Origin: Bifidobacterium sp. ESL0704
GTDB lineage: Bacteria > Actinomycetota > Actinomycetes > Actinomycetales > Bifidobacteriaceae
Direction: 5' to 3'
Assembly: GCF_029392075.1 (NCBI RefSeq)
Contig: NZ_CP113929.1
Span: forward strand, 558,001 to 622,000
Length of the DNA: 64,000 bases
In this document: in pieces, positions 1-64,000 of the stretch
Position numbering within the stretch: the first letter of the stretch is position 1
How the letters are laid out: each line of letters starts with the position of its first letter
Position numbers and translations under genes: made by a program
The notes under the pieces: generated by a model
The model's input: only the letters and a program-made list of their open reading frames with translations
Told to the model about the DNA's origin: nothing
The model's database searches: none

Positions 1-2
1 GC

Positions 3-395
3 AATTCGTGGGATTCCTCCGAGGCTTACGCGCGGATGAACCATGAGCTGGAGAACCTTGGTTCCGCCGGTGCCGAGAAACCCACCGTCATCGTTACCGC
101 CAACGACGCACAGGCGATTGGCGTGACCCGCGCCTTGCACGAGCACGGCTTGCGCATTCCGCAGGATATCAGTGTCATCGGTTTTGACGATATGACCGGA
201 GTCAACGATATGTGGCCGCCGCTGACCACCGTTCATTCCGATTTCGACGCGCTTGGCACGGCCGCGATGCGGGAGACCCTGCGGCTGCTGGGCGAGGGCG
301 GGGAACCCACGTTCGTCTCCAACGCCCACGGGGTTGGTCTCATCCCCGCCGAGATGATCCAGCGGCACTCGCTGGGGCCGGTGCCGCGGCATTAG
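3..395 (+). CDS. LacI-family transcriptional regulator, C-terminal part
   Basis: The reading frame is open at the left edge, so only the last 130 or so residues are present. A full LacI-family protein is about 340 residues and its DNA-binding half is missing here. What remains is the second lobe of a periplasmic-binding-like sensor domain: a TANDAQAIGVTRAL stretch, then the family-typical DISVIGFDD motif, then a PPLTTVH segment. These proteins repress sugar-utilisation genes and release DNA on binding a sugar. The target genes must lie upstream, outside the window. It is transcribed towards the PucR-type gene and the two converge over a 175-base gap. The family is clear; the ligand cannot be inferred. 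Confidence 0.85.
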   Translation, partial: NSWDSSEAYARMNHELENLGSAGAEKPTVIVTANDAQAIGVTRALHEHGLRIPQDISVIGFDDMTGVNDMWPPLTTVHSDFDALGTAAMRETLRLLGEGGEPTFVSNAHGVGLIPAEMIQRHSLGPVPRH

Positions 396-570
396 GCATC
401 CGGATCATAGGTCGCTTTCGTATTGGTCGCTTTTTGCTTGGTTGACTGGTTATCGCATGCGAAAAGCGAAAATCATCGGGGCTTGCGGCGGCAACGATAA
501 TTCAAGACGATTGATTGCGTGCCGGATTCGCAATCCAAATGGATTCGCCAATGGCTCGACGGATTCGATG

Positions 571-1539
571 TCAGTCGTTGACTCCGCTTTCGGCATCTCG
601 GATGGCGCCGATGGTGATGGCGGTGCGCAGCACGTAGGCGTCGCGCGGGTCGTTGGCATCCCATCCGGTGGCGTCGGCGGCGCGTTTGATGCGGTAGCGT
701 ACGGTGTTCGGGTGGACGTTCAAGGCCTTGCCCGTGGCTTCGAGCGATCCGCCGGAGGAAAGGAAAGCCGATACCGTAGGCAGGGTTGGATCGTTTTCGT
801 TCTCGCTTTTGAGACTTTGATACACGGTCTGGTACAGTTCGTCGACGGCGTCGATATCGCCGACGAGTGCGCGTTCCGGCAGCATGTCGGAGGCCCTGGC
901 CGGTCTCGGCAGCGGATGTATCGCCGGCATGATGTGGAATGCGGAAAGTACGGCACCCAATGACCGTGCGGCTCCGGCGGCGTTGCGGCGTGTAGGCCCG
1001 AGACATACCGGCTGTTGCTTGTCGAACGCTTTCATCATCGCCGTGCAGGTCACTTCAGGGGTGGCCGCGCTTTGAATCACGACCAGTCCGATCGTCAATC
1101 CGTGGCTGCGTCCGACCAGGCAATATTGGCTTCCAAGGTCGTGGGCGCTGTTGACGATGACGGATTTGGCGGTTTCGTAGGTGATCGCGGCTACACCTGC
1201 AACGGTGAAGCAGCTGAAGGTTTCCGGCCATCCCAGCACATGCAGCAGGGAAACGACCCGTTCGTCATGAATACCGTTGGCCAGGCACTCGAAGGCTATG
1301 GTCTCCAGGTTTTCGCGGTTGCCTAGTTTTTCGAAGGTCTTTTTTTGCGCGGCCTCTTTTTCGTTGTCATGGCTATCGGCGATGACGGTGATCTGCGATG
1401 TCTGGTTTTCATCGTCGGAAAGGCTGCCTCCAGGCATTTCCCCATGGCGCGCGACATCGGCCGAGCCTTCGGCAAGACTCAGAAAATCGAAGGATTTCTT
1501 CGGTTCCCTGTCGTTGTGGTCACTATCGCGCATACTCAT
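571..1539 (-). CDS. PucR-family transcriptional regulator, FasR-like
   Basis: A 322-residue protein whose last 60 or so residues carry the PucR C-terminal helix-turn-helix (NVHPNTVRYRIKRA). The N-terminal 90 residues are charged and probably disordered, and the middle is a weakly conserved sensor region. In Streptomyces the FasR activator of fatty-acid synthesis belongs to this family and sits beside the fatty acid synthase genes. Here the gene lies near birA, with acc and fas about 25 kb away across the pectin island, so a FasR-like role is a reasonable inference but not shown by the sequence. The start gives only a weak ribosome site, and an ATG two codons later is also possible. It follows the membrane-protein gene on the same strand by about 100 bases. 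Confidence 0.75.
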   Translation of the reverse strand: MSMRDSDHNDREPKKSFDFLSLAEGSADVARHGEMPGGSLSDDENQTSQITVIADSHDNEKEAAQKKTFEKLGNRENLETIAFECLANGIHDERVVSLLHVLGWPETFSCFTVAGVAAITYETAKSVIVNSAHDLGSQYCLVGRSHGLTIGLVVIQSAATPEVTCTAMMKAFDKQQPVCLGPTRRNAAGAARSLGAVLSAFHIMPAIHPLPRPARASDMLPERALVGDIDAVDELYQTVYQSLKSENENDPTLPTVSAFLSSGGSLEATGKALNVHPNTVRYRIKRAADATGWDANDPRDAYVLRTAITIGAIRDAESGVND

Positions 1540-1641
1540 ACTTTACGATTCTAGTCCGTTGACGTTGCTGGTTTGCTGACGGCTGCCTCTGGTGCGTCGG
1601 CATTACCGCAGCCACGTGTCTATCGGTGTTGTCGGTGGGTG

Positions 1642-4212
1642 TCATTCGTGCCGTTGCGAATCGTCGCCGATGCCTTCGGCCTCTGGTGCGCGGCTCTGCC
1701 CGCGTCGTGCCCGCGAGTCCTGCCAGAAGGTCAGGAACACAAATCCCAAGACAAAGACCAGCGGGAGCATATGACGCTCGAAATTATTGGCGGGAGCCGT
1801 GACCATGACCCCCATCAGCAACAGCAGCGGAAGGTGGGTGGCCAGCGTTTTCCAACGGCGCAGGATGACTTCGGCAGCTCCCAAAAGCAAGGTGACAATG
1901 ACGTAGGTATTGCCGTGGATGAACAGGGAGAGCACGGGTTTCGAGCTCCAGCTTTCCGTGAAACCGGTGACGCTCCTTCGCCAGCCTGCGCACCAGTTTC
2001 CGATCCAGTCGGTGAAGTTGGCGGTGCTTGGGTAGCCGACGTAATAGGCCATGCCGATATACGGCGGATCCGTGATGTCGAAATACCCGTAGCTTTTGGC
2101 CATCAACGCATCCAAAGCGATGCCTGGATTGGCCTTGACTATCTCAAGCCAGGCGGAATTGAAATTTTTCAGAGCCGCTTTGTCGACGGTTCGCCAACGG
2201 TAACTGACGCGTTTTGTCTCGATCCCCGACGATTTCACCGGGTCGGCGTCTTGCGGGGAGTAGGCTTCGGCCATCTGGTCGAGGTTGAAGATCGGGGCCA
2301 GTTTGTTTCTGGCGTCCTGCGGGATGCCGTTGGGGTTGATCACCGCGACGCGTGCGATCTGCTGAAGTTGGATGCCGTGGCTCTCGATGGGATCGCCATT
2401 GATGATGGCGCCGTTGTGTGTGGCTAGTCCGAGTGCGCTTTGAAAGACGATGACCGGCAGCAGCATGCCGATGATGTAGGTTTTCCAGCGTTTGTGGTCT
2501 GCGAGCAGGGCTATCACCAGCTCGAAAAGGATGATGTAGGGCGCGTATTTCGCCGAAATCAGCATGACCAATGTGGACAGGAAAAGTGCAATGAAGGTGC
2601 GTTTGCGCAGATGAAGGACGATGCTGTCGTAGGAGGGGACGCAGGCGCGAGCTGAAGCTATGTCCTCGCTTGGTTCAGAGGTTGAGATGTCGCCGCTGTC
2701 GCTGTTGTCTGATTTTCGTCGATCTGACGGCGCCGCCGATTGCTTGCCTGATGAGCGTTGCCGTAATTTCGCGGTGCACAGCACTTCGTAGCCCACGCCG
2801 AACCACCAGACGAACGCGAAGGCGAACAGCGGCGATTTGGTCAGGCTGATTGTCGAGAACAGCACCAAGGGGCAGGCCAGGAAGAACAGAAGGATGAAGA
2901 AGCGGGGTAGAGGACCGACGAGCTCTGACGACTCGGCTTGTTCGGCGGCCAGGTCAGGCTGGTCGGTTTTGGCTGGCGTTGCCGACAGGAACTCGACGAG
3001 CCTTCTACGGGGCCGGAGCCAGGGGAGGTTGAAGAAGCGGTTCGCGCTTGCGGCCAGGCAGAACGCGCCGAACAGCAGTTGGGCCGAGGCCAGAAGTGCA
3101 ATGCCCCAGTCGTTGGAGCCGGTGAAATAGCGTGAAATCGTTCCCGCACCGCCGTATATCAGCGTGAGCACGATGTTGTGCTGGTCGGTCAGGTACGTGG
3201 GTTTGGCCGGCCACAGATAGTGGGCGGTAGGGTAGATGTCCATCGGCACAAAGGAGAAGAAGCCGATATAGGGTTGTTTCAAGCCCGTCCATTGGTTCCA
3301 GGCCCAGCTGAATTCGCGGAATTGGCTGTGGATGTCCGCGCCGAACGCCGCCACCAGCGTGATGGGGATCCAGAGCCAGCCGATAATGAGGATAAGCGCG
3401 ATTTTCCACCATTTGTCGGTGGTGGCCATCATGCAGCGGTGTGCTTTGCGGCGGATGGCCGAAGCCGAGCAGCGGATGCGTTGACGAATTCTGGTCCGCA
3501 GCCAATGCCGGTTGCCGAATGCTGCGCCTTGTTGACCGTCCATTCGGCCACGTGATGGGCTTATCGATGTGGTGTCTGGTTTTGGGCTATCGTTGCGTGT
3601 GGCTCGGGTTCGGCGACGTTCGCGCCGCGCCCTGTATTTCGTGCGAAGGCCGAAATCATAGGGAATCAGCAACTGTCCGCGGCCGAAACGGACAAGTTCG
3701 GCGATGATGGCCATACAGATGGCGAAAGCGCACACGAAAATGGCCGCGTTGCCCCACGAGAAGGCTCGTATGGTGGCGTTGACGGGATTGGTCTCGTACT
3801 GCCGGTACAACGGCCCGAGCGAGGTGCACAACGCGATCCACAGGCTTGCCGCCACCGCCAGCGCCCAGCGCAGGAATGCGAGGAATCTGCCGGAATGCGT
3901 CTGTATCGCGGCTTTTGCGGGGATATCGGTATTCGTCACCGCGGCGCTATTGCCGGTTGCCGAATGTTCAGAGCCTTGGATGCGGCTCGTGGCTGACGGT
4001 GTGTGTTCGGGGTTTTTCCGCGAATCTGTTCTTTCGCCGGTTCCGGCGTCACCGTCTTTCGTCGTGGCGCTGGCGAATCCGGCCGAAGATACGTGAACAG
4101 CAGGTTGGCCGACGTTTCCAATCCGCTGCGGATACGCTTCGTCGTCATCTTGACGGCTGGTTTCGCCTGCGGTGCTGGGAGTGTCCATAAGCGGTATTCT
4201 ATCGTCTGACAT
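1642..4212 (-). CDS. Large multi-pass membrane protein, possibly DUF6020 family
   Basis: About 856 residues. After a charged N-terminal tail of roughly 100 residues come many hydrophobic segments, for example WALAVAASLWIALCTSL, IALILIIGWLWIPITLVAAF and ALFLSTLVMLISAKYAPYII. They are interrupted by arginine-rich and serine-rich cytoplasmic loops. The pattern resembles uncharacterised actinobacterial and clostridial integral membrane proteins grouped as DUF6020, and loosely resembles glycosyltransferase-like membrane proteins. I see no catalytic motif I can name. The frame runs on upstream into the opposite strand of birA, so the start was placed at the ATG at 4212, before birA; an in-frame ATG at 4188 is an alternative. 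It is divergent from birA and may be co-transcribed with the PucR-type gene. Confidence 0.6.
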   Translation of the reverse strand: MSDDRIPLMDTPSTAGETSRQDDDEAYPQRIGNVGQPAVHVSSAGFASATTKDGDAGTGERTDSRKNPEHTPSATSRIQGSEHSATGNSAAVTNTDIPAKAAIQTHSGRFLAFLRWALAVAASLWIALCTSLGPLYRQYETNPVNATIRAFSWGNAAIFVCAFAICMAIIAELVRFGRGQLLIPYDFGLRTKYRARRERRRTRATRNDSPKPDTTSISPSRGRMDGQQGAAFGNRHWLRTRIRQRIRCSASAIRRKAHRCMMATTDKWWKIALILIIGWLWIPITLVAAFGADIHSQFREFSWAWNQWTGLKQPYIGFFSFVPMDIYPTAHYLWPAKPTYLTDQHNIVLTLIYGGAGTISRYFTGSNDWGIALLASAQLLFGAFCLAASANRFFNLPWLRPRRRLVEFLSATPAKTDQPDLAAEQAESSELVGPLPRFFILLFFLACPLVLFSTISLTKSPLFAFAFVWWFGVGYEVLCTAKLRQRSSGKQSAAPSDRRKSDNSDSGDISTSEPSEDIASARACVPSYDSIVLHLRKRTFIALFLSTLVMLISAKYAPYIILFELVIALLADHKRWKTYIIGMLLPVIVFQSALGLATHNGAIINGDPIESHGIQLQQIARVAVINPNGIPQDARNKLAPIFNLDQMAEAYSPQDADPVKSSGIETKRVSYRWRTVDKAALKNFNSAWLEIVKANPGIALDALMAKSYGYFDITDPPYIGMAYYVGYPSTANFTDWIGNWCAGWRRSVTGFTESWSSKPVLSLFIHGNTYVIVTLLLGAAEVILRRWKTLATHLPLLLLMGVMVTAPANNFERHMLPLVFVLGFVFLTFWQDSRARRGQSRAPEAEGIGDDSQRHE

Positions 4213-4293
4213 CAACCTCGATCGGATCGTGTGCCGCTTGATTTGTATGGAATGACAATGTCTTTTGCGCCTTATCGGAATACACTGGCCGGT

Positions 4294-5268
4294 ATGAACG
4301 ATGAGATCAATTCCTCCGCGGCAAGGTGGGCCAAGCAAATCGAAGCGCAATATGCCTCTTTTGCACGTCAGGCCGGGGCGAGTAAACCGCAGATGCCGGA
4401 AACCGCCGGAGCCGTGGACGGGCTGCTGGCGCTCGCGGCGATTGACTCCACCAATATTCTGGCGCGCAAGATGATGTCGAACGGAGAGCTGAGCGTCATC
4501 GATGAGCAGGGCTTGCCGCGAATGATCGCGATCTGTGCCGACGTGCAGAGTGCCGGCCACGGGCGTCTTGGCCGGCAATGGAGCGACAAGGCCGGTGGCG
4601 CATCGTTGTTGGTCACCTATTGCACCGCGTTGCCGCAAGCGTTGGTAACCGATTCGCATTACAATGGTTGGTTCACGATCATCGCCGGTCTCGCCGCGCT
4701 TGATGCCTTGAACAGTGCGATGGCTGAGTGCAGCGCAAAGCCTCTTGATCCTGCCCATACCCTTGAGCTCAAATGGCCCAATGACGTGTTCTATGACGGA
4801 CACAAGCTCGGCGGCATCTTAGCGGAGATGGTAGCGCTGCCAAAAGGGATGAATCTTCTGGCTGAGAGCGCATCGGACGCCGTCGGCGTGATATTCGGCA
4901 TCGGCATCAATCTCGACCTCGCCGCTCCAAGCCTGCCGACCCCGATTTCCACCTCCTTGCAGTTGCTCTATGCCCCGCTGCCTGAACCGTCGACGATGCG
5001 CGACATGGTCGCCGCGCGCTTGGCGATGGCTTTGAAGCGGCGTTTGGCTGCATTCGTCGCCGAGCCGCAAGACACACTGCTGAAACTGCGTGAGGAGACG
5101 CAACGCGCATGCTGGACTCTGGGGCGCGAGGTCGAGGCGAAATTCACCGATGGCTCCAGGCTCACCGGCAAGGCGATTGCGCTCAATGCCGATGCCTCTC
5201 TGACGATACAGGACGCGCTCGGCACCCTTCATGTGGTCAAAACCGGCGACGTGGGTGTGCTGGCCTGA
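4294..5268 (+). CDS. birA: Biotin--protein ligase (BirA, no DNA-binding domain)
   Basis: A 324-residue cytosolic enzyme that makes biotinyl-AMP and transfers biotin to a lysine of carboxylase carrier domains. The biotin-binding and ATP-binding glycine-rich loop (AGHGRLGRQWSDKAGG) and the KWPNDVFYDGHKLGGIL motif are both present, and the C-terminal SH3-like domain follows. There is no N-terminal winged helix, so it should be a ligase only, not a repressor. The start at 4294 is preferred over an upstream in-frame start that lacks a ribosome site. Its natural substrate is probably the biotin-bearing acyl-CoA carboxylase subunit encoded at 28 kb. In fatty-acid loci of this type the two would be expected to be adjacent; here the pectin island separates them. 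Confidence 0.92.
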   Translation: MNDEINSSAARWAKQIEAQYASFARQAGASKPQMPETAGAVDGLLALAAIDSTNILARKMMSNGELSVIDEQGLPRMIAICADVQSAGHGRLGRQWSDKAGGASLLVTYCTALPQALVTDSHYNGWFTIIAGLAALDALNSAMAECSAKPLDPAHTLELKWPNDVFYDGHKLGGILAEMVALPKGMNLLAESASDAVGVIFGIGINLDLAAPSLPTPISTSLQLLYAPLPEPSTMRDMVAARLAMALKRRLAAFVAEPQDTLLKLREETQRACWTLGREVEAKFTDGSRLTGKAIALNADASLTIQDALGTLHVVKTGDVGVLA

Positions 5269-5337
5269 AGGTTGGTGACGTGGGTGGACAACGCCGTCCA
5301 TAACGCCTCGCATTGTGCGGTATATGTCCTGCATATC

Positions 5338-5359
5338 TTGATTTTGCAACGGGTGGCAA
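5338..5359 (+). promoter_or_regulatory. Candidate -35 and LacI-type operator ahead of kdgK
   Basis: In the 231-base gap before kdgK a TTGATT hexamer is followed at once by an imperfect palindrome, TTGCAACGGGTGGCAA, in which 12 of 16 positions match on both strands. An operator placed in a promoter spacer would be a normal site for repression by the LacI-family protein encoded at 10.5 kb. The -10 is not convincing and no second perfect copy was found, so this is a weak call. Confidence 0.3.
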
Positions 5360-5499
5360 CAAGATAGAGGATTGATTGCTTTTCTTTCTACACTCCTGAC
5401 TGTAAGAAGATGATTCATGTTCATCGTCCGAAGACGGACCAGCGGGGAGCCCTGAAGGCCTTTGTCTTTGGGCATGCAGTTTGGAAGGAAGGGCTTTAG

Positions 5500-6543
5500 A
5501 TGGACGATGCGCAAAGGATGAATTCATCTGATGCAGGCCCGGAGTCATCGTTTGCGGTTGACGGGCTGAATCAAGGCAAGGTCCTTCTTGTAGGCGAAAG
5601 CATGGGGCTGTTCGCCGCCGATATGGAAGGCCCGTGCAGCAGGGTCAATGAGTTCAATGCCTCTGTCGCGGGAGCGGAGGTCAACGTCGCGTTGGGCTTG
5701 CTGCGCATGGGCCAGCAGCCTGTCTATGTCACTCGCGTCGGCGACGACCCGATCGGCGAGCGCATCCGCATCTTCCTGGAGGAAAACGGATTGACCGATT
5801 CGCGCGTGACCGTCGACGAAACTCGACGTACCGGTTTCATGATGAAGACCAAGGTCTGTAAGGGCGATCCCGCCACGTATTATTTCCGCAAGAATTCGGC
5901 CGCTGCGGCCATCAGCCCGCAGGACGTCTTCGACATCGATCTGACCGGCATCTCGTTGCTGCACCTTACCGGGATACTTCCCCCGCTTTCCCGTTCGGCT
6001 TTGGATGCCTCGGATGCCCTCGTCGCGCGTGCGCGCTTCAACAATCTGTTCATTTCCTTTGATCCCAACCTGCGCCCTGCGTTGTGGGAGACCCCTCATC
6101 TGATGCATGCCACGTTGAAGCGTCTCGCCTCCCAGGCCGATCTGGTGATGCCGGGACGCAGCGAAGGGGAGGAGCTGTTCGGCGTCTCCACGGTTGAGGA
6201 TGTCGGCAAGGCCTTCATCGACAACGGCGCCAAGTACGTGGTCGTCAAAGATGGTGCGCGCGGAGCGTGGGCTACGGACGGCGACAACGGTGTCTATATC
6301 CCCGGCTTCGTCGTCGATCACGTCGTCGACAGCGTGGGCGCGGGAGACGGTTTCGCCGCCGGTCTGCTTTCGGGTCTGCTCGAAGGCTTGCCGATAGAAG
6401 CCGCGGCCGAGCGCGGATGCGCCATCGGGGCCATCCAGACGCAATTCATTTCCGACAACGAGGGCCTGCCGGATAAATCGCGGCTCGCGCAATTCATGAG
6501 TACGCACGAGCGCGCGAAACGTCGACTGGCCCAGACGGTCTGA
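5500..6543 (+). CDS. kdgK: 2-keto-3-deoxygluconate kinase
   Basis: A 347-residue PfkB-family sugar kinase that phosphorylates 2-keto-3-deoxygluconate (KDG) to KDPG in the cytosol. The N-terminal family signature is seen in FNASVAGAEVNVALGLLRMG, and the C-terminal signature DSVGAGDGFAAG carries the catalytic base at Asp283. Assignment to KDG rather than ribose or fructose rests partly on the neighbours: the next genes encode the aldolase that uses its product and the enzymes that make its substrate. A strong GGAAGG-type ribosome site precedes the ATG at 5500. It opens a run of same-strand genes and is probably the first gene of the galacturonate operon. Confidence 0.88.
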   Translation: MDDAQRMNSSDAGPESSFAVDGLNQGKVLLVGESMGLFAADMEGPCSRVNEFNASVAGAEVNVALGLLRMGQQPVYVTRVGDDPIGERIRIFLEENGLTDSRVTVDETRRTGFMMKTKVCKGDPATYYFRKNSAAAAISPQDVFDIDLTGISLLHLTGILPPLSRSALDASDALVARARFNNLFISFDPNLRPALWETPHLMHATLKRLASQADLVMPGRSEGEELFGVSTVEDVGKAFIDNGAKYVVVKDGARGAWATDGDNGVYIPGFVVDHVVDSVGAGDGFAAGLLSGLLEGLPIEAAAERGCAIGAIQTQFISDNEGLPDKSRLAQFMSTHERAKRRLAQTV

Positions 6544-6594
6544 AACCTTTTCCAATAGCTATCAACAATGGTCTGTTTAACGAAGGAGTTCTTC

Positions 6595-7296
6595 ATGATG
6601 TTCACTACAACGTATCCGACACGCGAAACGCACGAGCGGCTGAGCAACGAGGAGCTGACCGAGTATTTCTCCTCGATCGGCATTGTCCCGCTGGTCACGC
6701 TGAATTCGCCCGATGAGGCCGTGCCGCTGGCGCGTGCTCTGGCGCTCGGCGGTGTGCCGGTGGCCGAAGTGACGTTCAGGTCGGCGGCCGCGCTGGAAGG
6801 TATGCGCAGGATTCGCGCCGAGGTCCCCGAGGTCACCCTGATCGCCGGAACGGTGCATACCGTCGGTCAGGCACGTCAGGCTTTGGAAGCCGGATGCTCG
6901 GGCATCGTCACGCCTTCCTTCGATAAGCAGGTCGTGGATTGGTGCCTCGGCGGCGACATCCTCGTCGTTCCGGGTACGGCTGTGCCCAGCGATGTCGAGA
7001 AGGCTTGGGACAGGGGCCTGCGTTTCGCAAAGTTCTTCCCGGCCGAGGCCTATGGCGGCGTGAAGACGCTCAAGGCGTTGAACGGCCCGTTCTCCGATAT
7101 GAAGTTCCTGCCGACCGGTGGCGTGAACCTGAAGAATCTCAAGGACTATATCAGCCTTCCCAACGTTTTCGCCGTCGGCGGCAGCTTCGCCGTTCCGTCC
7201 GAGGCGCAGAAGAACAAGGACTGGGATGCCATCACTGCGACCTGCAAGCAGGCCCGGGAAATGGTCAAGCCGATTATCGACGAGAAAAACGCCTGA
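6595..7296 (+). CDS. eda: KDPG / 2-keto-4-hydroxyglutarate aldolase
   Basis: A 233-residue class I aldolase that splits KDPG into pyruvate and glyceraldehyde 3-phosphate. The Schiff-base lysine is Lys146 in FAKFFPAEAYGG, and the general acid/base Glu58 lies in VAEVTFRS; both are family-diagnostic. The start at 6595 is chosen because an AAGGAG ribosome site ends six bases upstream. An in-frame ATG at 6568 precedes that site, and an ATG at 6598 is equally possible. The gene follows kdgK by about 50 bases. It supplies the last step of the Ashwell pathway and the lower half of an Entner-Doudoroff route. Confidence 0.92.
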   Translation: MMFTTTYPTRETHERLSNEELTEYFSSIGIVPLVTLNSPDEAVPLARALALGGVPVAEVTFRSAAALEGMRRIRAEVPEVTLIAGTVHTVGQARQALEAGCSGIVTPSFDKQVVDWCLGGDILVVPGTAVPSDVEKAWDRGLRFAKFFPAEAYGGVKTLKALNGPFSDMKFLPTGGVNLKNLKDYISLPNVFAVGGSFAVPSEAQKNKDWDAITATCKQAREMVKPIIDEKNA

Positions 7297-7360
7297 AATC
7301 CGTTGATGACGTCGCACAGGCGTGTCGCAAGTAAAGGAAACAAAGAAAGCTTAAAGGAAA

Positions 7361-8806
7361 ATGGATACTCTGAACAGAAAAATGGCCATTGAGCGTGGTC
7401 TGACCAGCGAAAAAGCACAGTCCCGCCCCATCAAGGTCATCCAATTCGGCGAAGGTGGTTTTCTGCGCGCTTTTGTCGACTGGACGTTCCAGCAGCTGAA
7501 CAACAACGGTCTTTTCAACGGCAACGTAGCCATCGTCCAGCCGATGCCCAGCGGCCGGGTCGACAACCTTCGCCGGCAGGACAACCTGTATACCGTCGTG
7601 CTGCAAGGCATTCTGGACGGCAAGAAGGTGCTGAGCAACACCCTGATCGATTCCATCGGCGCCACCGTCAAGGTCAACGACGAATGGCAGAGCTATCTGG
7701 AGCTTGCCGACAATCCGGAAGCCAAGATCATCATCTCCAACACCACCGAGGCCGGCATCGCCGTCACCGAGAACGACACGGCCGATATGACGCCTCCGCA
7801 GGGCTATCCCGCCAAGCTGGCGCTGCTGTTGAAGCGCCGCTATGATGACGGGTTGCCCGGCTTCCTGCTCATCCCCTGCGAGCTCATCGCCGACAACGGC
7901 AAGGCGTTGCGCGAGGCCGTCGTCACCATGTCGCGCCAATTCGGTTTCGGTGCCGATTTCATCAAGTGGGTCGAGCAGGAGAACACGTTCGTCTCCACCC
8001 TGGTCGACAGGATCGTCCCGGGCTATCCTGCGGCGCAGGCCGAGTCCCTGTTCGAACAGATCGGCTACCGCGACGATATGCTCGACAAGGCCGAGCCGTT
8101 CTATTCGTGGGTCATCGCCGGAGATGAGAAGGCGCGGAAGATGGTCGATGAACTGATTCCGGCCCGCAAGCTCGGCATCAACCTCATCCTCACCGATGAC
8201 GTCCAACCCTACCGTGAGCGTAAGGTCTACCTGCTCAACGGCCCGCACACCACGCTGGCCCAGGTGGCCCGTCTGGAAGGCATGAGCACCGTCGGCGAGA
8301 CCATGGACGACGAAACGATGCATTCGTTCGTCCTCAAGGAGATGAACGAGGAGATCATCCCCGTGCTTTCGCTGCCGAAGAACGAGCTCGAGACGTTCGC
8401 CTCCCAGGTCCTTGAGCGTTTCTCCAACCCGTACAACGAACACAAGCTGGACTCCATCGGCCTCAATTCGGTGTCGAAATACGCCGTGAGGCTGCTGCCG
8501 TTGGTCACCGCCAATGCCGAGAAAACCGGGCGGCTGCCGCAGCGCATCGTGCTCGCGCTCGCCGCTTTGCTCTACACCTATGGCGGGTTCGCGCAGGGCA
8601 AGGTCGCCATCAAGGATGACGCCGATGTGACGGACACACTCGTGGCCCTGGCCAAGAACAGCACGTATATCCATGATGCATTGGCTCAAAGCAAGCTGTG
8701 GGGGCAGGATCTGACCCGTATCAAGGGCTTGGAAGAGCTGGTCGAGAAGGATTTTGAAGGCATTCGTGCCAGCGGCATCGAGGCGTTGGTGGCGAAGCTG
8801 GCTTGA
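7361..8806 (+). CDS. uxaB: Tagaturonate reductase (altronate oxidoreductase)
   Basis: A 481-residue member of the polyol/mannitol dehydrogenase family. It reduces D-tagaturonate to D-altronate with NADH. The start IKVIQFGEGGFLRAFVDW is the nucleotide-binding N-terminus typical of UxaB, and CELIADNG, VYLLNGPHT and a long helical C-terminal domain follow in the expected order. Mannonate oxidoreductase (UxuB) is a relative, but the length, the INLILTDDVQPYRERKVYLLNG region and the uxaA and uxaC neighbours favour UxaB. An AAAGGA ribosome site precedes the ATG. It lies 64 bases after eda in the same operon. Confidence 0.92.
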   Translation: MDTLNRKMAIERGLTSEKAQSRPIKVIQFGEGGFLRAFVDWTFQQLNNNGLFNGNVAIVQPMPSGRVDNLRRQDNLYTVVLQGILDGKKVLSNTLIDSIGATVKVNDEWQSYLELADNPEAKIIISNTTEAGIAVTENDTADMTPPQGYPAKLALLLKRRYDDGLPGFLLIPCELIADNGKALREAVVTMSRQFGFGADFIKWVEQENTFVSTLVDRIVPGYPAAQAESLFEQIGYRDDMLDKAEPFYSWVIAGDEKARKMVDELIPARKLGINLILTDDVQPYRERKVYLLNGPHTTLAQVARLEGMSTVGETMDDETMHSFVLKEMNEEIIPVLSLPKNELETFASQVLERFSNPYNEHKLDSIGLNSVSKYAVRLLPLVTANAEKTGRLPQRIVLALAALLYTYGGFAQGKVAIKDDADVTDTLVALAKNSTYIHDALAQSKLWGQDLTRIKGLEELVEKDFEGIRASGIEALVAKLA

Positions 8807-8868
8807 GCTCTGGCCCGCAATCGGGAGCAAGACGATAGGTGAAGCGCAATATGGTCGGAAGGAATGAT

Positions 8869-10437
8869 ATGGATACCATTAAGCTTGATGCCGCTGATAA
8901 GGTCGTGGTGGCCAGCCGGGATTTTCATAAGGGTGACAAGGTAAGCGTGGAGGGTCTCGAAGCCCCCATTGCCTTGCTCGAGGATGTTCCGCGCGGCCAT
9001 AAGATAGCGATCCAAGACATCGCCGCCGGTGAGCAGATCATCAAATACGGCTATTCGATCGGGCACGCCAAAGAGGCCATCCCGGCCGGTTCCTGGGTTC
9101 ATACCCACAATTGCAAATCGAACCTCGGGCCGGATCTGGCCTATGAGTATCATCCCGTCCCCGGCGTGGTGAAACCCGGAATCGATGCCGTTGACGGCAT
9201 TTCCGAGAAAACCTTCAAGGGATACCGCCGTTCGACCGGGCGCATCGGCATCAGGAACGATCTCTACATCGTCCCGACCGTAGGCTGTATCAACTCGCTG
9301 TGCGACAATATCGCGGCCGATTTCAAGTCGCGCCACCCCGGCAACGGTTCGTTCGATTCCGTCGTCATCGCACACCATCCCTACGGCTGCTCGCAGCTGG
9401 GTGGTGACCATGAGATGACCAAGCGCCTGCTGCAGGATATCGCCGCGCACCCCAATGCCGGCGGCGTCCTGGTGGTCGGTCTGGGTTGCGAGAACAACCA
9501 GATCGACGAGTTCCAGGCAGGGCTGAGCTGCTGCGGCACCGATTCGGGCAATCCGCAGGAAGCCATCGACGACATCCGCGAGGGGCTGGTCTACGACCCG
9601 AAGCGCGTGAAATTCATGGTCTGCCAGACCGTCGATGACGAGTATGAGGCCGCCCGCGGTCTTCTGGATGAGCTCAACGAGGCCGCCAAGGACGATCGCC
9701 GCGAGGACATCCCGCTCAACGAACTCACCGTGGGCGTCAAATGCGGCGGGTCCGACGGGCTTTCCGGTGTTACGGCCAATCCTCTGGTGGGCCGCTTCGC
9801 CGAGTTCCTGGTTCGTCAGGGCGGCAAGGTGGTGCTCACCGAGGTCCCCGAGATGTTCGGCGCCGAGCAGGTGCTGATGAGCCATGCCAAGGACGAGGCG
9901 ACGTTCGACGACGTCGTAGCCCTCATCAAGAACTTCAAGGATTATTTCCGCCGTTACCATCAGCCCATCGGCGAGAACCCCTCTCCCGGCAACAAGAAGG
10001 GCGGCATCACCACCCTCGAGGACAAATCGCTGGGTTGCATCCGCAAGGGCGGCAAATGCCAGGTCGTGGATGTCATCGACTACGGCAGGTTGGCGACAAA
10101 GCCTGGATTGACGTTGCTGCGCTCTCCCGGCAATGATCTGGTCTCTTCCTCGGCGCTGGCGTCTGCCGGTTGCAACATCGTGCTGTTCACCACCGGTCGC
10201 GGCAACCCGTTCGGCACCTATGTGCCGACCTTCAAAGTGGCGACCAACGATCCGCTCGCCGAAAAGCATGGCCGTTGGATCGACTTCAACGCCGGACGGC
10301 TCTTGAGCGAGCCGATGGATGACGTGTTGCCTGATTTCATCGATGCCGTGCTGAAGGCGGTCAATGGCGAGCAGACACGTAACGAACAGTACGGAATGCA
10401 TGAAATTGCGATCTTCAAGGATGGTATTACCGAGTAA
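8869..10437 (+). CDS. uxaA: Altronate dehydratase
   Basis: A 522-residue enzyme that dehydrates D-altronate to 2-keto-3-deoxygluconate and normally depends on Fe(II). The first 90 residues form a small SAF domain ending near SWVHTHNCKSNLG. The large catalytic domain then carries cysteine-bearing segments such as VPTVGCINSLCDNI, HPYGCSQLGGD, GLGCENNQID and VGVKCGGSDGLSG, as in UxaA/GarD dehydratases. The ATG at 8869 has a GGAAGGA ribosome site five bases upstream and is preferred over the GTG at 8839. It completes the altronate steps with uxaB and is the last gene before the LacI regulator. Confidence 0.93.
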   Translation: MDTIKLDAADKVVVASRDFHKGDKVSVEGLEAPIALLEDVPRGHKIAIQDIAAGEQIIKYGYSIGHAKEAIPAGSWVHTHNCKSNLGPDLAYEYHPVPGVVKPGIDAVDGISEKTFKGYRRSTGRIGIRNDLYIVPTVGCINSLCDNIAADFKSRHPGNGSFDSVVIAHHPYGCSQLGGDHEMTKRLLQDIAAHPNAGGVLVVGLGCENNQIDEFQAGLSCCGTDSGNPQEAIDDIREGLVYDPKRVKFMVCQTVDDEYEAARGLLDELNEAAKDDRREDIPLNELTVGVKCGGSDGLSGVTANPLVGRFAEFLVRQGGKVVLTEVPEMFGAEQVLMSHAKDEATFDDVVALIKNFKDYFRRYHQPIGENPSPGNKKGGITTLEDKSLGCIRKGGKCQVVDVIDYGRLATKPGLTLLRSPGNDLVSSSALASAGCNIVLFTTGRGNPFGTYVPTFKVATNDPLAEKHGRWIDFNAGRLLSEPMDDVLPDFIDAVLKAVNGEQTRNEQYGMHEIAIFKDGITE

Positions 10438-10537
10438 ATAGACTATTGTGAAACTTACGTTTAATGATTGCGGGGTTGTCGTCGTGGATGACTGATGGCT
10501 TCGGATTATTGAGATCGCTAAGTCAAATGGGGGACTT

Positions 10538-11575
10538 ATGGACAGTTCGAAGAAGAAAGTCACTATTCGTGATGTTGCACAGTTGGCCGACGTCTCGCCG
10601 TCTACGGTCTCCCGGGCGTTTGCTCGTCCCGATCGGGTGAGCGCCGAGACCACCAAAAAAATTTTCGCCGCTGCCGACAAGCTGGGCTATCATGAGGAAG
10701 CCGTCCAAACGCGGCCTTCCCGTCATCGGCATGATCTGATCGCCATCAGCGTGCCCGATATCGCCAATCAGTTCTTTTCGGATATCATCCGCAGCGTCCA
10801 GCATGAATGCTTCAACCGTGGTGTCGGACTGATCGTTTCCGAAACGCGCGAAAGCGCTTCCTGGGAACGCATGGCATTCGACAAGGTGGTCAAAAACGCC
10901 GACGGCATCATTCTGGTGTCTTCGCGAATGCCCGATTCCATGATTCGCAAGTGTGCGCAAGCCAGGCCGCTGGTGGTGGTCAACCGTGAGGTCCGAGGCG
11001 TCTCCAGCATCGTCGTCGATGTGCGGCAGGGGGTCCATCAGGCCGTCGAACAATTGCAGATAGGCAATTGCCATGACATTACCTATCTTGACGGACCGGC
11101 CAACTCATGGTCGGTGGGCATGCGTTGGAAGGCCATACGCGGCGAATGCCATAGCCGCAACATCGACGTGCACCGCATGTGGCCCGGAGTCCCCACGTTC
11201 GAGGGCGGCTATGCCTGTGTGGAGCAGTATCTGCAGCATCCCACCGGCGCCGTGATCGCGCATAACGATCTGATGGCGATAGGGTTCATCGCCGGCATGC
11301 GCAAACGCGGCTACGAATGCCCCCGCGATTTCTCGATCATCGGTTTCGATGACGACACGGTCGGACGGATGAGCGACCCCTCGATTTCCAGTATCCATAT
11401 GTCGTTGCCCAAGGTCGGCAATTATGCCGAACACCTGTTGGCCGCCAGCGTCGAGGGCACGGTCAAGCCAGGGCAGCTGGCACGTATTCCTTCTTCGCTG
11501 ATCGTGCGCGAAAGCACGAGAACGCGAGGCATCGCACCGAAGTCCCTTGCCTGCGCAAACCGTGGCAACAATTAG
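10538..11575 (+). CDS. LacI-family regulator of the galacturonate genes (inferred)
   Basis: A complete 345-residue LacI/GalR protein. The helix-turn-helix is at the N-terminus (VTIRDVAQLADVSPSTVSRAF) with the usual hinge, then a sugar-binding core ending in DFSIIGFDDDTVGRMSDPSISS. It sits between uxaA and uxaC on the same strand, so it most likely responds to a uronate or a catabolic intermediate and controls this island, possibly including itself. A GGGGGA ribosome site precedes the ATG. Only position supports the ligand assignment. KdgR and UxuR-like roles are the obvious alternatives. Confidence 0.85.
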   Translation: MDSSKKKVTIRDVAQLADVSPSTVSRAFARPDRVSAETTKKIFAAADKLGYHEEAVQTRPSRHRHDLIAISVPDIANQFFSDIIRSVQHECFNRGVGLIVSETRESASWERMAFDKVVKNADGIILVSSRMPDSMIRKCAQARPLVVVNREVRGVSSIVVDVRQGVHQAVEQLQIGNCHDITYLDGPANSWSVGMRWKAIRGECHSRNIDVHRMWPGVPTFEGGYACVEQYLQHPTGAVIAHNDLMAIGFIAGMRKRGYECPRDFSIIGFDDDTVGRMSDPSISSIHMSLPKVGNYAEHLLAASVEGTVKPGQLARIPSSLIVRESTRTRGIAPKSLACANRGNN

Positions 11576-11674
11576 CGGTTACGAATTTGGGCAACCATAT
11601 GATGAAGCCGTCTAGTCTAATACCCATTCGGCCGGCAATGTGGCCAATGCTTGTTTGCGAAGGAAAGAAAGAAT

Positions 11675-13093
11675 ATGGAATTTCTCGATGATGATTATCT
11701 ATTGACCACTGATCTGGCGCAGGAGCTGTTTCACGGCTGTGCGCAGGATCTGCCGGTGGTCGATTACCATTGCCATCTTCATCCTCAGGAGATTTATCAG
11801 GACACCAACTTCAAGGATATCGTCGATGCCTGGCTGACCGACGGCAAGAATTACGGTGACCATTACAAGTGGCGTCTGATGCGTGCCAACGGTGTGCCCG
11901 AAAGGCTCATCACCGGAGATGCCACACCTTGGCAGAAGTTCCAGGCTTTTGCCTCGACAATGGAAAAGGCCGTCGGAAGCCCCGTGTTCCTTTGGGCGCA
12001 TATGGAGTTGCGCCGGTATTTCGGCATCTCGACCGTGCTGAGCACCAGGACCGCGCGCGACATCTTCGAGCAGACCAACGAAATGCTCAGGCAGCCTGAT
12101 TTCTCGCGCCGTTCCCTGCTCCGCCGGATGGGTGTGGATACGGTCTGCACCACCGATGATCCGGTTGAAGACCTTCAATACCATAAGCTTTTCGCCAAGC
12201 AAGACGAGACATTCAAGATGATTCCGGCCTTCCGCCCCGATCCGGCGCTCAAGCCCGATCAGCCCGGTTTCGGCGCATGGGTCGAGCAGTTGGAGCAGGC
12301 CAGCGGCGTCTCCATCCGTTCCTTCGACGATTTGGTTTCCGCTTTGTCCAAGCGCGTCGATTACTTCCATGACCTCGGCTGCCGTCTTTCCGACCATGCC
12401 GCGGGCATCATGACCTATGACGTGGCTACGAGCTCGCAGCTCGACGCGATTCTCGACAAGGCCAGGGCCGGCAAGGGCGTCACGGCGCTCGAATACTCGC
12501 AGTATCGCACCGCCCTTTTCATCGCCTTGATGAGCATGTACAACGCCAAGGGCTGGACCATGCAGCTGCATCTGCATTCCTTCCTCAACCTCAACAAGCG
12601 CGGCTTCGCCGATCACGGCCCGGACACCGGCTTCGACGCCATGAACGACCGTTCCATCGCCGAGCCTCTCGCGGCCCTGCTCAACGCGGCTTCGGAGCAA
12701 GGCGGCATCCCCAGGCTTCTGATCTATTCGCTCAACCCCAACGACTACATGGTCATCTCCACGGTCGCCGGATGCTTCCAAGGCGGCATGAAGCAGCGTC
12801 TGGCACTGGGCAATGCGTGGTGGTTCAACGACACGCGCAACGGCATACGTCGTCAGCTCGAAGTGATGGCCGAGACGTCTTTGCTGGGCAATTTCGTGGG
12901 TATGACCACCGATTCCCGCAGCTTCCTTTCGTTCTCACGTCATGAGTATTTCCGCCGGATTCTCTGCGAGATGCTCGGCGAGTGGGCCAATCGCGGCGAG
13001 ATTCCTGCCGATCCGGAGTTCCTGGAGCCCATTGTGCGTGATATTTCGTTCAACAACGCCAAGGAATTGTTCACCGACCAAAAGAACGACTGA
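11675..13093 (+). CDS. uxaC: Glucuronate/galacturonate isomerase
   Basis: A 472-residue amidohydrolase-superfamily isomerase that converts D-galacturonate to D-tagaturonate (and D-glucuronate to D-fructuronate). The metal-ligand motif DYHCHLHPQEIY lies close to the N-terminus, as in all UxaC proteins, followed by ATPWQKFQAFASTM and the C-terminal SRSFLSFSRHEYFRR segment that is strongly conserved. The ATG at 11675 has an AAGGAAAG ribosome site; the upstream TTG is not needed. With no uxuA or uxuB in the window, the galacturonate direction is the more likely use. It starts a second group of genes after the regulator. Confidence 0.94.
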   Translation: MEFLDDDYLLTTDLAQELFHGCAQDLPVVDYHCHLHPQEIYQDTNFKDIVDAWLTDGKNYGDHYKWRLMRANGVPERLITGDATPWQKFQAFASTMEKAVGSPVFLWAHMELRRYFGISTVLSTRTARDIFEQTNEMLRQPDFSRRSLLRRMGVDTVCTTDDPVEDLQYHKLFAKQDETFKMIPAFRPDPALKPDQPGFGAWVEQLEQASGVSIRSFDDLVSALSKRVDYFHDLGCRLSDHAAGIMTYDVATSSQLDAILDKARAGKGVTALEYSQYRTALFIALMSMYNAKGWTMQLHLHSFLNLNKRGFADHGPDTGFDAMNDRSIAEPLAALLNAASEQGGIPRLLIYSLNPNDYMVISTVAGCFQGGMKQRLALGNAWWFNDTRNGIRRQLEVMAETSLLGNFVGMTTDSRSFLSFSRHEYFRRILCEMLGEWANRGEIPADPEFLEPIVRDISFNNAKELFTDQKND

Positions 13094-13130
13094 TACAAGC
13101 GACCGATAAGAGCGATAAGGAAATTCAGTA

Positions 13131-14675
13131 ATGCGTAATCCTGTGCTGCGCGGGTTCAACCCGGATCCTGTCATCTTCAGTGATGGACAACGGTACTATA
13201 TTGTGGTTTCCACCTTTGAATGGCTGCCGGGATTACGCGTCTATGCTTCCGATGACCTGTGCGATTGGCGCTACGAGACCTCCATCCTGAGCCGTGACAC
13301 CGGTGTCGATCTGCGTGGCAACCCGAGGGGCTGCTCCATCTGGGCCCCGTATGCCGGCTATCACGATGGCGTCTATTACGTCCTTTACACCAACGTGCGG
13401 CAGACCAAAGTGCCGTACAAGGACGTCGATAACTACCTCATCATGTCCAAGGACATCCATGGTCCATGGAGCGAGCCGGTGTATATCAACAGTTCCGGAT
13501 TCGACCCGTCCCTGTTCTTCGATGACGACGGCACCTGTTATTTCATCAATGAAATCTGGGATTACCGCAGGCGTGAGCACAACAAGTCCGCAGGTATCGT
13601 GATGCAGCGTCTCGATGTGGATACGCTCGATTTGTGCGATGAACCGATACGTATTTTCGAGGGGACCGAAGCGCAAAAAACGGAAGCGCCGCAGATGTAC
13701 AAGCATGATGGCTACTACTATCTGCTCACAGCGGAAGGCGGGACCGAGGCCGGTCACCGAGAGACGGTCGCCCGCAGCCGCAAGATATGGGGGCCCTATA
13801 AGCCCGATCCGCAGGGACCGCTGGTGACGTCTTACGATGATCCGCAGTGGCCGTTGCAGTGTGCCGGGCATGCGAGTCTGGTGATGAGCGGAGACGGGCA
13901 ATGGTGTATGGCACATCTGTGCGCGCGTCCGTTCGGCCCTGACGGCGCCTCGATACTGGGGCGTGAAACGGCTTTGCAACAGGTGGTCTTCAGTGATGAA
14001 GGTTGGATTCGCTTGGCACAGGGCGGCCATAAGCCGGCAGTCGTTGTGTGCCCACAGGTCGGGAGCAAACCCAATGCCGCCTCGTTCCATGACGATTTGA
14101 AGCAAGGACTGCCCGATGACGAGCATTGGAACACGCTGAGGGAGTTTTCCGAGGATTCGTGGTTGAAGCCCACCCCCGAAGGGTTGCGCATCGCCGGAGG
14201 CGCATCGCCGCAGTCGACGTTCGGGCAGCACCTGATCGGCACCCGGCAGACCGAGTTCGATTGCCGGGCCTCGGTCCATATGTTCTATGCTCCGAAGAGC
14301 TATCTGCAGCTCGCCGGATTGTCGCTGTACCTCGATATCGACAACTATATGCTGTGCATGGTCACCGCTGATGATTGCGGGGAACCTGTCGCCGTGCTCC
14401 AGCAGTGCGTGGCCGGAGATTTCAGCGAGATATGCCGGATACCTGTTTCCGGCCGTTGCTTTGATATCAGCGTGAACCTGTCGGGTCATGACTGCGTTTT
14501 CAGCATGACCGACGTGTCCGGCATGGTCTGCGATTTCGAAGGCCCCCACGACGTCACCTTCCTCGCCGGCGGGTTCACCGGCGATTTCATTGCCTTGGAT
14601 GCCATCGATATGTATCGTCATAATTCATCTGCTGCGCTATTCAGCGATTTCCGTTATGAAGTCCTTTCGAACTGA
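13131..14675 (+). CDS. GH43 beta-xylosidase / arabinofuranosidase-like enzyme
   Basis: A 514-residue glycoside hydrolase family 43 protein. The five-blade propeller starts at once with NPVLRGFNPDP, placing the catalytic base at Asp12. The transition-state-stabilising Asp is Asp125 in FDPSLFFDDDGT, and the general acid is Glu185 in KTEAPQMY. The positions and the roughly 200-residue C-terminal beta-sandwich match subfamily 11 intracellular beta-xylosidases. There is no signal peptide, so it acts in the cytosol on imported oligosaccharides. In this setting the substrate may be xylosyl or arabinosyl side groups of pectin such as xylogalacturonan. That is inference; simple xylo-oligosaccharides are the alternative. 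Confidence 0.85.
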   Translation: MRNPVLRGFNPDPVIFSDGQRYYIVVSTFEWLPGLRVYASDDLCDWRYETSILSRDTGVDLRGNPRGCSIWAPYAGYHDGVYYVLYTNVRQTKVPYKDVDNYLIMSKDIHGPWSEPVYINSSGFDPSLFFDDDGTCYFINEIWDYRRREHNKSAGIVMQRLDVDTLDLCDEPIRIFEGTEAQKTEAPQMYKHDGYYYLLTAEGGTEAGHRETVARSRKIWGPYKPDPQGPLVTSYDDPQWPLQCAGHASLVMSGDGQWCMAHLCARPFGPDGASILGRETALQQVVFSDEGWIRLAQGGHKPAVVVCPQVGSKPNAASFHDDLKQGLPDDEHWNTLREFSEDSWLKPTPEGLRIAGGASPQSTFGQHLIGTRQTEFDCRASVHMFYAPKSYLQLAGLSLYLDIDNYMLCMVTADDCGEPVAVLQQCVAGDFSEICRIPVSGRCFDISVNLSGHDCVFSMTDVSGMVCDFEGPHDVTFLAGGFTGDFIALDAIDMYRHNSSAALFSDFRYEVLSN

Positions 14676-14930
14676 GTCTTTTTAAGTTAATCGAATATAC
14701 TAAGCAAACGCTGGCAACAGATGTCAGTGTAATCAAAATCACATTCGATACTGTACATGAAGGGAATTTGCATACAGGTTTCTTTGAATTGAACAGTGCG
14801 GGCCCGATCAACGTTGTATGTCCGTGCTTTCGGTTCTGAGAAGACGGGATTATGGAGTGTCGTTGCTGACACTCAATGATTTGCAATGGTGTTGCGAATT
14901 CCGCTCTTCAGAAGAAAGGTGCAACTCATC

Positions 14931-16322
14931 ATGAAGTTTTCCAAATCGATTATCGCAGCGGTGGCATCGGTCGCCATGCTGGCTTCTTTGGGTGCCTGCG
15001 GTTCCGGCTCCCAATCTTCTTCCTCGTCATCCAAGAAGGACGGGGCAAGCATTTCCATGAATGATGTCAATGCCGCGCTGAAAAGCGACAAGGACGTGAA
15101 ACTCAATTTCTGGACCTGGCGTGATGATATCGAGGGGCCAAGCATCGCTGCGTTTGAAGCGAAGTACCCGCATATCAAGATCAACGTGGTCAAGACCGGC
15201 GCTGCCGCCGATCACTATACGAAGTTCCAGAATGTGCTGAAGTCCAAGAAGGACATTCCGGATATCGTTCAGCTCGAATATGATTACCTGCCCCAGTATG
15301 CCGTCAGCGGCTCGCTGCTCAATTTCTCTTCGCCCAGCATCGAATCCTCGATGGGCAAGCTGTACAACGACGCCTCGTGGCGTAACGTCCATGTGGCCGA
15401 CGGGCTGTACGGTGTTCCGCTGGATCAGGGGCCCGAGGCCTTCTTCTGGCGTCACGACGTGCTTGACCAGTACGGTATCCAGATTCCCAAGACCTGGAAG
15501 GAGTTCGAGGAGTCCGGCATCAAGCTGCACAAGGCGAACCCCAATAAGTACATGGGCTTCATCGATACGACCGATGTGCGCTATATGGCTTCGATCATCC
15601 GTCAGTCCGGTGCCATTCCCTGGCAGGTCGACGGCGTGCAGAACGTCAAGCTGAGCATGACCGACGCCAAAGTGAAGGAAGCGGTCAACTTCATTCAGCG
15701 GCTTATCGACGAGGACGTTTTGGAGCCGGTCGCCAACAAGAGCGATGAATACAACCGTGGATTCGCCGAAGGCCGTTGGGCCGTGCAGTTCGACGGATGC
15801 TGGAAGGGCACTTCGTTCACTCAGCAGCAGCCTTCGCTCAAAGGCAAGATGGAGGTCGCGCTTCCTCCGGCCTGGGGCGATGACGCCAGCAACCTGAAGA
15901 CCGGCGAGGTCGGTGGCTCGTTGATTTCCGTGACTTCCGCCACCGCTCAGGAGAAGCGTGCCGCCGCCATCGCGTTCTGCAACTGGATGAGCTCCAGCAA
16001 GGAATCCATCAATGAATTCCAGAAGACCGGAAGCTTCTTCAACGCCGCCAAGTCCTTCCAGGAGGATCCGAAGCAGGCTTCGGTCAAGAACGATTACTTC
16101 GGCGGCCAGCAGGTCAACAAGGTCTACTTCGAGTCCGCGAAGAAGCTGAGCTCCGGCTGGACGGTGCTGCCTTTCAACTCGCAGTATGCCACGAGCTTCA
16201 AGGACATCGTGGTTCCCGCGTTGAAGAAGAACGGCAACCTCTTCGGCAAGTTCGCTCCTTGGCAGGCAAACCTCAAGCAGTACGCCGAGGACCAGGGCTT
16301 CAAGATTACGGAATCCAAGTAA
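14931..16322 (+). CDS. ABC transporter sugar-binding lipoprotein
   Basis: A 463-residue solute-binding protein of the carbohydrate family 1 type. The signal peptide ends in a lipobox (LASLGAC) with the lipidated Cys about 22 residues from the start, followed by a serine-rich linker. The mature domain has the usual LNFWTWRDD and GPSIAAFEAKYP start and a late tryptophan-containing region. It delivers a sugar to the two permeases downstream and is anchored on the outer face of the membrane. The ATG at 14931 is chosen because it begins the signal peptide and follows an AGAAAGG site. The 255-base gap before it probably holds the promoter of the transport genes. Ligand inferred from context: oligogalacturonides or related pectin fragments. 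Confidence 0.9.
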   Translation: MKFSKSIIAAVASVAMLASLGACGSGSQSSSSSSKKDGASISMNDVNAALKSDKDVKLNFWTWRDDIEGPSIAAFEAKYPHIKINVVKTGAAADHYTKFQNVLKSKKDIPDIVQLEYDYLPQYAVSGSLLNFSSPSIESSMGKLYNDASWRNVHVADGLYGVPLDQGPEAFFWRHDVLDQYGIQIPKTWKEFEESGIKLHKANPNKYMGFIDTTDVRYMASIIRQSGAIPWQVDGVQNVKLSMTDAKVKEAVNFIQRLIDEDVLEPVANKSDEYNRGFAEGRWAVQFDGCWKGTSFTQQQPSLKGKMEVALPPAWGDDASNLKTGEVGGSLISVTSATAQEKRAAAIAFCNWMSSSKESINEFQKTGSFFNAAKSFQEDPKQASVKNDYFGGQQVNKVYFESAKKLSSGWTVLPFNSQYATSFKDIVVPALKKNGNLFGKFAPWQANLKQYAEDQGFKITESK

Positions 16323-16406
16323 TCAAGCCGGTTATGTCGAGTGTGCCGGACAGCTGTTCCGGCACACTCGGTGCAAATGTGTTGATGTGAAATAAAGGAG
16401 AGTCCA

Positions 16407-17354
16407 ATGATGAATACTGCTGCAGTGCCCGCATCAGTACCGGGTGGCAAAACCCGACCCGGGAAAGCGGAGCAAGGCTTGAGAAAGGAGAAACGGCATT
16501 ATATCGGCATGTTGTATTGCTTGCCGTATGTCGTGGTGTTCCTGGCGGGTACCATCCTGCCGATGTTTTATGCCCTCTATCTTGGCTTTTTCAAGACGCA
16601 GCTAATCGGAGGTGAGACGTTCGCCGGTTTCTCCCAATACATCAAGGCGTTCAAGGACCCTCTGTTGTGGAACGGCTTCGGGCGTGTGACACTCTACGCG
16701 GTGATTCAGGTTCCCATCATGCTGATACTGTCGCTGATGGAAGCGCTGATGCTGGATTCGCAGCGTATCACCCATGTTGCGGTGCCACGAATTCTGCTGT
16801 TCCTGCCGTATGCCGTCCCCGGTGTCATCGCCTCACTGATGTGGGGCTATATCTACGGCGGCGATTATGGCCTGTTCGGCCAGGTCTTCAAGGCATTCGG
16901 GGCCACGCCTCCGGATATGTTCTCGCAAAAGCTGATGCTGATCGCGATGATGAACATCGGTACATGGATCTACATGGGCTACAACATGTTGATCTTCTAT
17001 TCGGCACTTCGTGCGTTGCCTGAGGAATTGTATGAATCCGGCAGGGTAGACGGGGCTTCGGAGTTCAGGATCGCATGGTCCATCAAAATCCCGCAGATCA
17101 AGGGTTCTGTCATCATGACGCTGTTGTTCTCCGTCATCGGTTCGTATCAGCTGTTCAATGAGCCGAGCATGTTGCAGGTGCTCGCCCCGCAGACCGTCAC
17201 CAGTTACTACACCCCCAATCTTTACACCTACAGCCTGGCGTTCAACGGACAAGACGTGAATTACGCCGCTGCGGTGTCGTTGGTTGTAGGCCTGTTCACC
17301 ATGATTATCGTCACGATTGTGAAACTGCTCGGCAATCGCTGGGAGGAGAAGTAA
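16407..17354 (+). CDS. ABC sugar transporter permease, MalF type
   Basis: A 315-residue inner-membrane permease with about six transmembrane helices. After a short basic cytoplasmic N-terminus the first helix is MLYCLPYVVVFLAGTILPMF. The cytoplasmic EAA loop, where the ATPase docks, is seen around YESGRVDGASEFRIAWSIKI. A clear AAAGGAG ribosome site precedes the ATG. It forms a pair with the next permease and takes substrate from the lipoprotein just upstream. No ATP-binding subunit is encoded nearby, so a shared MsmK/MalK-type ATPase elsewhere in the genome must power it. Confidence 0.9.
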   Translation: MMNTAAVPASVPGGKTRPGKAEQGLRKEKRHYIGMLYCLPYVVVFLAGTILPMFYALYLGFFKTQLIGGETFAGFSQYIKAFKDPLLWNGFGRVTLYAVIQVPIMLILSLMEALMLDSQRITHVAVPRILLFLPYAVPGVIASLMWGYIYGGDYGLFGQVFKAFGATPPDMFSQKLMLIAMMNIGTWIYMGYNMLIFYSALRALPEELYESGRVDGASEFRIAWSIKIPQIKGSVIMTLLFSVIGSYQLFNEPSMLQVLAPQTVTSYYTPNLYTYSLAFNGQDVNYAAAVSLVVGLFTMIIVTIVKLLGNRWEEK

Positions 17355-17356
17355 AT

Positions 17357-18337
17357 ATGAGTATGGCACAAGCTTCCGGCCGCGTTGCTGCCCGCAAGGA
17401 GAAAAAGAAGGAATCGCTTGCGAAGAAGGATTGGAAGGTCCGTCAGAGCAAGCAGCACAACAAAGGCGTCAAGGTCACCTTGACCGGCAAGCAGAAGGTC
17501 TTGAACATCCTGCTTCATCTGGTCATGCTGATCATGGTGCTCTACTGCGTCATTCCGTTGATCTGGTTGCTGCTCTCCGCCACCAAGACCAATGAGGGGC
17601 TTTATAACTCGCCCGGCCTGTGGTTCGCCAAGGACAACGTGTTCTTCCAGAACATCAAGGATACCTTCCAGTTCCAGGACGGCATCTACCCGCGCTGGCT
17701 GTTCAACACGCTGTTCTACGCCATCGTCGCCGGTGTCGGCTCCTCCATCTTTGCGACCTTCGCCGGATACGCGATCGCCACGATGAAGTTCCCCGGCCGC
17801 GGGGCGTTGCTGTGGATCACCTTGATCTTCATGTCGATCCCGACCACCGTCATCACCGTCCCGCTCTTCCTGATGTATTCGAAGATAGGGTTCATCAACA
17901 ACCCTTGGTCGGTTATCGTGCCGCAGCTTTCCAGTCCGTTCGGTCTCTATCTGATGATCATCTACTGTCAGAGCTCCATACCGATATCGTTGGTCGAGGC
18001 GGCGAAACTCGATGGGGCGAATACCTGGAGGATCTTCTGGAAGATCGCGTTCCCGCTGGTGTCTCCCGGATTCGTCACCGTGCTGCTCTTCGCGCTCGTC
18101 GGCGTCTGGAACAATTACTTCCTCCCGCTGATTATGTTGCAGGACACCAGGGATTACCCGCTGACGGTCGGCCTCAATGTCTGGATGAAGATGGGAGGCG
18201 ACGCAACGTTGCATTCGGTGCCCAACAACCTGATTCTTACCGGGTCGTTCATAGCCATTATCCCGTTGATCATCGCGTTCCTCTTCCTGCAGAAATATTG
18301 GCAGTCTGGCCTCACCGCCGGTTCTGTCAAGCAATAA
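17357..18337 (+). CDS. ABC sugar transporter permease, MalG type
   Basis: A 326-residue second permease, two bases after the first, so the two are almost certainly translated from one message. A highly basic N-terminal stretch of about 45 residues (lysine-rich) precedes the first helix, ILLHLVMLIMVLYCVIPLIW. The EAA loop is EAAKLDGANTWRIFWKIAFP, a textbook MalG-type sequence. It carries six predicted helices. Together with the lipoprotein and the MalF-type partner it makes a carbohydrate importer of the CUT1 class, the class used for oligosaccharides. A long hairpin follows the stop codon. Confidence 0.91.
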   Translation: MSMAQASGRVAARKEKKKESLAKKDWKVRQSKQHNKGVKVTLTGKQKVLNILLHLVMLIMVLYCVIPLIWLLLSATKTNEGLYNSPGLWFAKDNVFFQNIKDTFQFQDGIYPRWLFNTLFYAIVAGVGSSIFATFAGYAIATMKFPGRGALLWITLIFMSIPTTVITVPLFLMYSKIGFINNPWSVIVPQLSSPFGLYLMIIYCQSSIPISLVEAAKLDGANTWRIFWKIAFPLVSPGFVTVLLFALVGVWNNYFLPLIMLQDTRDYPLTVGLNVWMKMGGDATLHSVPNNLILTGSFIAIIPLIIAFLFLQKYWQSGLTAGSVKQ

Positions 18338-18345
18338 CAAATCCG

Positions 18346-18401
18346 CTGCACCGCGAGGTGATGTCGAAGATGGACTCTCCTGACATCACCTCGGGGTGCA
18401 G
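18346..18401 (+). terminator. Long hairpin after the ABC permease genes
   Basis: Two 20-base arms (18346-18365 and 18382-18401) pair with a single mismatch around a 16-base loop, nine bases after the permease stop. Only a short T run follows, so it may act as a factor-independent terminator or as a message stabiliser that separates importer expression from the pectinase gene downstream. Confidence 0.7.
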
Positions 18402-18433
18402 TTTCCACTATTAAGCATGGTGTAATGCAATGT

Positions 18434-18520
18434 GTGGTATCGGCATTAACCAGGAAGGAGCATGTTCGGCGCTGCGGCGCCTCCATTGAATTCTGATATA
18501 CGGCGATCGGGCGATACCAC
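18434..18520 (+). promoter_or_regulatory. Upstream region of the pectinase gene with a 9-bp inverted repeat
   Basis: GTGGTATCG at 18434-18442 is matched exactly in inverted orientation by CGATACCAC at 18512-18520. A further CGATAC occurs at about 18534, and TTGACC and TTGACA hexamers lie between there and the start codon. Widely spaced half-sites like these could bind a regulator and loop the DNA, but no -10 stands out and no protein is linked to the site. Confidence 0.3.
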
Positions 18521-18575
18521 TGTGGGTGTTGACCGATACGGCTGTTGACAGTTACAAAGAGAAAGTATATGGAAA

Positions 18576-21500
18576 GTGAATTCTAGAATATCTTCTGTTT
18601 TGGCTGTTTGTGCTTCTGCGGCAACGGTGCTGACAATGGCGCTTACCGTTCCTTCTTCTGCGCAGGCATCCGATTTCAATATTGCGGCACCCTCGGGGCT
18701 GGCGATGGCACCGGCATCCAATACCGATACCTCCGTCGTGCTCACATGGGAAAAGCCGGAGCATTATTCGAATATCTCCGGTTACAATGTCTATCTCGGC
18801 GATGCATTGGTAGCAACGACGAGTATGACCTATTACAAGATCACGGGGCTGAGCCCATCGGCGACCTATGATTTCACGGTTAAGGCGGTAGGCGACGACG
18901 GAGGGGTTCTCTCCGCGGCAAGCAACCGTCTTGAAGTGACGACGACGTCTACACCCAAGCGCTATAACGTCAGGGATTACGGGGCTGTGGGCGACGGTAC
19001 GACCAAGGATACCGTCGCGTTGCAGAAGACCATTGACGCCTGCAAGGAAAAGAACTGCGAGGTCTATCTGCCCGCCGGTGTCTATCTCAGCGGCGCGCTT
19101 AACCTGCATAGCGACATGACCTTCTATGTCGATACCAATGCGCAGCTGAAACCAAGCAGCGAGCTCAAAGACTATCCGTTTACCAGCGCCCGTCACGATA
19201 TCGAAGACATCTACGGCAAGAACCCGGCGTATTCGAGCTTGCTCAATGCCGGCACGATGGACAAGTCCAAAGGCGTGACCACCAAGAACATCAAGATCAT
19301 GGGCCCTGGCACCATTGGCGACAGCGACAACGGATTGCTGCTGCGCAAGGCATACGATGATTTCACCAATGAGGGCAATGGTGGCAATCTCGATATTCCG
19401 GGCGACATCTACCAACCCAACCAGCACGTCGGCGGCGGCAGCCTGATCAGCCTGAAGAATTGCGGCAGTGTGTATATGGATTCGTCGCATATCCGCAATG
19501 GCATGATGTGGACCATCGTCCCTGTCTACAGCAAGGACATCACGGTCTACGGGCTTGACATCGTCACTTCGGTACACAACGGCGACGGTTTCGACCCGAA
19601 TTCCTCGTCGAACGTATGGACGCTGGCCACGCAGTTCTCCACCGGTGACGACAACAGCGCCATCAAGTCCGGCAAGGACGCCGAGGGCATCGCCATCAAC
19701 CGTCCTTCCGACCATCTCTATTACCGCGGTGACGTGTTCAATTCCGGCCACGGCGGGGTGACGCTGGGCAGCGAGATGTCCGGTGGCATCAGCGACGTGT
19801 TCGTCGAGGATTCCACATTGGTCCCGGTCGATCTGACCAGCGGGGCTGTGAACCCCGGCATCCGCGTGAAAGTCAGCCCCAAGCGCAGCGCCTACATCCG
19901 CAATATCCAGGTGCGTGACTCCGTGGTCAACAAGATCAGCGTGATCACCAATTACGACAGGACCCCTGCCGCTTCGCTCGATCCCGGCTTGGTGCTTCCC
20001 GACATCGAGAACTTCAGGTTCTCGAACCTCACTGCGCCCAATTGGGACAACAACAACGGCAAAGGCAACACGATTGACATCAGCGGCTCGAATTTCGGTA
20101 GCGGACTGGTGAAGTACCTCAAGAACTTCCAGTTCGACAACTGCAAGTTCCACGCGGCCTTGCTCGACACCACGCAGAACATCGCCTTCCGCAACACCAA
20201 GCTGACCGATGGGCTTTCCGCCACCCGTTCGATTAACGTCACTCAGGACGGTGTGATCGAAAAGGACCATTCCTTCCCGGTCAACGACGATTTCGAGAAT
20301 ACCGAGGTCGGAAAGCTGCCGAAGTATTGGAGCATGCAGAAGTCCGATACCGGTGGCGGTGCAAGTGTCAAAGAGGAACCCGGCAACAAATACCTTGAGC
20401 TCAAGGACAACGGGCCAGGCTACGAAACCGTAGATAGAACGTTCACCGAGCAGAAGGAGAAGGTGCACGCCGAGTTCACCTTCAGACTTCCGGAAATCAG
20501 TCGTATGAACAACAGCGCTCTCATCGATTGGCGAAGTGCCAGCGATGGCAAGAACGTGGCTCGCTTCACCACTTCGGGCGTTGGCGACCAGCTTCTTTTC
20601 GGCAGCCAACCGATACTTACCGGTATTCAGGCCAATCAGTGGCATACGGTCGCGCTCGATGCCAACATTGCCGATAAGAAGATGGATATCACGGTCGACG
20701 GCAGCAAGGTTCTTACCGATCAGGCGTTCAGCCAGTCCAAGGCTTCCGGCATCGGACTGCTTGAGACTCGTATGGCCAACAACAATGCGTCCCTTGCTTC
20801 AATGGATTTCGACAATGTGAAGGTCACTGCCCAAGTCAGTGCTTCCAAGAAACAGGTCACTTCCGTGATACCCAGTGCACCTGCCAATTCCATCACCACC
20901 AAGGGTGGCACATTGCAGTTGAGCGCCGCTGTGGAGGCCAATGATCCTTCTGTCGACAAGTCCGTTGAGTGGACGGTCACCCGTCCCGATATGGGTTCGA
21001 CCGACATTGCGACCATCGACCAGAACGGGTTGCTTACCGCCAAGGCCAATGGCACGGTTCTCGCCGTCGCCACTGCCAAGGACGGTTCCGGCACGCTTGG
21101 CGTGTTCCCGGTGGTCATCACCGGTCAGCAGAGCGTTTCCGGCTTGGTCCCGGTCAGCGTCACCACAACGGTCGGCACCGCTCCCGTGCTTCCCGGCTAC
21201 GTCTATGAGCGCAACAGCGATGGCACCGTCATGCCGGTGGCTGTCTCCTGGGGCAGCGTCAAACAGTCCGATTATGCCAAGGTCGGGCAGTTCACGGTCA
21301 AGGGCACGGTCAAGGACGTCGGTTCCGTGGACGCGACCGTGACGGTCACCGAGGTCGGGGTCAAGTCCCTCGACACGGCAATCGTCAAGACCACCCCCGG
21401 CAAGCTGAAGATGCCGTTGAGCGTCGTGGCCGAGTTCAACGATGGTTCGCGCCAGCGTGTGAGCGTCAAGTGGGACAAGGTTGACGCTTCGAGCTATGCC

Positions 21501-23585
21501 AAGAAGAACCTCAACGGATTTACCGTTTCCGGTACGGTCGATGGACTTTCCCAGAAGGCCAAGGCCGTGGTGATGGTGATCCCTGAAGTCGTCGCCGGAG
21601 TGACGCCGATCGTCGTCTCTGCAGACGGCAACGGCGATTTCCGCACCATGGGTGAGGCGATCGCCTCCATCCCGCAGAACAACAAGCAACGTCGTGTGAT
21701 CTTCGTCAAGCGCGGCACCTACAAGGAGAAGCTGTCGATCGATCGTCCCTACCTGACGGTTGTCGGCGAAAGCCCCGACAGCACGCGCCTGACCTACGAC
21801 GCCAAGCCCAGTGACATAGGCAAGGACGGACAGCCGCTCGGCACCTATCACGATTATTCGGTGAAGATCACAGGCAATGACTTCTCGGCCAAGGACATCA
21901 CCTTCGAGACGACCGCGGGCTCTACCGTGGGCCAGGCTGTGGCGCTTGATGTGCGCGCCGATCACGCCTCGTTCGACAACTGCCATATCCTGGGCTACCA
22001 GGACACCTTGCTGCTACGCAACAAGACCGATGCCAGCGCGACCGACAACGTGCCGGATCAGCCCACGGTGCAGACCTATCGTTCCTACTTCAAGAACTGC
22101 TACATCTCCGGTTCCGTGGATTGGGTGTTCGGTGCGGCTGAGGCGGTGTTCGACAAGTGCACGATGCATGCCATGCTCAACGGTTATGCGACTGCGGCCA
22201 GCACGCCGCAGGAGCAGAAGTACGGCTTCGTGTTCAAGGACAGCGTCGTCACCGGTGAGAATCCCTATAGCGGATCGTTGAACACCTATCTTGGCCGTCC
22301 GTGGCGTCCGTATGCCGCTGTGGCGTACGTCAACACCAAGATGGACAGGAATGTTCCGGCCATCGGTTGGAACAACTGGGGCAAGCCGGCCAACGAATCC
22401 ACAGCGCGTTACTATGAGTGCGGCAGTACGGGCGAAGGCTCCAATCCCGCCGGACGTGCTTCGTGGGCCAAGACCTGCAACGCGAGCGATTTCACCGTGG
22501 AGAAGGTCTTTGCCAAGACCAGCGGCATCAATGCCGCCGACGACTGGGACCCGACCCAACTGGTCAATCCTCCTGCCGAAGACGCCGTCCCCGAGGCCGT
22601 AGATGCCGCTGCCGAAACGATGCAGGGCATCGCCTATACCGGCGACCTCTCCGCGTATGCGCAGGCCGACGGAGTCGATTCCCTGAAGTTCGCCGTGGCG
22701 AGCAGGCCGGCGCACGGTGTGCTGACCTTGCAGGAGAACGGTGCATACAGCTATCTGCCGGATCCGAATTTCGCCGGTACCGACACGTTCACCTTCAAGG
22801 CTCTTAACGGCTCTGCCGCCTCCAACGAGGCCAAGGTCTCCATCACCGTTCATGCGGCCACGCTCGATCTGAATGCGGACCCGGTGAAGACCGTTGAAGG
22901 AAGCAAGCAGGGCGATACCATCTCCGCCACGCTGACACAGGCCGACCTTTCCGGTGTTCGCGACAGCGACGGCAACATCCTCTTCGATCTGGGCGGCATG
23001 AAGGTCAAGATTCCGTTCGTGTTCGCCCGCATGCTTGCCGGTTATGGCAACAGCCTTAAGGTCTCGTCGCTTTCGGTTTCCGACGCCGACCGCAAGGCCG
23101 TCGATAACGCGCTTGGCAAGGGTGCGAAGGTGCTGGCCGAACGCGATCTGAAGGTCGAGATCGTCGATTCCGAAGGTCAAGGCGCTCCGGTGAGCGTGTT
23201 GCCTGGGATGGTTTCCGTCTCGCTGGACTTCCTTACCTCCCGTGATGCGGGTAAGGCCGGACAGGATACGGCGGTCTACCGGTTTGCCAACGGTATGCTT
23301 GCCCGACTTGAAGGTGCCGTCGATATGGCCTCTGGCCGTGCGAACATGCTGACCGATAGGACCGGTATCCTCGTCGCCGATCAATCGCCCAGCGAAAGCG
23401 GCACGCCGGCAAGCAAGCCGGCTGCCGTGTCCAACGCTTCGGCCAATCGCAAACCTCGCACCGGTGCCCGGCTCAGTGCCACCGGCAGCGCGGTGGTTGG
23501 CGTCGTCGTCCTTGCGGTTCTGCTTTCGGCAGCAGGCGTGGCGATGATGGTTGCGACGAGGAGGCGCAATGGCGCGGATCGGTGA
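18576..23585 (+). CDS. Cell-surface bifunctional polygalacturonase (GH28) and pectin methylesterase (CE8)
   Basis: 1669 residues. Order: signal peptide (cut near Ala31), fibronectin III (about 37-125), GH28 beta-helix (about 128-560), a lectin-like sandwich (about 567-749), a Big_2-like and two Big_4-like Ig domains (about 770-1000), CE8 pectinesterase (about 1010-1315), a cadherin-like module (about 1350-1425), and a C-terminal helix with basic tail. GH28 residues are intact: Asp337 (NGDGFD), Asp358 and Asp359 (GDDN), His392 (GHG), and Arg430 with Lys432 (RVK). CE8 residues are also intact: Asp1143 (GYQDTL), Asp1182 (DWVFG) and Arg1241 (GRPW). The end has LSATG before the helix, resembling a sortase LPXTG signal with Ser for Pro. 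It should remove methyl esters from homogalacturonan and cut the product at the cell wall. The GTG start is poorly supported; an ATG seven bases upstream is in another frame. Confidence 0.9.
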   Translation: MNSRISSVLAVCASAATVLTMALTVPSSAQASDFNIAAPSGLAMAPASNTDTSVVLTWEKPEHYSNISGYNVYLGDALVATTSMTYYKITGLSPSATYDFTVKAVGDDGGVLSAASNRLEVTTTSTPKRYNVRDYGAVGDGTTKDTVALQKTIDACKEKNCEVYLPAGVYLSGALNLHSDMTFYVDTNAQLKPSSELKDYPFTSARHDIEDIYGKNPAYSSLLNAGTMDKSKGVTTKNIKIMGPGTIGDSDNGLLLRKAYDDFTNEGNGGNLDIPGDIYQPNQHVGGGSLISLKNCGSVYMDSSHIRNGMMWTIVPVYSKDITVYGLDIVTSVHNGDGFDPNSSSNVWTLATQFSTGDDNSAIKSGKDAEGIAINRPSDHLYYRGDVFNSGHGGVTLGSEMSGGISDVFVEDSTLVPVDLTSGAVNPGIRVKVSPKRSAYIRNIQVRDSVVNKISVITNYDRTPAASLDPGLVLPDIENFRFSNLTAPNWDNNNGKGNTIDISGSNFGSGLVKYLKNFQFDNCKFHAALLDTTQNIAFRNTKLTDGLSATRSINVTQDGVIEKDHSFPVNDDFENTEVGKLPKYWSMQKSDTGGGASVKEEPGNKYLELKDNGPGYETVDRTFTEQKEKVHAEFTFRLPEISRMNNSALIDWRSASDGKNVARFTTSGVGDQLLFGSQPILTGIQANQWHTVALDANIADKKMDITVDGSKVLTDQAFSQSKASGIGLLETRMANNNASLASMDFDNVKVTAQVSASKKQVTSVIPSAPANSITTKGGTLQLSAAVEANDPSVDKSVEWTVTRPDMGSTDIATIDQNGLLTAKANGTVLAVATAKDGSGTLGVFPVVITGQQSVSGLVPVSVTTTVGTAPVLPGYVYERNSDGTVMPVAVSWGSVKQSDYAKVGQFTVKGTVKDVGSVDATVTVTEVGVKSLDTAIVKTTPGKLKMPLSVVAEFNDGSRQRVSVKWDKVDASSYAKKNLNGFTVSGTVDGLSQKAKAVVMVIPEVVAGVTPIVVSADGNGDFRTMGEAIASIPQNNKQRRVIFVKRGTYKEKLSIDRPYLTVVGESPDSTRLTYDAKPSDIGKDGQPLGTYHDYSVKITGNDFSAKDITFETTAGSTVGQAVALDVRADHASFDNCHILGYQDTLLLRNKTDASATDNVPDQPTVQTYRSYFKNCYISGSVDWVFGAAEAVFDKCTMHAMLNGYATAASTPQEQKYGFVFKDSVVTGENPYSGSLNTYLGRPWRPYAAVAYVNTKMDRNVPAIGWNNWGKPANESTARYYECGSTGEGSNPAGRASWAKTCNASDFTVEKVFAKTSGINAADDWDPTQLVNPPAEDAVPEAVDAAAETMQGIAYTGDLSAYAQADGVDSLKFAVASRPAHGVLTLQENGAYSYLPDPNFAGTDTFTFKALNGSAASNEAKVSITVHAATLDLNADPVKTVEGSKQGDTISATLTQADLSGVRDSDGNILFDLGGMKVKIPFVFARMLAGYGNSLKVSSLSVSDADRKAVDNALGKGAKVLAERDLKVEIVDSEGQGAPVSVLPGMVSVSLDFLTSRDAGKAGQDTAVYRFANGMLARLEGAVDMASGRANMLTDRTGILVADQSPSESGTPASKPAAVSNASANRKPRTGARLSATGSAVVGVVVLAVLLSAAGVAMMVATRRRNGADR

Positions 23586-23587
23586 TA

Positions 23588-24242
23588 ACCGATAGATAGG
23601 CTGATTCAGAAATTGGCCTCTTGAAAGTCGGCCGGCGGAAACCGTCGGGATGCTCATTGGCAGCGTTCCCCCTTCCCGCCGGTCGGCTTCCCGTCTGTGC
23701 TTGGTTGCCGCAACGGGGCTCGAGCGCCGATGAAGACGGGGAGGGCGTAGCTGCTGCGCACAGCCGGGAAACTCGGCATTCGTGATAGGACGGGCTTTTG
23801 CGCAAGCGGAAAACGAAATCTTTTTTTTGGATTCGGTGTGGTTGCCATGTTGCAACTGTTGGCATCAAAATATGTGTTGAATATCACAAAAATTATTTTT
23901 TAATTAGATGCGAACGCATCATGTATTGACTGTTCGACAGGAGGTGTTGATGGATGTCTAGAATCCGAGAACAACAGGAAGCCAGTTCTTGTTGATGCTG
24001 TCGTATACATAGCATCTGAGGTCTCGTTCGAGCAGGCCGTGGTTGGCGCTCGAGTGGCATATTGCAGTGCCTGGGGAAGGGTGCTGTGGCTGCGTTGCTG
24101 CAGGATTGGACCGGAAGCTGTGCGCGATGGCTCGGAGGCACGTCATTGACGATGTGCATAGGAATAAGCGATGTTGCCTTTACCGTGCGGTGTTTGACGG
24201 TGGTGTCATTCGTTTGTAAAGCAAAAAGATAAGAAGAATTCC
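23588..24242 (+). other. 655-base intergenic region between pectinase and MFS genes
   Basis: No credible gene. The first part holds a loose GC-rich inverted repeat (about 23623-23640 against 23676-23693) that may terminate the pectinase message. It is followed by an AT-rich stretch around 23880-23906. Short frames on the minus strand have no ribosome sites or recognisable content. The region is long enough to hold the promoter and control sites of the MFS gene. Confidence 0.5.
23907..23920 (+). promoter_or_regulatory. Palindrome ahead of the MFS transporter gene
   Basis: GATGCGAACGCATC has perfect 6-base arms around a two-base centre and sits directly after an AT-rich stretch, 320 bases before the MFS start. 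A size and symmetry like this fit a LacI-family or GntR-family operator. A TTGACT hexamer follows at about 23926. No second copy was found in the window. Confidence 0.35.
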
Positions 24243-25658
24243 ATGGAAAACAATCAAGGTAGTATTCCCATTAATCAAAGAAAGCATGCCTCTACAGGGT
24301 ATGTCATCGCAGTGTGCGTTGCAGCCGCCCTTGGCGGTACGCTGTTCGGCTATGATCAGGGCGTTATTTCCGGCGCGCTGAATTTCTTTAAGATTCATTT
24401 CAATATGTCCAGCGCGGAAGTCGGACTGGTATCCGGCATCCTGGCGATCGGCGCCATGGTCGGCTGTCTGGTGGCAGGCTGGGCCAGCGATGCGATCGGC
24501 CGTAAGAAAGTGATGATTGTCTCGGGTGCGATGTTCGTCATTTCCAGCCTCATCCTGGCTGTTTCCCCGACGGTTCCGATTCTCATCATCGGCCGTATCC
24601 TCTCCGGTTTCGCCATCGGCATGGCGGCGACCGTGGTGCCGTTGTATATCTCCGAGGTGGCGCCGGCCCGTATTCGCGGCACTTTGGTGACCTTCAACCA
24701 GTTCGCTTTCGCCATCGGCATGACCACGGTCTATATCATCAATGCCTTGATCGCCAATCTCAACAGCAAGGAATTCAACGTGAGTATGGGATGGCGTTGG
24801 ATGTTCGCTTCCGGTATCGTGCCGGCGGTCATCTTCTTCGCTTTGGGTTATTTCGTTCCTGAAAGCCCTCGATTCCTCTATCAGAAGGGTCTCAACGACA
24901 AGGCGTTGGCCATTCTTACCCGTCTCAACGGCAAGGACGAGGCCCTGAGCCAGCAAAAGGCCATTACTTCTTCGCTGAGCACCGCCAAGCAGGAGGGTCA
25001 TGTCGGACTGCGCCAGCTTTTCGCCCCGGGTGTGCGTTTCGCTCTGGTCATCGCTCTGGTGGCGGCTGCCTGCCAGCAGTTGACCGGCACCATCGCTGTC
25101 GGCTACTACGCTCCTATTATCTTCCAGAAGACCGGCGTGAGCACGAATGCCTCCTTGGTCGAGACCATCGGCATCGGCATCGTCAAGATCATCTTCGTCG
25201 GCATCTTCATGGTCTACGTCGATCGACTCGGCAGGAAGAGGCTGCTGACCTGGGGCGGCTATGCCATGGCGGTTTCCCTGGTGTTCCTGGCGGTGCTTTT
25301 CTCCACCGGCAAGTCCGATATGCTGATCAACATCCTGATTCTGGTCGGTGTGTTGCTGCACACCGCGTTCTATGAACTGTCTTGGGGCGGCGGCACCTGG
25401 GTTGTCGTCTCGGAGATCTTCCCGACCGAGATTCGCGGCCGTGCCATGTCGCTGTCTTCCACGATGGTCTTCCTGTCCTCCTACTTCGTCTCCCAGCTCT
25501 TCCCGATGATGCTTTCGGGGCTTGGCGGGGTATGGACCTTCCTTATTTTCGCCGTGTTCTGCGTCGCCATGGCGTTGTTCGCTCACTATGCGCTTCCGGA
25601 AACCACTGGCAAGTCGCTTGAGCAGATCGAGCAGGAGATCACTCGCCGTAAGAAGTGA
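24243..25658 (+). CDS. MFS sugar/proton symporter (sugar porter family)
   Basis: A 471-residue transporter with twelve expected transmembrane helices. The family signatures are present: GGTLFGYDQGVISGAL in helix 1, an RK-containing loop after helix 2 (SDAIGRKKVMI), PLYISEVAPARIRG after helix 4, PESPRFL before the central loop, and DRLGRKRLL in the second half. It belongs with XylE, AraE and GalP-type sugar porters, which import monosaccharides with protons. Neighbours suggest a pectin-derived monosaccharide such as galacturonate, arabinose, xylose or galactose; the sequence alone does not choose between them. The ribosome site is weak (AAGAAGAA). Confidence 0.9.
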   Translation: MENNQGSIPINQRKHASTGYVIAVCVAAALGGTLFGYDQGVISGALNFFKIHFNMSSAEVGLVSGILAIGAMVGCLVAGWASDAIGRKKVMIVSGAMFVISSLILAVSPTVPILIIGRILSGFAIGMAATVVPLYISEVAPARIRGTLVTFNQFAFAIGMTTVYIINALIANLNSKEFNVSMGWRWMFASGIVPAVIFFALGYFVPESPRFLYQKGLNDKALAILTRLNGKDEALSQQKAITSSLSTAKQEGHVGLRQLFAPGVRFALVIALVAAACQQLTGTIAVGYYAPIIFQKTGVSTNASLVETIGIGIVKIIFVGIFMVYVDRLGRKRLLTWGGYAMAVSLVFLAVLFSTGKSDMLINILILVGVLLHTAFYELSWGGGTWVVVSEIFPTEIRGRAMSLSSTMVFLSSYFVSQLFPMMLSGLGGVWTFLIFAVFCVAMALFAHYALPETTGKSLEQIEQEITRRKK

Positions 25659-25782
25659 GCGACGTTTCTGATGGTTCGCTGATTGCGGGAGCGGTTTATG
25701 ACTCCGAAGGTCAAGCGGTGTCTGCTGCATCGGAGCCGCTCCCGCAATCGGTTTGATGACAAGAAAGAGGCAAGGAAAGCCT

Positions 25783-26484
25783 ATGCATAGTTGTATAGAT
25801 TGGCCAAAGCGTTATAAAGATCGGCCGTTCGCGGATTACGTTCTTAATTGTTTCGGCGATTCGACGACTTGGGGGGATAACGGGGTCGATGGTGGCTCTA
25901 TGCAAACCTCCTGGCCGAGTTTCCTGGAGAAGAACGGTCTGTTCAAGACCGTCAGGAATTATGGGGTGTGCGGCTCAAGGGTGGCGTTGACCGACGATCG
26001 GGACGACAGTTTCTTCGAGCGGTATCGCGCCATGAAGGACGATGATGTCGATGTCATCACCCTGATGGGCGGTGTCAACGATTTTCAGCATGATGTCCCG
26101 CTCGGCATTCTTGGCGTCCGTGATGAGAGAACATTCTATGGCGCGTTCGACATCGTGCTTTCCGGGATTATCGAGCAGGCACCGGAGGCTTCGGTCGTGG
26201 TGTTCACCCCTACGGCGAATATGTTCCACAATCCTGCCAAGAATTATCCGACGTCCCTGCAGCCGAATGCGCGCGGGCTGCACCAGAAGGATTATGTAGA
26301 GGCCGTCAAGAAGGTATCGGAGCACTATGCGGTCCCTGTGGTCGATCTCTATGCTTCGAGCGGCATGTGTCCTTTCGTCGAGCAGCAGCAGGTGAAGAAC
26401 ATGCCTGACGGATTGCATTATAGCGTGGAAGGCTATGCACGGCTTGCTCGTCGTATCTACGAGGAGCTTCTGCATCTGGCCTGA
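25783..26484 (+). CDS. SGNH/GDSL-family esterase, cytosolic
   Basis: A 233-residue hydrolase. Block I is CFGDSTTWGDN with the nucleophile at Ser27; block II glycine is in NYGVCGSR; block III is LMGGVNDFQ with the oxyanion Asn; block V is MPDGLHYSVEGY with the Asp-His pair. All SGNH elements are intact. There is no signal peptide, so it works inside the cell, most likely removing acetyl or other acyl groups from imported oligosaccharides. Pectin is often O-acetylated, so a pectin-oligomer deacetylase is a fair inference, but the family is broad. The ATG at 25783 has an AAGGAAAG ribosome site, better placed than the starts 27 and 30 bases upstream. Confidence 0.82.
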   Translation: MHSCIDWPKRYKDRPFADYVLNCFGDSTTWGDNGVDGGSMQTSWPSFLEKNGLFKTVRNYGVCGSRVALTDDRDDSFFERYRAMKDDDVDVITLMGGVNDFQHDVPLGILGVRDERTFYGAFDIVLSGIIEQAPEASVVVFTPTANMFHNPAKNYPTSLQPNARGLHQKDYVEAVKKVSEHYAVPVVDLYASSGMCPFVEQQQVKNMPDGLHYSVEGYARLARRIYEELLHLA

Positions 26485-26837
26485 ATCGCGTAGCGGCCCG
26501 CGCACGTCGTCTCGTCAAGAGTGGCGGCGAGCGCGGGGTGGTATTGAGGCGTGAGCGCTGACCGATGAGGTCATGCGTTTGCGCCTTATTGTTTGGCGGC
26601 TCTGGTGCGGCCAGCGCAGTCCATAGAGGCCGCTGTCGTATGGGAAACGTTCGGGGGTCCGCGTTTTTGTGTCGAGACCTGCCCGGCTCGGGGCTGTCTT
26701 TGAGCTGACGGCATGCCTGGCGTCTTGGCCGTACAAGACGGTTGAATCGGTTTTCTTGCGAGCGTCTGTGGGCATGGCCGTCATCCGGTCTGTGAATACG
26801 TCGGTTGAAAACCGATCGATAAGGTAAGGGGAATTCC
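26485..26837 (+). other. 353-base intergenic region with a palindrome before the epimerase gene
   Basis: No credible gene on either strand. The one clear element is TCGGTTGAAAACCGA at 26801-26815: 6-base arms around a 3-base centre, 22 bases before the epimerase start. It is the right size for an operator overlapping the ribosome-binding region or the transcription start. A fully symmetric AACGTT occurs at about 26646. Confidence 0.45.
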
Positions 26838-27716
26838 ATGGAACAATTGCACAATGATCATTTTCTGGTCGTCATTGATCGTCATGGCGCTCAGATCAAT
26901 CACATCTATAATCGCAAATACCATTTTGACTATATTTGGAACAACGATATCTGGCCGAAGCATGCGCCGGTGCTGTTCCCGGCAATCGGCAGATCGAATG
27001 AGGACGCCTATCTCTACGAAGGCCGCCGCTATAACATGCCCCAACATGGTTTCGCCAGCGATTACGACTTCGATATCATCGAATCCAACGACACCAAGCT
27101 GGTGCTGAGCCTCAAGGCCAATGAGGCGACAAAGAAGATCTATCCGTTCGACTTTGTGCTGACCGTCACCTTCACGCTTGGCGACGATGGCCTGACACTG
27201 CGTTTCGTGGTCGCCAATCGGGGCGAGAAAACGCTTTCGTACTCTCTTGGTTCGCATCCGGCGTTCAATGTGCCGATTGACGGCGAGGGTGCCTTCGACG
27301 ATTACACATTGCGGTTTACGCCGCAACAGCGTGAACTCAAGCAGTTTGGAATCGTGAAGACCCCGAATCCTTACCGTGACGGCAAGATCAAGGATGTCGT
27401 AGGATTCGATGGCGAGTTGCCGCTGGACTACCGTCATTTCGATGACGGATTGATCATCATTGAAAACGAGGGTATCGCCGAGGTCGAGCTGTCGTCTCCG
27501 AAAACGTCCCATTCAATCGCACTGACGCTTTCGGATTTCCGGTATCTGACCTTGTGGACCAAAGAGGGCTCGGATGCGCCGTTCCTGTGCCTGGAGCCTT
27601 TCAACGGCCTGCCCGATGTGGTCGGCGAACCGTTAGACATCATGAAAAAGGAGGGGAATATGCTGCTCGAACCGGGTGAATTGAAGGCCTCTTCCTACAG
27701 CATCCGGCTTTCGTAA
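26838..27716 (+). CDS. Aldose 1-epimerase family protein
   Basis: A 292-residue galactose-mutarotase-like beta-sandwich protein. It most resembles the short LacX-like branch. The N-terminal LVVIDRHGAQINHI, then PVLFPAIGRS with the conserved Arg, NMPQHGFASDYDF with the catalytic-type His, LGSHPAFNVP with the second His, and the late CLEPFNGLPD with the conserved Glu are all in order. It would interconvert alpha and beta anomers of a sugar released or imported by the island, speeding its entry into metabolism. The exact sugar is unknown. It is the last gene of the pectin island; the next gene belongs to fatty-acid synthesis. Confidence 0.85.
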   Translation: MEQLHNDHFLVVIDRHGAQINHIYNRKYHFDYIWNNDIWPKHAPVLFPAIGRSNEDAYLYEGRRYNMPQHGFASDYDFDIIESNDTKLVLSLKANEATKKIYPFDFVLTVTFTLGDDGLTLRFVVANRGEKTLSYSLGSHPAFNVPIDGEGAFDDYTLRFTPQQRELKQFGIVKTPNPYRDGKIKDVVGFDGELPLDYRHFDDGLIIIENEGIAEVELSSPKTSHSIALTLSDFRYLTLWTKEGSDAPFLCLEPFNGLPDVVGEPLDIMKKEGNMLLEPGELKASSYSIRLS

Positions 27717-28007
27717 ATGACCTCGTATCGTAGGATCGTGCGGCACGACGGTGGCGTACGCGATGGTCTTGTCTGATCGGTGATCATAGCGCGACGGGTG
27801 CTCGTGGTTCTCCACGCTGGTTGAAGCCGGAGCCGATGTCGTTTCGCTGCCGGCCGGGATTTCCGGGTTCATGGGTTTGCGTGTTGCTCTGGTTGTCGTT
27901 GTTCTTGTGGTCGGTACGACGAATTGTGCAAACCTACAAAAGCGCTCGGGCGATTTTGTCGATTCGTGAGGTGTTTCTGGTGGGGGATAGGCGATAGGTT
28001 GGAATCT

Positions 28008-29921
28008 ATGGTCAATAATGTCAATAAACTGCTGGTAGCAAACCGCGGTGAAATCGCCTTGCGGGTCATTCGAACGGCTCATGAGATGGGGATACCGACC
28101 GTAGCGATCTACGCTGAGCAGGACAGAGATGCACAATATGTAGAGATGGCCGACGAAGCCTATCTGCTGCATGGGGATTCCTATCGTTCCTATATGGACG
28201 AGGATCTGATTATCGACGTACTGCACCGTTCCGGCGCCGACGCCGTCCACCCGGGCTACGGCTATCTTTCCGAAATCGCCTCGTTCGCCGACAAAGTCAT
28301 CAAGGCGGGTGCCACATGGATCGGCCCGAGCCCGACGGCCCTGACCGATCTCGGCGACAAGATCACCGCCCGACGCGTGGCCAAGCGTGCCCACGTTCCT
28401 CCGGTGCCCGGCCTTTCCGAACCGGTGAGCAACATGCGCGAGCTGCTGACCTTCGCGCAGATCAACGGCTATCCGGTGATGATGAAGCGCACCGACGGCG
28501 GTGGCGGCAAGGGCATCACCCTCGTGCACAACGACGACGAGCTGCGCAGCTTCTATATGAACCACGACGCGCTCGAGGGCGGCGATCTCAATGAATACTT
28601 CGTCGAGCTGTTCATCGACAAGGCACGCCACGTCGAGACGCAGTCCGGCCGCGATTCCCACGGCAACTTCACCGTCTACTCCACGCGTGACTGCTCCGTG
28701 CAGCGCCGCAACCAGAAGCTCATCGAGGAGGCACCTGCCCCCTTCCTCACCGACGACGAGCAGGAACAGCTCGAACGTTACTCCCGCAGTCTCTTCAGCG
28801 CCGTCGACTACGTGGGCCTGGGCACCTGCGAGTTCATGGTCACCCCGCAGCACAAGGTCTACTTCCTCGAGGTCAACCCGCGCCTGCAGGTCGAGCACAC
28901 CGTCTCCGAGCAGGTCAGCGGCCTTGACCTGGTGCGCGAGCAGATCAACATCGCCAACGGCGGCGAGCTCACCCGCGCCCCGCAAAGTCACGGCCATGCC
29001 TTCGAGCTGCGTATCACCAGCGAGGATCCGGACAAGAACCTGACTCCTTCCGGCGGCACATTGACCCGCCTTGACTGGCCCAGCGGCCCCGGCATCCGCA
29101 TCGATTCCGGCGTGAAGGTCGGCGACGTGGTCTCCCCGAAGTTCGATTCGATGATGGGCAAGCTCGTCGTCACCGCCCAGGACCGCCCCACGGCCGTCGC
29201 CCGCGTGCGCCGCGCTTTGAAGGAGTTCAGGCTGGAAGGCGTGCCCACGCCGAAGTCGCTGTTCGAAACGATCTTCAACGATCCGGAGTTCACCGCCGAA
29301 GACCACGGGTTCACGGTCACCACCAAATGGCTTGAGCGCAAGTACCTCAACCACAAGCCCAATACGGCAAGTACCGGTCAGCCCGCTTCGATGAGCGGCT
29401 CGCAGGAGCAGCCCAAGAAGCAGGAGACCGATTCCTTCGTCATCGAGGTCGACAACAAGCGCGTCAAGCTCACCGTTCCGCGCGATATCGTCGACAATCT
29501 CACCGGCTCGGCACGTGCACGCGGCTCGCGTCGCCCGACCCAGCCGCTGCGTGGCTCCTCATCAGGTGCCGTCGAAGAACGCGCAAAGGTCAACGACGGC
29601 AAGTCCGGCGTCATCGATTCTCCGATGCAGGCCATCGTCACCCGCGTCAACGTCGCCGAAGGTCAAGAGGTCAACAAAGGCGATCTGCTGGCCGTGCTCG
29701 AAAGCATGAAGATGGAGAACTACGTCTACGCGCCCGTCAACGGCACCGTGCACAAGATCTTCGTCGGTCCGTCCGATTCCGTCGACGCCGGCACCACGCT
29801 GATGAAGCTCGATGTGACGGCGGCCGCCGACCGTGAGAAATCCGGTGCAAGCGACAAGGCCGAAAAGTCTGACGATGCCTCCACCGACGAGAAAGCCTCG
29901 AGCGAGGAGGCGAAGAACTGA
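28008..29921 (+). CDS. Acyl-CoA carboxylase alpha subunit (biotin carboxylase plus biotin carrier)
   Basis: A 637-residue AccA3/PccA-type subunit. The biotin carboxylase domain begins at once with KLLVANRGEIALRVIRTA, has the glycine-rich ATP loop MKRTDGGGGKGITLV and the VNPRLQVEHTVSEQ motif, and spans roughly 450 residues. A linker leads to the biotin carrier domain, where biotin is attached to Lys568 in LESMKMENYV. With the beta subunit it makes malonyl-CoA for the fatty acid synthase. The start at 28008 is the expected N-terminus; an 84-base upstream extension in the frame has no homologous character. BirA at 4.3 kb is the likely biotinylating enzyme. Confidence 0.93.
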   Translation: MVNNVNKLLVANRGEIALRVIRTAHEMGIPTVAIYAEQDRDAQYVEMADEAYLLHGDSYRSYMDEDLIIDVLHRSGADAVHPGYGYLSEIASFADKVIKAGATWIGPSPTALTDLGDKITARRVAKRAHVPPVPGLSEPVSNMRELLTFAQINGYPVMMKRTDGGGGKGITLVHNDDELRSFYMNHDALEGGDLNEYFVELFIDKARHVETQSGRDSHGNFTVYSTRDCSVQRRNQKLIEEAPAPFLTDDEQEQLERYSRSLFSAVDYVGLGTCEFMVTPQHKVYFLEVNPRLQVEHTVSEQVSGLDLVREQINIANGGELTRAPQSHGHAFELRITSEDPDKNLTPSGGTLTRLDWPSGPGIRIDSGVKVGDVVSPKFDSMMGKLVVTAQDRPTAVARVRRALKEFRLEGVPTPKSLFETIFNDPEFTAEDHGFTVTTKWLERKYLNHKPNTASTGQPASMSGSQEQPKKQETDSFVIEVDNKRVKLTVPRDIVDNLTGSARARGSRRPTQPLRGSSSGAVEERAKVNDGKSGVIDSPMQAIVTRVNVAEGQEVNKGDLLAVLESMKMENYVYAPVNGTVHKIFVGPSDSVDAGTTLMKLDVTAAADREKSGASDKAEKSDDASTDEKASSEEAKN

Positions 29922-31528
29922 TGACCGACATCATGACCACATCGGCCGTCGAAAAGGCCATTCAAAGCGACAAGCCGATCGAGCAACAGCCGATTCGCGC
30001 CGCCGTCGCCCGCGCCGCCGAGCTGGCGCGTGACGCCGAGAACCACGCCCACGAGCGCCAGAGCGCCAAAGGCAAGTTCACCGCTCGCGAGCGCCTCGAC
30101 CTGCTCTTCGACACCGGTACGTTCCAGGAGATCGGCCGATTCTCGGGCGGCGACATCAACAAGGGCGTCGCCGGCTCGGCCGTCATCACAGGCTTCGGCG
30201 ATGTCTACGGCCGCAAGGTCGCCGTATACGCACAGGATTTCTCCGTGCGCGGCGGCACGCTCGGCCACGCCGAGGGCGAGAAGATCTGCCACTTGATGGA
30301 TATGGCGCTTGATTTGAAGATTCCGGTCGTCGCGCTGATCGATTCCGGCGGCGCACGTATCCAGGAAGGTGTCGAATCGCTGACCCAGTACGGCCACATC
30401 TTCCGCAAGACCTGCGAGGCAAGCGGCTACATCCCGCAGCTTTCCCTGATTCTCGGCCCCTGCGCGGGCGGCGCTGTCTATTGCCCGGCCCTGACCGACT
30501 TCATCATCATGACCCGTCAGAATTCCAACATGTTCGTCACCGGCCCAGACGTGGTCAAGTCGGTGACCGGCGAGACGATTTCCATGGAGGATCTCGGCGG
30601 CGGCAAGGTGCACAACGCCGTCTCCGGTGTCGCGCACTATTTGGGCGAGGACGAGGCCGATGCCATCGATTACGCGCGTACGGTGCTCGCTTACCTGCCT
30701 TCAAGTTCCGAGGACAAACCGCCGGTGTACGCTTACGCGGCCACCCGTTCGGACCGTGCCACGGCCGAGCGTCTGAGCGCCATAGTCCCGGACAACGACC
30801 GCCAGCCTTACGACATCTGCGAGGTCATTCGCTGCATCGTCGACTACGGCGAATTCGTTCAGGTGCAGGAGCTCTATGCCAAGTGCGCGGTGGTCGGTTT
30901 CGCCTGCATCGAAGGCCATCCGGTCGGTGTTGTCGCCAACCAGCCCAACGAGCAGGCCGGCATCCTCGATGTCAATTCCAGTGAGAAGATCGCCCGTTTC
31001 GTCCGTCTGTGCGACGCCTTCAACCTGCCGGTGGTCACGTTGGTGGATACCCCAGGCTACAAGCCCGGCAGCGATCAGGAGCACGCGGGCATCATCCGCC
31101 GTGGCGCCAAGGTCATCTACGCCTACGCCAACGCCCAGGTGCCGATGGTCTCGGTCGTGCTGCGCAAGGCCTTCGGCGGTGCCTACATCGTCATGGGTTC
31201 CAAGGCGATCGGGGCGGATGTCAACTACGCCTGGCCATCCAGCCAGATCGCGGTGCTGGGCGCCGCGGGTGCGGTCAACATCATCCACCGCAAGGACTTG
31301 CACAAGGCCGCCGAGCGCGGTCAGGACGTCGAGGCGCTGCGAAAGCAGTACATCGACGAGTACGAGAGCGAGACCCTGAACGCCAACCTTTCGTTGGAGA
31401 CCGGCCAGATCGACGCGATGATCGACCCCGAGCAGACGCGAGAGGCCATCGCCGAGTCCCTGCGGTTGCTGCGTGGCAAGAAGCGCACGCGCCGCACCGC
31501 CAAGCATCACGGCAACCAGCCGATGTAG
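29921..31528 (+). CDS. Acyl-CoA carboxylase beta subunit (carboxyltransferase)
   Basis: A 535-residue carboxyltransferase of the PccB/AccD5 type. Two crotonase-like halves are visible: the N-terminal half with VALIDSGGARIQEGVESL and GPCAGGAVYCPAL, and the C-terminal half with VDTPGYKPGSDQEHAGIIR and RKAFGGAYIVMGSKAIGAD. It transfers CO2 from biotin on the alpha subunit to acetyl-CoA, and perhaps propionyl-CoA, giving malonyl-CoA. Its ATG overlaps the stop of the alpha gene by one base (ATGA), so the subunits are translationally coupled. Another ATG lies four codons downstream. A strong hairpin follows the stop codon and separates it from fas. Confidence 0.93.
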   Translation: MTDIMTTSAVEKAIQSDKPIEQQPIRAAVARAAELARDAENHAHERQSAKGKFTARERLDLLFDTGTFQEIGRFSGGDINKGVAGSAVITGFGDVYGRKVAVYAQDFSVRGGTLGHAEGEKICHLMDMALDLKIPVVALIDSGGARIQEGVESLTQYGHIFRKTCEASGYIPQLSLILGPCAGGAVYCPALTDFIIMTRQNSNMFVTGPDVVKSVTGETISMEDLGGGKVHNAVSGVAHYLGEDEADAIDYARTVLAYLPSSSEDKPPVYAYAATRSDRATAERLSAIVPDNDRQPYDICEVIRCIVDYGEFVQVQELYAKCAVVGFACIEGHPVGVVANQPNEQAGILDVNSSEKIARFVRLCDAFNLPVVTLVDTPGYKPGSDQEHAGIIRRGAKVIYAYANAQVPMVSVVLRKAFGGAYIVMGSKAIGADVNYAWPSSQIAVLGAAGAVNIIHRKDLHKAAERGQDVEALRKQYIDEYESETLNANLSLETGQIDAMIDPEQTREAIAESLRLLRGKKRTRRTAKHHGNQPM

Positions 31529-31540
31529 CCTGACCGTCAC

Positions 31541-31615
31541 TGGGCGAACGCGGGAATCCTGCCGATAGACGCATAAGCGAGATCGGCGGCCCTGCCGGTT
31601 CCCGGCGTTCGCCCA
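31541..31615 (+). terminator. Hairpin between the carboxylase beta gene and fas
   Basis: The arms 31541-31556 and 31599-31615 pair along 16 bases with one bulged base, enclosing a GC-rich loop of about 42 bases that can fold further. There is no T run directly after it. It lies 12 bases after the stop and 78 before fas, so it may partly terminate or attenuate read-through into the very long fas message. Confidence 0.6.
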
Positions 31616-31631
31616 ACGTCACCATCCAGAT

Positions 31632-31662
31632 TTGTCACATACGTTTTTTATAGCGGTAATAC
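31632..31662 (+). promoter_or_regulatory. Candidate fas promoter
   Basis: TTGTCA at 31632-31637 is followed after 17 to 19 bases by GGTAAT/TAATAC, in an AT-rich stretch unlike its surroundings, about 30 bases before the fas ATG. A start just downstream would leave a leader of roughly 25 bases holding the AAGGAAG ribosome site. The FasR-like regulator is a candidate to act here, but no site for it can be named. Confidence 0.4.
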
Positions 31663-31692
31663 GAATAACAACATCAATATATAAGGAAGATA

Positions 31693-34600
31693 ATGACTGA
31701 AAACACCTTCTTCTTGAATCGTCTGAGCTCTGAGCCGCACGCGCTCATCTTCGGCGGTCAATCCACGCCTTGGGTCTCCTCCCTGGCCGATGAGTGCACC
31801 GACCCGACGCTCGCCGAGAAGCTCAAGGCGCACGCCGATGCATCGTCCCGCCTGCTTTCGGCGGTCACCCCGGACCTGCTCGCCACCATGGGCGGCATGG
31901 TCGATCTCTTCGGTTTCAAGGCGAACCCCGCAAAGCTCGGCCCCGCGGCCGACGCCGCAGCCAGCGTGCCCGGTATCGCCTTGGCACAGCTGGGTGCGCT
32001 GATCGATGCCGAGGGACTGGGCTACAGCGTGGCCCAGGCCAAGCCGTTGGCGGCTCTCGGCCATTCGCAGGGCATCATCGCCGAGCATATGGTCGATGCC
32101 ATCAAGGAAGCCGGGTCCGTTGAGGCGGCCGGTGACGCCATTGACGAGATCCTCGCCATCGCACGTCTGATCGGCGCAGCCGGCACCCGCCAGTCCCGTC
32201 TGCTTCCCGTCTCCACCCGCTTCGGCGAGGCCACCCCGATGCTTTCGGTGCGTGGCGCGACCAAGCGCCAGATCGAGGTGCTGGTTTCGCGAGTGGTCAA
32301 GCCGCGCGGGCCGATTGCCTTCGCGGTGACCAACGCGACCGACAATTACGTGCTTTCCGGTCATCCCGAGGATCTTGCGGCCTTCGTCGTCGAGGTCGGC
32401 AAGGAGCATGCCCGCCAGGCCAAGCTGCGCGCCGACAAGGTGCGTGGCGGCGAGGTCTTCGACCCGATCTGCGAATACCTCGAGGTCACCGTTCCCTTCC
32501 ATTCCCCGCTGATGGCCGAGGCCGTCGAATCCACCGTCAACTGGGCCAAGGCCTGCGGCCTGGACGCCGATCGCGCCCGTACGCTGGCCAGCGAGGTGCT
32601 GATCAACCACGTCGATTGGGCCGCGCGCACCGACGCGCTCTTGAAGAGCACCGATCCCACCAAGTTGTGGATCGTGGACATGGGCCCGGGCAACACCGTC
32701 GGCAAGCTCGTGGGCGCCTTGGTGCAGGGCACCGGCGTCGGCGTGGTCGAGGCCGACAGCGAAGAGGCCCGTGCCGCGCTTTCCACCAGGGAAGACGATC
32801 CGGTTCGTACGCAGGATTGGCGCAAGTTCGCCCCGCGTGTCATTTCCACTCCCGCGGGCGACAAGATTCGTACCAAGTTCAGCGATCTGACCGGCAAGCC
32901 GCCGGTGCTGCTGGCCGGCATGACCCCGACCACCGTCAACGCCGACATCGTCGCTGCTGCCGCGAACGCCGGCTACTGGAGCGAGATGGCCGGCGGTGGC
33001 CAGGTCACCGCCTCCGTCTTCGACCGCAACGTCGCCTCGCTTGGTCGTCAGCTCGAAGAGGGCCGCACCATCGAGTTCAACGCGATGTTCATGGACCGTT
33101 ACCTGTGGAACCTGCAGTTCGGCCCCGCCGGCATCGTCGCCAAGAAGCGTGCCTCCGGCACCCCGATCGACGGCGTAATCATCTCCGCCGGCATCCCGGA
33201 GCTCGACGAGGCCAAGCAGCTGGTGGCCAACCTGCGTGAGCAGGGCTTCCCGTATGTCGCCTTCAAGCCCGGCACCGTCGACCAGATCCGTCAGGTCGTG
33301 CGTATCGCCAAGGCCGTCGCCCCGGTATCCATCATTATGGAGGTCGAAGGCGGGGCCGCCGGCGGCCACCATTCTTGGGAATCCCTCGATGTGCTCTTGA
33401 TGGACACCTACGCCGACGTGCGTGCCTGCTCCAACCTCGTGTTGGTCGCCGGCGGCGGCATCGGCACCCCCGACCGCGCCGCAGACTACATCTCCGGCAC
33501 CTGGTCGCGCGCCTATGGCAAGCCCGACATGCCCGTCGACGGCGTGTTGATCGGCACCGCCGCGATGACCGCCAAGGAAGCCCACACCAATCCTGACGTC
33601 AAGCGCATGCTCGTCGCCACGCCCGGCATCTCGCCGAAACCCGACGATTCCGATCCCTTCGCGCCTTTGGGCGAGAACTGGGTCGCCGCCGGACAGGTGG
33701 CGAAGGGCGGCGTCGCCAGCGGCCTGAGCCACCTGCACGCCGACATCTACGAGCTTGAGAATGCCTCGGCCCGTTGCGGCCGTCTTCTGGTGCGCGTGAT
33801 GAAGCACCCGGAGGAGCTGGAAAGCCGCCGTGACGAGATCATCGAGGCTTTGAACAAGACCTCGCGCCCGTACTTCGGCGACCTCGACAAGATGACCTAC
33901 GTCGAATGGGCCCAGCGTTTCGCCGACCTTTCCTATCCGTGGGCCGACCCGACCTACGCCGACCGCTTCCTGCACCTGCTGCAGCGCGCCGAAGCTCGTG
34001 CCTGCGACCAGGAGAGCGGCGAGTTCGCCTCGCTGTTCAATGGGCGCGCTGATGTCGAAGACGATCCGCAGGCCGCCATCGACAAGTTGAAGGCCGCCTA
34101 TCCGCGCGCCGCCGAGGTCACCGTGACCCCGAGTGACGTGGCATGGTTCCCGACCCTGATCCACGAGTACCACAAGCCGATGCCCTTCGTGCCGCAGATC
34201 GACAACGACCTGCTGCGCTGGTGGGGTCAGGACCAGCTCTGGCAGTCCGAGGATCCGCGCTATTCCGCCGATTCCGTGCGTGCCATCCCTGGCCCGATTT
34301 CCGTGGCCGGCATCACCACCGTCGACGAGCCCGTCGGCTCCATCCTCGGCCGCTTCGAGGCCGCCGCGCTCGAGCGTACCCGTGAAATCAGCGGTGGGGC
34401 CGAGCCCCAGCAGGCCTTCGCGGAGCTCAGCGCCGCAAGCGACGCCGAGGAGTTCATCCGCAAGTCCCCGAACATCTCCTGGGTCGGCCATCTGATGGCC
34501 AACCCCGCCTTCGGCACGCCGATGGGCGACAAATACTATGAGATTCGCCCGGTGGGCGACGAGGACGGCACCCAGCTCTACGACCTCGACATCCATCTGG

Positions 34601-37600
34601 ACACCTTCTGGGACAACGATCCCGACGGCGGCACCTCCAAGCACGCCGTGCGCGACATCGTCATCCCGCTCAATGTCAAGCCCACCGAATCCGGTCTCTT
34701 CCCGGTGGTCGACCGTGAGCGTCTGCCCAAGCACGTCTACGCCATGCTCGCCGACACCGCCGGCATCGGCAACACCGCCATCACCGGCGACAAGCTCACG
34801 GCGATGCCCGAAATCGAGGAGATGAGCGACAAGAAGGCCTTCCCCTATGGGCGGGCGCACTCCAGCTACACCTTCTCCGCCAACCTCGGCTACGACCACG
34901 AGGCCGCCACGGCCGGCAACATGCCCGGCTCCTTGAACGCCTCGCGCATCGCGCCCGACGCTCTGGTCGGCCCGGCCTGGCCCGCAATCTACACGGCGCT
35001 CGGCTCGGTCTATGTCCACGGCTATCCGGTTATCGAAGGCCTCTTGAACGCGGTCCACCTCGACCATCAGATGGAGCTTGAGGTCACCGAGGACGAGCTG
35101 CTGGGCCACGTCGGCGAGAAAGTCGACCTGACCAGCTGGGCCGACGCCTACGCCGAGTCCGCCTCCGGGCGCATCGTCACCATCCACGTCACCCATACCG
35201 CCATCGACGGCACCGTCCTGGCCCATGAGGTCGAGCGTTTCGCCGTGCGTGGACGCTCCTACTCCGAGGAACTGCCGGCTGACGTACCCGATTACGGCGA
35301 TTATCTGACCTATCGCAAGCGCCACACCGGCGAAGGCACACCCTTCGACGAGCACAGTGACGGCGGCCTGGATCAGGTCGTGGCCACCCCGCGTCGCATG
35401 CTGCGTCGCGTCACGCTGACCGCGCCGAGCGAGATGACCGCCTTCGCGCGCACCTCCGGCGACTTCAACCCGATCCACACCTCGCATCGCGGCGCCGCCG
35501 TCTCGGGCCTCAAGGCTCCGCTGGTGCACGGCATGTGGCTTTCCGCCGCCGCCCAGCACGTCGTGCAGGCGCGCGACGACAAGGGCGCGCACTACGAGAT
35601 CGCCGGTTGGACCTACAACATGTACGGCATGGTGCAGCTCGGCGACAAGGTCGAGATCTCGGTCGAGCGCATCGGCAAGCTGCGTCACGGCGGCATGACC
35701 CTTGAGGTCACCTGCCGCATCGACGGCAACATCGTCTCCCGTGGCACCGCCGCCGTCCGCGCCCGCCGCTCCGCCTACGTCTATCCGGGCCAGGGCATCC
35801 AGCAGCAGGGCATGGTCCTCGACGAGCGCGCCAAGTCGGCCGCCGCGCGCGAGACCTGGGAGCGGGCCGACAAGCTCACCCGCGAAAAGCTCGGCTTCTC
35901 GATCCTGGCCATCGTGCGTGACAACCCGAAGACGCTGACCGCCAACGGCGTGACCTACTACCACCCGGACGGCCTGCTCAACCTTACGCAGTTCACCCAG
36001 GTGGCGCTCGCCACCGTCGCCTACGCCCAGACCTCACGTCTGCGCGAGGCCGGCAGCGATGTCTGGCCCGCTTACTTCGCCGGCCATTCGCTGGGCGAGT
36101 ACAACGCGCTGAGCTCCTTCGCCGGCATCATCCCCTTCGAGACGGTGCTTGAGCTGGTCTTCCAGCGCGGTTCGGCGATGAACAATCTCATCGATCGTGA
36201 CGAGCACGGTCGTTCCAACTACCGCATGGCCGCTCTGCGCCCGAACCAGTTCGGCGTGGGTGACGACGGCGTTGACGATTACGTGAAGTCGGTGAGCGAG
36301 GCGAGCGGCGAGTTCCTGCAGATTGTCAACTACAACCTCGCAGGCCAGCAGTATGTCATCGCCGGAACGCTCAAGGGCCTCGAGGCCCTGAAGGCCGATT
36401 CACTGCGTCGTGTCAAGGAATACGGTGGCAAGCCCGCGCTCATGTACGTGCCCGGCATCGACGTGCCGTTCCACTCCATGCTGCTGCGCAAGGGCGTGCC
36501 TGACTTCCGCAACAAGCTCGACACCCTGCTGCCGGCGCATATCGACTACTCGCGCCTGGTCGGCCGTTACATCCCGAACCTCGTGGCGACGCCGTTTGAG
36601 ATGACGAAGGAATTCGCTAAGAAGATCGTCGACGTGGTGCCGTCCACCCGTATTCAGGAAGCGCTTGACGACCCGAAGGTGTGGGATTCCTACGCCGCCG
36701 ACGAGCAGAAGCTCGGCCGCCTGCTCTTCACCGAGCTGCTGGCTTGGCAGTTCGCCTCCCCGGTGCGCTGGATCGAGACGCAGGCCATCATGTTCGGCGA
36801 CCCGGCCCAGGGCGGCCTCGGCGTGGAGAACTACGTCGAAGTCGGTCTTGGCAACCAGCCGACCCTGGCCAATCTCGCCACCAAGACCCTGCGTCTGCCC
36901 GACTTCTCGGGCGCCGAGGTCTCGGTCTACAATCTCGGCCGCGACGAGCAGCGCGTGTATATGACGGATTCGGACAGTCTGGTTCCCGAAGAAGATAATG
37001 ACGATGCTGATTTGTCTGCTGAAACTGCTGCTCCCGCCGCAGCCCAGCCAGCACCTGAGTCGTCTCCGGCTGCCGTCGCTTCTGCTGCTGTTGCATCCGC
37101 ACCAGTTGCCGCTGCTCCGGCTCCGGCCGCTGGTTCCGGCGAGCGTCCCGCGGACCTGCCCTTCGCCGCTTCCGACGGCATCGGCATGCTTTTGGCCTAT
37201 GCTGCCAAGGTGCGTCCCGACCAGATCGGTGAAACCGACACTACCGACACCCTGACCAACGGTGTCTCCTCGCGTCGTAACCAGCTCTTGATGGACATCA
37301 GCTCCGAACTGGGAGTGGCAAGCGTGGACGGTGCCGCCGAGGCTTCGATCACCGATCTTTTCGCTCTGGTCAACAAGGTCGCCCCGCACTACAAGCCCTT
37401 CGGCCCGGTGCTCTCCGACATCGTGCGCGACCGCATCAAGAGCCTCTTCGGCGCCGCTGGCGTGAAGCTGGCGCAGGTCGAGAAGCGCGTCACCGACACC
37501 TGGCAGCTCGGCCAGGGTTGGGCCTACGCGGTGCTTGCCACATTGGTGCTCGAGACCCGTGAGGGCTCCTCGTCGCGTGGCGGCGATCTGGCCAGCCTGA

Positions 37601-40600
37601 CCTGCGAGCAGGCGTCCAACGCAACTGCGGCCAACGCCCTGATCGATGCCGCGGTGCAGAAGGTGGCCGCCGATCACAATGTGACCGTCGCCCTGCCGAG
37701 CGCCGGTGGAGCCGGTGGTTCCGTGGTCGATTCCGCGGCCCTCGATGCGTTTGCGGAGAAGGTCACCGGTGCCGATGGTGTGCTCGCCAAGACCGCGCGC
37801 TTCGTGCTCGATGAACTCGATGTCAAGGCTCCGGTGCCCGATGCCGATGAGGATGATGACGCCGCTGTGGTCGAAGCCGTCGAGGCCGAGCTGGGCAGCG
37901 ACTGGCCCGAGCAGGTCGCCCCGCGCTTCGACGAGCGCAAGGCCCTGCTGCTCGATGACCGTTGGGCCACCGCGCGTGAAGATCTCGCACGTCTCTACTA
38001 CAACCACGACCAGAAGGTCTCGTCGCTGAGCTTCATCGGCGCCGGCCCCGAGGTCGCCGCACAGGCTCAGTGGTTCGCTTCCAAGGCCGAGAGCGATGGC
38101 GACACCATTCTCGCCTCCACCTTCAACCGCATCGCGGTCGAGGCCAGCTCCAGCGCCAAGAACGACCCGAAGGCATCCCGCTTCGCGGGCGATATCGCCG
38201 TGGTCACCGGTGTGGCCGCCAACTCCATCGCCGGCCAGGTCGTCGAAGGCCTGCTGGCCGGGGGAGCGACGGTTATCGCCACGTCCCACAGCTTCAAGCA
38301 GTCGGTGAAGGCATGGGCCGAGCAGATCTACCGCGAACACGCGGTGGGCGACGCCAAGCTCTGGCTGGTTCCGGCCAATCTCTCGAGCTATCGTGACGTC
38401 GATGCGCTCGTGCAGTGGGTCGGCGGCGTCTCCAAGAAGACCACCGGCGCCACCACCACGATCTTGAAGCCGGCCTACGAGCCGAGCCTCTTCTTCCCGT
38501 TCGCCGCACCTCCGGTCCACGGCACGATGGCCGATTCCGGTCAGCTCTTCGAGTCGCAGGCCCGCCTGATGCTCTGGGGCGTCGAGCGCGCGATCACCGG
38601 CTTCGCGGCCATCGGTGGCGACACCGATGTGCAGCACAAGCTCCACGTCGTGCTGCCAGGTTCGCCGAACCGCGGCGTCTTCGGCGGCGACGGCGCGTAC
38701 GGCGAGGTCAAGTCCTCGTTCGACGCCATCGTCACCCGCGCCCATGCCGAGAAGGATTGGTCCGGTCGTGTCACCTTTGCCCACCCGCTGATCGGCTGGG
38801 TACGCGGTACCGGCCTGATGGGCGGCAACGACCCGCTGGTCGATGTGGTCGAACGCCACGGCATCCACACCTATTCCACCGCCGAGGTCGCAGCCTCGCT
38901 GCTTGACCTCGCCGACGCGGATGCGCGTGCGAAGGCCGTCGAGGCTCCGCTGCACGCCGACTTGACCGGAGGCTTGGGCAATGAGCCCATCAACATCACG
39001 GCGTTGCGTGCCGAGGCCGAGGCCGACCAGGCCAATTCCGCTACGGCCAGCGCCGATGACGATACCGAAGCGAGAAAGAACGATGGCAAGGCGACGCTGA
39101 TCAAGGCGCTGCCCACCCCGGATCCTCCTCGTCAGGCCAAGGTGAACCTCGCCGATTGGCGCAATGTCACCGCCAAGCCGGAAGACCAGATCGTCATCGT
39201 CTCCATCGGCGAGCTGGGCCCCTGGGGCTCCGGCCGTACCCGTAGTGAGGCCGAGCTGGGAATCCACCACGACGGCAGCGTTGATCTGTCTGCCGGTGCG
39301 GTGCTCGAACTGGCTTGGAACATGGGTCTGCTGACCTGGCAGGACAGCCCGAAGGCCGGTTGGTACGACACCGACGGCAATCTCGTGCCCGAGGCGGACA
39401 TCGCCGAGCGTTACCACGACGAGGTCGTGGCCCGTTCCGGTCTGCGCCCGTTCGACAACGGCATGGGCGGCGACTACAAGGACGATACGGCCAGCGGCGA
39501 GGTGGAGATCTACCTCGACCACGAGGTCACCTTCTCCGTGCCCGACGAGGAAGCCGCTCAACAATACGTCATCATGGACGCCGAGCACACCTCGATCGCC
39601 CGTGACGAGGAGTCCGGCGAGTTCAGCGTCACCCGCAAGCCCGGTTCGATGATCCGCGTGCCCAAGCGTTTCGCGATGACCCGTACCGTCGGCGGCCAGT
39701 TCCCGAAGGGCTTCGACCCGGTGCGTTGGGGCATTCCTGCCTCCATGGTAGGCGAGGTCGACCAGATCGCGCTCTGGAACATCGTCACCACGGTCGACGC
39801 CTACCTTTCCGCAGGCTTCACCCCCTCAGAGGTCTTGCAGACGATTCATCCTTCGATGGTCGCCAGCACGCAAGGCACCGGTTTCGGTGGCATGGCCAGC
39901 ATGCGCAAGCTCTATCTCGACCGCTTCCTCGGCCATGAGATTCCGACCGACATCCTGCAGGAGGCCCTGCCGAACGTCGTCGCCGCGCACGTCATGCAGT
40001 CCTACATCGGCGGTTATGGCAACATGATCCAGCCGGTCTCGGCCTGCGCCACCGCCGCGGTCTCGCTGGAGGAGGGCGTCGACAAGATCGCCCTTGGCAA
40101 GGCGGACTTCGTGGTCACCGGCGCCATCGACGACATCGGCGTGGACTCGGTGATTGGCTTCGGCAGCATGGGTGCGACCGCCGACGCCAATGTGATGTAC
40201 GGCAAGGGCATCTCCGACCGCTTCTTCTCGCGGGCGAACGACCGTCGTCGTGACGGCTTCGTCGAGAGCGAAGGCGGCGGCACGATGCTCGTCACCCGTG
40301 GTGACATCGCCTTGAAGATGGGTCTGCCGGTGGCGGCCGTGGTCGGCTACGTTCACAGCTTCGCCGACGGTGCGCACACCTCGATCCCGGCTCCGGGCCT
40401 TGGCGCCCTCGCCGCGGCCCAAGGTGGCAAGGACTCCCAGCTGGTTCGCCAGCTCGCCAAGCTCGGCGTCACCCCCGACGACATCGCGGTGGTCTCCAAG
40501 CACGACACCTCCACCAACGCCAACGACTCCAACGAGTCCGAGCTGCACAACTCCGTGGCGCACGCCATCGGCCGCGCCGACGGCAACCCGCTCTTCGCCA

Positions 40601-41106
40601 TCTCGCAGAAGACGCTGACCGGGCACGCGATGGGCGGTGCCGCGATCTTCCAGATCGACGGGCTGACCCAGCTCTTCCGCTCCGGCGTCATCCCGGCGAA
40701 CGTTGCGCTCGATTGCGTTGATCCGAAGATGCGCAAGGACGACCACATGGTCTGGCTGCGCAAGCCCTTGAAGATCGGCTCCATCAAGGCCGGCCTGGCC
40801 ACCTCGCTCGGCTTCGGACACGTCTCCGGTTTCGTCGCCTTGGTGCACCCCGGTGCCTTCGAGGCCGCGGTCGCCAATGAGTACGGCGAGGATGCGCTAG
40901 AGAAGTGGCGCAAGCGCGCCAACGAGCGTCTGGCCCGCGGCGAGCGTCGCCGTCTGCTCGGCATGATGGGGCAGGCCCCGCTCTACGAGGAAATCGACAA
41001 CCGTCGTTTCCATCAGGATTCCAAGACCTACGATTCCCATGAGATCGAGAAGGCGATGCTTCTGAACCCCGACGCCCGTCTCGGTGCCGATGGTTACTTC
41101 GAGTGA
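31693..41106 (+). CDS. fas: Type I fatty acid synthase, single polypeptide
   Basis: 3137 residues carrying all activities of de novo fatty-acid synthesis, in the bacterial FAS-I order. Acetyl transferase: nucleophile Ser125 in GHSQG. FMN enoyl reductase: about 370-770, with LLAGMTPTTVNADIV. MaoC-like dehydratase: about 1250, with DFNPIHTS and LVHGMW. Malonyl/palmitoyl transferase: Ser1466 in GHSLGEY. Acyl carrier domain: pantetheine site at Ser1859 or Ser1860 in GVSSRRNQ, after an alanine/proline-rich linker. Ketoreductase: nucleotide site about 2170. Ketosynthase: Cys2785 in VSACATAA and a late GHAMGGA. The carrier domain needs AcpS, encoded just downstream, and malonyl-CoA from the carboxylase genes upstream. 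No frameshift is seen. Confidence 0.97.
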   Translation: MTENTFFLNRLSSEPHALIFGGQSTPWVSSLADECTDPTLAEKLKAHADASSRLLSAVTPDLLATMGGMVDLFGFKANPAKLGPAADAAASVPGIALAQLGALIDAEGLGYSVAQAKPLAALGHSQGIIAEHMVDAIKEAGSVEAAGDAIDEILAIARLIGAAGTRQSRLLPVSTRFGEATPMLSVRGATKRQIEVLVSRVVKPRGPIAFAVTNATDNYVLSGHPEDLAAFVVEVGKEHARQAKLRADKVRGGEVFDPICEYLEVTVPFHSPLMAEAVESTVNWAKACGLDADRARTLASEVLINHVDWAARTDALLKSTDPTKLWIVDMGPGNTVGKLVGALVQGTGVGVVEADSEEARAALSTREDDPVRTQDWRKFAPRVISTPAGDKIRTKFSDLTGKPPVLLAGMTPTTVNADIVAAAANAGYWSEMAGGGQVTASVFDRNVASLGRQLEEGRTIEFNAMFMDRYLWNLQFGPAGIVAKKRASGTPIDGVIISAGIPELDEAKQLVANLREQGFPYVAFKPGTVDQIRQVVRIAKAVAPVSIIMEVEGGAAGGHHSWESLDVLLMDTYADVRACSNLVLVAGGGIGTPDRAADYISGTWSRAYGKPDMPVDGVLIGTAAMTAKEAHTNPDVKRMLVATPGISPKPDDSDPFAPLGENWVAAGQVAKGGVASGLSHLHADIYELENASARCGRLLVRVMKHPEELESRRDEIIEALNKTSRPYFGDLDKMTYVEWAQRFADLSYPWADPTYADRFLHLLQRAEARACDQESGEFASLFNGRADVEDDPQAAIDKLKAAYPRAAEVTVTPSDVAWFPTLIHEYHKPMPFVPQIDNDLLRWWGQDQLWQSEDPRYSADSVRAIPGPISVAGITTVDEPVGSILGRFEAAALERTREISGGAEPQQAFAELSAASDAEEFIRKSPNISWVGHLMANPAFGTPMGDKYYEIRPVGDEDGTQLYDLDIHLDTFWDNDPDGGTSKHAVRDIVIPLNVKPTESGLFPVVDRERLPKHVYAMLADTAGIGNTAITGDKLTAMPEIEEMSDKKAFPYGRAHSSYTFSANLGYDHEAATAGNMPGSLNASRIAPDALVGPAWPAIYTALGSVYVHGYPVIEGLLNAVHLDHQMELEVTEDELLGHVGEKVDLTSWADAYAESASGRIVTIHVTHTAIDGTVLAHEVERFAVRGRSYSEELPADVPDYGDYLTYRKRHTGEGTPFDEHSDGGLDQVVATPRRMLRRVTLTAPSEMTAFARTSGDFNPIHTSHRGAAVSGLKAPLVHGMWLSAAAQHVVQARDDKGAHYEIAGWTYNMYGMVQLGDKVEISVERIGKLRHGGMTLEVTCRIDGNIVSRGTAAVRARRSAYVYPGQGIQQQGMVLDERAKSAAARETWERADKLTREKLGFSILAIVRDNPKTLTANGVTYYHPDGLLNLTQFTQVALATVAYAQTSRLREAGSDVWPAYFAGHSLGEYNALSSFAGIIPFETVLELVFQRGSAMNNLIDRDEHGRSNYRMAALRPNQFGVGDDGVDDYVKSVSEASGEFLQIVNYNLAGQQYVIAGTLKGLEALKADSLRRVKEYGGKPALMYVPGIDVPFHSMLLRKGVPDFRNKLDTLLPAHIDYSRLVGRYIPNLVATPFEMTKEFAKKIVDVVPSTRIQEALDDPKVWDSYAADEQKLGRLLFTELLAWQFASPVRWIETQAIMFGDPAQGGLGVENYVEVGLGNQPTLANLATKTLRLPDFSGAEVSVYNLGRDEQRVYMTDSDSLVPEEDNDDADLSAETAAPAAAQPAPESSPAAVASAAVASAPVAAAPAPAAGSGERPADLPFAASDGIGMLLAYAAKVRPDQIGETDTTDTLTNGVSSRRNQLLMDISSELGVASVDGAAEASITDLFALVNKVAPHYKPFGPVLSDIVRDRIKSLFGAAGVKLAQVEKRVTDTWQLGQGWAYAVLATLVLETREGSSSRGGDLASLTCEQASNATAANALIDAAVQKVAADHNVTVALPSAGGAGGSVVDSAALDAFAEKVTGADGVLAKTARFVLDELDVKAPVPDADEDDDAAVVEAVEAELGSDWPEQVAPRFDERKALLLDDRWATAREDLARLYYNHDQKVSSLSFIGAGPEVAAQAQWFASKAESDGDTILASTFNRIAVEASSSAKNDPKASRFAGDIAVVTGVAANSIAGQVVEGLLAGGATVIATSHSFKQSVKAWAEQIYREHAVGDAKLWLVPANLSSYRDVDALVQWVGGVSKKTTGATTTILKPAYEPSLFFPFAAPPVHGTMADSGQLFESQARLMLWGVERAITGFAAIGGDTDVQHKLHVVLPGSPNRGVFGGDGAYGEVKSSFDAIVTRAHAEKDWSGRVTFAHPLIGWVRGTGLMGGNDPLVDVVERHGIHTYSTAEVAASLLDLADADARAKAVEAPLHADLTGGLGNEPINITALRAEAEADQANSATASADDDTEARKNDGKATLIKALPTPDPPRQAKVNLADWRNVTAKPEDQIVIVSIGELGPWGSGRTRSEAELGIHHDGSVDLSAGAVLELAWNMGLLTWQDSPKAGWYDTDGNLVPEADIAERYHDEVVARSGLRPFDNGMGGDYKDDTASGEVEIYLDHEVTFSVPDEEAAQQYVIMDAEHTSIARDEESGEFSVTRKPGSMIRVPKRFAMTRTVGGQFPKGFDPVRWGIPASMVGEVDQIALWNIVTTVDAYLSAGFTPSEVLQTIHPSMVASTQGTGFGGMASMRKLYLDRFLGHEIPTDILQEALPNVVAAHVMQSYIGGYGNMIQPVSACATAAVSLEEGVDKIALGKADFVVTGAIDDIGVDSVIGFGSMGATADANVMYGKGISDRFFSRANDRRRDGFVESEGGGTMLVTRGDIALKMGLPVAAVVGYVHSFADGAHTSIPAPGLGALAAAQGGKDSQLVRQLAKLGVTPDDIAVVSKHDTSTNANDSNESELHNSVAHAIGRADGNPLFAISQKTLTGHAMGGAAIFQIDGLTQLFRSGVIPANVALDCVDPKMRKDDHMVWLRKPLKIGSIKAGLATSLGFGHVSGFVALVHPGAFEAAVANEYGEDALEKWRKRANERLARGERRRLLGMMGQAPLYEEIDNRRFHQDSKTYDSHEIEKAMLLNPDARLGADGYFE

Positions 41107-41156
41107 TCGCAACAGACAAGGAATTTCATCTTCGCCGTTGAACGGTTGACGATGAG

Positions 41157-41194
41157 AATGCCCGCCGCTGGTATGTGCTTCAGCGGCGGGCATT
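41157..41194 (+). terminator. Hairpin after fas
   Basis: A perfect 14-base stem (41157-41170 with 41181-41194) around a 10-base loop, 50 bases after the fas stop. It is GC-rich but not followed by a clear T run. The rest of the 303-base gap before acpS contains no credible gene. Confidence 0.7.
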
Positions 41195-41409
41195 CCTGTA
41201 TTCCAGCCGGTTTCGTGGTCTCGATGGTGCGGATGCCCGGGTCGGGGCGATATGCCGGTTGCCGCAGGAAGGAGAGAGGGCGAAGAGGAACGATGGAATC
41301 TTGTGCGCATACGAAGGCAGGTGTGGGTGCCGATGGGCCGGCATACGCAGCGGGCGGGTCGGCATCCGCAACGCTCGCCAATCTCATGTCGGGCAGGTAG
41401 CATGAAACC

Positions 41410-41907
41410 GTGATTGGCGTAGAGAAAGACGGCGGTATGCGACCGTATGGTTCTGCCGTGCTCGGGATGGGGCACGATGTTGTCGATATTGCGGCGTTCG
41501 CCGAGCAGTTGGATCAGCCGGGCTCGCAGGGCAGGCGGCTGTTCTCCGCGCGCGAGCTAAGGCAGTCCGCCTTACGCGCCAAGGTCAAACACGATGGCGA
41601 GGCCGCGCATCTGGCCGTTCGCTGGGCAGGCAAGGAAGCCGTGCTCAAGGCCTGGTGCGAGGCTCTGGGTGGCCGGCCGAATCCATACACGCTTGACGAT
41701 TTTCCGTGGGGATTGATCGAGATTCTCGATGATTCGCGTTCGCGGCCGCATGTCGTTTTGGCTCCCGCGTGCGACGCGCAGTTGCAGGAGTCGTTGGGGA
41801 TGGGGGATTCGTTGCGTTGGCATGTGTCCTTAAGCCACGATGGGCCGATTGCGTCGGCCGTTGCGCTGTTGGTGCGCGATGCCGGGATCGGGCATGAATC
41901 GCGATAG
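41410..41907 (+). CDS. acpS: Holo-ACP synthase (phosphopantetheinyl transferase)
   Basis: A 165-residue AcpS-type enzyme that moves phosphopantetheine from CoA to the serine of an acyl carrier domain. The metal-binding motif GMGHDVVDI is near the N-terminus and the second motif RWAGKEAVLKAW follows at the expected spacing; the C-terminal WHVSLSHDGPIASA completes the fold. Its place right after fas matches its job of activating the carrier domain of that protein. The GTG at 41410 is used here; an ATG at 41437, nine residues before the first motif, is equally plausible and would give 156 residues. Confidence 0.9.
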   Translation: MIGVEKDGGMRPYGSAVLGMGHDVVDIAAFAEQLDQPGSQGRRLFSARELRQSALRAKVKHDGEAAHLAVRWAGKEAVLKAWCEALGGRPNPYTLDDFPWGLIEILDDSRSRPHVVLAPACDAQLQESLGMGDSLRWHVSLSHDGPIASAVALLVRDAGIGHESR

Positions 41908-42125
41908 AGGGAACCGTATCGCGTCATCGTGATGGGATCGGCGAAAGCCAGGGGTCTGCGATTACTGAAAGGCCATTGCCGACACGGATATCTACCGGGA
42001 TGGACGCGAATGTATCGCTTTGGCAGATCGCGTTCCTTCCTGGTGGCAGCACTTCCCGGCGGTGTGCGATGAAGAGCGTTTTGTATGGTATCGAGGATGA
42101 CTGATTGTGTTAACATGTAGCTACC

Positions 42126-42137
42126 TACCGGTCGGTA
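42126..42137 (+). promoter_or_regulatory. Operator-like palindrome ahead of the GH3 gene
   Basis: TACCGGTCGGTA has inverted 5-base arms around a 2-base centre, and a shorter direct TACC lies just before it. TetR-family operators often look like this. It lies 112 bases before the GH3 start in a 342-base gap that otherwise shows no gene; no TetR-type gene is in the window. Confidence 0.4.
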
Positions 42138-42249
42138 ACTCAGCGGTTGTCCTGAAACTCAGGAATGGCCGATCGGCGATAACTGAAAGAACATAGGCGT
42201 GGTGCTTGCCTCAGTGATGAGACAAGCGACGATAAAGAAAGGTTGCGCA

Positions 42250-44505
42250 ATGACCAATCAGACAACACCGGTAACGAGTGCCGGGGACTTGAGCGTAGAA
42301 GAGCAGGCGGCGCTGACCAGTGGCACCAACCCGTGGAGCATCGGTTCGGTGCCCGAGAAGGGACTGCCCAACTACACGATCACCGACGGGCCTCACGGAC
42401 TGCGCAAGGCACAGAATCTCGAGGGCATGGACGTCGACAAGGCCGTCCCCGCGACCTGCTTCCCGCCTGCAGCGGGCATGTCGTCGAGCTGGAACCCGGA
42501 CCTGGTGCGCGAAACCGGAGAAGCCATGGGCGAGGAGTGCATTCAGGAGCAGGTCGCCGTCATCCTTGGACCCGGCATCAATATCAAGCGCAACCCTTTG
42601 GGCGGCCGTTGCTTCGAATTCTGGAGCGAAGACCCGTACTTGGCAGGCCATGAAGCCGTAGGCGAGGTCGAAGGCATCCAGTCCAAGGGTATCGGCACGT
42701 CGCTCAAGCACTTCGCGGCCAACAACCAGGAGACCGACCGCCTGCGTGTGAGCGCGAACATGTCGGACCGCACGCTGCGAGAGATTTACCTGCCGGCGTT
42801 CGAGCACATCATCAAAACCGCCCAGCCGTGGACGGTGATGTGCTCCTACAACAAGATCAACAACGTCTATTCCTCCGAGAACCACTGGCTCTTGACCGAT
42901 TTGCTGCGCGGGGAGTGGGGCTTCAAAGGCATCGTGATGTCCGATTGGGGCGCCGACCACGACCGTGTGGCCGCACTCAACGCCGGTCTGAACCTCGAGA
43001 TGCCGCCGACCGGCACCGACGAGCAGATCGTGCATGCGGTGCGCGACGGTGAGATCAAGCCCGAGCAGCTCGAGGCCATGGCGCAAGGCATGATCGACCT
43101 CGTCTCAAAGACCCGTCCCGCTATGGAAAAGGGCAAGGCCGGCTATCGCTATGATGTCGACGCGCATGATGATGTCGCCCGTCGCGCCGCCCGCGAGGCC
43201 ATGGTCCTGTTGAAGAACGAGGATGGCCTGCTGCCGGTAGCCCCCGGCACCAAGCTGGCGGTGGTCGGCGAGTTCGCCCGCACCCCGCGTTATCAGGGTG
43301 CCGGTTCGTCGCTGATCAACCCGAACAAGCTCACCAGTTTCCTCGACGCATTGAAGGATCGCGGCGTCGACGCGGCCTTCGCGCCCGGCTTCACGCTCGA
43401 TGACGATGAGCAGGACCCGGCGTTGACCGATGAGGCCGTCAATGCTGCCAAGGGTGCCGATACCGTGCTGCTCTTCCTCGGGCTTCCCGCCTCCTACGAA
43501 TCCGAGGGCTTCGACCGCACCTCGCTCGATATTCCTGCCAAGCAGGTCGAGCTGCTGAAGGCCGTTGCCGCGGCAAACAAGAACGTCGTGGTCATCCTTT
43601 CCAACGGATCCTCGGTCTCCATGCCGTGGGCCGATGATGCCAAGTCCATTCTCGAGGCATGGCTGCTGGGCCAGGCCGGCGGCGCCGCCACCGCCGACAT
43701 CGTCTTCGGCGACGCGAACCCGTCCGGCAAGCTCGCCCAGACCATCATCAACGATCTGGACGACGATCCGACCATGATGAACTGGCCGGGCGAGGAAGGC
43801 CATGTCGACTACGGCGAAGGCGTTTTCGTCGGCTACCGTTACTACGACACCTTCCACAAGCCGGTCGCCTATCCGTTCGGCTACGGCCTGAGCTACACCA
43901 CGTTCGAGGTCTCGCACGCCACGGCGGAGAAGACTGGCCCGCAGTCCGCTCGCGTCACCGCCACGGTGAAGAACACGGGCTCGATGGCCGGTGCCGAGGT
44001 CGTGCAGTTCTACGTCGTCCCGCCCGCCGAGTCCGTCGCACGCCCGGTCCACGAACTCAAGGGCTTCAAGAAGGTCTATCTGAAGCCCGGCGAGTCCGCC
44101 GAGGTCAGTGTGGATCTGGATTCGCGCGCGTTCGCCTACTGGTCCGAGCGTTTCAGCGACTGGAAGGTCGAGGAAGGCGAATACAAGATCGAGGTCGCCA
44201 CCTCCTCGCGCGACATCGCCGACACCGTGTCCGTCGACCTTGACGATGACGGCAAGACCGCCCAGCTTACCGAGTGGTCCACGTTCAAGGAATGGAAGGA
44301 AGACCCGGTCGGAGGCCCCATTGTCGATCGTGTCGTGGAGAAGCTCAGCCAGCAGTTCGGCCACGCCATCATCCCCGACAGCCAGCTGATCGTGATGTTC
44401 CTCGACAGCAGCCCGGTCGGCGGCATGTCGATGCTGCTCGGTGCCGATGTGGCCGAGGCTCTCGCCAAGGAGCTCAAGGCCGAATATGCCAGTGCCACGA
44501 AATAA
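42250..44505 (+). CDS. GH3 beta-glycosidase
   Basis: A 751-residue glycoside hydrolase family 3 enzyme, probably a beta-glucosidase. The TIM-barrel domain carries TDGPHGLRK, KHFAANNQETDR and the nucleophile Asp in IVMSDWGADHDR. The alpha/beta sandwich follows (REAMVLLKNEDGLLPV), and the end is a fibronectin III-like domain (YPFGYGLSYTTFEV onwards). No signal peptide is visible, so it acts in the cytosol on imported beta-linked oligosaccharides. GH3 also contains beta-xylosidases and arabinosidases, so the sugar is not certain. The ATG at 42250 follows an AAAGAAAGG site; the longer upstream frame is not needed. It stands alone as a single-gene unit. Confidence 0.88.
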   Translation: MTNQTTPVTSAGDLSVEEQAALTSGTNPWSIGSVPEKGLPNYTITDGPHGLRKAQNLEGMDVDKAVPATCFPPAAGMSSSWNPDLVRETGEAMGEECIQEQVAVILGPGINIKRNPLGGRCFEFWSEDPYLAGHEAVGEVEGIQSKGIGTSLKHFAANNQETDRLRVSANMSDRTLREIYLPAFEHIIKTAQPWTVMCSYNKINNVYSSENHWLLTDLLRGEWGFKGIVMSDWGADHDRVAALNAGLNLEMPPTGTDEQIVHAVRDGEIKPEQLEAMAQGMIDLVSKTRPAMEKGKAGYRYDVDAHDDVARRAAREAMVLLKNEDGLLPVAPGTKLAVVGEFARTPRYQGAGSSLINPNKLTSFLDALKDRGVDAAFAPGFTLDDDEQDPALTDEAVNAAKGADTVLLFLGLPASYESEGFDRTSLDIPAKQVELLKAVAAANKNVVVILSNGSSVSMPWADDAKSILEAWLLGQAGGAATADIVFGDANPSGKLAQTIINDLDDDPTMMNWPGEEGHVDYGEGVFVGYRYYDTFHKPVAYPFGYGLSYTTFEVSHATAEKTGPQSARVTATVKNTGSMAGAEVVQFYVVPPAESVARPVHELKGFKKVYLKPGESAEVSVDLDSRAFAYWSERFSDWKVEEGEYKIEVATSSRDIADTVSVDLDDDGKTAQLTEWSTFKEWKEDPVGGPIVDRVVEKLSQQFGHAIIPDSQLIVMFLDSSPVGGMSMLLGADVAEALAKELKAEYASATK

Positions 44506-44547
44506 CGCCGGCATCGCGCTCTGGCAATCGCTGAGTGCATGAATCAG

Positions 44548-44583
44548 GGCGTGTCATCTGCTGTTGGTCGCGGATGGCACGCC
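44548..44583 (+). terminator. Hairpin after the GH3 gene
   Basis: An 11-base stem (44548-44558 with 44573-44583) including one G-U pair, around a 14-base loop, 43 bases after the GH3 stop. A T-containing stretch follows, making it a reasonable intrinsic terminator. Confidence 0.55.
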
Positions 44584-44693
44584 TGTTGTGTAATGGTTGC
44601 TTGTTATCGCTGGGACGGCGCTCCGGAATTCGAAGTTAGGAAGAACGTGGATTGGGCGCGGAACGGGTGGTGTCGCCAATTCCATGCCTCGTG

Positions 44694-44732
44694 TATACTG
44701 AAAGTCGTTGTTTTGCGAGACTCCGGGTCTCG
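44694..44732 (+). promoter_or_regulatory. Promoter and leader hairpin of the tRNA gene
   Basis: A good -10 hexamer (TATACT at 44694-44699, preceded by TG) lies 45 bases before the mature tRNA end. The leader between them contains a 6-base perfect hairpin, CGAGAC (44716-44721) with GTCTCG (44727-44732), which RNase P would remove. No clear -35 is seen. Confidence 0.5.
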
Positions 44733-44744
44733 TGTCAACGGCAC

Positions 44745-44815
44745 GCGGATGTAGCTCAATGGTAGAGCCTCAGTCTTCCAAACTGATTACGCGGGTTCGA
44801 TTCCCGTCATCCGCT
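44745..44815 (+). tRNA. tRNA-Gly (anticodon TCC)
   Basis: A 71-base tRNA with all four stems. The acceptor arms are GCGGATG and CATCCGC; the D loop carries AGCTCAATGGTAGAGC; the anticodon loop is CTTCCAA with anticodon TCC, decoding GGA and GGG; the T arm is CGGGTTCGATTCCCG. The CCA end is not encoded. It has its own promoter and stands between the GH3 gene and a small membrane-protein gene. No duplicated 3' end or integrase is nearby, so it does not look like an attachment site. Confidence 0.95.
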
Positions 44816-45333
44816 CTCTCGGCAAAGTCGCCAAAACGTTGAGATTCCAGTTTTTTAAAGCCCATAAAACGGTCGTTTTCGCTCCCGGTATTTCGTCTCG
44901 GTGTTCTTGTGTGTGTCATCTTGTGAAGGCAAATGCTGTTGGCTGGTTTCGAAGAGCCGAGCCGCCGCGTGCGAAGTGTTTCGAGATGGCAAGGAGAGTA
45001 TTGACGGGCATCGCTACGTTCGATGTCGGTGACAGGTCTGTCGGCCAGAACGGGTGGCGAGGTGAATGGTGTCGTCATCTCGGCGCTCGTCGTTTTGCCG
45101 GACGTCCCGGCGCCGGCACTTCTGCGTTGCCGTAGGGCATGTTCGAAGGTGGCGGTCGATGGCGTGGTTCCGTCCGGTTGCCGCCGGCGTGACGTCCATC
45201 GTCTTGTGTCCGCGGTGTGTTTTGGTTGGCTTTCTGCATTTCTCATCCGGGAGGTATAGTGTTTTCACGTATGTAATTTGGGTGGATACGGGCATGTCCG
45301 GATATGCCCGGACGAACCAGTGAGGCGTGGCAG
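44816..45333 (+). other. Gap of about 520 bases after the tRNA
   Basis: No supported gene. A long minus-strand frame runs through it, but it crosses the tRNA and lacks coding character. Near the downstream gene, GGGCAT and ATGCCC form a 6-base inverted repeat at about 45290-45309, which may be part of the promoter region of the membrane-protein gene. Confidence 0.4.
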
Positions 45334-46020
45334 ATGGGCAAGGAAACCAAGGAACTCAAGGGCAACGAGGCTGTCGAAATTGTCGGAGGCAAGGTCGAGA
45401 AGGTCAGCGTTTCCAAACATCCCGAAGCCTCCATACCGCAGACCGACCTCTCCTTGGCCGACATCAAACGCAGCCAGTTCCGCCCCATGCGTTGGGTGGT
45501 CTATCTGGTTATTCTGCTGGTCGCTCTCATTGCTCCGTATTGGTTCGGGCGTGTACTCGCGGTGCGTCACACTGCCCAGGTAGTTGGGCTTCTGAGCCCG
45601 TTCGCGCCGCAGGGCGTCGCGCTGGTCTCGTGGGCGGTCACCGTCTTCGCCCTCGCCACGTTTGCGCTTTCCTTTGTTGAGGCACATTCCTGGCTGTGGC
45701 GTGTTCTTTTCCTGCTTCTGCTGGCTTTCGAGCAGCTGATTGCAGGTGTCTCGCTTTTGAAATTCCAATTCTGGTACTCCACCTACGTCATGTACGGTTC
45801 CTCGGCCACGCTGCCGAACGCGGCGAACCTCGGCATCATCGCGGCGTTGGTTGCGGCGGGCGTCTATGCGATTCTTTTCGTGGGCCTGCTGGTCTGCATC
45901 AAGAAGGACTCGCCGCTCAACGTCCTGACGCGTAGCTGGGCTTCGTTCCTCCTGTACTTTGTCATCGAAGGCATCGCCCTCTTGATCGTCCTCTTCAGCG
46001 GCCTGCTCGCTGCCGTGTGA
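45334..46020 (+). CDS. Uncharacterised membrane protein with five predicted helices
   Basis: About 228 residues, function not recognised. A hydrophilic N-terminal tail of about 50 residues precedes five hydrophobic segments: VVYLVILLVALIAPYWF, VALVSWAVTVFALATFAL, WLWRVLFLLLLAFEQLIAG, IIAALVAAGVYAILFVGLLV and YFVIEGIALLIVLFSGLL. The ATG at 45334 has a GAGG-type site upstream; an ATG ten codons earlier is possible but has none. It is a single gene between the tRNA and rpsO, followed within 20 bases by the inverted-repeat array. No motif ties it to a known transporter or enzyme. Confidence 0.7.
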   Translation: MGKETKELKGNEAVEIVGGKVEKVSVSKHPEASIPQTDLSLADIKRSQFRPMRWVVYLVILLVALIAPYWFGRVLAVRHTAQVVGLLSPFAPQGVALVSWAVTVFALATFALSFVEAHSWLWRVLFLLLLAFEQLIAGVSLLKFQFWYSTYVMYGSSATLPNAANLGIIAALVAAGVYAILFVGLLVCIKKDSPLNVLTRSWASFLLYFVIEGIALLIVLFSGLLAAV

Positions 46021-46037
46021 CGCATATCGATTTCGAT

Positions 46038-46211
46038 CTTGCGATGAAAATCAGCATTTTCGCCCCAGATTCTTGATTTTCATCGCAAGTCCAAATGAAG
46101 ATGCGATGAAAATCAGGATTTATTGGTGTTTTTGCTGATTTTCCTCGCAGGTTCAGTCGGTGATGCGAGCATTCTCATGATTCGGAGGCTGGTTCGTTGA
46201 TTTTCATCGCA
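46038..46211. repeat. Cluster of five short inverted repeats with core TGCGATGAAAATCA
   Basis: Five copies of a 14-base core lie in 174 bases: plus orientation at 46040-46053 and 46102-46115; minus orientation at 46074-46087, 46135-46149 (one mismatch, one base longer) and 46198-46211. Copies 1 and 2 pair as a perfect 16-base stem through a shared CTT flank. Copies 3 and 5 pair as a perfect 16-base stem through a shared GA flank, and copy 4 can also pair with copy 3. A sixth copy is at 63232. The cluster lies between a membrane-protein stop and the rpsO promoter region. Confidence 0.85.
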
Positions 46212-46275
46212 TCGTTCCGGTTCGCGACAGCTCGACAGATAGTCAGATATCGGGGTGATGACTGTTGATGAAAAC

Positions 46276-46310
46276 ATGAATGTCTATTCATCCCTACCTA
46301 TTCCTATACT
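46276..46310 (+). promoter_or_regulatory. rpsO promoter region with an upstream palindrome
   Basis: A TATACT -10 at 46305-46310 is followed by 86 bases of leader before rpsO. Upstream, ATGAAT-GTCT-ATTCAT (46276-46291) is a perfect palindrome with 6-base arms where the -35 would be expected, and no -35 consensus is visible. The leader has a small CGGC/GCCG hairpin before the ribosome site, which could be where S15 regulates its own message, but no match to a known S15 leader can be shown by eye. Confidence 0.45.
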
Positions 46311-46396
46311 AGAAACTTGGCGTGTACTCGCCCGCGGATAGAGAGCGCTTCGGCATAACGCCGATGGCACCGCGCAGCAACTATAAGGAGGATGCC

Positions 46397-46666
46397 GTGG
46401 CACTTACGGCTGAAGAAAAGCATGAGATCGTAACCAAGTATGCGACGCACGAAGGCGACACGGGGTCTCCCGAGGTTCAGGTTGCGCTGCTGAGCAAGCG
46501 TATCTCCGATCTGACCGAGCACCTGAAGACCCACCAGCACGATAACCACTCTCGTCGTGGCCTGCTGTTGATGGTCGGCGATCGTCGTCGTCTTCTCAAC
46601 TATCTGAAGAAGGTCGATATCAATCGCTATCGCTCCTTGGTCGAGCGTCTTGGTCTTCGTCGATAG
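46397..46666 (+). CDS. rpsO: Small ribosomal subunit protein uS15
   Basis: An 89-residue ribosomal protein, the standard length. S15 binds 16S rRNA in the platform of the 30S subunit and contacts 23S rRNA. The sequence [20 protein letters not shown], then [34 protein letters not shown] and the C-terminal [13 protein letters not shown] are all typical. The GTG start at 46397 is fixed by protein length and an AAGGAGG ribosome site at 46385-46391. It lies upstream of pnp, the same order as in many bacteria, but a terminator separates the two. Confidence 0.97.
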
Positions 46667-46675
46667 CTGTTGTAT

Positions 46676-46703
46676 GCCCGGGCCCCGTGCTCGGGCTTTT
46701 TCA
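46676..46703 (+). terminator. rpsO intrinsic terminator
   Basis: A GC-rich stem, GCCCG paired with CGGGC and an inner GGC/GC pairing, followed directly by five T residues, ten bases after the rpsO stop. This is a standard factor-independent terminator. The rest of the 314-base gap to pnp shows only the pnp promoter. Confidence 0.8.
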
Positions 46704-46923
46704 GAGGTCTGATTGGACAGGACGGGGCAGCCCGTCTCACGATGTTCGCTGGTGTTGAAAACCGACGGCCCTAAGGTGAGGGTCGATAATTGAAAGAACT
46801 GGATATGTGTTCCGGCATGATTGCCGGCAATGCTGCTTCAGACTGAGAAGTGAAAGTCAATGTGCCGTCGCCAACGTTGGTAGAGGCCAGGTAAGCCTTA
46901 CACAAAAAGACAGGGGTCGGATG

Positions 46924-46954
46924 TTGACAAAAGCATTTTGCAGTATGTTGGATA
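46924..46954 (+). promoter_or_regulatory. Candidate pnp promoter
   Basis: A perfect -35 (TTGACA, 46924-46929) is followed after 18 to 19 bases by TTGGAT/TGGATA. The message would have only about 20 bases of leader, holding the AAAGGAGG ribosome site. This supports separate transcription of pnp from rpsO. Confidence 0.5.
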
Positions 46955-46980
46955 GTAGAAATTAAACAAAGGAGGAACCC

Positions 46981-49737
46981 TTGGAGGGTCCCGAAATCAA
47001 GGCCGTAGAGGCCGTTATTGACAATGGAACATTTGGCAAGCGCACCTTGCGCTTCGAAACGGGCCGTCTGGCCCAGCAGGCGGACGGCGCCGTAGCCGCC
47101 TACCTCGATGATGATTCGATGGTCCTTTCGACCACCACCGCCGGAAGCAGCCCGAAGGAAAACTATGATTTCTTCCCGCTGACCGTCGATGTGGAAGAGA
47201 AGATGTACGCCGCCGGCAAGATCCCGGGCTCGTTCTTCCGTCGTGAAGGCCGCCCGTCGAACGACGCCATCCTGGCCTGCCGTATCATCGACCGTCCGCT
47301 GCGTCCGCTCTTCCCGCACACGCTGCGCAACGAGGTACAGGTCGTCGAGACCGTGCTTGCCTGCAACCCGGACGATGCCTACGACATGATCGCTTTGAAC
47401 GCCGCATCCGCATCCACCATGATCTCCGGCCTGCCCTTCGAGGGCCCGGTTTCCGGTGTGCGTCTGGCGTTGGTCGACGGCCAGTGGGTCGCCTTCCCGC
47501 GTTGGAGCGAGCGTGAGCGCGCCGTCTTCGAGATCGTCGTGGCCGGCCGTGTCGTTGAAAACGGCGACGTCGCCATCGCCATGATCGAGGCCGGCGCCGG
47601 CAAGAACGCCTGGAACCTCATCTATGACGAGGGTCAGATCAAGCCGGATGAGGAAGTCGTGGCCGGTGGCCTTGAAGCCGCCAAGCCGTTCATCAAGGTC
47701 ATCTGCGAGGCTCAGAACGAGCTCAAGGAGAAGGCCGGTAAGCAGAACGACAAGGAATTCCAGCTCTTCCCGGAATATACGGACGAACTGTACAAGCGCA
47801 TCGATGAAATCGCCCATGCCGACCTCAACGATGCCCTGTCCATCGCGGCCAAGCTGCCGCGCCAGGAGCGCATCCACGAGATCAAGGAAGACGTTCGCGC
47901 TAAGCTCGCCGACGAATTCACCGATATGGACGACGCCGAGAAGGAAAAGGAACTCGGCAACGCCTTCAAGGAACTGCAGCGCCAGATCGTGCGCCGTCGC
48001 GTTCTGACGGAGGACTTCCGCATCGATGGCCGTGGCCTGCGCGATATCCGCACGCTTTCCGCCGAGGTCGGCATCGTGCCGCGCGTGCACGGTTCCGCGC
48101 TCTTCCAGCGCGGCGAGACCCAGATCCTGGGCGTCACCACGCTGAACATGCTGAAGATGGAGCAGACGCTTGATGCCATCTCCGGACCGTCCACCAAGCG
48201 TTACATGCACAATTACGAGATGCCGCCGTATTCGACCGGTGAGACCGGCCGCGTGGGCTCCCCGAAGCGCCGCGAGGTCGGCCATGGTGCGCTTGCCGAA
48301 AAGGCGCTCGTGCCGGTGCTGCCCAGCAAGGAAGACTTCCCGTACGCCATCCGTCAGGTCTCCGAGGCCATTGGCTCCAACGGCTCGACCTCCATGGGTT
48401 CCGTCTGCGCCTCCACGCTTTCGCTGCTCGACGCGGGTGTTCCGCTGAAGGCTCCGGTCGCGGGCATCGCGATGGGCCTCATCTCCGGTGACGTCGACGG
48501 CAAGCACATCTACAAGACCCTGACCGACATCCTGGGTGCCGAGGACGCGTTCGGCGACATGGACTTCAAGGTCGCCGGCACCTCCGAATTCATCACCGCG
48601 CTTCAGCTCGACACCAAGCTCGACGGCATCCCCGCCGACGTTCTGGCGGCCGCACTGCAGCAGGCGAAGGAAGCCCGCACCACGATCCTCGAGGTCATCA
48701 ACGAGTGCATCGACGCCCCGGCCGAGATGAGCCCGTACGCCCCGCGCATCATCACCACCACCGTCCCGGTCGACAAGATCGGCGAGATCATCGGGCCCAA
48801 GGGCAAGATGATCAACCAGATTCAGGAAGAGACCGGCGCTGACGTCTCTGTTGAGGACGACGGCACCATCTACATCGCCTCCGAGGGCGGCGACGGGGCC
48901 GAGAAGGCCAAGGCGACCATCGACGCCATCGCGCATCCGCATGTTCCCGCCGTCGGTGAGAACTTCAACGGCAAGGTTGTCAAGACCACGAGCTTCGGCG
49001 CGTTTGTCAACCTCACGCCCGGCACCGACGGTCTGCTGCACATCTCACAGATCCGCAACTTGACCAACGGCGAGCGCATCGACGCCGTCGAAGACGTGCT
49101 GAAGGAAGGCGATACCGTTGAGGTGACCGTCCAGGGCGTCGACGACCGCGGCAAGATCTCGCTGGCCATCCCCGGTTTCGAAGATCAGGAATCCTCGCCG
49201 CGCGGCGGTGGCCGTGGCTCGCGTCGTGACCACGACGATCGCGGCGGACGCGGCTATCGCGGCCATCGTGACCATGACCGCGACCATGAGGACCGCGAGG
49301 AGCGTCGCCATCATGATGATCGTGACGATCGAAGGGACCGTCGTTCCGGCCGTGGCCGTGAGGACCGCGAGGATCGCGACGATGTTGATTTCGATGATCG
49401 TCCGCGTCGCCGTCGTTCTGAGCGTGAGGACCGTGACGACCGTCGTCGTTCCGATCGTGATGACCGTCGCGGCCATGATCGCGACGATCGTGATGTGCGT
49501 GATGACGATGTTGATTTCGATGATCGTCCGCGTCGCCGTCGTTCTGAGCGTGAGGACCGCGATGATTACCGTCGATCCAATCGTCGTGAGGGGCACCGTG
49601 GTGGCGCTCGCCGCAACGATCGCAACCCTCGGTATGCGACCGACGATCATTATGACGAGTATCGTGAGGACCGCGAAGAACGCAGCGAGCGTCCGCGCCG
49701 CCGTGTTCGCCGTGATTTCGATCCGTTCGATGACTGA
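46981..49737 (+). CDS. pnp: Polynucleotide phosphorylase (PNPase) with arginine/aspartate-rich tail
   Basis: 918 residues, longer than the usual 700 to 750. PNPase degrades RNA from the 3' end with phosphate, releasing nucleoside diphosphates. The first RNase PH domain has [23 protein letters not shown]; the second starts at [16 protein letters not shown] and holds [18 protein letters not shown]. The KH domain carries [13 protein letters not shown] and the S1 domain [20 protein letters not shown]. From about residue 745 to the end is a low-complexity tail of Asp, Arg, His and Glu that should bind RNA or proteins. The TTG start at 46981 is supported by an AAAGGAGG site five bases upstream and by the expected N-terminus. 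A strong hairpin follows the gene. Confidence 0.96.
49378..49559 (+). repeat. Exact 56-bp in-frame duplication inside the pnp tail
   Basis: Bases 49378-49433 recur without change at 49504-49559, 126 bases (42 codons) later. Each copy encodes an acidic VDFDD followed by [11 protein letters not shown]. The stretch between and around the copies is a looser CGTGACGAC-like repeat coding for Arg and Asp. Identity at the DNA level suggests a recent duplication or gene conversion. Confidence 0.9.
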
Positions 49738-49797
49738 TTGACGGTTTGGCGTTTGGCTGATTCAATCCGATGATCGCTCAAACGCTCGATAGCTGAT

Positions 49798-49837
49798 AAC
49801 TGGCCTGCAACCTGCTTGATTGGGTTGCAGGCCAGTT
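49798..49837 (+). terminator. pnp terminator hairpin
   Basis: A perfect 15-base stem (49798-49812 with 49823-49837) and 10-base loop, 60 bases after the pnp stop, followed by CGTTTATG. The remaining bases up to the Tad cluster are AT-rich and hold no gene apart from the conserved element at 50072. Confidence 0.8.
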
Positions 49838-50071
49838 CGTTTATGAGGGAGGTCTACGGAGGTGATTTGATGATTTGCCGGATCGCCGATCGCCGATGGT
49901 GGTGTGCTAATGGTGGTGTCGTGCAGCTTTAATCTCGTTATCGTGCTTCTGCTTTGCCGCTAGGGCCATGTATCGCGTGTCGCATTGATCAAAATATAAG
50001 AACTTTTGATGTTTTATGATGATTTGATTTGTTTGGTGTGGATGAATGTGCACTGTTGGACGGTTCATCCC

Positions 50072-50121
50072 GCGACACGCCTCAAATGTGGATAACCCCT
50101 ATCATTCGACCACAGTACCCG
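50072..50121 (+). promoter_or_regulatory. Tad cluster upstream element, copy 1
   Basis: This 50-base block matches the block at 54580-54629 at 44 positions. It contains TATCAT (50100-50105), a good -10, 60 bases before the first Tad gene, but no -35 at the usual distance. It also contains TGTGGATAA, which is a perfect DnaA-box sequence on the minus strand. The conservation upstream and downstream of TATCAT suggests that a regulator binds here. Confidence 0.65.
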
Positions 50122-50164
50122 TTTCAGCTTGCATTACCGGCCTGCAAGTGGATTGAATAGGTAT

Positions 50165-51631
50165 ATGAACAATACGCTATTGATTGCAAGGCCAAACCGA
50201 GTGAATGCACCCTTCGCCCGGCATAAAAGAATATTGTTGCCGGCAGAGGTGAGGGGAAGGCCTATCGAGAGATTACGGCTGCCGACGCCTCCGACGGCGA
50301 GTTGCGAGATTCCGCCCCCGGCAAGGTCGCCGGAATGTGCGAAACCTCGGCCGTGTCGCTTGCGTCGCCCGAGACCAGTGCTTGAATTGCCGCGTTCGCC
50401 TCAGGCTTTGAACGCACCTGATTTGCCGTTGAAAGCCTCTGTGGCGCCACTGCGGAGTCCCGTAGCGATTGGCGAAGGTTTGCCTAGACAAGCAAGGCCG
50501 GGCGGGGCCGGGGAATTCAATCTGTCGGCTTTGCCCATGGCTGCCCCGATGCCCCGTCCTGCCTCGGCCCGGGGCATCATGACCCCTTGCCCTCAGGCCG
50601 TTGCACAAACGGCATCGAGGTTTACACAACCTGCGCTGCTGCGAGTGAAGAAGACGGACGAGGCATCTACCGGGCACAATGGTCTCAAGGAAGAGCGGGA
50701 TCCCGGCTCACCCAAAGATTCGCTGAAGACCCGGGCCGATACCGACCATGCATTCGCTAAGCGGACGGTGGTTTTCCTTTCGGCGAGCGGGGGAGTGGGG
50801 CTGAGCGCGCTCTGCTCGTTGACTGCATTGCAGTTCAAGGACAGAGGCAGAAGCGCCGCATTGGTGGATGCGGATTTTGGCGCAGGCGGTCTCGATATTC
50901 TGCTGGGCCTTGAGAACGATAAAGGCCTGCGATTCGGCACCCTGAATGCGCCGTTGGGCAAGATCGATGGCGAAGTGCTGAGCAGGCGGCTTCCGCATTG
51001 GGAGGGCATTCCCGTTCTGGCTTACGATTCGTGGAATAGCGAAATCCCGGAATGGTGGGAGGTCGAGGCTGCAATGGCGGCTTTGGGACGGAGTGTGGAT
51101 CTGGTGTTCGTCGACGGTGCGCGGGGCATCGGCATTGGTGTGGTTCCCGGCATTGAGCGCGCGTCCTTCGTCATCGTGGCCGAACTGTCCGTGCTTGGTC
51201 TGGCCCGCGCCAAAGCCTTGCTCAGCAGGGTGGTTTCGGGTCATATGGGCTTGCCTGGCCGAGATGACGTGTGTTGTGCTGATGGCGGTGATGATTCCTG
51301 TGAGTCCTCGAATCGGTCGTTGCCGCAAGCGCATAAGGCTTGTGCCGTTCAAGAGGGTGAGGGTCGGAATTCTCTGGGAGGTGAAGCCCCGCATCTGGCG
51401 GCGATCGTAGGCGTCGAGCCGAGAGGAACGTCACGGCGACGTGGTGTGGTCGGTGTCGGTGAGGCCAGTGAGTATTTGGGGCATCGGGTCCTTGGGCCTT
51501 TACGTCCCAACAGTGCGAGAATTAGCGATGCGCTGGAAGGTTTCGGGCTGAGAACCACGAAAGCCGATCGAGCGGTGATGAACGAGTTGGCCCGTGCCAT
51601 CGGCGACGCAGTCGATGGAGGTGAGCGGTGA
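50165..51631 (+). CDS. tadZ: CpaE/TadZ-like ATPase of the Tad pilus system
   Basis: 488 residues. The C-terminal half is a MinD-like P-loop protein with an altered Walker A (SASGGVGLSAL, with no Lys-Thr after the glycines) and a VDADFGAGGLDILLGL strand typical of the actinobacterial CpaE group. TadZ/CpaE proteins place the pilus machinery at the cell pole or membrane. The first 190 or so residues are rich in Pro, Arg and Ala, look disordered and do not resemble the receiver-like domain of classical CpaE. The ribosome site is weak, so an earlier TTG at 50129 cannot be excluded. Its stop overlaps the start of tadA by one base. Confidence 0.8.
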   Translation: MNNTLLIARPNRVNAPFARHKRILLPAEVRGRPIERLRLPTPPTASCEIPPPARSPECAKPRPCRLRRPRPVLELPRSPQALNAPDLPLKASVAPLRSPVAIGEGLPRQARPGGAGEFNLSALPMAAPMPRPASARGIMTPCPQAVAQTASRFTQPALLRVKKTDEASTGHNGLKEERDPGSPKDSLKTRADTDHAFAKRTVVFLSASGGVGLSALCSLTALQFKDRGRSAALVDADFGAGGLDILLGLENDKGLRFGTLNAPLGKIDGEVLSRRLPHWEGIPVLAYDSWNSEIPEWWEVEAAMAALGRSVDLVFVDGARGIGIGVVPGIERASFVIVAELSVLGLARAKALLSRVVSGHMGLPGRDDVCCADGGDDSCESSNRSLPQAHKACAVQEGEGRNSLGGEAPHLAAIVGVEPRGTSRRRGVVGVGEASEYLGHRVLGPLRPNSARISDALEGFGLRTTKADRAVMNELARAIGDAVDGGER

Positions 51632-52623
51632 TGATGTTCGGGCCTCTCGAAGAATTGTCGCATGAACGCGCGCTGACCGATATCGCCGTGACCTGTGAGG
51701 GCCGGGTGTGGGTCGACCGGGGTGGCACCATGAGCGAGTATCACCCTGCGGTGCCGTTTCGTTCGCCCCAGGTCGTTCGCGAATACGCGACCCAGCTCTG
51801 CGCCCAACTGGGTAAACGGCTTGACGATGCCTGCCCGATCGCCGACGCTTCCAGCGTCGAGGGCATTCGTATCCATGCCGTCATCGCGCCGATTGTGCCG
51901 GTGGGTGCGAGTATCTCGATACGCTTCCCGAGCCGAACGGTTCCGCAACTAAGCGGTCTCGGGGCACGGGGCTTGTTTCCTTCTTCGTGGTTTCCTCTGC
52001 TTTGCGGGCTGGTCAGCAAACGCGCGACGATACTGATCACCGGAGGGACGGGAGCTGGCAAGACCACATTGCTGAAAGCCCTGCTCGCCCAAGCTGATCC
52101 TGCCGAACGCGTGGTCAGCGTCGAGGAAGTCCGCGAATTGGGTACGCTCGGCCGAGGCAATCACGTTTCCTTGGTTGCCCGCGAGGCCAATGTGGAAGGC
52201 GCGGGGGCGATAGGTTTGCCGGAATTGGTGAAGGCCACGTTGCGCATGCGTCCGGACCGCATCATTCTGGGGGAATGTCGAGGCGAGGAGATCGCCGATC
52301 TTCTGCGAGCCTTCAATTCGGGACATCATGGAGGCATGGTCACCTTGCACGCCGACAGCGTCGACCGTGTGCCCTCCCGGTTGGTGTCATTGGGTCTTTT
52401 GGCCGGGCTCAGCCAGCCGGCTCTGACGATGCTTGCCGCCGGGGCTTTTGATGTCGTCCTGCATCTTGAACGTTGCAACGGCAGGCGGCGAATCGCTCAG
52501 ATTGGTCGGCTGTCCAAGGACTCCGAGCGTTTTGTCGGCGAGGCAATGGCGACTTGGGATGGCTCGGGAATACCGGTTCCCGGCCCTGGATGGGGTGCTT
52601 TCGCCAGGCATTGGTCGGGGTGA
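51631..52623 (+). CDS. tadA: Tad secretion ATPase (TadA/CpaF family)
   Basis: A 330-residue type II/IV secretion ATPase that powers assembly of Flp pili at the cytoplasmic face. The Walker A is ITGGTGAGKTTLLKAL, the Walker B region RIILGECRGEE, and the His box HHGGMVTLHAD. The N-terminal domain is shorter than in proteobacterial TadA, as is usual in actinobacteria. The first of three tandem starts (GTG 51628, ATG 51631, ATG 51634) cannot be fixed; a GAGGTGAG site just upstream suits all of them. It is translationally coupled to tadZ and followed within five bases by tadB. Confidence 0.9.
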   Translation: MMFGPLEELSHERALTDIAVTCEGRVWVDRGGTMSEYHPAVPFRSPQVVREYATQLCAQLGKRLDDACPIADASSVEGIRIHAVIAPIVPVGASISIRFPSRTVPQLSGLGARGLFPSSWFPLLCGLVSKRATILITGGTGAGKTTLLKALLAQADPAERVVSVEEVRELGTLGRGNHVSLVAREANVEGAGAIGLPELVKATLRMRPDRIILGECRGEEIADLLRAFNSGHHGGMVTLHADSVDRVPSRLVSLGLLAGLSQPALTMLAAGAFDVVLHLERCNGRRRIAQIGRLSKDSERFVGEAMATWDGSGIPVPGPGWGAFARHWSG

Positions 52624-52627
52624 TTCC

Positions 52628-53296
52628 ATGGACTTCTATGCATTGATGACGGGACTGTTGCTGATGTGTGCTGTGCTTTGCATTGGCTGGCCTCGTAAGG
52701 CTGGCAAGCACCGGGCGCTTGGGTCGGCTTCCGTTGTGGCTGAGCAAACGCATAAGGCCGGCGTCCTCTCGTGCGTCGATGCGCTGAGGGCGTCGGTCAA
52801 AGCAGGCGGTTCGCTTGAGGAGGCGTTCGCCGAAACGGGGGGCAAGCCGCTGTGCGAAACCGCTACCATGCCGGATCTGGAGCAATTGCAGAGCATCCTA
52901 TATGCGCAATTGGGGCCGAAGGAGACAATGGCACAGGCGGATCAGGTGGCGATTGAACTGGATCTGGCCTGCAGGCTCAGCAAAACCCTCGGATGTGAGG
53001 CTTCGCATTGTCTCGATGCGGTGGCTTCGTCCTATAAGCGCAACCGGATGATGAAGAACCTGAAAGACAATGCCTTTACTGTGCCGCGCTCCACCGTGAA
53101 GCTGCTCTCCCTATTGCCGCTGGCCACGCTTGTTCTGGCTCAATTGATGGGTGCCGCACCGATTGCGTTTCTTTTCGGCAACGCCGCAGGACGGGTCTGT
53201 CTGCTGTTGGGGACGGGGACGTATGTGTTGGGAATGCTGTGGATGAAAGCGTTGATGGATGGTGTGGATGAAGTCGAAAACGAAGTGGAAGCATGA
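52628..53296 (+). CDS. tadB: Tad inner-membrane platform protein, TadB-like
   Basis: A 222-residue membrane protein. One helix is at the N-terminus (FYALMTGLLLMCAVLCIGW), followed by a cytoplasmic helical domain with VDALRASVKAGGSLEEAF, the GspF-like core, and two helices at the C-terminus (LLSLLPLATLVLAQLMGAA and VCLLLGTGTYVLGMLWM). This matches shortened actinobacterial TadB proteins that form the platform with TadC for the ATPase TadA. It starts four bases after tadA stops; the long in-frame stretch upstream is inside tadA and is not used. Confidence 0.82.
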   Translation: MDFYALMTGLLLMCAVLCIGWPRKAGKHRALGSASVVAEQTHKAGVLSCVDALRASVKAGGSLEEAFAETGGKPLCETATMPDLEQLQSILYAQLGPKETMAQADQVAIELDLACRLSKTLGCEASHCLDAVASSYKRNRMMKNLKDNAFTVPRSTVKLLSLLPLATLVLAQLMGAAPIAFLFGNAAGRVCLLLGTGTYVLGMLWMKALMDGVDEVENEVEA

Positions 53297-53553
53297 AAGG
53301 GAATCAAGAGCACGGACGTGGCCGGATTCCTTTCGATTGGCGTAAACGTAGCGAAATGTTGGAGGGAAGTCGCTCTATAGGCGGCGTTCGCGGCGTAGGT
53401 AAACAAGTTTCTAGTGGAAAGGTGCTGCGAGTTCCGCATCTGCAGGTGTTGCAGATTCGTAGGTGCAGACGTTGCGGAAATCGCAGGGAGAACTGTGGGC
53501 GTCTCGCCGTGGCTGCTGCGGAGGTCTCGTTCGTAAGCCTTGTAAGTCCATGA
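53293..53553 (+). CDS. Possible small protein between tadB and tadC
   Basis: An 86-residue frame whose ATG overlaps the tadB stop (ATGA), the same coupling used elsewhere in this cluster. The product is basic, with a CRRCGNRREN stretch, and has no signal peptide or membrane segment and no family I recognise. The overlap argues for it; the odd composition and the 100-base gap before tadC argue against. It may be a leftover of the intergenic region. No other feature is seen in this 361-base gap. Confidence 0.25.
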   Translation: MKGNQEHGRGRIPFDWRKRSEMLEGSRSIGGVRGVGKQVSSGKVLRVPHLQVLQIRRCRRCGNRRENCGRLAVAAAEVSFVSLVSP

Positions 53554-53657
53554 TGGAAGGCCGCGTGGTTCGCGGGCGGATGTCGGATGAAATCCGGGGG
53601 AACACAGCGGTGAAAACCGTGATATGAAATGTATCGCAACAGTAAAGGTGGGCGAGG

Positions 53658-54305
53658 ATGAACGCACTGGTTTCAGGATGTCTGGCGGCTGCGGCGTGGA
53701 TCTTATGGCGCTCGCCTGCGCGCATGCTTTCGAAACAATTGAAGGCTTTGGATGGCGGTTTTACGGCCAGCCCGTCGCTTGGGGTTATTTTGGAGATGAT
53801 GGCGGTGGCCATGCGCGAAGGCTCGTCGATTCCCCACGCCCTCGAGGTCATCGGCTCGATTGTCGGCGGGACGCTGGGAGACGGACTCTGCCGGGCTTCG
53901 CGCTCATTGATGCTTGGGTTCAGCTGGGAGGATGCATGGTTCGCCGCTTCCCTGTCCTGCCGAAAGGCGGGAGATGATGGCAGGCGGCGGTCTGTTCCGG
54001 CAGGCAGACATGCCCGAAAACGGCAGGATGGCGACGATGATTCACTTTCGGAGGATGTCGTTGCCGCTCTCGTGGCGTTGAATGTCATTGACAATGCTTT
54101 GAAAAGCACATGGGTCCGCGGTGTATCGCCCGTCGGACCGTTGGAAAGCGCGGTCGAACAATTGGATGCCAGGGCTCGTGCCTCCATCGAGCAATCCGCC
54201 CAGAGGCTTTCGGTCAGGCTTCTTTTGCCCACGGGTCTTTGTTTTCTGCCGTCATTCATGCTCATCGGCATCGTCCCGGCCATAGGTTCCTTCATCGGCC
54301 ATTGA
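53658..54305 (+). CDS. tadC: Tad inner-membrane platform protein, TadC-like
   Basis: A 215-residue GspF-like membrane protein. It opens with a short hydrophobic helix (ALVSGCLAAAAWILWR), then a cytoplasmic domain with LEMMAVAMREGSSIPHALEVI, the typical start of a GspF repeat. It ends with a helix pair around LLLPTGLCFLPSFMLIGIVPAI. A variable, charged loop lies in the middle (about residues 108-130). With TadB it forms the base on which TadA works. An AAAGGTGGGCGAGG stretch precedes the ATG. It is the last gene of the machinery unit; the pilin genes follow after a second promoter-like element. Confidence 0.82.
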   Translation: MNALVSGCLAAAAWILWRSPARMLSKQLKALDGGFTASPSLGVILEMMAVAMREGSSIPHALEVIGSIVGGTLGDGLCRASRSLMLGFSWEDAWFAASLSCRKAGDDGRRRSVPAGRHARKRQDGDDDSLSEDVVAALVALNVIDNALKSTWVRGVSPVGPLESAVEQLDARARASIEQSAQRLSVRLLLPTGLCFLPSFMLIGIVPAIGSFIGH

Positions 54306-54579
54306 TTTGATACCGATGGACGGTGTTTGCCCTTGCCTTGAACTCGGGTTCGGTTGCACGAGGCGAACTTGGATACCGCTTTTCGGGACTCGGGGCTCGG
54401 ACCTCTGCGCCTGGCAGGCCGCATGGTCGAATCGGATGAATGCATTGCTCAACAATCATGCGTGAACCATGGTGATGCCCAACGGTCCTTATTGCAACCA
54501 GTCCCTTTTCGTTCGTTTTGCGATGTTGATATCTTTGCCGGGTTCCACATCCGATGCACATTTTCGGTGGATGAAAAGT

Positions 54580-54629
54580 GCGACACGCCCGGAATGTGCA
54601 TAACCGCTATCATCCGACCACAGTACCCG
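54580..54629 (+). promoter_or_regulatory. Tad cluster upstream element, copy 2
   Basis: This block is 44/50 identical to the one at 50072-50121 and lies 97 bases before the pilin gene, in a 420-base gap that has no other gene. TATCAT is at 54608-54613. The DnaA-box-like stretch differs by one base here (TGTGCATAA). It is evidence that machinery and pilin genes are controlled by the same factor from two promoters. Confidence 0.65.
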
Positions 54630-54725
54630 AAATCCTCACGGTAAACGAGACATTTCTGTCAGACTGAGGATATCGCAACCGCAACGGCTGCGATGACAAA
54701 TTTCCGAAAAATCAAAGGAGCAATC

Positions 54726-55013
54726 ATGGCTAAAGAATTGATGACTATCAACCAAAACAACACCGGTGCCGTCACGGGTTTTGCCTCTCGTCTCTCCGAG
54801 CGCTCAAGGCAGGTCAAAGGGCAGCTATGCCTGCTCGATGCCCGTTTCCGCACTGTTATGGCGCAGCCTGACGAAGGCGCGGCGACGGCGGAATACGCGG
54901 TGGTTCTTGTCGCCGCAACAGGATTCGCGGCGGTGCTGGTGGCTTTGCTCAAATCCGGCGCCGTAAAGGCCCTGCTGATGGCGTTGGTCAAGAAGGCGCT
55001 CAAGGTGGTCTGA
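54726..55013 (+). CDS. Flp-type pilin (DUF4244-like)
   Basis: A 95-residue pilin precursor. The prepilin-peptidase site is Gly51 in DEGAATAEYAVVL, with the conserved Glu five residues after the cut. The mature peptide is about 44 residues, mostly one hydrophobic helix with a lysine-rich end (LMALVKKALKVV). Such peptides polymerise into Flp pili used for attachment and colonisation. The 51-residue leader is long compared with classical Flp leaders but is seen in actinobacterial DUF4244 proteins. The AAAGGAG site at 54714-54720 fixes the start. No prepilin peptidase gene (TadV) is in the window. Confidence 0.88.
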   Translation: MAKELMTINQNNTGAVTGFASRLSERSRQVKGQLCLLDARFRTVMAQPDEGAATAEYAVVLVAATGFAAVLVALLKSGAVKALLMALVKKALKVV

Positions 55014-55054
55014 GTCTTCTTGATTGCCGGTATGGAAATGAAAAGGAAAGGACG

Positions 55055-55618
55055 ATGCGGGTTGCAGAGAGGAAATCAAACAAGATGACACTTCAACAAA
55101 TGCAATCGCAAGGGCCGACTGGCCGTCGTTGTCGTAACTGCCGCATTTCGATGACGGCCGGTACACAAGGCGGAGCGGAGTGGCTTCCATTGAGGCATGT
55201 ACGTTGTTTGTCGCAGAGGTTTCGTGCTCATGTGGCAAGTAACCGGCATCGTCGTTTCGGCTGTTTCGCTGCTCGACGGAGCATAGGCAGCGACGAAGGT
55301 GCCGTCACCGCCGAGTTCGCTGTGGTGCTTCCGGCCGTGATGGCGATGGCCGTGCTGCTGATGATGCTGGCCAGGGCGGTCACGGTGGAGATGAACTGCC
55401 AGGATGCCGCCTCTGCAGCCGCGCGTGTGGCCGTGGTGTCCAAAAGCGATTACGAGGCCCGTCTTGCCGCGCAAGATGCCGCCGGAGGCGATGCCAGCGT
55501 CTCCATATCGAGAGGTTTCAAGCAGGTCAAGGTGACAGTGAGCTGTCGCGTGGTGCCTGATCCCATGCATGTCTTGCCTATGGCCGTGGTCGGCAAAGCG
55601 ACGGGAGTGGTCCAATGA
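55055..55618 (+). CDS. tadE: TadE-like pseudopilin
   Basis: A 187-residue precursor with a prepilin-like site after Gly82 (DEGAVTAEFAVVLP) followed by the hydrophobic helix AVMAMAVLLMMLARAV. The remaining 80 residues form the small extracellular domain. TadE-like pseudopilins are thought to sit at the base or tip of Flp pili. The leader of 82 residues, rich in Arg and Gln, is unusually long, and only a small part is needed for peptidase recognition. An AAAGGAAAGG site precedes the ATG, which supports this start over a later one. Its stop overlaps the next gene by four bases. Confidence 0.82.
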   Translation: MRVAERKSNKMTLQQMQSQGPTGRRCRNCRISMTAGTQGGAEWLPLRHVRCLSQRFRAHVASNRHRRFGCFAARRSIGSDEGAVTAEFAVVLPAVMAMAVLLMMLARAVTVEMNCQDAASAAARVAVVSKSDYEARLAAQDAAGGDASVSISRGFKQVKVTVSCRVVPDPMHVLPMAVVGKATGVVQ

Positions 55619-56343
55619 CGGATTGGGAAAAGTGCCGTCTGGACGGAGAAAAGGCCAAGTGTGCCGATTCGAGTGATCCGCTGCGACGTCGGAGGCATCG
55701 CTGTGAAGCGATCAAGCAATCGTGGTGTGTCGGTTCTGTCGGTTCTGTCGGTTCGGCTAGTTCGGCTAGTTCAGCTGATTCGACGGGTCCGATTGGTTCT
55801 GTCGGTTCGGCCAGTTCGGCTAGTTCGGCTAGTTCAGCTGATTCGACGGGTCCGATTGGTTCGGTAGGTTCGGTAGGTTCGGTTGGCTTAACTAATTCGG
55901 CTGGTTCGGCGGGTTCAGCATACGCAACATGTTCTGCGGATTCGGCCAATTCCTCCAGTTCGCTTGGTTTGGTCGATCGGCCTCGTTCCCGGCTTCTTCA
56001 TACGAGTGATGAAGGATCTGGAACCATCAATGGTGTGATGCTGATTGCCATTGCGTCGATTCTTCTATCGGCGATTGCCTTGGGTGGTAATCTGCTGGTC
56101 TGCATTTCCCAAGCCCGGTCAGCCGCAGACCAGGCCGCCATTGCAGGAGCGGCGTCGGCGCGGGACGGTGATTTCGATCCGTGCATCAAATCCAGACTGG
56201 CCTCGACACTCAACAAGGCATCCCTCGTTACCTGCCAGGTGGATGAGGAAGATGTCACGGTCAAGGTCGGCGTGAAAACCGCGGTTCCGTTCACACCTCT
56301 GGTCACTCGCATGGCGCGTGCCGGGCCGGTAGAATGTTCGTGA
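55615..56343 (+). CDS. TadE-family pseudopilin (Rv3654c-like) with a serine/glycine repeat region
   Basis: 242 residues. The C-terminal part has a DEGSGTINGVMLIAIAS start at Gly134 and a long hydrophobic helix, then ARSAADQAAIAGA and a small domain with two cysteines. This matches the TadE-like proteins of the actinobacterial helicase/secretion neighbourhood. The first 133 residues form a very long leader, and about 60 of them are near-perfect repeats of Gly, Ser, Val and Ala. The ATG overlaps the tadE stop (ATGA), so translation is coupled. This is the last gene of the cluster; a weak 6-base hairpin follows the stop. Confidence 0.75.
   Translation: MTDWEKCRLDGEKAKCADSSDPLRRRRHRCEAIKQSWCVGSVGSVGSASSASSADSTGPIGSVGSASSASSASSADSTGPIGSVGSVGSVGLTNSAGSAGSAYATCSADSANSSSSLGLVDRPRSRLLHTSDEGSGTINGVMLIAIASILLSAIALGGNLLVCISQARSAADQAAIAGAASARDGDFDPCIKSRLASTLNKASLVTCQVDEEDVTVKVGVKTAVPFTPLVTRMARAGPVECS
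55741..55857 (+). repeat. Minisatellite in the pseudopilin gene
   Basis: Two long units lie in tandem: 54 bases (55741-55794) and 63 bases (55795-55857). They differ mainly by one extra 9-base TAGTTCGGC-type block. GGTTCGGTA-type 9-base repeats continue to about 55915. All units are multiples of three, so changes in copy number keep the frame; the first unit codes for GSVGSASSASSADSTGPI. The difference between units looks like replication slippage. Confidence 0.88.
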
Positions 56344-56485
56344 GCGTTGGTGAAACGCTGGCGTGTATGAGGGTTGGCGGGCAGACGGACTTTAGGATAT
56401 AGGCAGGCAGATGACCGCGGATACGGCGGGAACGTTTCTGCTTGCAGGCGACGTCAAGATAGTCGGGTGAAGGTAGGTTAGAGAT

Positions 56486-59479
56486 ATGGCACTTGCATTG
56501 TATCGACGGTATCGGCCAGACACATTTGATGGCATCATAGGGCAGGATCAGGTCACCGTCCCTCTTTCCCGGGCGTTGGACGAAGGCAGGCTCACCCATG
56601 CCTACCTCTTCAGCGGGCCGAGGGGCTGCGGCAAGACCAGTTCCGCGCGCATATTGGCCCGGTGCATCAATTGCGCCAAAGGCCCGACCTCGCACCCATG
56701 CGGCGAATGCGAAAGCTGCAAGGACTTGGCCACCGGCGGTCCCGGTTCGATCGACGTGGTCGAGATCGATGCCGCCAGCCACAACGGCGTCGAGGATGCC
56801 CGTGAGCTGCGGGAGCGTGCCGCATTCGCCCCGGCCCGTGACAGGTATAAGATTTTCATCCTTGACGAAGCCCATATGGTCACCCAGCAGGGGTTCAACG
56901 CCCTGTTGAAGATTGTGGAAGAGCCGCCGGAACATGTCATGTTCATCTTCGCCACCACCGAGCCCGACAAGGTCATCTCGACCATTCGCTCGCGTACTCA
57001 TCATTATCCGTTCCGTCTGGTGCCGCCTGAGGTCATGGGGCCGTATCTGGAGGAGGTGTGCGACAACGAGCACATCGAGCTGGAACCGGGCGTGCTGAAG
57101 CTCACCATGCGTGCCGGCGGTGGTTCCGTGCGCGACACGCTTTCCGTACTCGACCAGCTGATGGCCGGTGCCGTCGACAACGAGGTGTCATACGATTCCG
57201 CTGTAGCGCTGCTTGGATTCACCCCCGACGAGCTTATCGGCGAGGCGATTGACGCCGTCATCGACAAGGACGGTGAGAAGCTTTACGCCGTGGTCGAGAA
57301 AGTCGTGGTAGGCGGCTTCGAACCCAGACGGTTCGTGGAGGATCTGCTTGCCCGTGTCCGCGATCTTCTTGTACTCACCCTTGGTGGCGAGAAGGCGGAA
57401 AACGTGTTGAGCGACGACTCCGCGGTCGAGGATATGAGCGATCTGCACCGCCAATCCAAAGCGTTGGGACTTGCGACGCTTACGGCGATGGCCGAGACCA
57501 TCAACGACACCTTGGGCAGTATGACAGGTGCGATCTCGCCTCGTATGCGTCTGGAGCTTTTGGCCGCGAAACTGCTGGCCGGCCGCGAGAACGGTTTTGC
57601 GACGAATGCGGCCCAAGCCGGTTCCATCTCTGCGAATATGGGCTCGTCGCAGCCTGCTGCAGGCAATAACGGGCTTCGGCAAGGCAACAATGCGGCGCGT
57701 GGCCGTGGTGGCTTCATCGGTTCGAGCAGGAATGCGGCGAATCATAGCCAGGCAAGTACCGGCCCTGTCTCCGCTTCCCAAGGCTTCGGTCCCAACGCGG
57801 CAACACAAGACCTGCAGGCTGGCAATAATGCCAATAGGCGGGTTGCCGGCGGTGGTGCTGCTTCTACGTCTGCCGGTAATGGTGAACCTCACGGATGGCA
57901 AGGCAATGCACAGAACGGAACAGAACAGAATCAACGTTCTTCCGCTGCGAATATGGCAGCCAATACAGCCGGTTCCGGCCCTGAACGGCAACAAGGAACT
58001 CAGGCCGCGGCACCGGCAAAGGTGAACGTCGACCCGAATGCCACGGTCGAACAAAAATGGGACATCGTGCTCAAGGCATTGCCGGAGGATGTGCGTGAAT
58101 ACGTTGCCCACGACAAGGTGCCTACGGTTTCGTTGGCGACCAACAACGCCGGCAGATCTCGTCTGTCGATGACTTTCGACTGTGCGCTGAGCCAGCATGC
58201 CTTTGCTTTGGCGCTTGCCTCCGATGCCGAGCACAATGGCCAGAAGGCCGCCAATGTGGTGTTGAATGGGGTGCGCTCCGTATTCGGGCCTCACACCATG
58301 ATCGCTCCCACTGGTGTGGCCGCAAACGGTGAAAGGGTCATTTCCACCAAGCGTATGAAGCCTGAAGAGCTTGCCAAGGTCAAGCGCGATATCGCGGTTG
58401 CCAAAGTCTCTGCGACCGGCGGATTGGGCATGGTCGGCGCGCAAAGTGGCCACAGCGCCTCGGCGCCCAAAGAACAGAAGAAGTCCGACGCCGATGCCGC
58501 CGATGAATCCGATGATTCTTCTCATCGAGTCGGGCATTGCGGAAACGAGGACGGCTGGAGAAGTGAGAGCGTAAGCCAGACCGATGCCGTTGGCATAGAA
58601 AACGGCAACGGTTCATCGCAAGCTGATGCTGCGGGGGCAGGTGTATCCGCAGCGGTTCGGCAAGATGACGGGCAAGATCATGCTAACCCGGTGACCATGG
58701 GCGTCGGGTCGCAGGATCCTATGGACGACGATTACGATCCGTGGATGAATCCGTTGCCTGCGCCCGGTTTCGCAAATGGTGCGCCTTCAAGTCCAGTCAA
58801 CGGGCAAAAGACCGGAATTTCCGGTGACAATGCCACGCGACAGTTTGGTGGCAATAGCGCGGGTAATTCTGCACCTGCCGACGGATTGGCAAACCATGCC
58901 GCCGAGCATCACAAGAAGCATATCGCGGTTCCTGATTTGAGCGATGGCATCGACCCATGGGCCACGCCTGTGTCTGGGCAAGCCGCAGCTGATTCCGGTT
59001 CCGGTGCAATGGGTGCCGAAGGCGATTTGGCCGGCCGACAGTCAGGAAACAACGGTGGGCCTCGCAACCCGGCACCTGCCGTCAATGCATGGCAGACGAG
59101 GTCGCCGGAACCTACCGTTTCGCCGAACGGCACGGATGGTAACGGGAATCCGGCTGATGCGCAATCAGGTAATGCCCATCCGCAATCCGTGGCCCCGAAG
59201 GGCAACGTTGGCGTCAATCTCGATGACAGAGGAGACGTGGCCGCACGTTTCCAGGACGCCGATTTGGCCGATGATGCCGAACAACGTCCACGGGTGGCGG
59301 CCGAGGATGATGATTATTCCCTGAACGACCAGTCGTTGGGCGATGTCACGGCGGTGGGCTTGGATGAGCTCTCCAAGCTCTTCGAGGTCAAAAAGGTCGA
59401 GAGTTTCAAGGCCGACGATCCGAAGAACCCCAAGAACATCAAACCGGTCAACAATCATCCCGAAGAGGAGAGGCGATAA
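56486..59479 (+). CDS. dnaX: DNA polymerase III subunits gamma and tau
   Basis: A 997-residue clamp-loader subunit. The AAA+ domain has Walker [10 protein letters not shown] with Lys50, a zinc site ([19 protein letters not shown]), the [11 protein letters not shown]alker B region and the SRTHHYPFR sensor. Domain III follows to about residue 365. Two low-complexity stretches rich in Gly, Asn, Gln and Ser then flank a more conserved segment (about 510-640, from [18 protein letters not shown]) that is likely the tau polymerase-binding region. The last 330 residues are largely disordered. No obvious programmed-frameshift site for making a short gamma form is seen. recR starts one base after the stop. 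Confidence 0.95.
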
Positions 59480-59480
59480 G

Positions 59481-60083
59481 ATGGCATTGGCTTATGATGG
59501 CGCGATACAGCGTCTTATCGACGGTTTCGCGCGCCTGCCGGGCATCGGTCCCAAAGGTGCCCAGCGTATAGCGTTCTATTTGCTTTCGGCCAGTGACGAG
59601 GAAGCGCAGGATCTCGCCGACGCCATTCGTGAGGTCAAGGAGAAGGTGCGTTTCTGCGAGATCTGCGGCAATGTATGCGAGACGAGTCCGTGCCCGGTCT
59701 GCTCGGATCCGCGCCGTGACCACTCCATCATCTGTGTGGTCGAGGAGCCGAAAGACGTGATGAGCATCGAGCGTACCCGTGAGTTCCATGGCGTCTACCA
59801 TGTGCTGGGAGGAGCCATCAATCCGATGGCCAACGTCGGTCCCGGCGATCTGGCCATTCCCAAACTGCTCGACAGGCTCAAAACCGATGAGGTCAAGGAG
59901 ATCATTCTGGCGCTCGATCCCAACATCGAAGGTGAGGCGACCGTCACCTACCTAAGCAGGCTGCTGTCCCCGCTCGGTCTCAGGGTCACGCGGCTTGCCA
60001 GCGGCCTGCCGGTGGGCAGCGACTTGGAATATGCGGATGAAATCACGCTGGGAAGGGCCTTGGAAGGCCGGCAGGAAGCCTGA
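59481..60083 (+). CDS. recR: Recombination mediator RecR
   Basis: A 200-residue protein of standard length that forms a ring with RecO to load RecA at gapped DNA. The helix-hairpin-helix is at the start ([21 protein letters not shown]), the zinc finger is [16 protein letters not shown], the Toprim domain runs from [15 protein letters not shown] through [16 protein letters not shown], and the Walker-like end is [20 protein letters not shown]. The ATG at 59481 has a GAGGAGAGG site. It is co-transcribed with dnaX, the common arrangement. Confidence 0.96.
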
Positions 60084-60142
60084 ACGTTCAATAGCGTATG
60101 CCCGCATGGTGGTAGGTGGCCCAATCGGGCGGGAGACTGGCA

Positions 60143-60148
60143 TATAAT
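60143..60148 (+). promoter_or_regulatory. -10 element ahead of the aspartokinase gene
   Basis: A consensus TATAAT at 60143-60148 in the 200-base gap after recR suggests that aspartokinase has its own promoter with a leader of about 130 bases. No matching -35 stands out at 17 bases, so this is moderate evidence only. Confidence 0.45.
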
Positions 60149-60283
60149 GCAATCATTACTGTCAAAAGTCGACCGCAAGAACGGGTTATGCTGCGCTTTT
60201 TGCGTCGTTTCGTCTGTGGCCCGGCTGAGATTTGGCGGCATACATCTTTTACGATGTATCTGCCGGGGGAGATAAGTGAAATC

Positions 60284-61048
60284 GTGGCGCTCATCGTGCA
60301 GAAATACGGCGGTTCCTCTGTGGCCGACGCCGAGTCCATCAAGCGCGTCGCCAGGCGGATTGTAGAGACAAAACGTAAGGGCAACAATGTCGCCGTCGTC
60401 GTTTCGGCGATGGGGGACACCACCGACGACCTGATCGATCAGGCGATGAGCATCGATTCCAATCCTCCCGCCCGCGAAATGGACATGCTGATGACGGCAG
60501 GGGAGCGTATCTCGATGAGTCTTTTGGCGATGGCCATCCACGCCGACGGCGAACGCGCTTACTCATTCACCGGTTCCCAGGCAGGTTTCATGACCGACGC
60601 CCAATTCGGCGCGGCGCACATCAAAGCCGTGAAGCCCGAGCGTGTGGCCCATGTCGTACACGACGGCAAGATCGCCATTGTCGCCGGATTCCAGGGTATC
60701 AACGCCGATGGTGATTACACCACGTTGGGCCGCGGCGGTTCCGATACTTCGGCGGTGGCGCTCGCAGTGGCAATGGGTGCCGATATCTGCGAGATCTACA
60801 CCGACGTGGACGGTATTTTCACCGCCGATCCGCGTATCGTACCCAGCGCTCGTCGTATCCCGTCCATCGGCTACGATGCCATTCTCGAAATGGCCTCCTG
60901 CGGTTCGAAGGTCCTCGCCCTGCGTTGCGTCGAATACGCCCAGCGTTTCAATATGCCGTTGCATGTGCGCAGCTCGTTCTCGCACCGGATGGGCACGTTG
61001 GTGGTGCCGGAGGGCGTCGATGCACGAACGTTGCCGAACCTGAACTAA
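60284..61048 (+). CDS. Aspartokinase catalytic subunit
   Basis: 254 residues, covering only the amino-acid kinase domain. It phosphorylates aspartate, the first step towards lysine, threonine, methionine and diaminopimelate. [20 protein letters not shown] opens the domain, [36 protein letters not shown] is split over the substrate-binding and ATP-binding loops, and the protein ends soon after [14 protein letters not shown]. The regulatory ACT domains of a standard enzyme of about 420 residues are absent and are encoded by the next gene. The GTG at 60284 is chosen because the conserved domain starts three residues later; a longer frame upstream has no homologous content. Confidence 0.9.
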
Positions 61049-61134
61049 CGGCCTGCAACGAGCCTGTTTGCACGGATAATGAGAACAGAACATATCTTCA
61101 TAGACTTCAACGCCAAGAGAACAAAGGAAACACA

Positions 61135-61755
61135 ATGAGCAGCGACAACACGAAAGACGATGACCTATTTCGCAGCGATCAAAACGCAACGGGCGCAAGC
61201 GACAACAAGTCGATGGGCGACATCTTCCCGGATCTCGGCCCCGAGACCCCTGTGATTTCCGGCGTCGCGCACGATCGTACCGAATCCCTGGTCACGGTGC
61301 GCGGCGTTCCCGACGTTCCCGGCATGGCGGCCCGCGTGTTCACCGAGCTCGCCAAAAGCGGTATCAACGTCGACATGATCGTGCAGGCCGGAGCCTCGAC
61401 CGGCAAGGCGGACATCTCCTTCACCGTGCCGGACGCCACGGTGAAAACGGTGGAGAAAGCGCTTGACGACAAAAAGGGCGAACTGGGCTATGGCTCCTAT
61501 TTCGTCAATTCTGAGGTCGGCAAGGTCGCGGTGGTGGGGGTGGGCATGAAAACCCATTCCGGGTTGGCCGCCAAGTTCTTCGAGGCGTTGAGCGACAAGC
61601 ACATCAACGTGATGATGATTTCGACTTCCGAGATTCGCATCGCGGCCCTCGTTCCGCTTGATCAGCTCGATGACGCCGTGCGGGCCCTGCACACCGCTTA
61701 CGGCCTTGACGCCGATCAGGTGGAAGCCGTGGTTTACGGGGGTACCGGTCGCTGA
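61135..61755 (+). CDS. Aspartokinase regulatory subunit (two ACT domains)
   Basis: 206 residues. After about 40 polar residues come two ACT domains: SLVTVRGVPDVPGMAARVFTEL to about residue 115, then VAVVGVGMKTHSGLAAKFFEAL with NVMMISTSEIRIAALV. These bind lysine and threonine in aspartokinases and give feedback control. It follows the kinase-domain gene by 86 bases and has its own AAAGGAA ribosome site, so the two chains likely assemble into one enzyme. In Corynebacterium a similar beta subunit arises from an internal start in one gene; here the genes are truly separate. The asd gene follows. Confidence 0.88.
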   Translation: MSSDNTKDDDLFRSDQNATGASDNKSMGDIFPDLGPETPVISGVAHDRTESLVTVRGVPDVPGMAARVFTELAKSGINVDMIVQAGASTGKADISFTVPDATVKTVEKALDDKKGELGYGSYFVNSEVGKVAVVGVGMKTHSGLAAKFFEALSDKHINVMMISTSEIRIAALVPLDQLDDAVRALHTAYGLDADQVEAVVYGGTGR

Positions 61756-62110
61756 GCGCTGCCCGGTTCGGCGTTGGATTCCGGCCATGCCGTCCGCTTG
61801 AGTAATGGGCGCATCTGCTGAGCTGCCGTCAGTGGGAAACCGTACCTCGAACCTCGTGGATGGAGGTCAGCGTTCGCCCCGATACCGTCGACTGCCTGTG
61901 GCGGCACATTCCCGCTGGTATGTCTCCTATGGCGTATGCCGTCGGTCGCTATATCTCATAAAGTCGTATACAGCCCCGGTCACGTAGCACCTCGCGCTAT
62001 GATATGGCACATAACGCCTCGTGATGTTTGCGCACCGGGGCGATGAACATCTCATGAGGTTGCGACAGTGTGAGCCCAAGGGCGAACGGTCGCCAAACGG
62101 GAGGAAACAG
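61756..62110 (+). other. 355-base gap ahead of asd
   Basis: No supported gene. A TATGAT -10-like hexamer at 61998-62003 without a clear -35 is the best promoter candidate for asd, giving a leader of about 100 bases. No riboswitch fold could be recognised by eye. Confidence 0.4.
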
Positions 62111-63184
62111 ATGGCCGAATCAAACGAAAACCAACAGCGCAAGGTCAATGTCGCGGTGCTGGGAGCCACCGGCCAGGTCGGCATGGTCATGCGGCGCGTG
62201 CTCGACGAACGGAATTTCCCCATTGACAATTTGCGTTTCCTGGCTTCCTCGCATTCCGCAGGTACCGTGCTCAAATGGCGCGACCGCGACATTGTGGTCG
62301 AGGACGTGGCCAAGGCCGATCTGAGCGGCATCGACATCGCGATTTTCTCCGCCGGTGGCGGCACTTCGAAGGTCTGGGCACCGAAATTCGCCGAGGCCGG
62401 GGCCTATGTCATCGATAACTCCTCGCAATGGCGCATGCACGATGACGTGCCGCTGGTCGTGGCCGAGGCCAATCCCGACGATCTCGACGACATCCCGCGC
62501 CGCATCGTCGCCAATCCCAACTGCACCACCATGGCCTGCATCCCCGTCTTGAAGGCGCTCGATACCCACTTCGGCCTCAAGCGCCTGATTGTCAGTTCCT
62601 ATCAGGCGGTTTCGGGAGCCGGACGCGCCGGTGTCGAGCAGTTGATGAACGAAGCCAAAGCCGCCGTCGACCAAGGTGCCGACAAGCTGGTCTTCGACGG
62701 TTCCGCCATCGATTTCCCCAAGCCCACCAAGGTCGTGCGCACCATCGCCTTCAACGCCGTGCCGTTCATCGGTGCCATCGTCGATGACGGCAGCGAGGAG
62801 ACCGACGAGGAACAGAAGTTGCGTAATGAAAGCCGTAAGATTCTGCATCTGCCGAACCTTGCCGCCTCCTGCACCTGCGTGCGCGTCGGCGTGTTCACCG
62901 CTCACGGCATGTCCGTCAACGCCGAATTCGAGCGCGACGTCACCCCTGACATGGCTCGCGAGGTCTTGAAGGACGCGCCGGGCGTCGAACTGGCCGATAT
63001 CCCGACCCCGCAACTGGCTGCGGGCCGCGACCCGAGCTATGTCGGGCGCATCCGCCAGGACCAGGCCGTCGACGGCAAGAAGGGACTGGCGTTCTTCATC
63101 GCCAACGACAACCTGCGCAAGGGCGCCGCCCTGAACGCCGTCGAATTGGCCGAAATCGTGGCCCGTAAGCATTTCGGTGCGTAG
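62111..63184 (+). CDS. asd: Aspartate-semialdehyde dehydrogenase
   Basis: 357 residues. It reduces aspartyl phosphate with NADPH to aspartate semialdehyde, the second step after aspartokinase and a branch point to lysine, threonine and cell-wall diaminopimelate. The nucleotide loop is VAVLGATGQVGMVM near the N-terminus. The catalytic Cys138 lies in NPNCTTM, and SYQAVSGAGRAGVEQL and the late GRIRQDQAVDGKKGLAFFIANDNLRKGAALNAV, seen in shorter pieces, close the fold. A GGGAGG site at 62099-62104 fixes the ATG at 62111. It is clustered with the two aspartokinase genes. Confidence 0.96.
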   Translation: MAESNENQQRKVNVAVLGATGQVGMVMRRVLDERNFPIDNLRFLASSHSAGTVLKWRDRDIVVEDVAKADLSGIDIAIFSAGGGTSKVWAPKFAEAGAYVIDNSSQWRMHDDVPLVVAEANPDDLDDIPRRIVANPNCTTMACIPVLKALDTHFGLKRLIVSSYQAVSGAGRAGVEQLMNEAKAAVDQGADKLVFDGSAIDFPKPTKVVRTIAFNAVPFIGAIVDDGSEETDEEQKLRNESRKILHLPNLAASCTCVRVGVFTAHGMSVNAEFERDVTPDMAREVLKDAPGVELADIPTPQLAAGRDPSYVGRIRQDQAVDGKKGLAFFIANDNLRKGAALNAVELAEIVARKHFGA

Positions 63185-63231
63185 TTGCCGGTTGAAGATG
63201 TGAACGGAATCGGCGAAAACGGCTCTGAACC

Positions 63232-63246
63232 CTGATTTTCATCGCA
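63232..63246 (-). repeat. Sixth copy of the TGCGATGAAAATCA repeat
   Basis: A perfect 15-base copy, read on the minus strand, 48 bases after asd. It belongs to the family clustered at 46038-46211, 17 kb away. Here it is single, so it cannot form the hairpins seen there. Confidence 0.8.
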
Positions 63247-63293
63247 ACTGTAGCAGTAAGGTGGACGAGCCTGCTGACTGAAGTTTGCCGGTT

Positions 63294-63454
63294 GCGGAGA
63301 TAATCACAGAAATGTGCCGGAATATGTGATTATCTCTGCACCAAAGTCAAAGATGCAGCCATAATCACGAAAAGGGGCTTAAAAGTGTGATTACTTCTGT
63401 ACAGGTGTCAGATGTACAGCCAAAATCACAGAAATATGCCGAAATGGCTTGATA
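63294..63454 (+). repeat. 61-bp tandem repeat with internal inverted repeats
   Basis: AATCAC recurs at 63302, 63363 and 63424, and TGTGATTA at 63325 and 63386, all exactly 61 bases apart, giving about 2.5 copies. Inside the first unit, 63294-63308 and 63325-63339 form a 15-base stem with one mismatch. Later units have diverged (about 70 to 80 percent by eye). The array ends about 60 bases before the last gene and fills most of the gap after asd. Confidence 0.85.
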
Positions 63455-63511
63455 TGTGCTTTACGCGCATCCATGGCACCTGACATACCGGTCACGTGGC
63501 ATACTGGAAGT

Positions 63512-64000
63512 ATGTCGAAGGCATCTAAAGAAGCACAGAAACAACTCGATCGCATCGTGGCATTGGGTTATCCCGACGTTGCCGATATGAGCGCGGCGGC
63601 GTTCCGTGCGCTCGCACGTCCCCTGATCGATGCCCTGAAAGACAGCGACTTGGGCGAGAACATCCTTCTGGTACCCACCCACGAGCTGGTCAGCCCTGAG
63701 TCGCTGATTGCCCGAACCAGTATCAACCGGATGGCCGGCTTCACCACCATGCCCCCGCGCGATGTCGCCAGTTTTCTGCCGCAAACGGGGTTCGAGCCGC
63801 CGGAGGGCCCGTTTTATCTGGTCATCGATCCGCACACCGGCACCGCCTACGTCAACCGTGAGCCGGATGTGGCCCGCAAGCTCATCGATTCCGACGAGCG
63901 TATGCCGTTGACCCTCGAGGAAGGGCTGGCCATCGCCACCCAGCATCCGGATTGGCTGGTGCGTAAGAACGGCTTCAACCTGCTCGGTTCCCGCAGCGCC
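63512..64000 (+). CDS. DUF5701-like protein, truncated by the window edge
   Basis: 163 codons are present and the frame is still open at the right edge. It starts with a lysine-rich helix and a Q-L-D-R-I-V-A-L-G-Y-P segment, then a helical domain with NILLVPTHELVSPESL and FYLVIDPHTGTAYVNREP. This resembles a family of uncharacterised actinobacterial proteins annotated DUF5701. No catalytic motif is visible. The only ribosome site is a weak GGAAG three bases before the ATG. The opposite-strand frame here is a shadow: codon bias and the conserved segments favour this strand. Confidence 0.75.
   Translation, partial: MSKASKEAQKQLDRIVALGYPDVADMSAAAFRALARPLIDALKDSDLGENILLVPTHELVSPESLIARTSINRMAGFTTMPPRDVASFLPQTGFEPPEGPFYLVIDPHTGTAYVNREPDVARKLIDSDERMPLTLEEGLAIATQHPDWLVRKNGFNLLGSRSA

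Follow-up and report, generated by a model that had tools for sequence, protein, structure and literature searches.

The GH28-CE8 gene and its locus

We found, on the plus strand of the window (the whole 64,000-nucleotide stretch analysed), a single gene that joins a GH28 polygalacturonase to a CE8 pectin methylesterase. It lies among genes for galacturonate catabolism and sugar uptake:

5500..6543, plus strand: PfkB sugar kinase, probable KDG kinase (NF040938, 156 bits, below the cut-off of 400)
6568..7296, plus strand: KDPG/KHG aldolase (TIGR01182, 213.6 bits, above the cut-off of 156)
7361..8806, plus strand: tagaturonate reductase, UxaB (NF002969, 535.7 bits, above the cut-off of 359)
8839..10437, plus strand: altronate/galactarate dehydratase family, probable UxaA (TIGR03248, below cut-off)
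10538..11575, plus strand: LacI-family regulator (family search)
11651..13093, plus strand: uronate isomerase, UxaC (NF002794, 569.5 bits, above the cut-off of 387)
13131..14675, plus strand: GH43 with GH43_C2, no evident signal peptide (family search)
14886..18337, plus strand: sugar ABC transporter, solute-binding lipoprotein and two permeases (SBP_bac_1; lipobox by eye)
16407..17354 and 17357..18337, plus strand: the ABC permeases (by eye; neighbours conserved in relatives)
18576..23585, plus strand: GH28-CE8 fusion, whole gene, 1669 aa, GTG start (ORF, Pfam, relatives)
24243..25658, plus strand: MFS sugar porter (family search)
25753..26484, plus strand: SGNH/GDSL hydrolase, possible deacetylase (family search)

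The exact reactions of the kinase and the dehydratase were assigned from context, because both score under their NCBIfam cut-offs. On the 3′ side of the fusion, the MFS porter, the SGNH hydrolase and an aldose epimerase are followed by acetyl-CoA carboxylase and fatty acid synthase genes; the type I fatty acid synthase has 3137 residues (31693-41106). Further along the window, a type II/IV secretion ATPase and a TadE-like gene (51628-55615) form a probable Tad pilus cluster. No PF00295 or PF01095 match other than the fusion was detected in the genome, and the two lyase families searched, PL1 (PF00544) and PL9 (PF22842), had no match there. A second, more distant UxaC-family gene (250 bits) occurs elsewhere in the genome (G000:C1:371123-372418).

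Scanning 18250-18650 for promoters and terminators returned no promoter-like site and one weak terminator-like site on the minus strand. An 11-base inverted repeat was noticed by eye in the gap that separates the second permease gene from the fusion (18355-18392); its arms, 18355-18365 and 18382-18392, enclose a loop of 16, longer than the terminator scan allows. In the intergenic stretches, the search for shared 11-mers and for palindromes that could be LacI operators yielded nothing convincing, and Rfam had no match in 1-32000 at the gathering threshold.

The frame of the fusion is uninterrupted from 18576 to the stop codon at 23583-23585. Its modules, in order, are signal peptide, fn3, GH28, Concanavalin-A-like sandwich, Big_2, two Big_4, CE8, Big_9 and an LSATG-type tail, all on the plus strand:

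18576..18668, plus strand: probable signal peptide (residues 1-31, by eye; mean hydropathy up to 2.09 over 15 residues)
18681..18947, plus strand: fn3 module, residues about 36-124 (PF00041 at 38-110, 3.7e-10)
18948..20240, plus strand: GH28 catalytic beta-helix, residues about 125-555 (Pfam, structure alignment, fold list)
20277..20840, plus strand: Concanavalin-A-like beta-sandwich, residues about 568-755 (predicted structure)
20859..21119, plus strand: Big_2 Ig-like module (PF02368 at 769-840)
21141..21353, plus strand: first Big_4 module (PF07532 at 859-914)
21357..21587, plus strand: second Big_4 module (Pfam counts two Big_4 stretches; limits from alignment)
21603..22511, plus strand: CE8 pectin methylesterase, residues about 1010-1312 (Pfam Pectinesterase at 1012-1309, 2.5e-57)
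22581..22859, plus strand: Big_9 module (PF17963 at 1339-1424)
23451..23582, plus strand: C-terminal sorting-like tail, LSATG, hydrophobic stretch, RRR (by eye, and NCBIfam below cut-off)

An assembly join or frameshift artefact was ruled out by the intact frame, the single-contig genome of 2.42 Mb and the recurrence of the same fusion in relatives. In the first-pass annotation the two enzymes were linked through a sandwich and three Ig-like modules, correctly (sandwich, Big_2, Big_4, Big_4), while the N-terminal fn3 and C-terminal Big_9 were absent from it. The sandwich is a predicted fold with mean pLDDT 89.1 and pTM 0.85. Because the 1200-residue model of the fusion has a pTM of 0.53, it places the two enzymes relative to each other without confidence.

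Catalytic residues and the type of GH28

Pfam lists Pect-lyase at 131-184 (3.8e-11) and GH28 at 290-455 (3.1e-09) within the GH28 region. The latter match, 36.8 bits against a cut-off of 22.9, together with the beta-helix fold places the domain in GH28; the Pectinesterase profile, 194.3 bits against a cut-off of 27 and matched over 2-292 of its 298 positions, places the other in CE8. We take as catalytic in GH28 the aspartates of the NxD and GDD motifs, GHG and RxK, and as the CE8 active site two Gln, two Asp, one Arg and one Trp. These were read off alignments to 2uve, 3jur and 1bhe for GH28 and to 1gq8, 8tne, 1xg2 and 5c1e for CE8, and compared over 26 rows: the fusion itself, that of the same-genus genome G083, and 24 database proteins (P0002-P0021, P0064-P0067; P0002 is nearly a duplicate of G083, and P0001, the fusion itself, was left out). 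Invariant in all 26 are N335 G336 D337, G357 D358 D359, G391 H392 G393 G394 and K432 of GH28, and Q1120, Q1142, D1143, D1182, R1241 and W1243 of CE8. D340 of GH28 is N in two rows and R430 is K in ten, and given the latter, part of the family may differ in substrate binding.

Between the fusion and that of G083, the nearest relative found, dN/dS is 0.064 for GH28, 0.052 for CE8 and 0.138 for the whole gene. These values indicate that both halves are under purifying selection, and a degraded half was ruled out by this comparison of a single genome pair. The earlier claim that both catalytic domains are complete with their residues is thereby upheld, by profile search and alignments and by selection acting on both halves. 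GH28 and CE8 distances correlate at 0.90 (300 pairs from 25 rows, without P0002 because it nearly duplicates G083); we give this no weight, since shared ancestry alone yields it. The trees of the two domains, both unrooted, each cluster the fusion, G083 and P0003-P0009 together, apart from the other rows.

By sequence the GH28 domain is nearest to exo-polygalacturonases (2uve, 143 bits; 3jur, 110 bits), with the endo-enzyme 1bhe at 34 bits. The fold list from the 1200-residue model is headed by 2uvf, 3jur, 2uve and 5olp, the endo-enzymes 1bhe and 7b8b being lower. This resemblance in sequence and fold suggests that the domain is of the exo-polygalacturonase type. The Yersinia enterocolitica exopolygalacturonase (2uve/2uvf) matches along the fn3-like N-terminus as well as GH28, but has 608 residues and matches neither the CE8 nor the Ig part of the fusion.

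It seems quite improbable that this GH28 acts chiefly on xylogalacturonan or rhamnogalacturonan oligomers, with CE8 and the adjoining GH43 as helpers. NCBIfam rhamnogalacturonidase models do match the fusion weakly (63.5 and 61.8 bits, far below their cut-offs), GH43 lies near the fusion in five of seven fusion loci, and the best match of the sandwich lies in BT_1020, presumably a rhamnogalacturonan-II enzyme; however, a higher score goes to the polygalacturonase model PglA (123 bits, though still short of the 600 that this model requires), the nearest solved structures are exo-polygalacturonases, and CE8 and UxaC suit homogalacturonan.

An exo-polygalacturonase would be sensibly paired with a methylesterase, since methyl esters hinder such an enzyme and the esterase would open its way. 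One paper reports that two rumen exo-polygalacturonases failed on 60% methylated citrus pectin, and an exo-enzyme degrading lightly esterified pectin is cited there (PMC10059216). The exo-type resemblance, the galacturonate locus and the standing of the fusion as sole detected GH28 and CE8 were all missed at first pass.

Distribution of the architecture

The long architecture was found in at least 25 cluster representatives (P0001-P0021 and P0064-P0067, P0001 being the fusion itself), a lower bound since about 8000 candidates were scored in each of two protein searches. Caproiciproducens galactitolivorans, Clostridium sp. SHJSY1 and Paenibacillus are represented; for P0018 and P0021 Pfam lists no fn3. 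Seven proteins combine GH28 and CE8 in other builds, five with GH28 first (P0090, P0101, P0102, P0106 and P0112) and two with CE8 first, P0069 and P0078 (Streptomyces). The hydrolase-first order had been called unusual, but it is the order of 30 of the 32 proteins with both Pfam domains among the matches listed, the fusion included, and CE8 comes first in 2. The architecture is common to more than one phylum and not unique in bacteria. On the refuting condition set at first pass, the reading is refuted in part: the architecture recurs in Bacillota, though open-access literature, among the matches listed, gave no published description of a bacterial GH28-CE8 fusion. Scanning named genomes gave six loci, five with both parts and one, in Clostridium muellerianum, with the GH28 part alone. 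Among 396 sampled Actinomycetota genomes, the window's own was the one with the fusion at E <= 1e-60.

Five proteins named ‘pectinesterase family protein’ (P0013, P0015, P0018, P0020 and P0064, from C. galactitolivorans, Clostridium sp. SHJSY1 and Paenibacillus) have the same GH28-Big_4-CE8 order and an fn3-like N-terminus in the alignment; matches covering 31% to 79% of the query show identities of 43% to 58%. Unlike the fusion, P0015 is without the sandwich, and P0018, P0020 and P0064 have, by reading, a dockerin-like stretch in place of the sorting tail. Dockerin-like repeats, again by reading, end the tails of the Paenibacillus-type proteins P0018-P0021, P0064 and P0065, and the cohesin domain PF00963 is listed for some proteins of this type, which suggests that they are attached by other means. 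Big_9 and an xxxTG tail set apart the rows read as bifidobacterial, together with P0010 and P0011. P0013 (locus L015 of C. galactitolivorans) and P0014 bear an extra fn3-GH28 upstream and so have three catalytic domains per chain. In two Paenibacillus loci, more CE8 and GH28 part matches follow the fusion by some kilobases (L016:16330-19722 and L018:17212-19992). The Paenibacillus fusions contrast with a report that Paenibacillus amylolyticus needs no extracellular methylesterase (PMC7267202).

Two published systems can be likened to the fusion. Penicillium oxalicum SX6 has, by the title of the report, a bifunctional pectinase whose methylesterase and polygalacturonase are separate domains (Tu et al. 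2014, cited in PMC4556634), which unlike the present protein is fungal. For Butyrivibrio fibrisolvens, one paper describes large secreted methylesterase proteins of about 2000-2200 residues with binding modules and a second pectin-cutting domain, which is a PL9 pectate lyase and not GH28 (PMC12109409).

Within the genus the fusion is rare, the full form being present in 3 of 112 genomes: the window's own, G083 (87% identity) and G018, B. canis (59%). The G018 copy has one in-frame TAG near the end of its GH28 part (L050:3625), either a mutation or a sequencing error, in a frame otherwise open; the related protein P0008 has no stop at that position. Three other genomes of the 112 (G009, G111 and G051) have GH28 and CE8 in separate genes that lie close together. 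Ten of the 11 frames concerned have no evident signal peptide by eye, some of them with several possible starts; the N-terminus of the eleventh (G009_GH28b) falls outside the stretch. In G003, G044 and G071 (L007, L004 and L005), which had no match to the fusion at 1e-20, open frames 631-849 residues long give CE8-like matches scoring 84.8-91.1 bits.

UxaC (PF02614) is matched in 30 of the 112 genomes, and a high-scoring class (>580 bits) in 14 of these, all three fusion genomes included. G083 keeps the order birA-kdgK-eda-uxaB-uxaA-lacI-uxaC-GH43-SBP-permeases-fusion-accBC, and has between fusion and accBC no matches to the MFS, SGNH and epimerase genes of the window; in G018 the locus genes are present, partly reordered. 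G093 keeps the catabolic genes at the same site, without GH43, ABC transporter or fusion. A long plus-strand frame between its uxaC and epimerase genes (L056:11902-13350) was read as a sugar transporter, as if this pectinase-free genome scavenged free galacturonate. The UxaC of G093 matches the one from Bifidobacterium sp. ESL0763, which is also the nearest named one to the window's own (83%); we take the ESL strains to be bee-gut isolates. Over the seven fusion loci, UxaC lies less than 8 kb from the fusion in five (the window's own, G083, G018, L013 and L015, Caproiciproducens among them), and the two Paenibacillus loci, L016 and L018, had no UxaC match within 8 kb.

Probable secretion, possible anchoring and proposed action on pectin

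The signal peptide, read by eye, suggests that the fusion is probably secreted. Its C-terminus runs from RLSATGS through a hydrophobic stretch to RRR; the motif is non-canonical, not LPxTG, and the NCBIfam LAVTG model gives it 16.7 bits, under the cut-off of 27. These features would fit a tail that is a mere membrane-spanning stretch, or is cut off, leaving the enzyme without sortase-made attachment to the wall, as would two others: the anchor is the fastest-evolving module (dN/dS 0.299 between the fusion and G083; tail 0.262), and LPxTG is found in five of six sorting-like tails seen in stretches around the sortase genes of this genome. We nevertheless consider this unlikely, as all ten of the relatives P0002-P0011 end in xxxTG, a hydrophobic stretch and basic residues, and the genome has eight sortase matches. 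Anchoring through the LSATG-type tail is plausible. Of the cell-surface location first proposed, secretion is thus probable, and anchoring, given the tripartite tail with its non-canonical motif and below-cut-off match, plausible.

We think it likely that the gene makes one secreted bifunctional pectinase, probably attached to the wall, in which CE8 unblocks the substrate and an exo-type GH28 trims it, and that the locus takes up and metabolises the galacturonate. Both activities on one chain are predicted from the intact domains; around these we infer secretion and anchoring, the exo mode, the uptake route and the co-operation of the halves. CE8 would strip methyl esters from homogalacturonan, and GH28 would then trim galacturonate units off the exposed end of the chain. 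As spacers, the sandwich and Ig-like modules would keep both enzymes close enough to act on one chain, the sandwich perhaps being a binding module too. The neighbouring ABC or MFS transporter would import the released galacturonate or short oligomers, and UxaC, UxaB, UxaA, KDG kinase and KDPG aldolase would metabolise them. Together with the exo-type GH28, the adjoining pathway makes this mechanism more specific than that of the first-pass annotation; the substrate channelling and reduced loss to competitors proposed there are possible.

Less probable, though to be taken seriously, is a fusion without functional gain, a domain join kept by descent whose enzymes work independently, like separate secreted ones. 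The separate neighbouring GH28 and CE8 genes of the three same-genus genomes speak for it, as do the sandwich, which evolves faster than the enzymes (dN/dS 0.204), the domain placement lacking confidence in the model, and the GH28 relative of Clostridium muellerianum (58%), with no CE8 match above 60 bits within about 8 kb on either side. On the other hand, the order GH28, Big_2, Big_4, Big_4, CE8 is constant across the aligned Bifidobacterium, Clostridia and Paenibacillus rows, Big_2 and the Big_4 pair are slow between the fusion and G083 (dN/dS 0.054, then 0.061 and 0.129), and GH28+CE8 proteins of other builds exist in both orders. Shared module order, slow spacers and other builds in both orders together argue that the joining has recurred or been kept for long.

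Returning to the bifunctional pectinase, we regard a conserved two-enzyme pectinase in a galacturonate locus as real, probably attached to the surface, and mechanistically sensible. More tentatively, it could be a cell-attached machine in which the esterase deblocks, and a processive exo-polygalacturonase unzips, the same pectin chain. If so, this one protein, with the sole GH28 and CE8 detected in the genome, would allow a Bifidobacterium to use intact, methylated pectin directly as food, in place of scavenging the products of others. Within a single genome, the locus lays out a compact path, open to experiment, by which methylated pectin could reach central metabolism, and the fusion lends itself to testing whether there is a benefit in joining an exo-hydrolase to an esterase. 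Natural comparisons are provided by the relatives with separate enzymes and by the one with catabolic genes at the same site without the fusion.

According to a study of honeybee guts, Gilliamella and Bifidobacterium give most of the pollen-glycan-degrading families, with Apis dorsata an exception in that Dysgonomonas also contributes (PMC12518797). A 2021 review states that no bifidobacterial species was then known to metabolise pectin directly (PMC7889515). A further paper describes pectin islands in a marmoset isolate and cites a pectin-degrading capacity of B. vespertilionis (PMC8406136).
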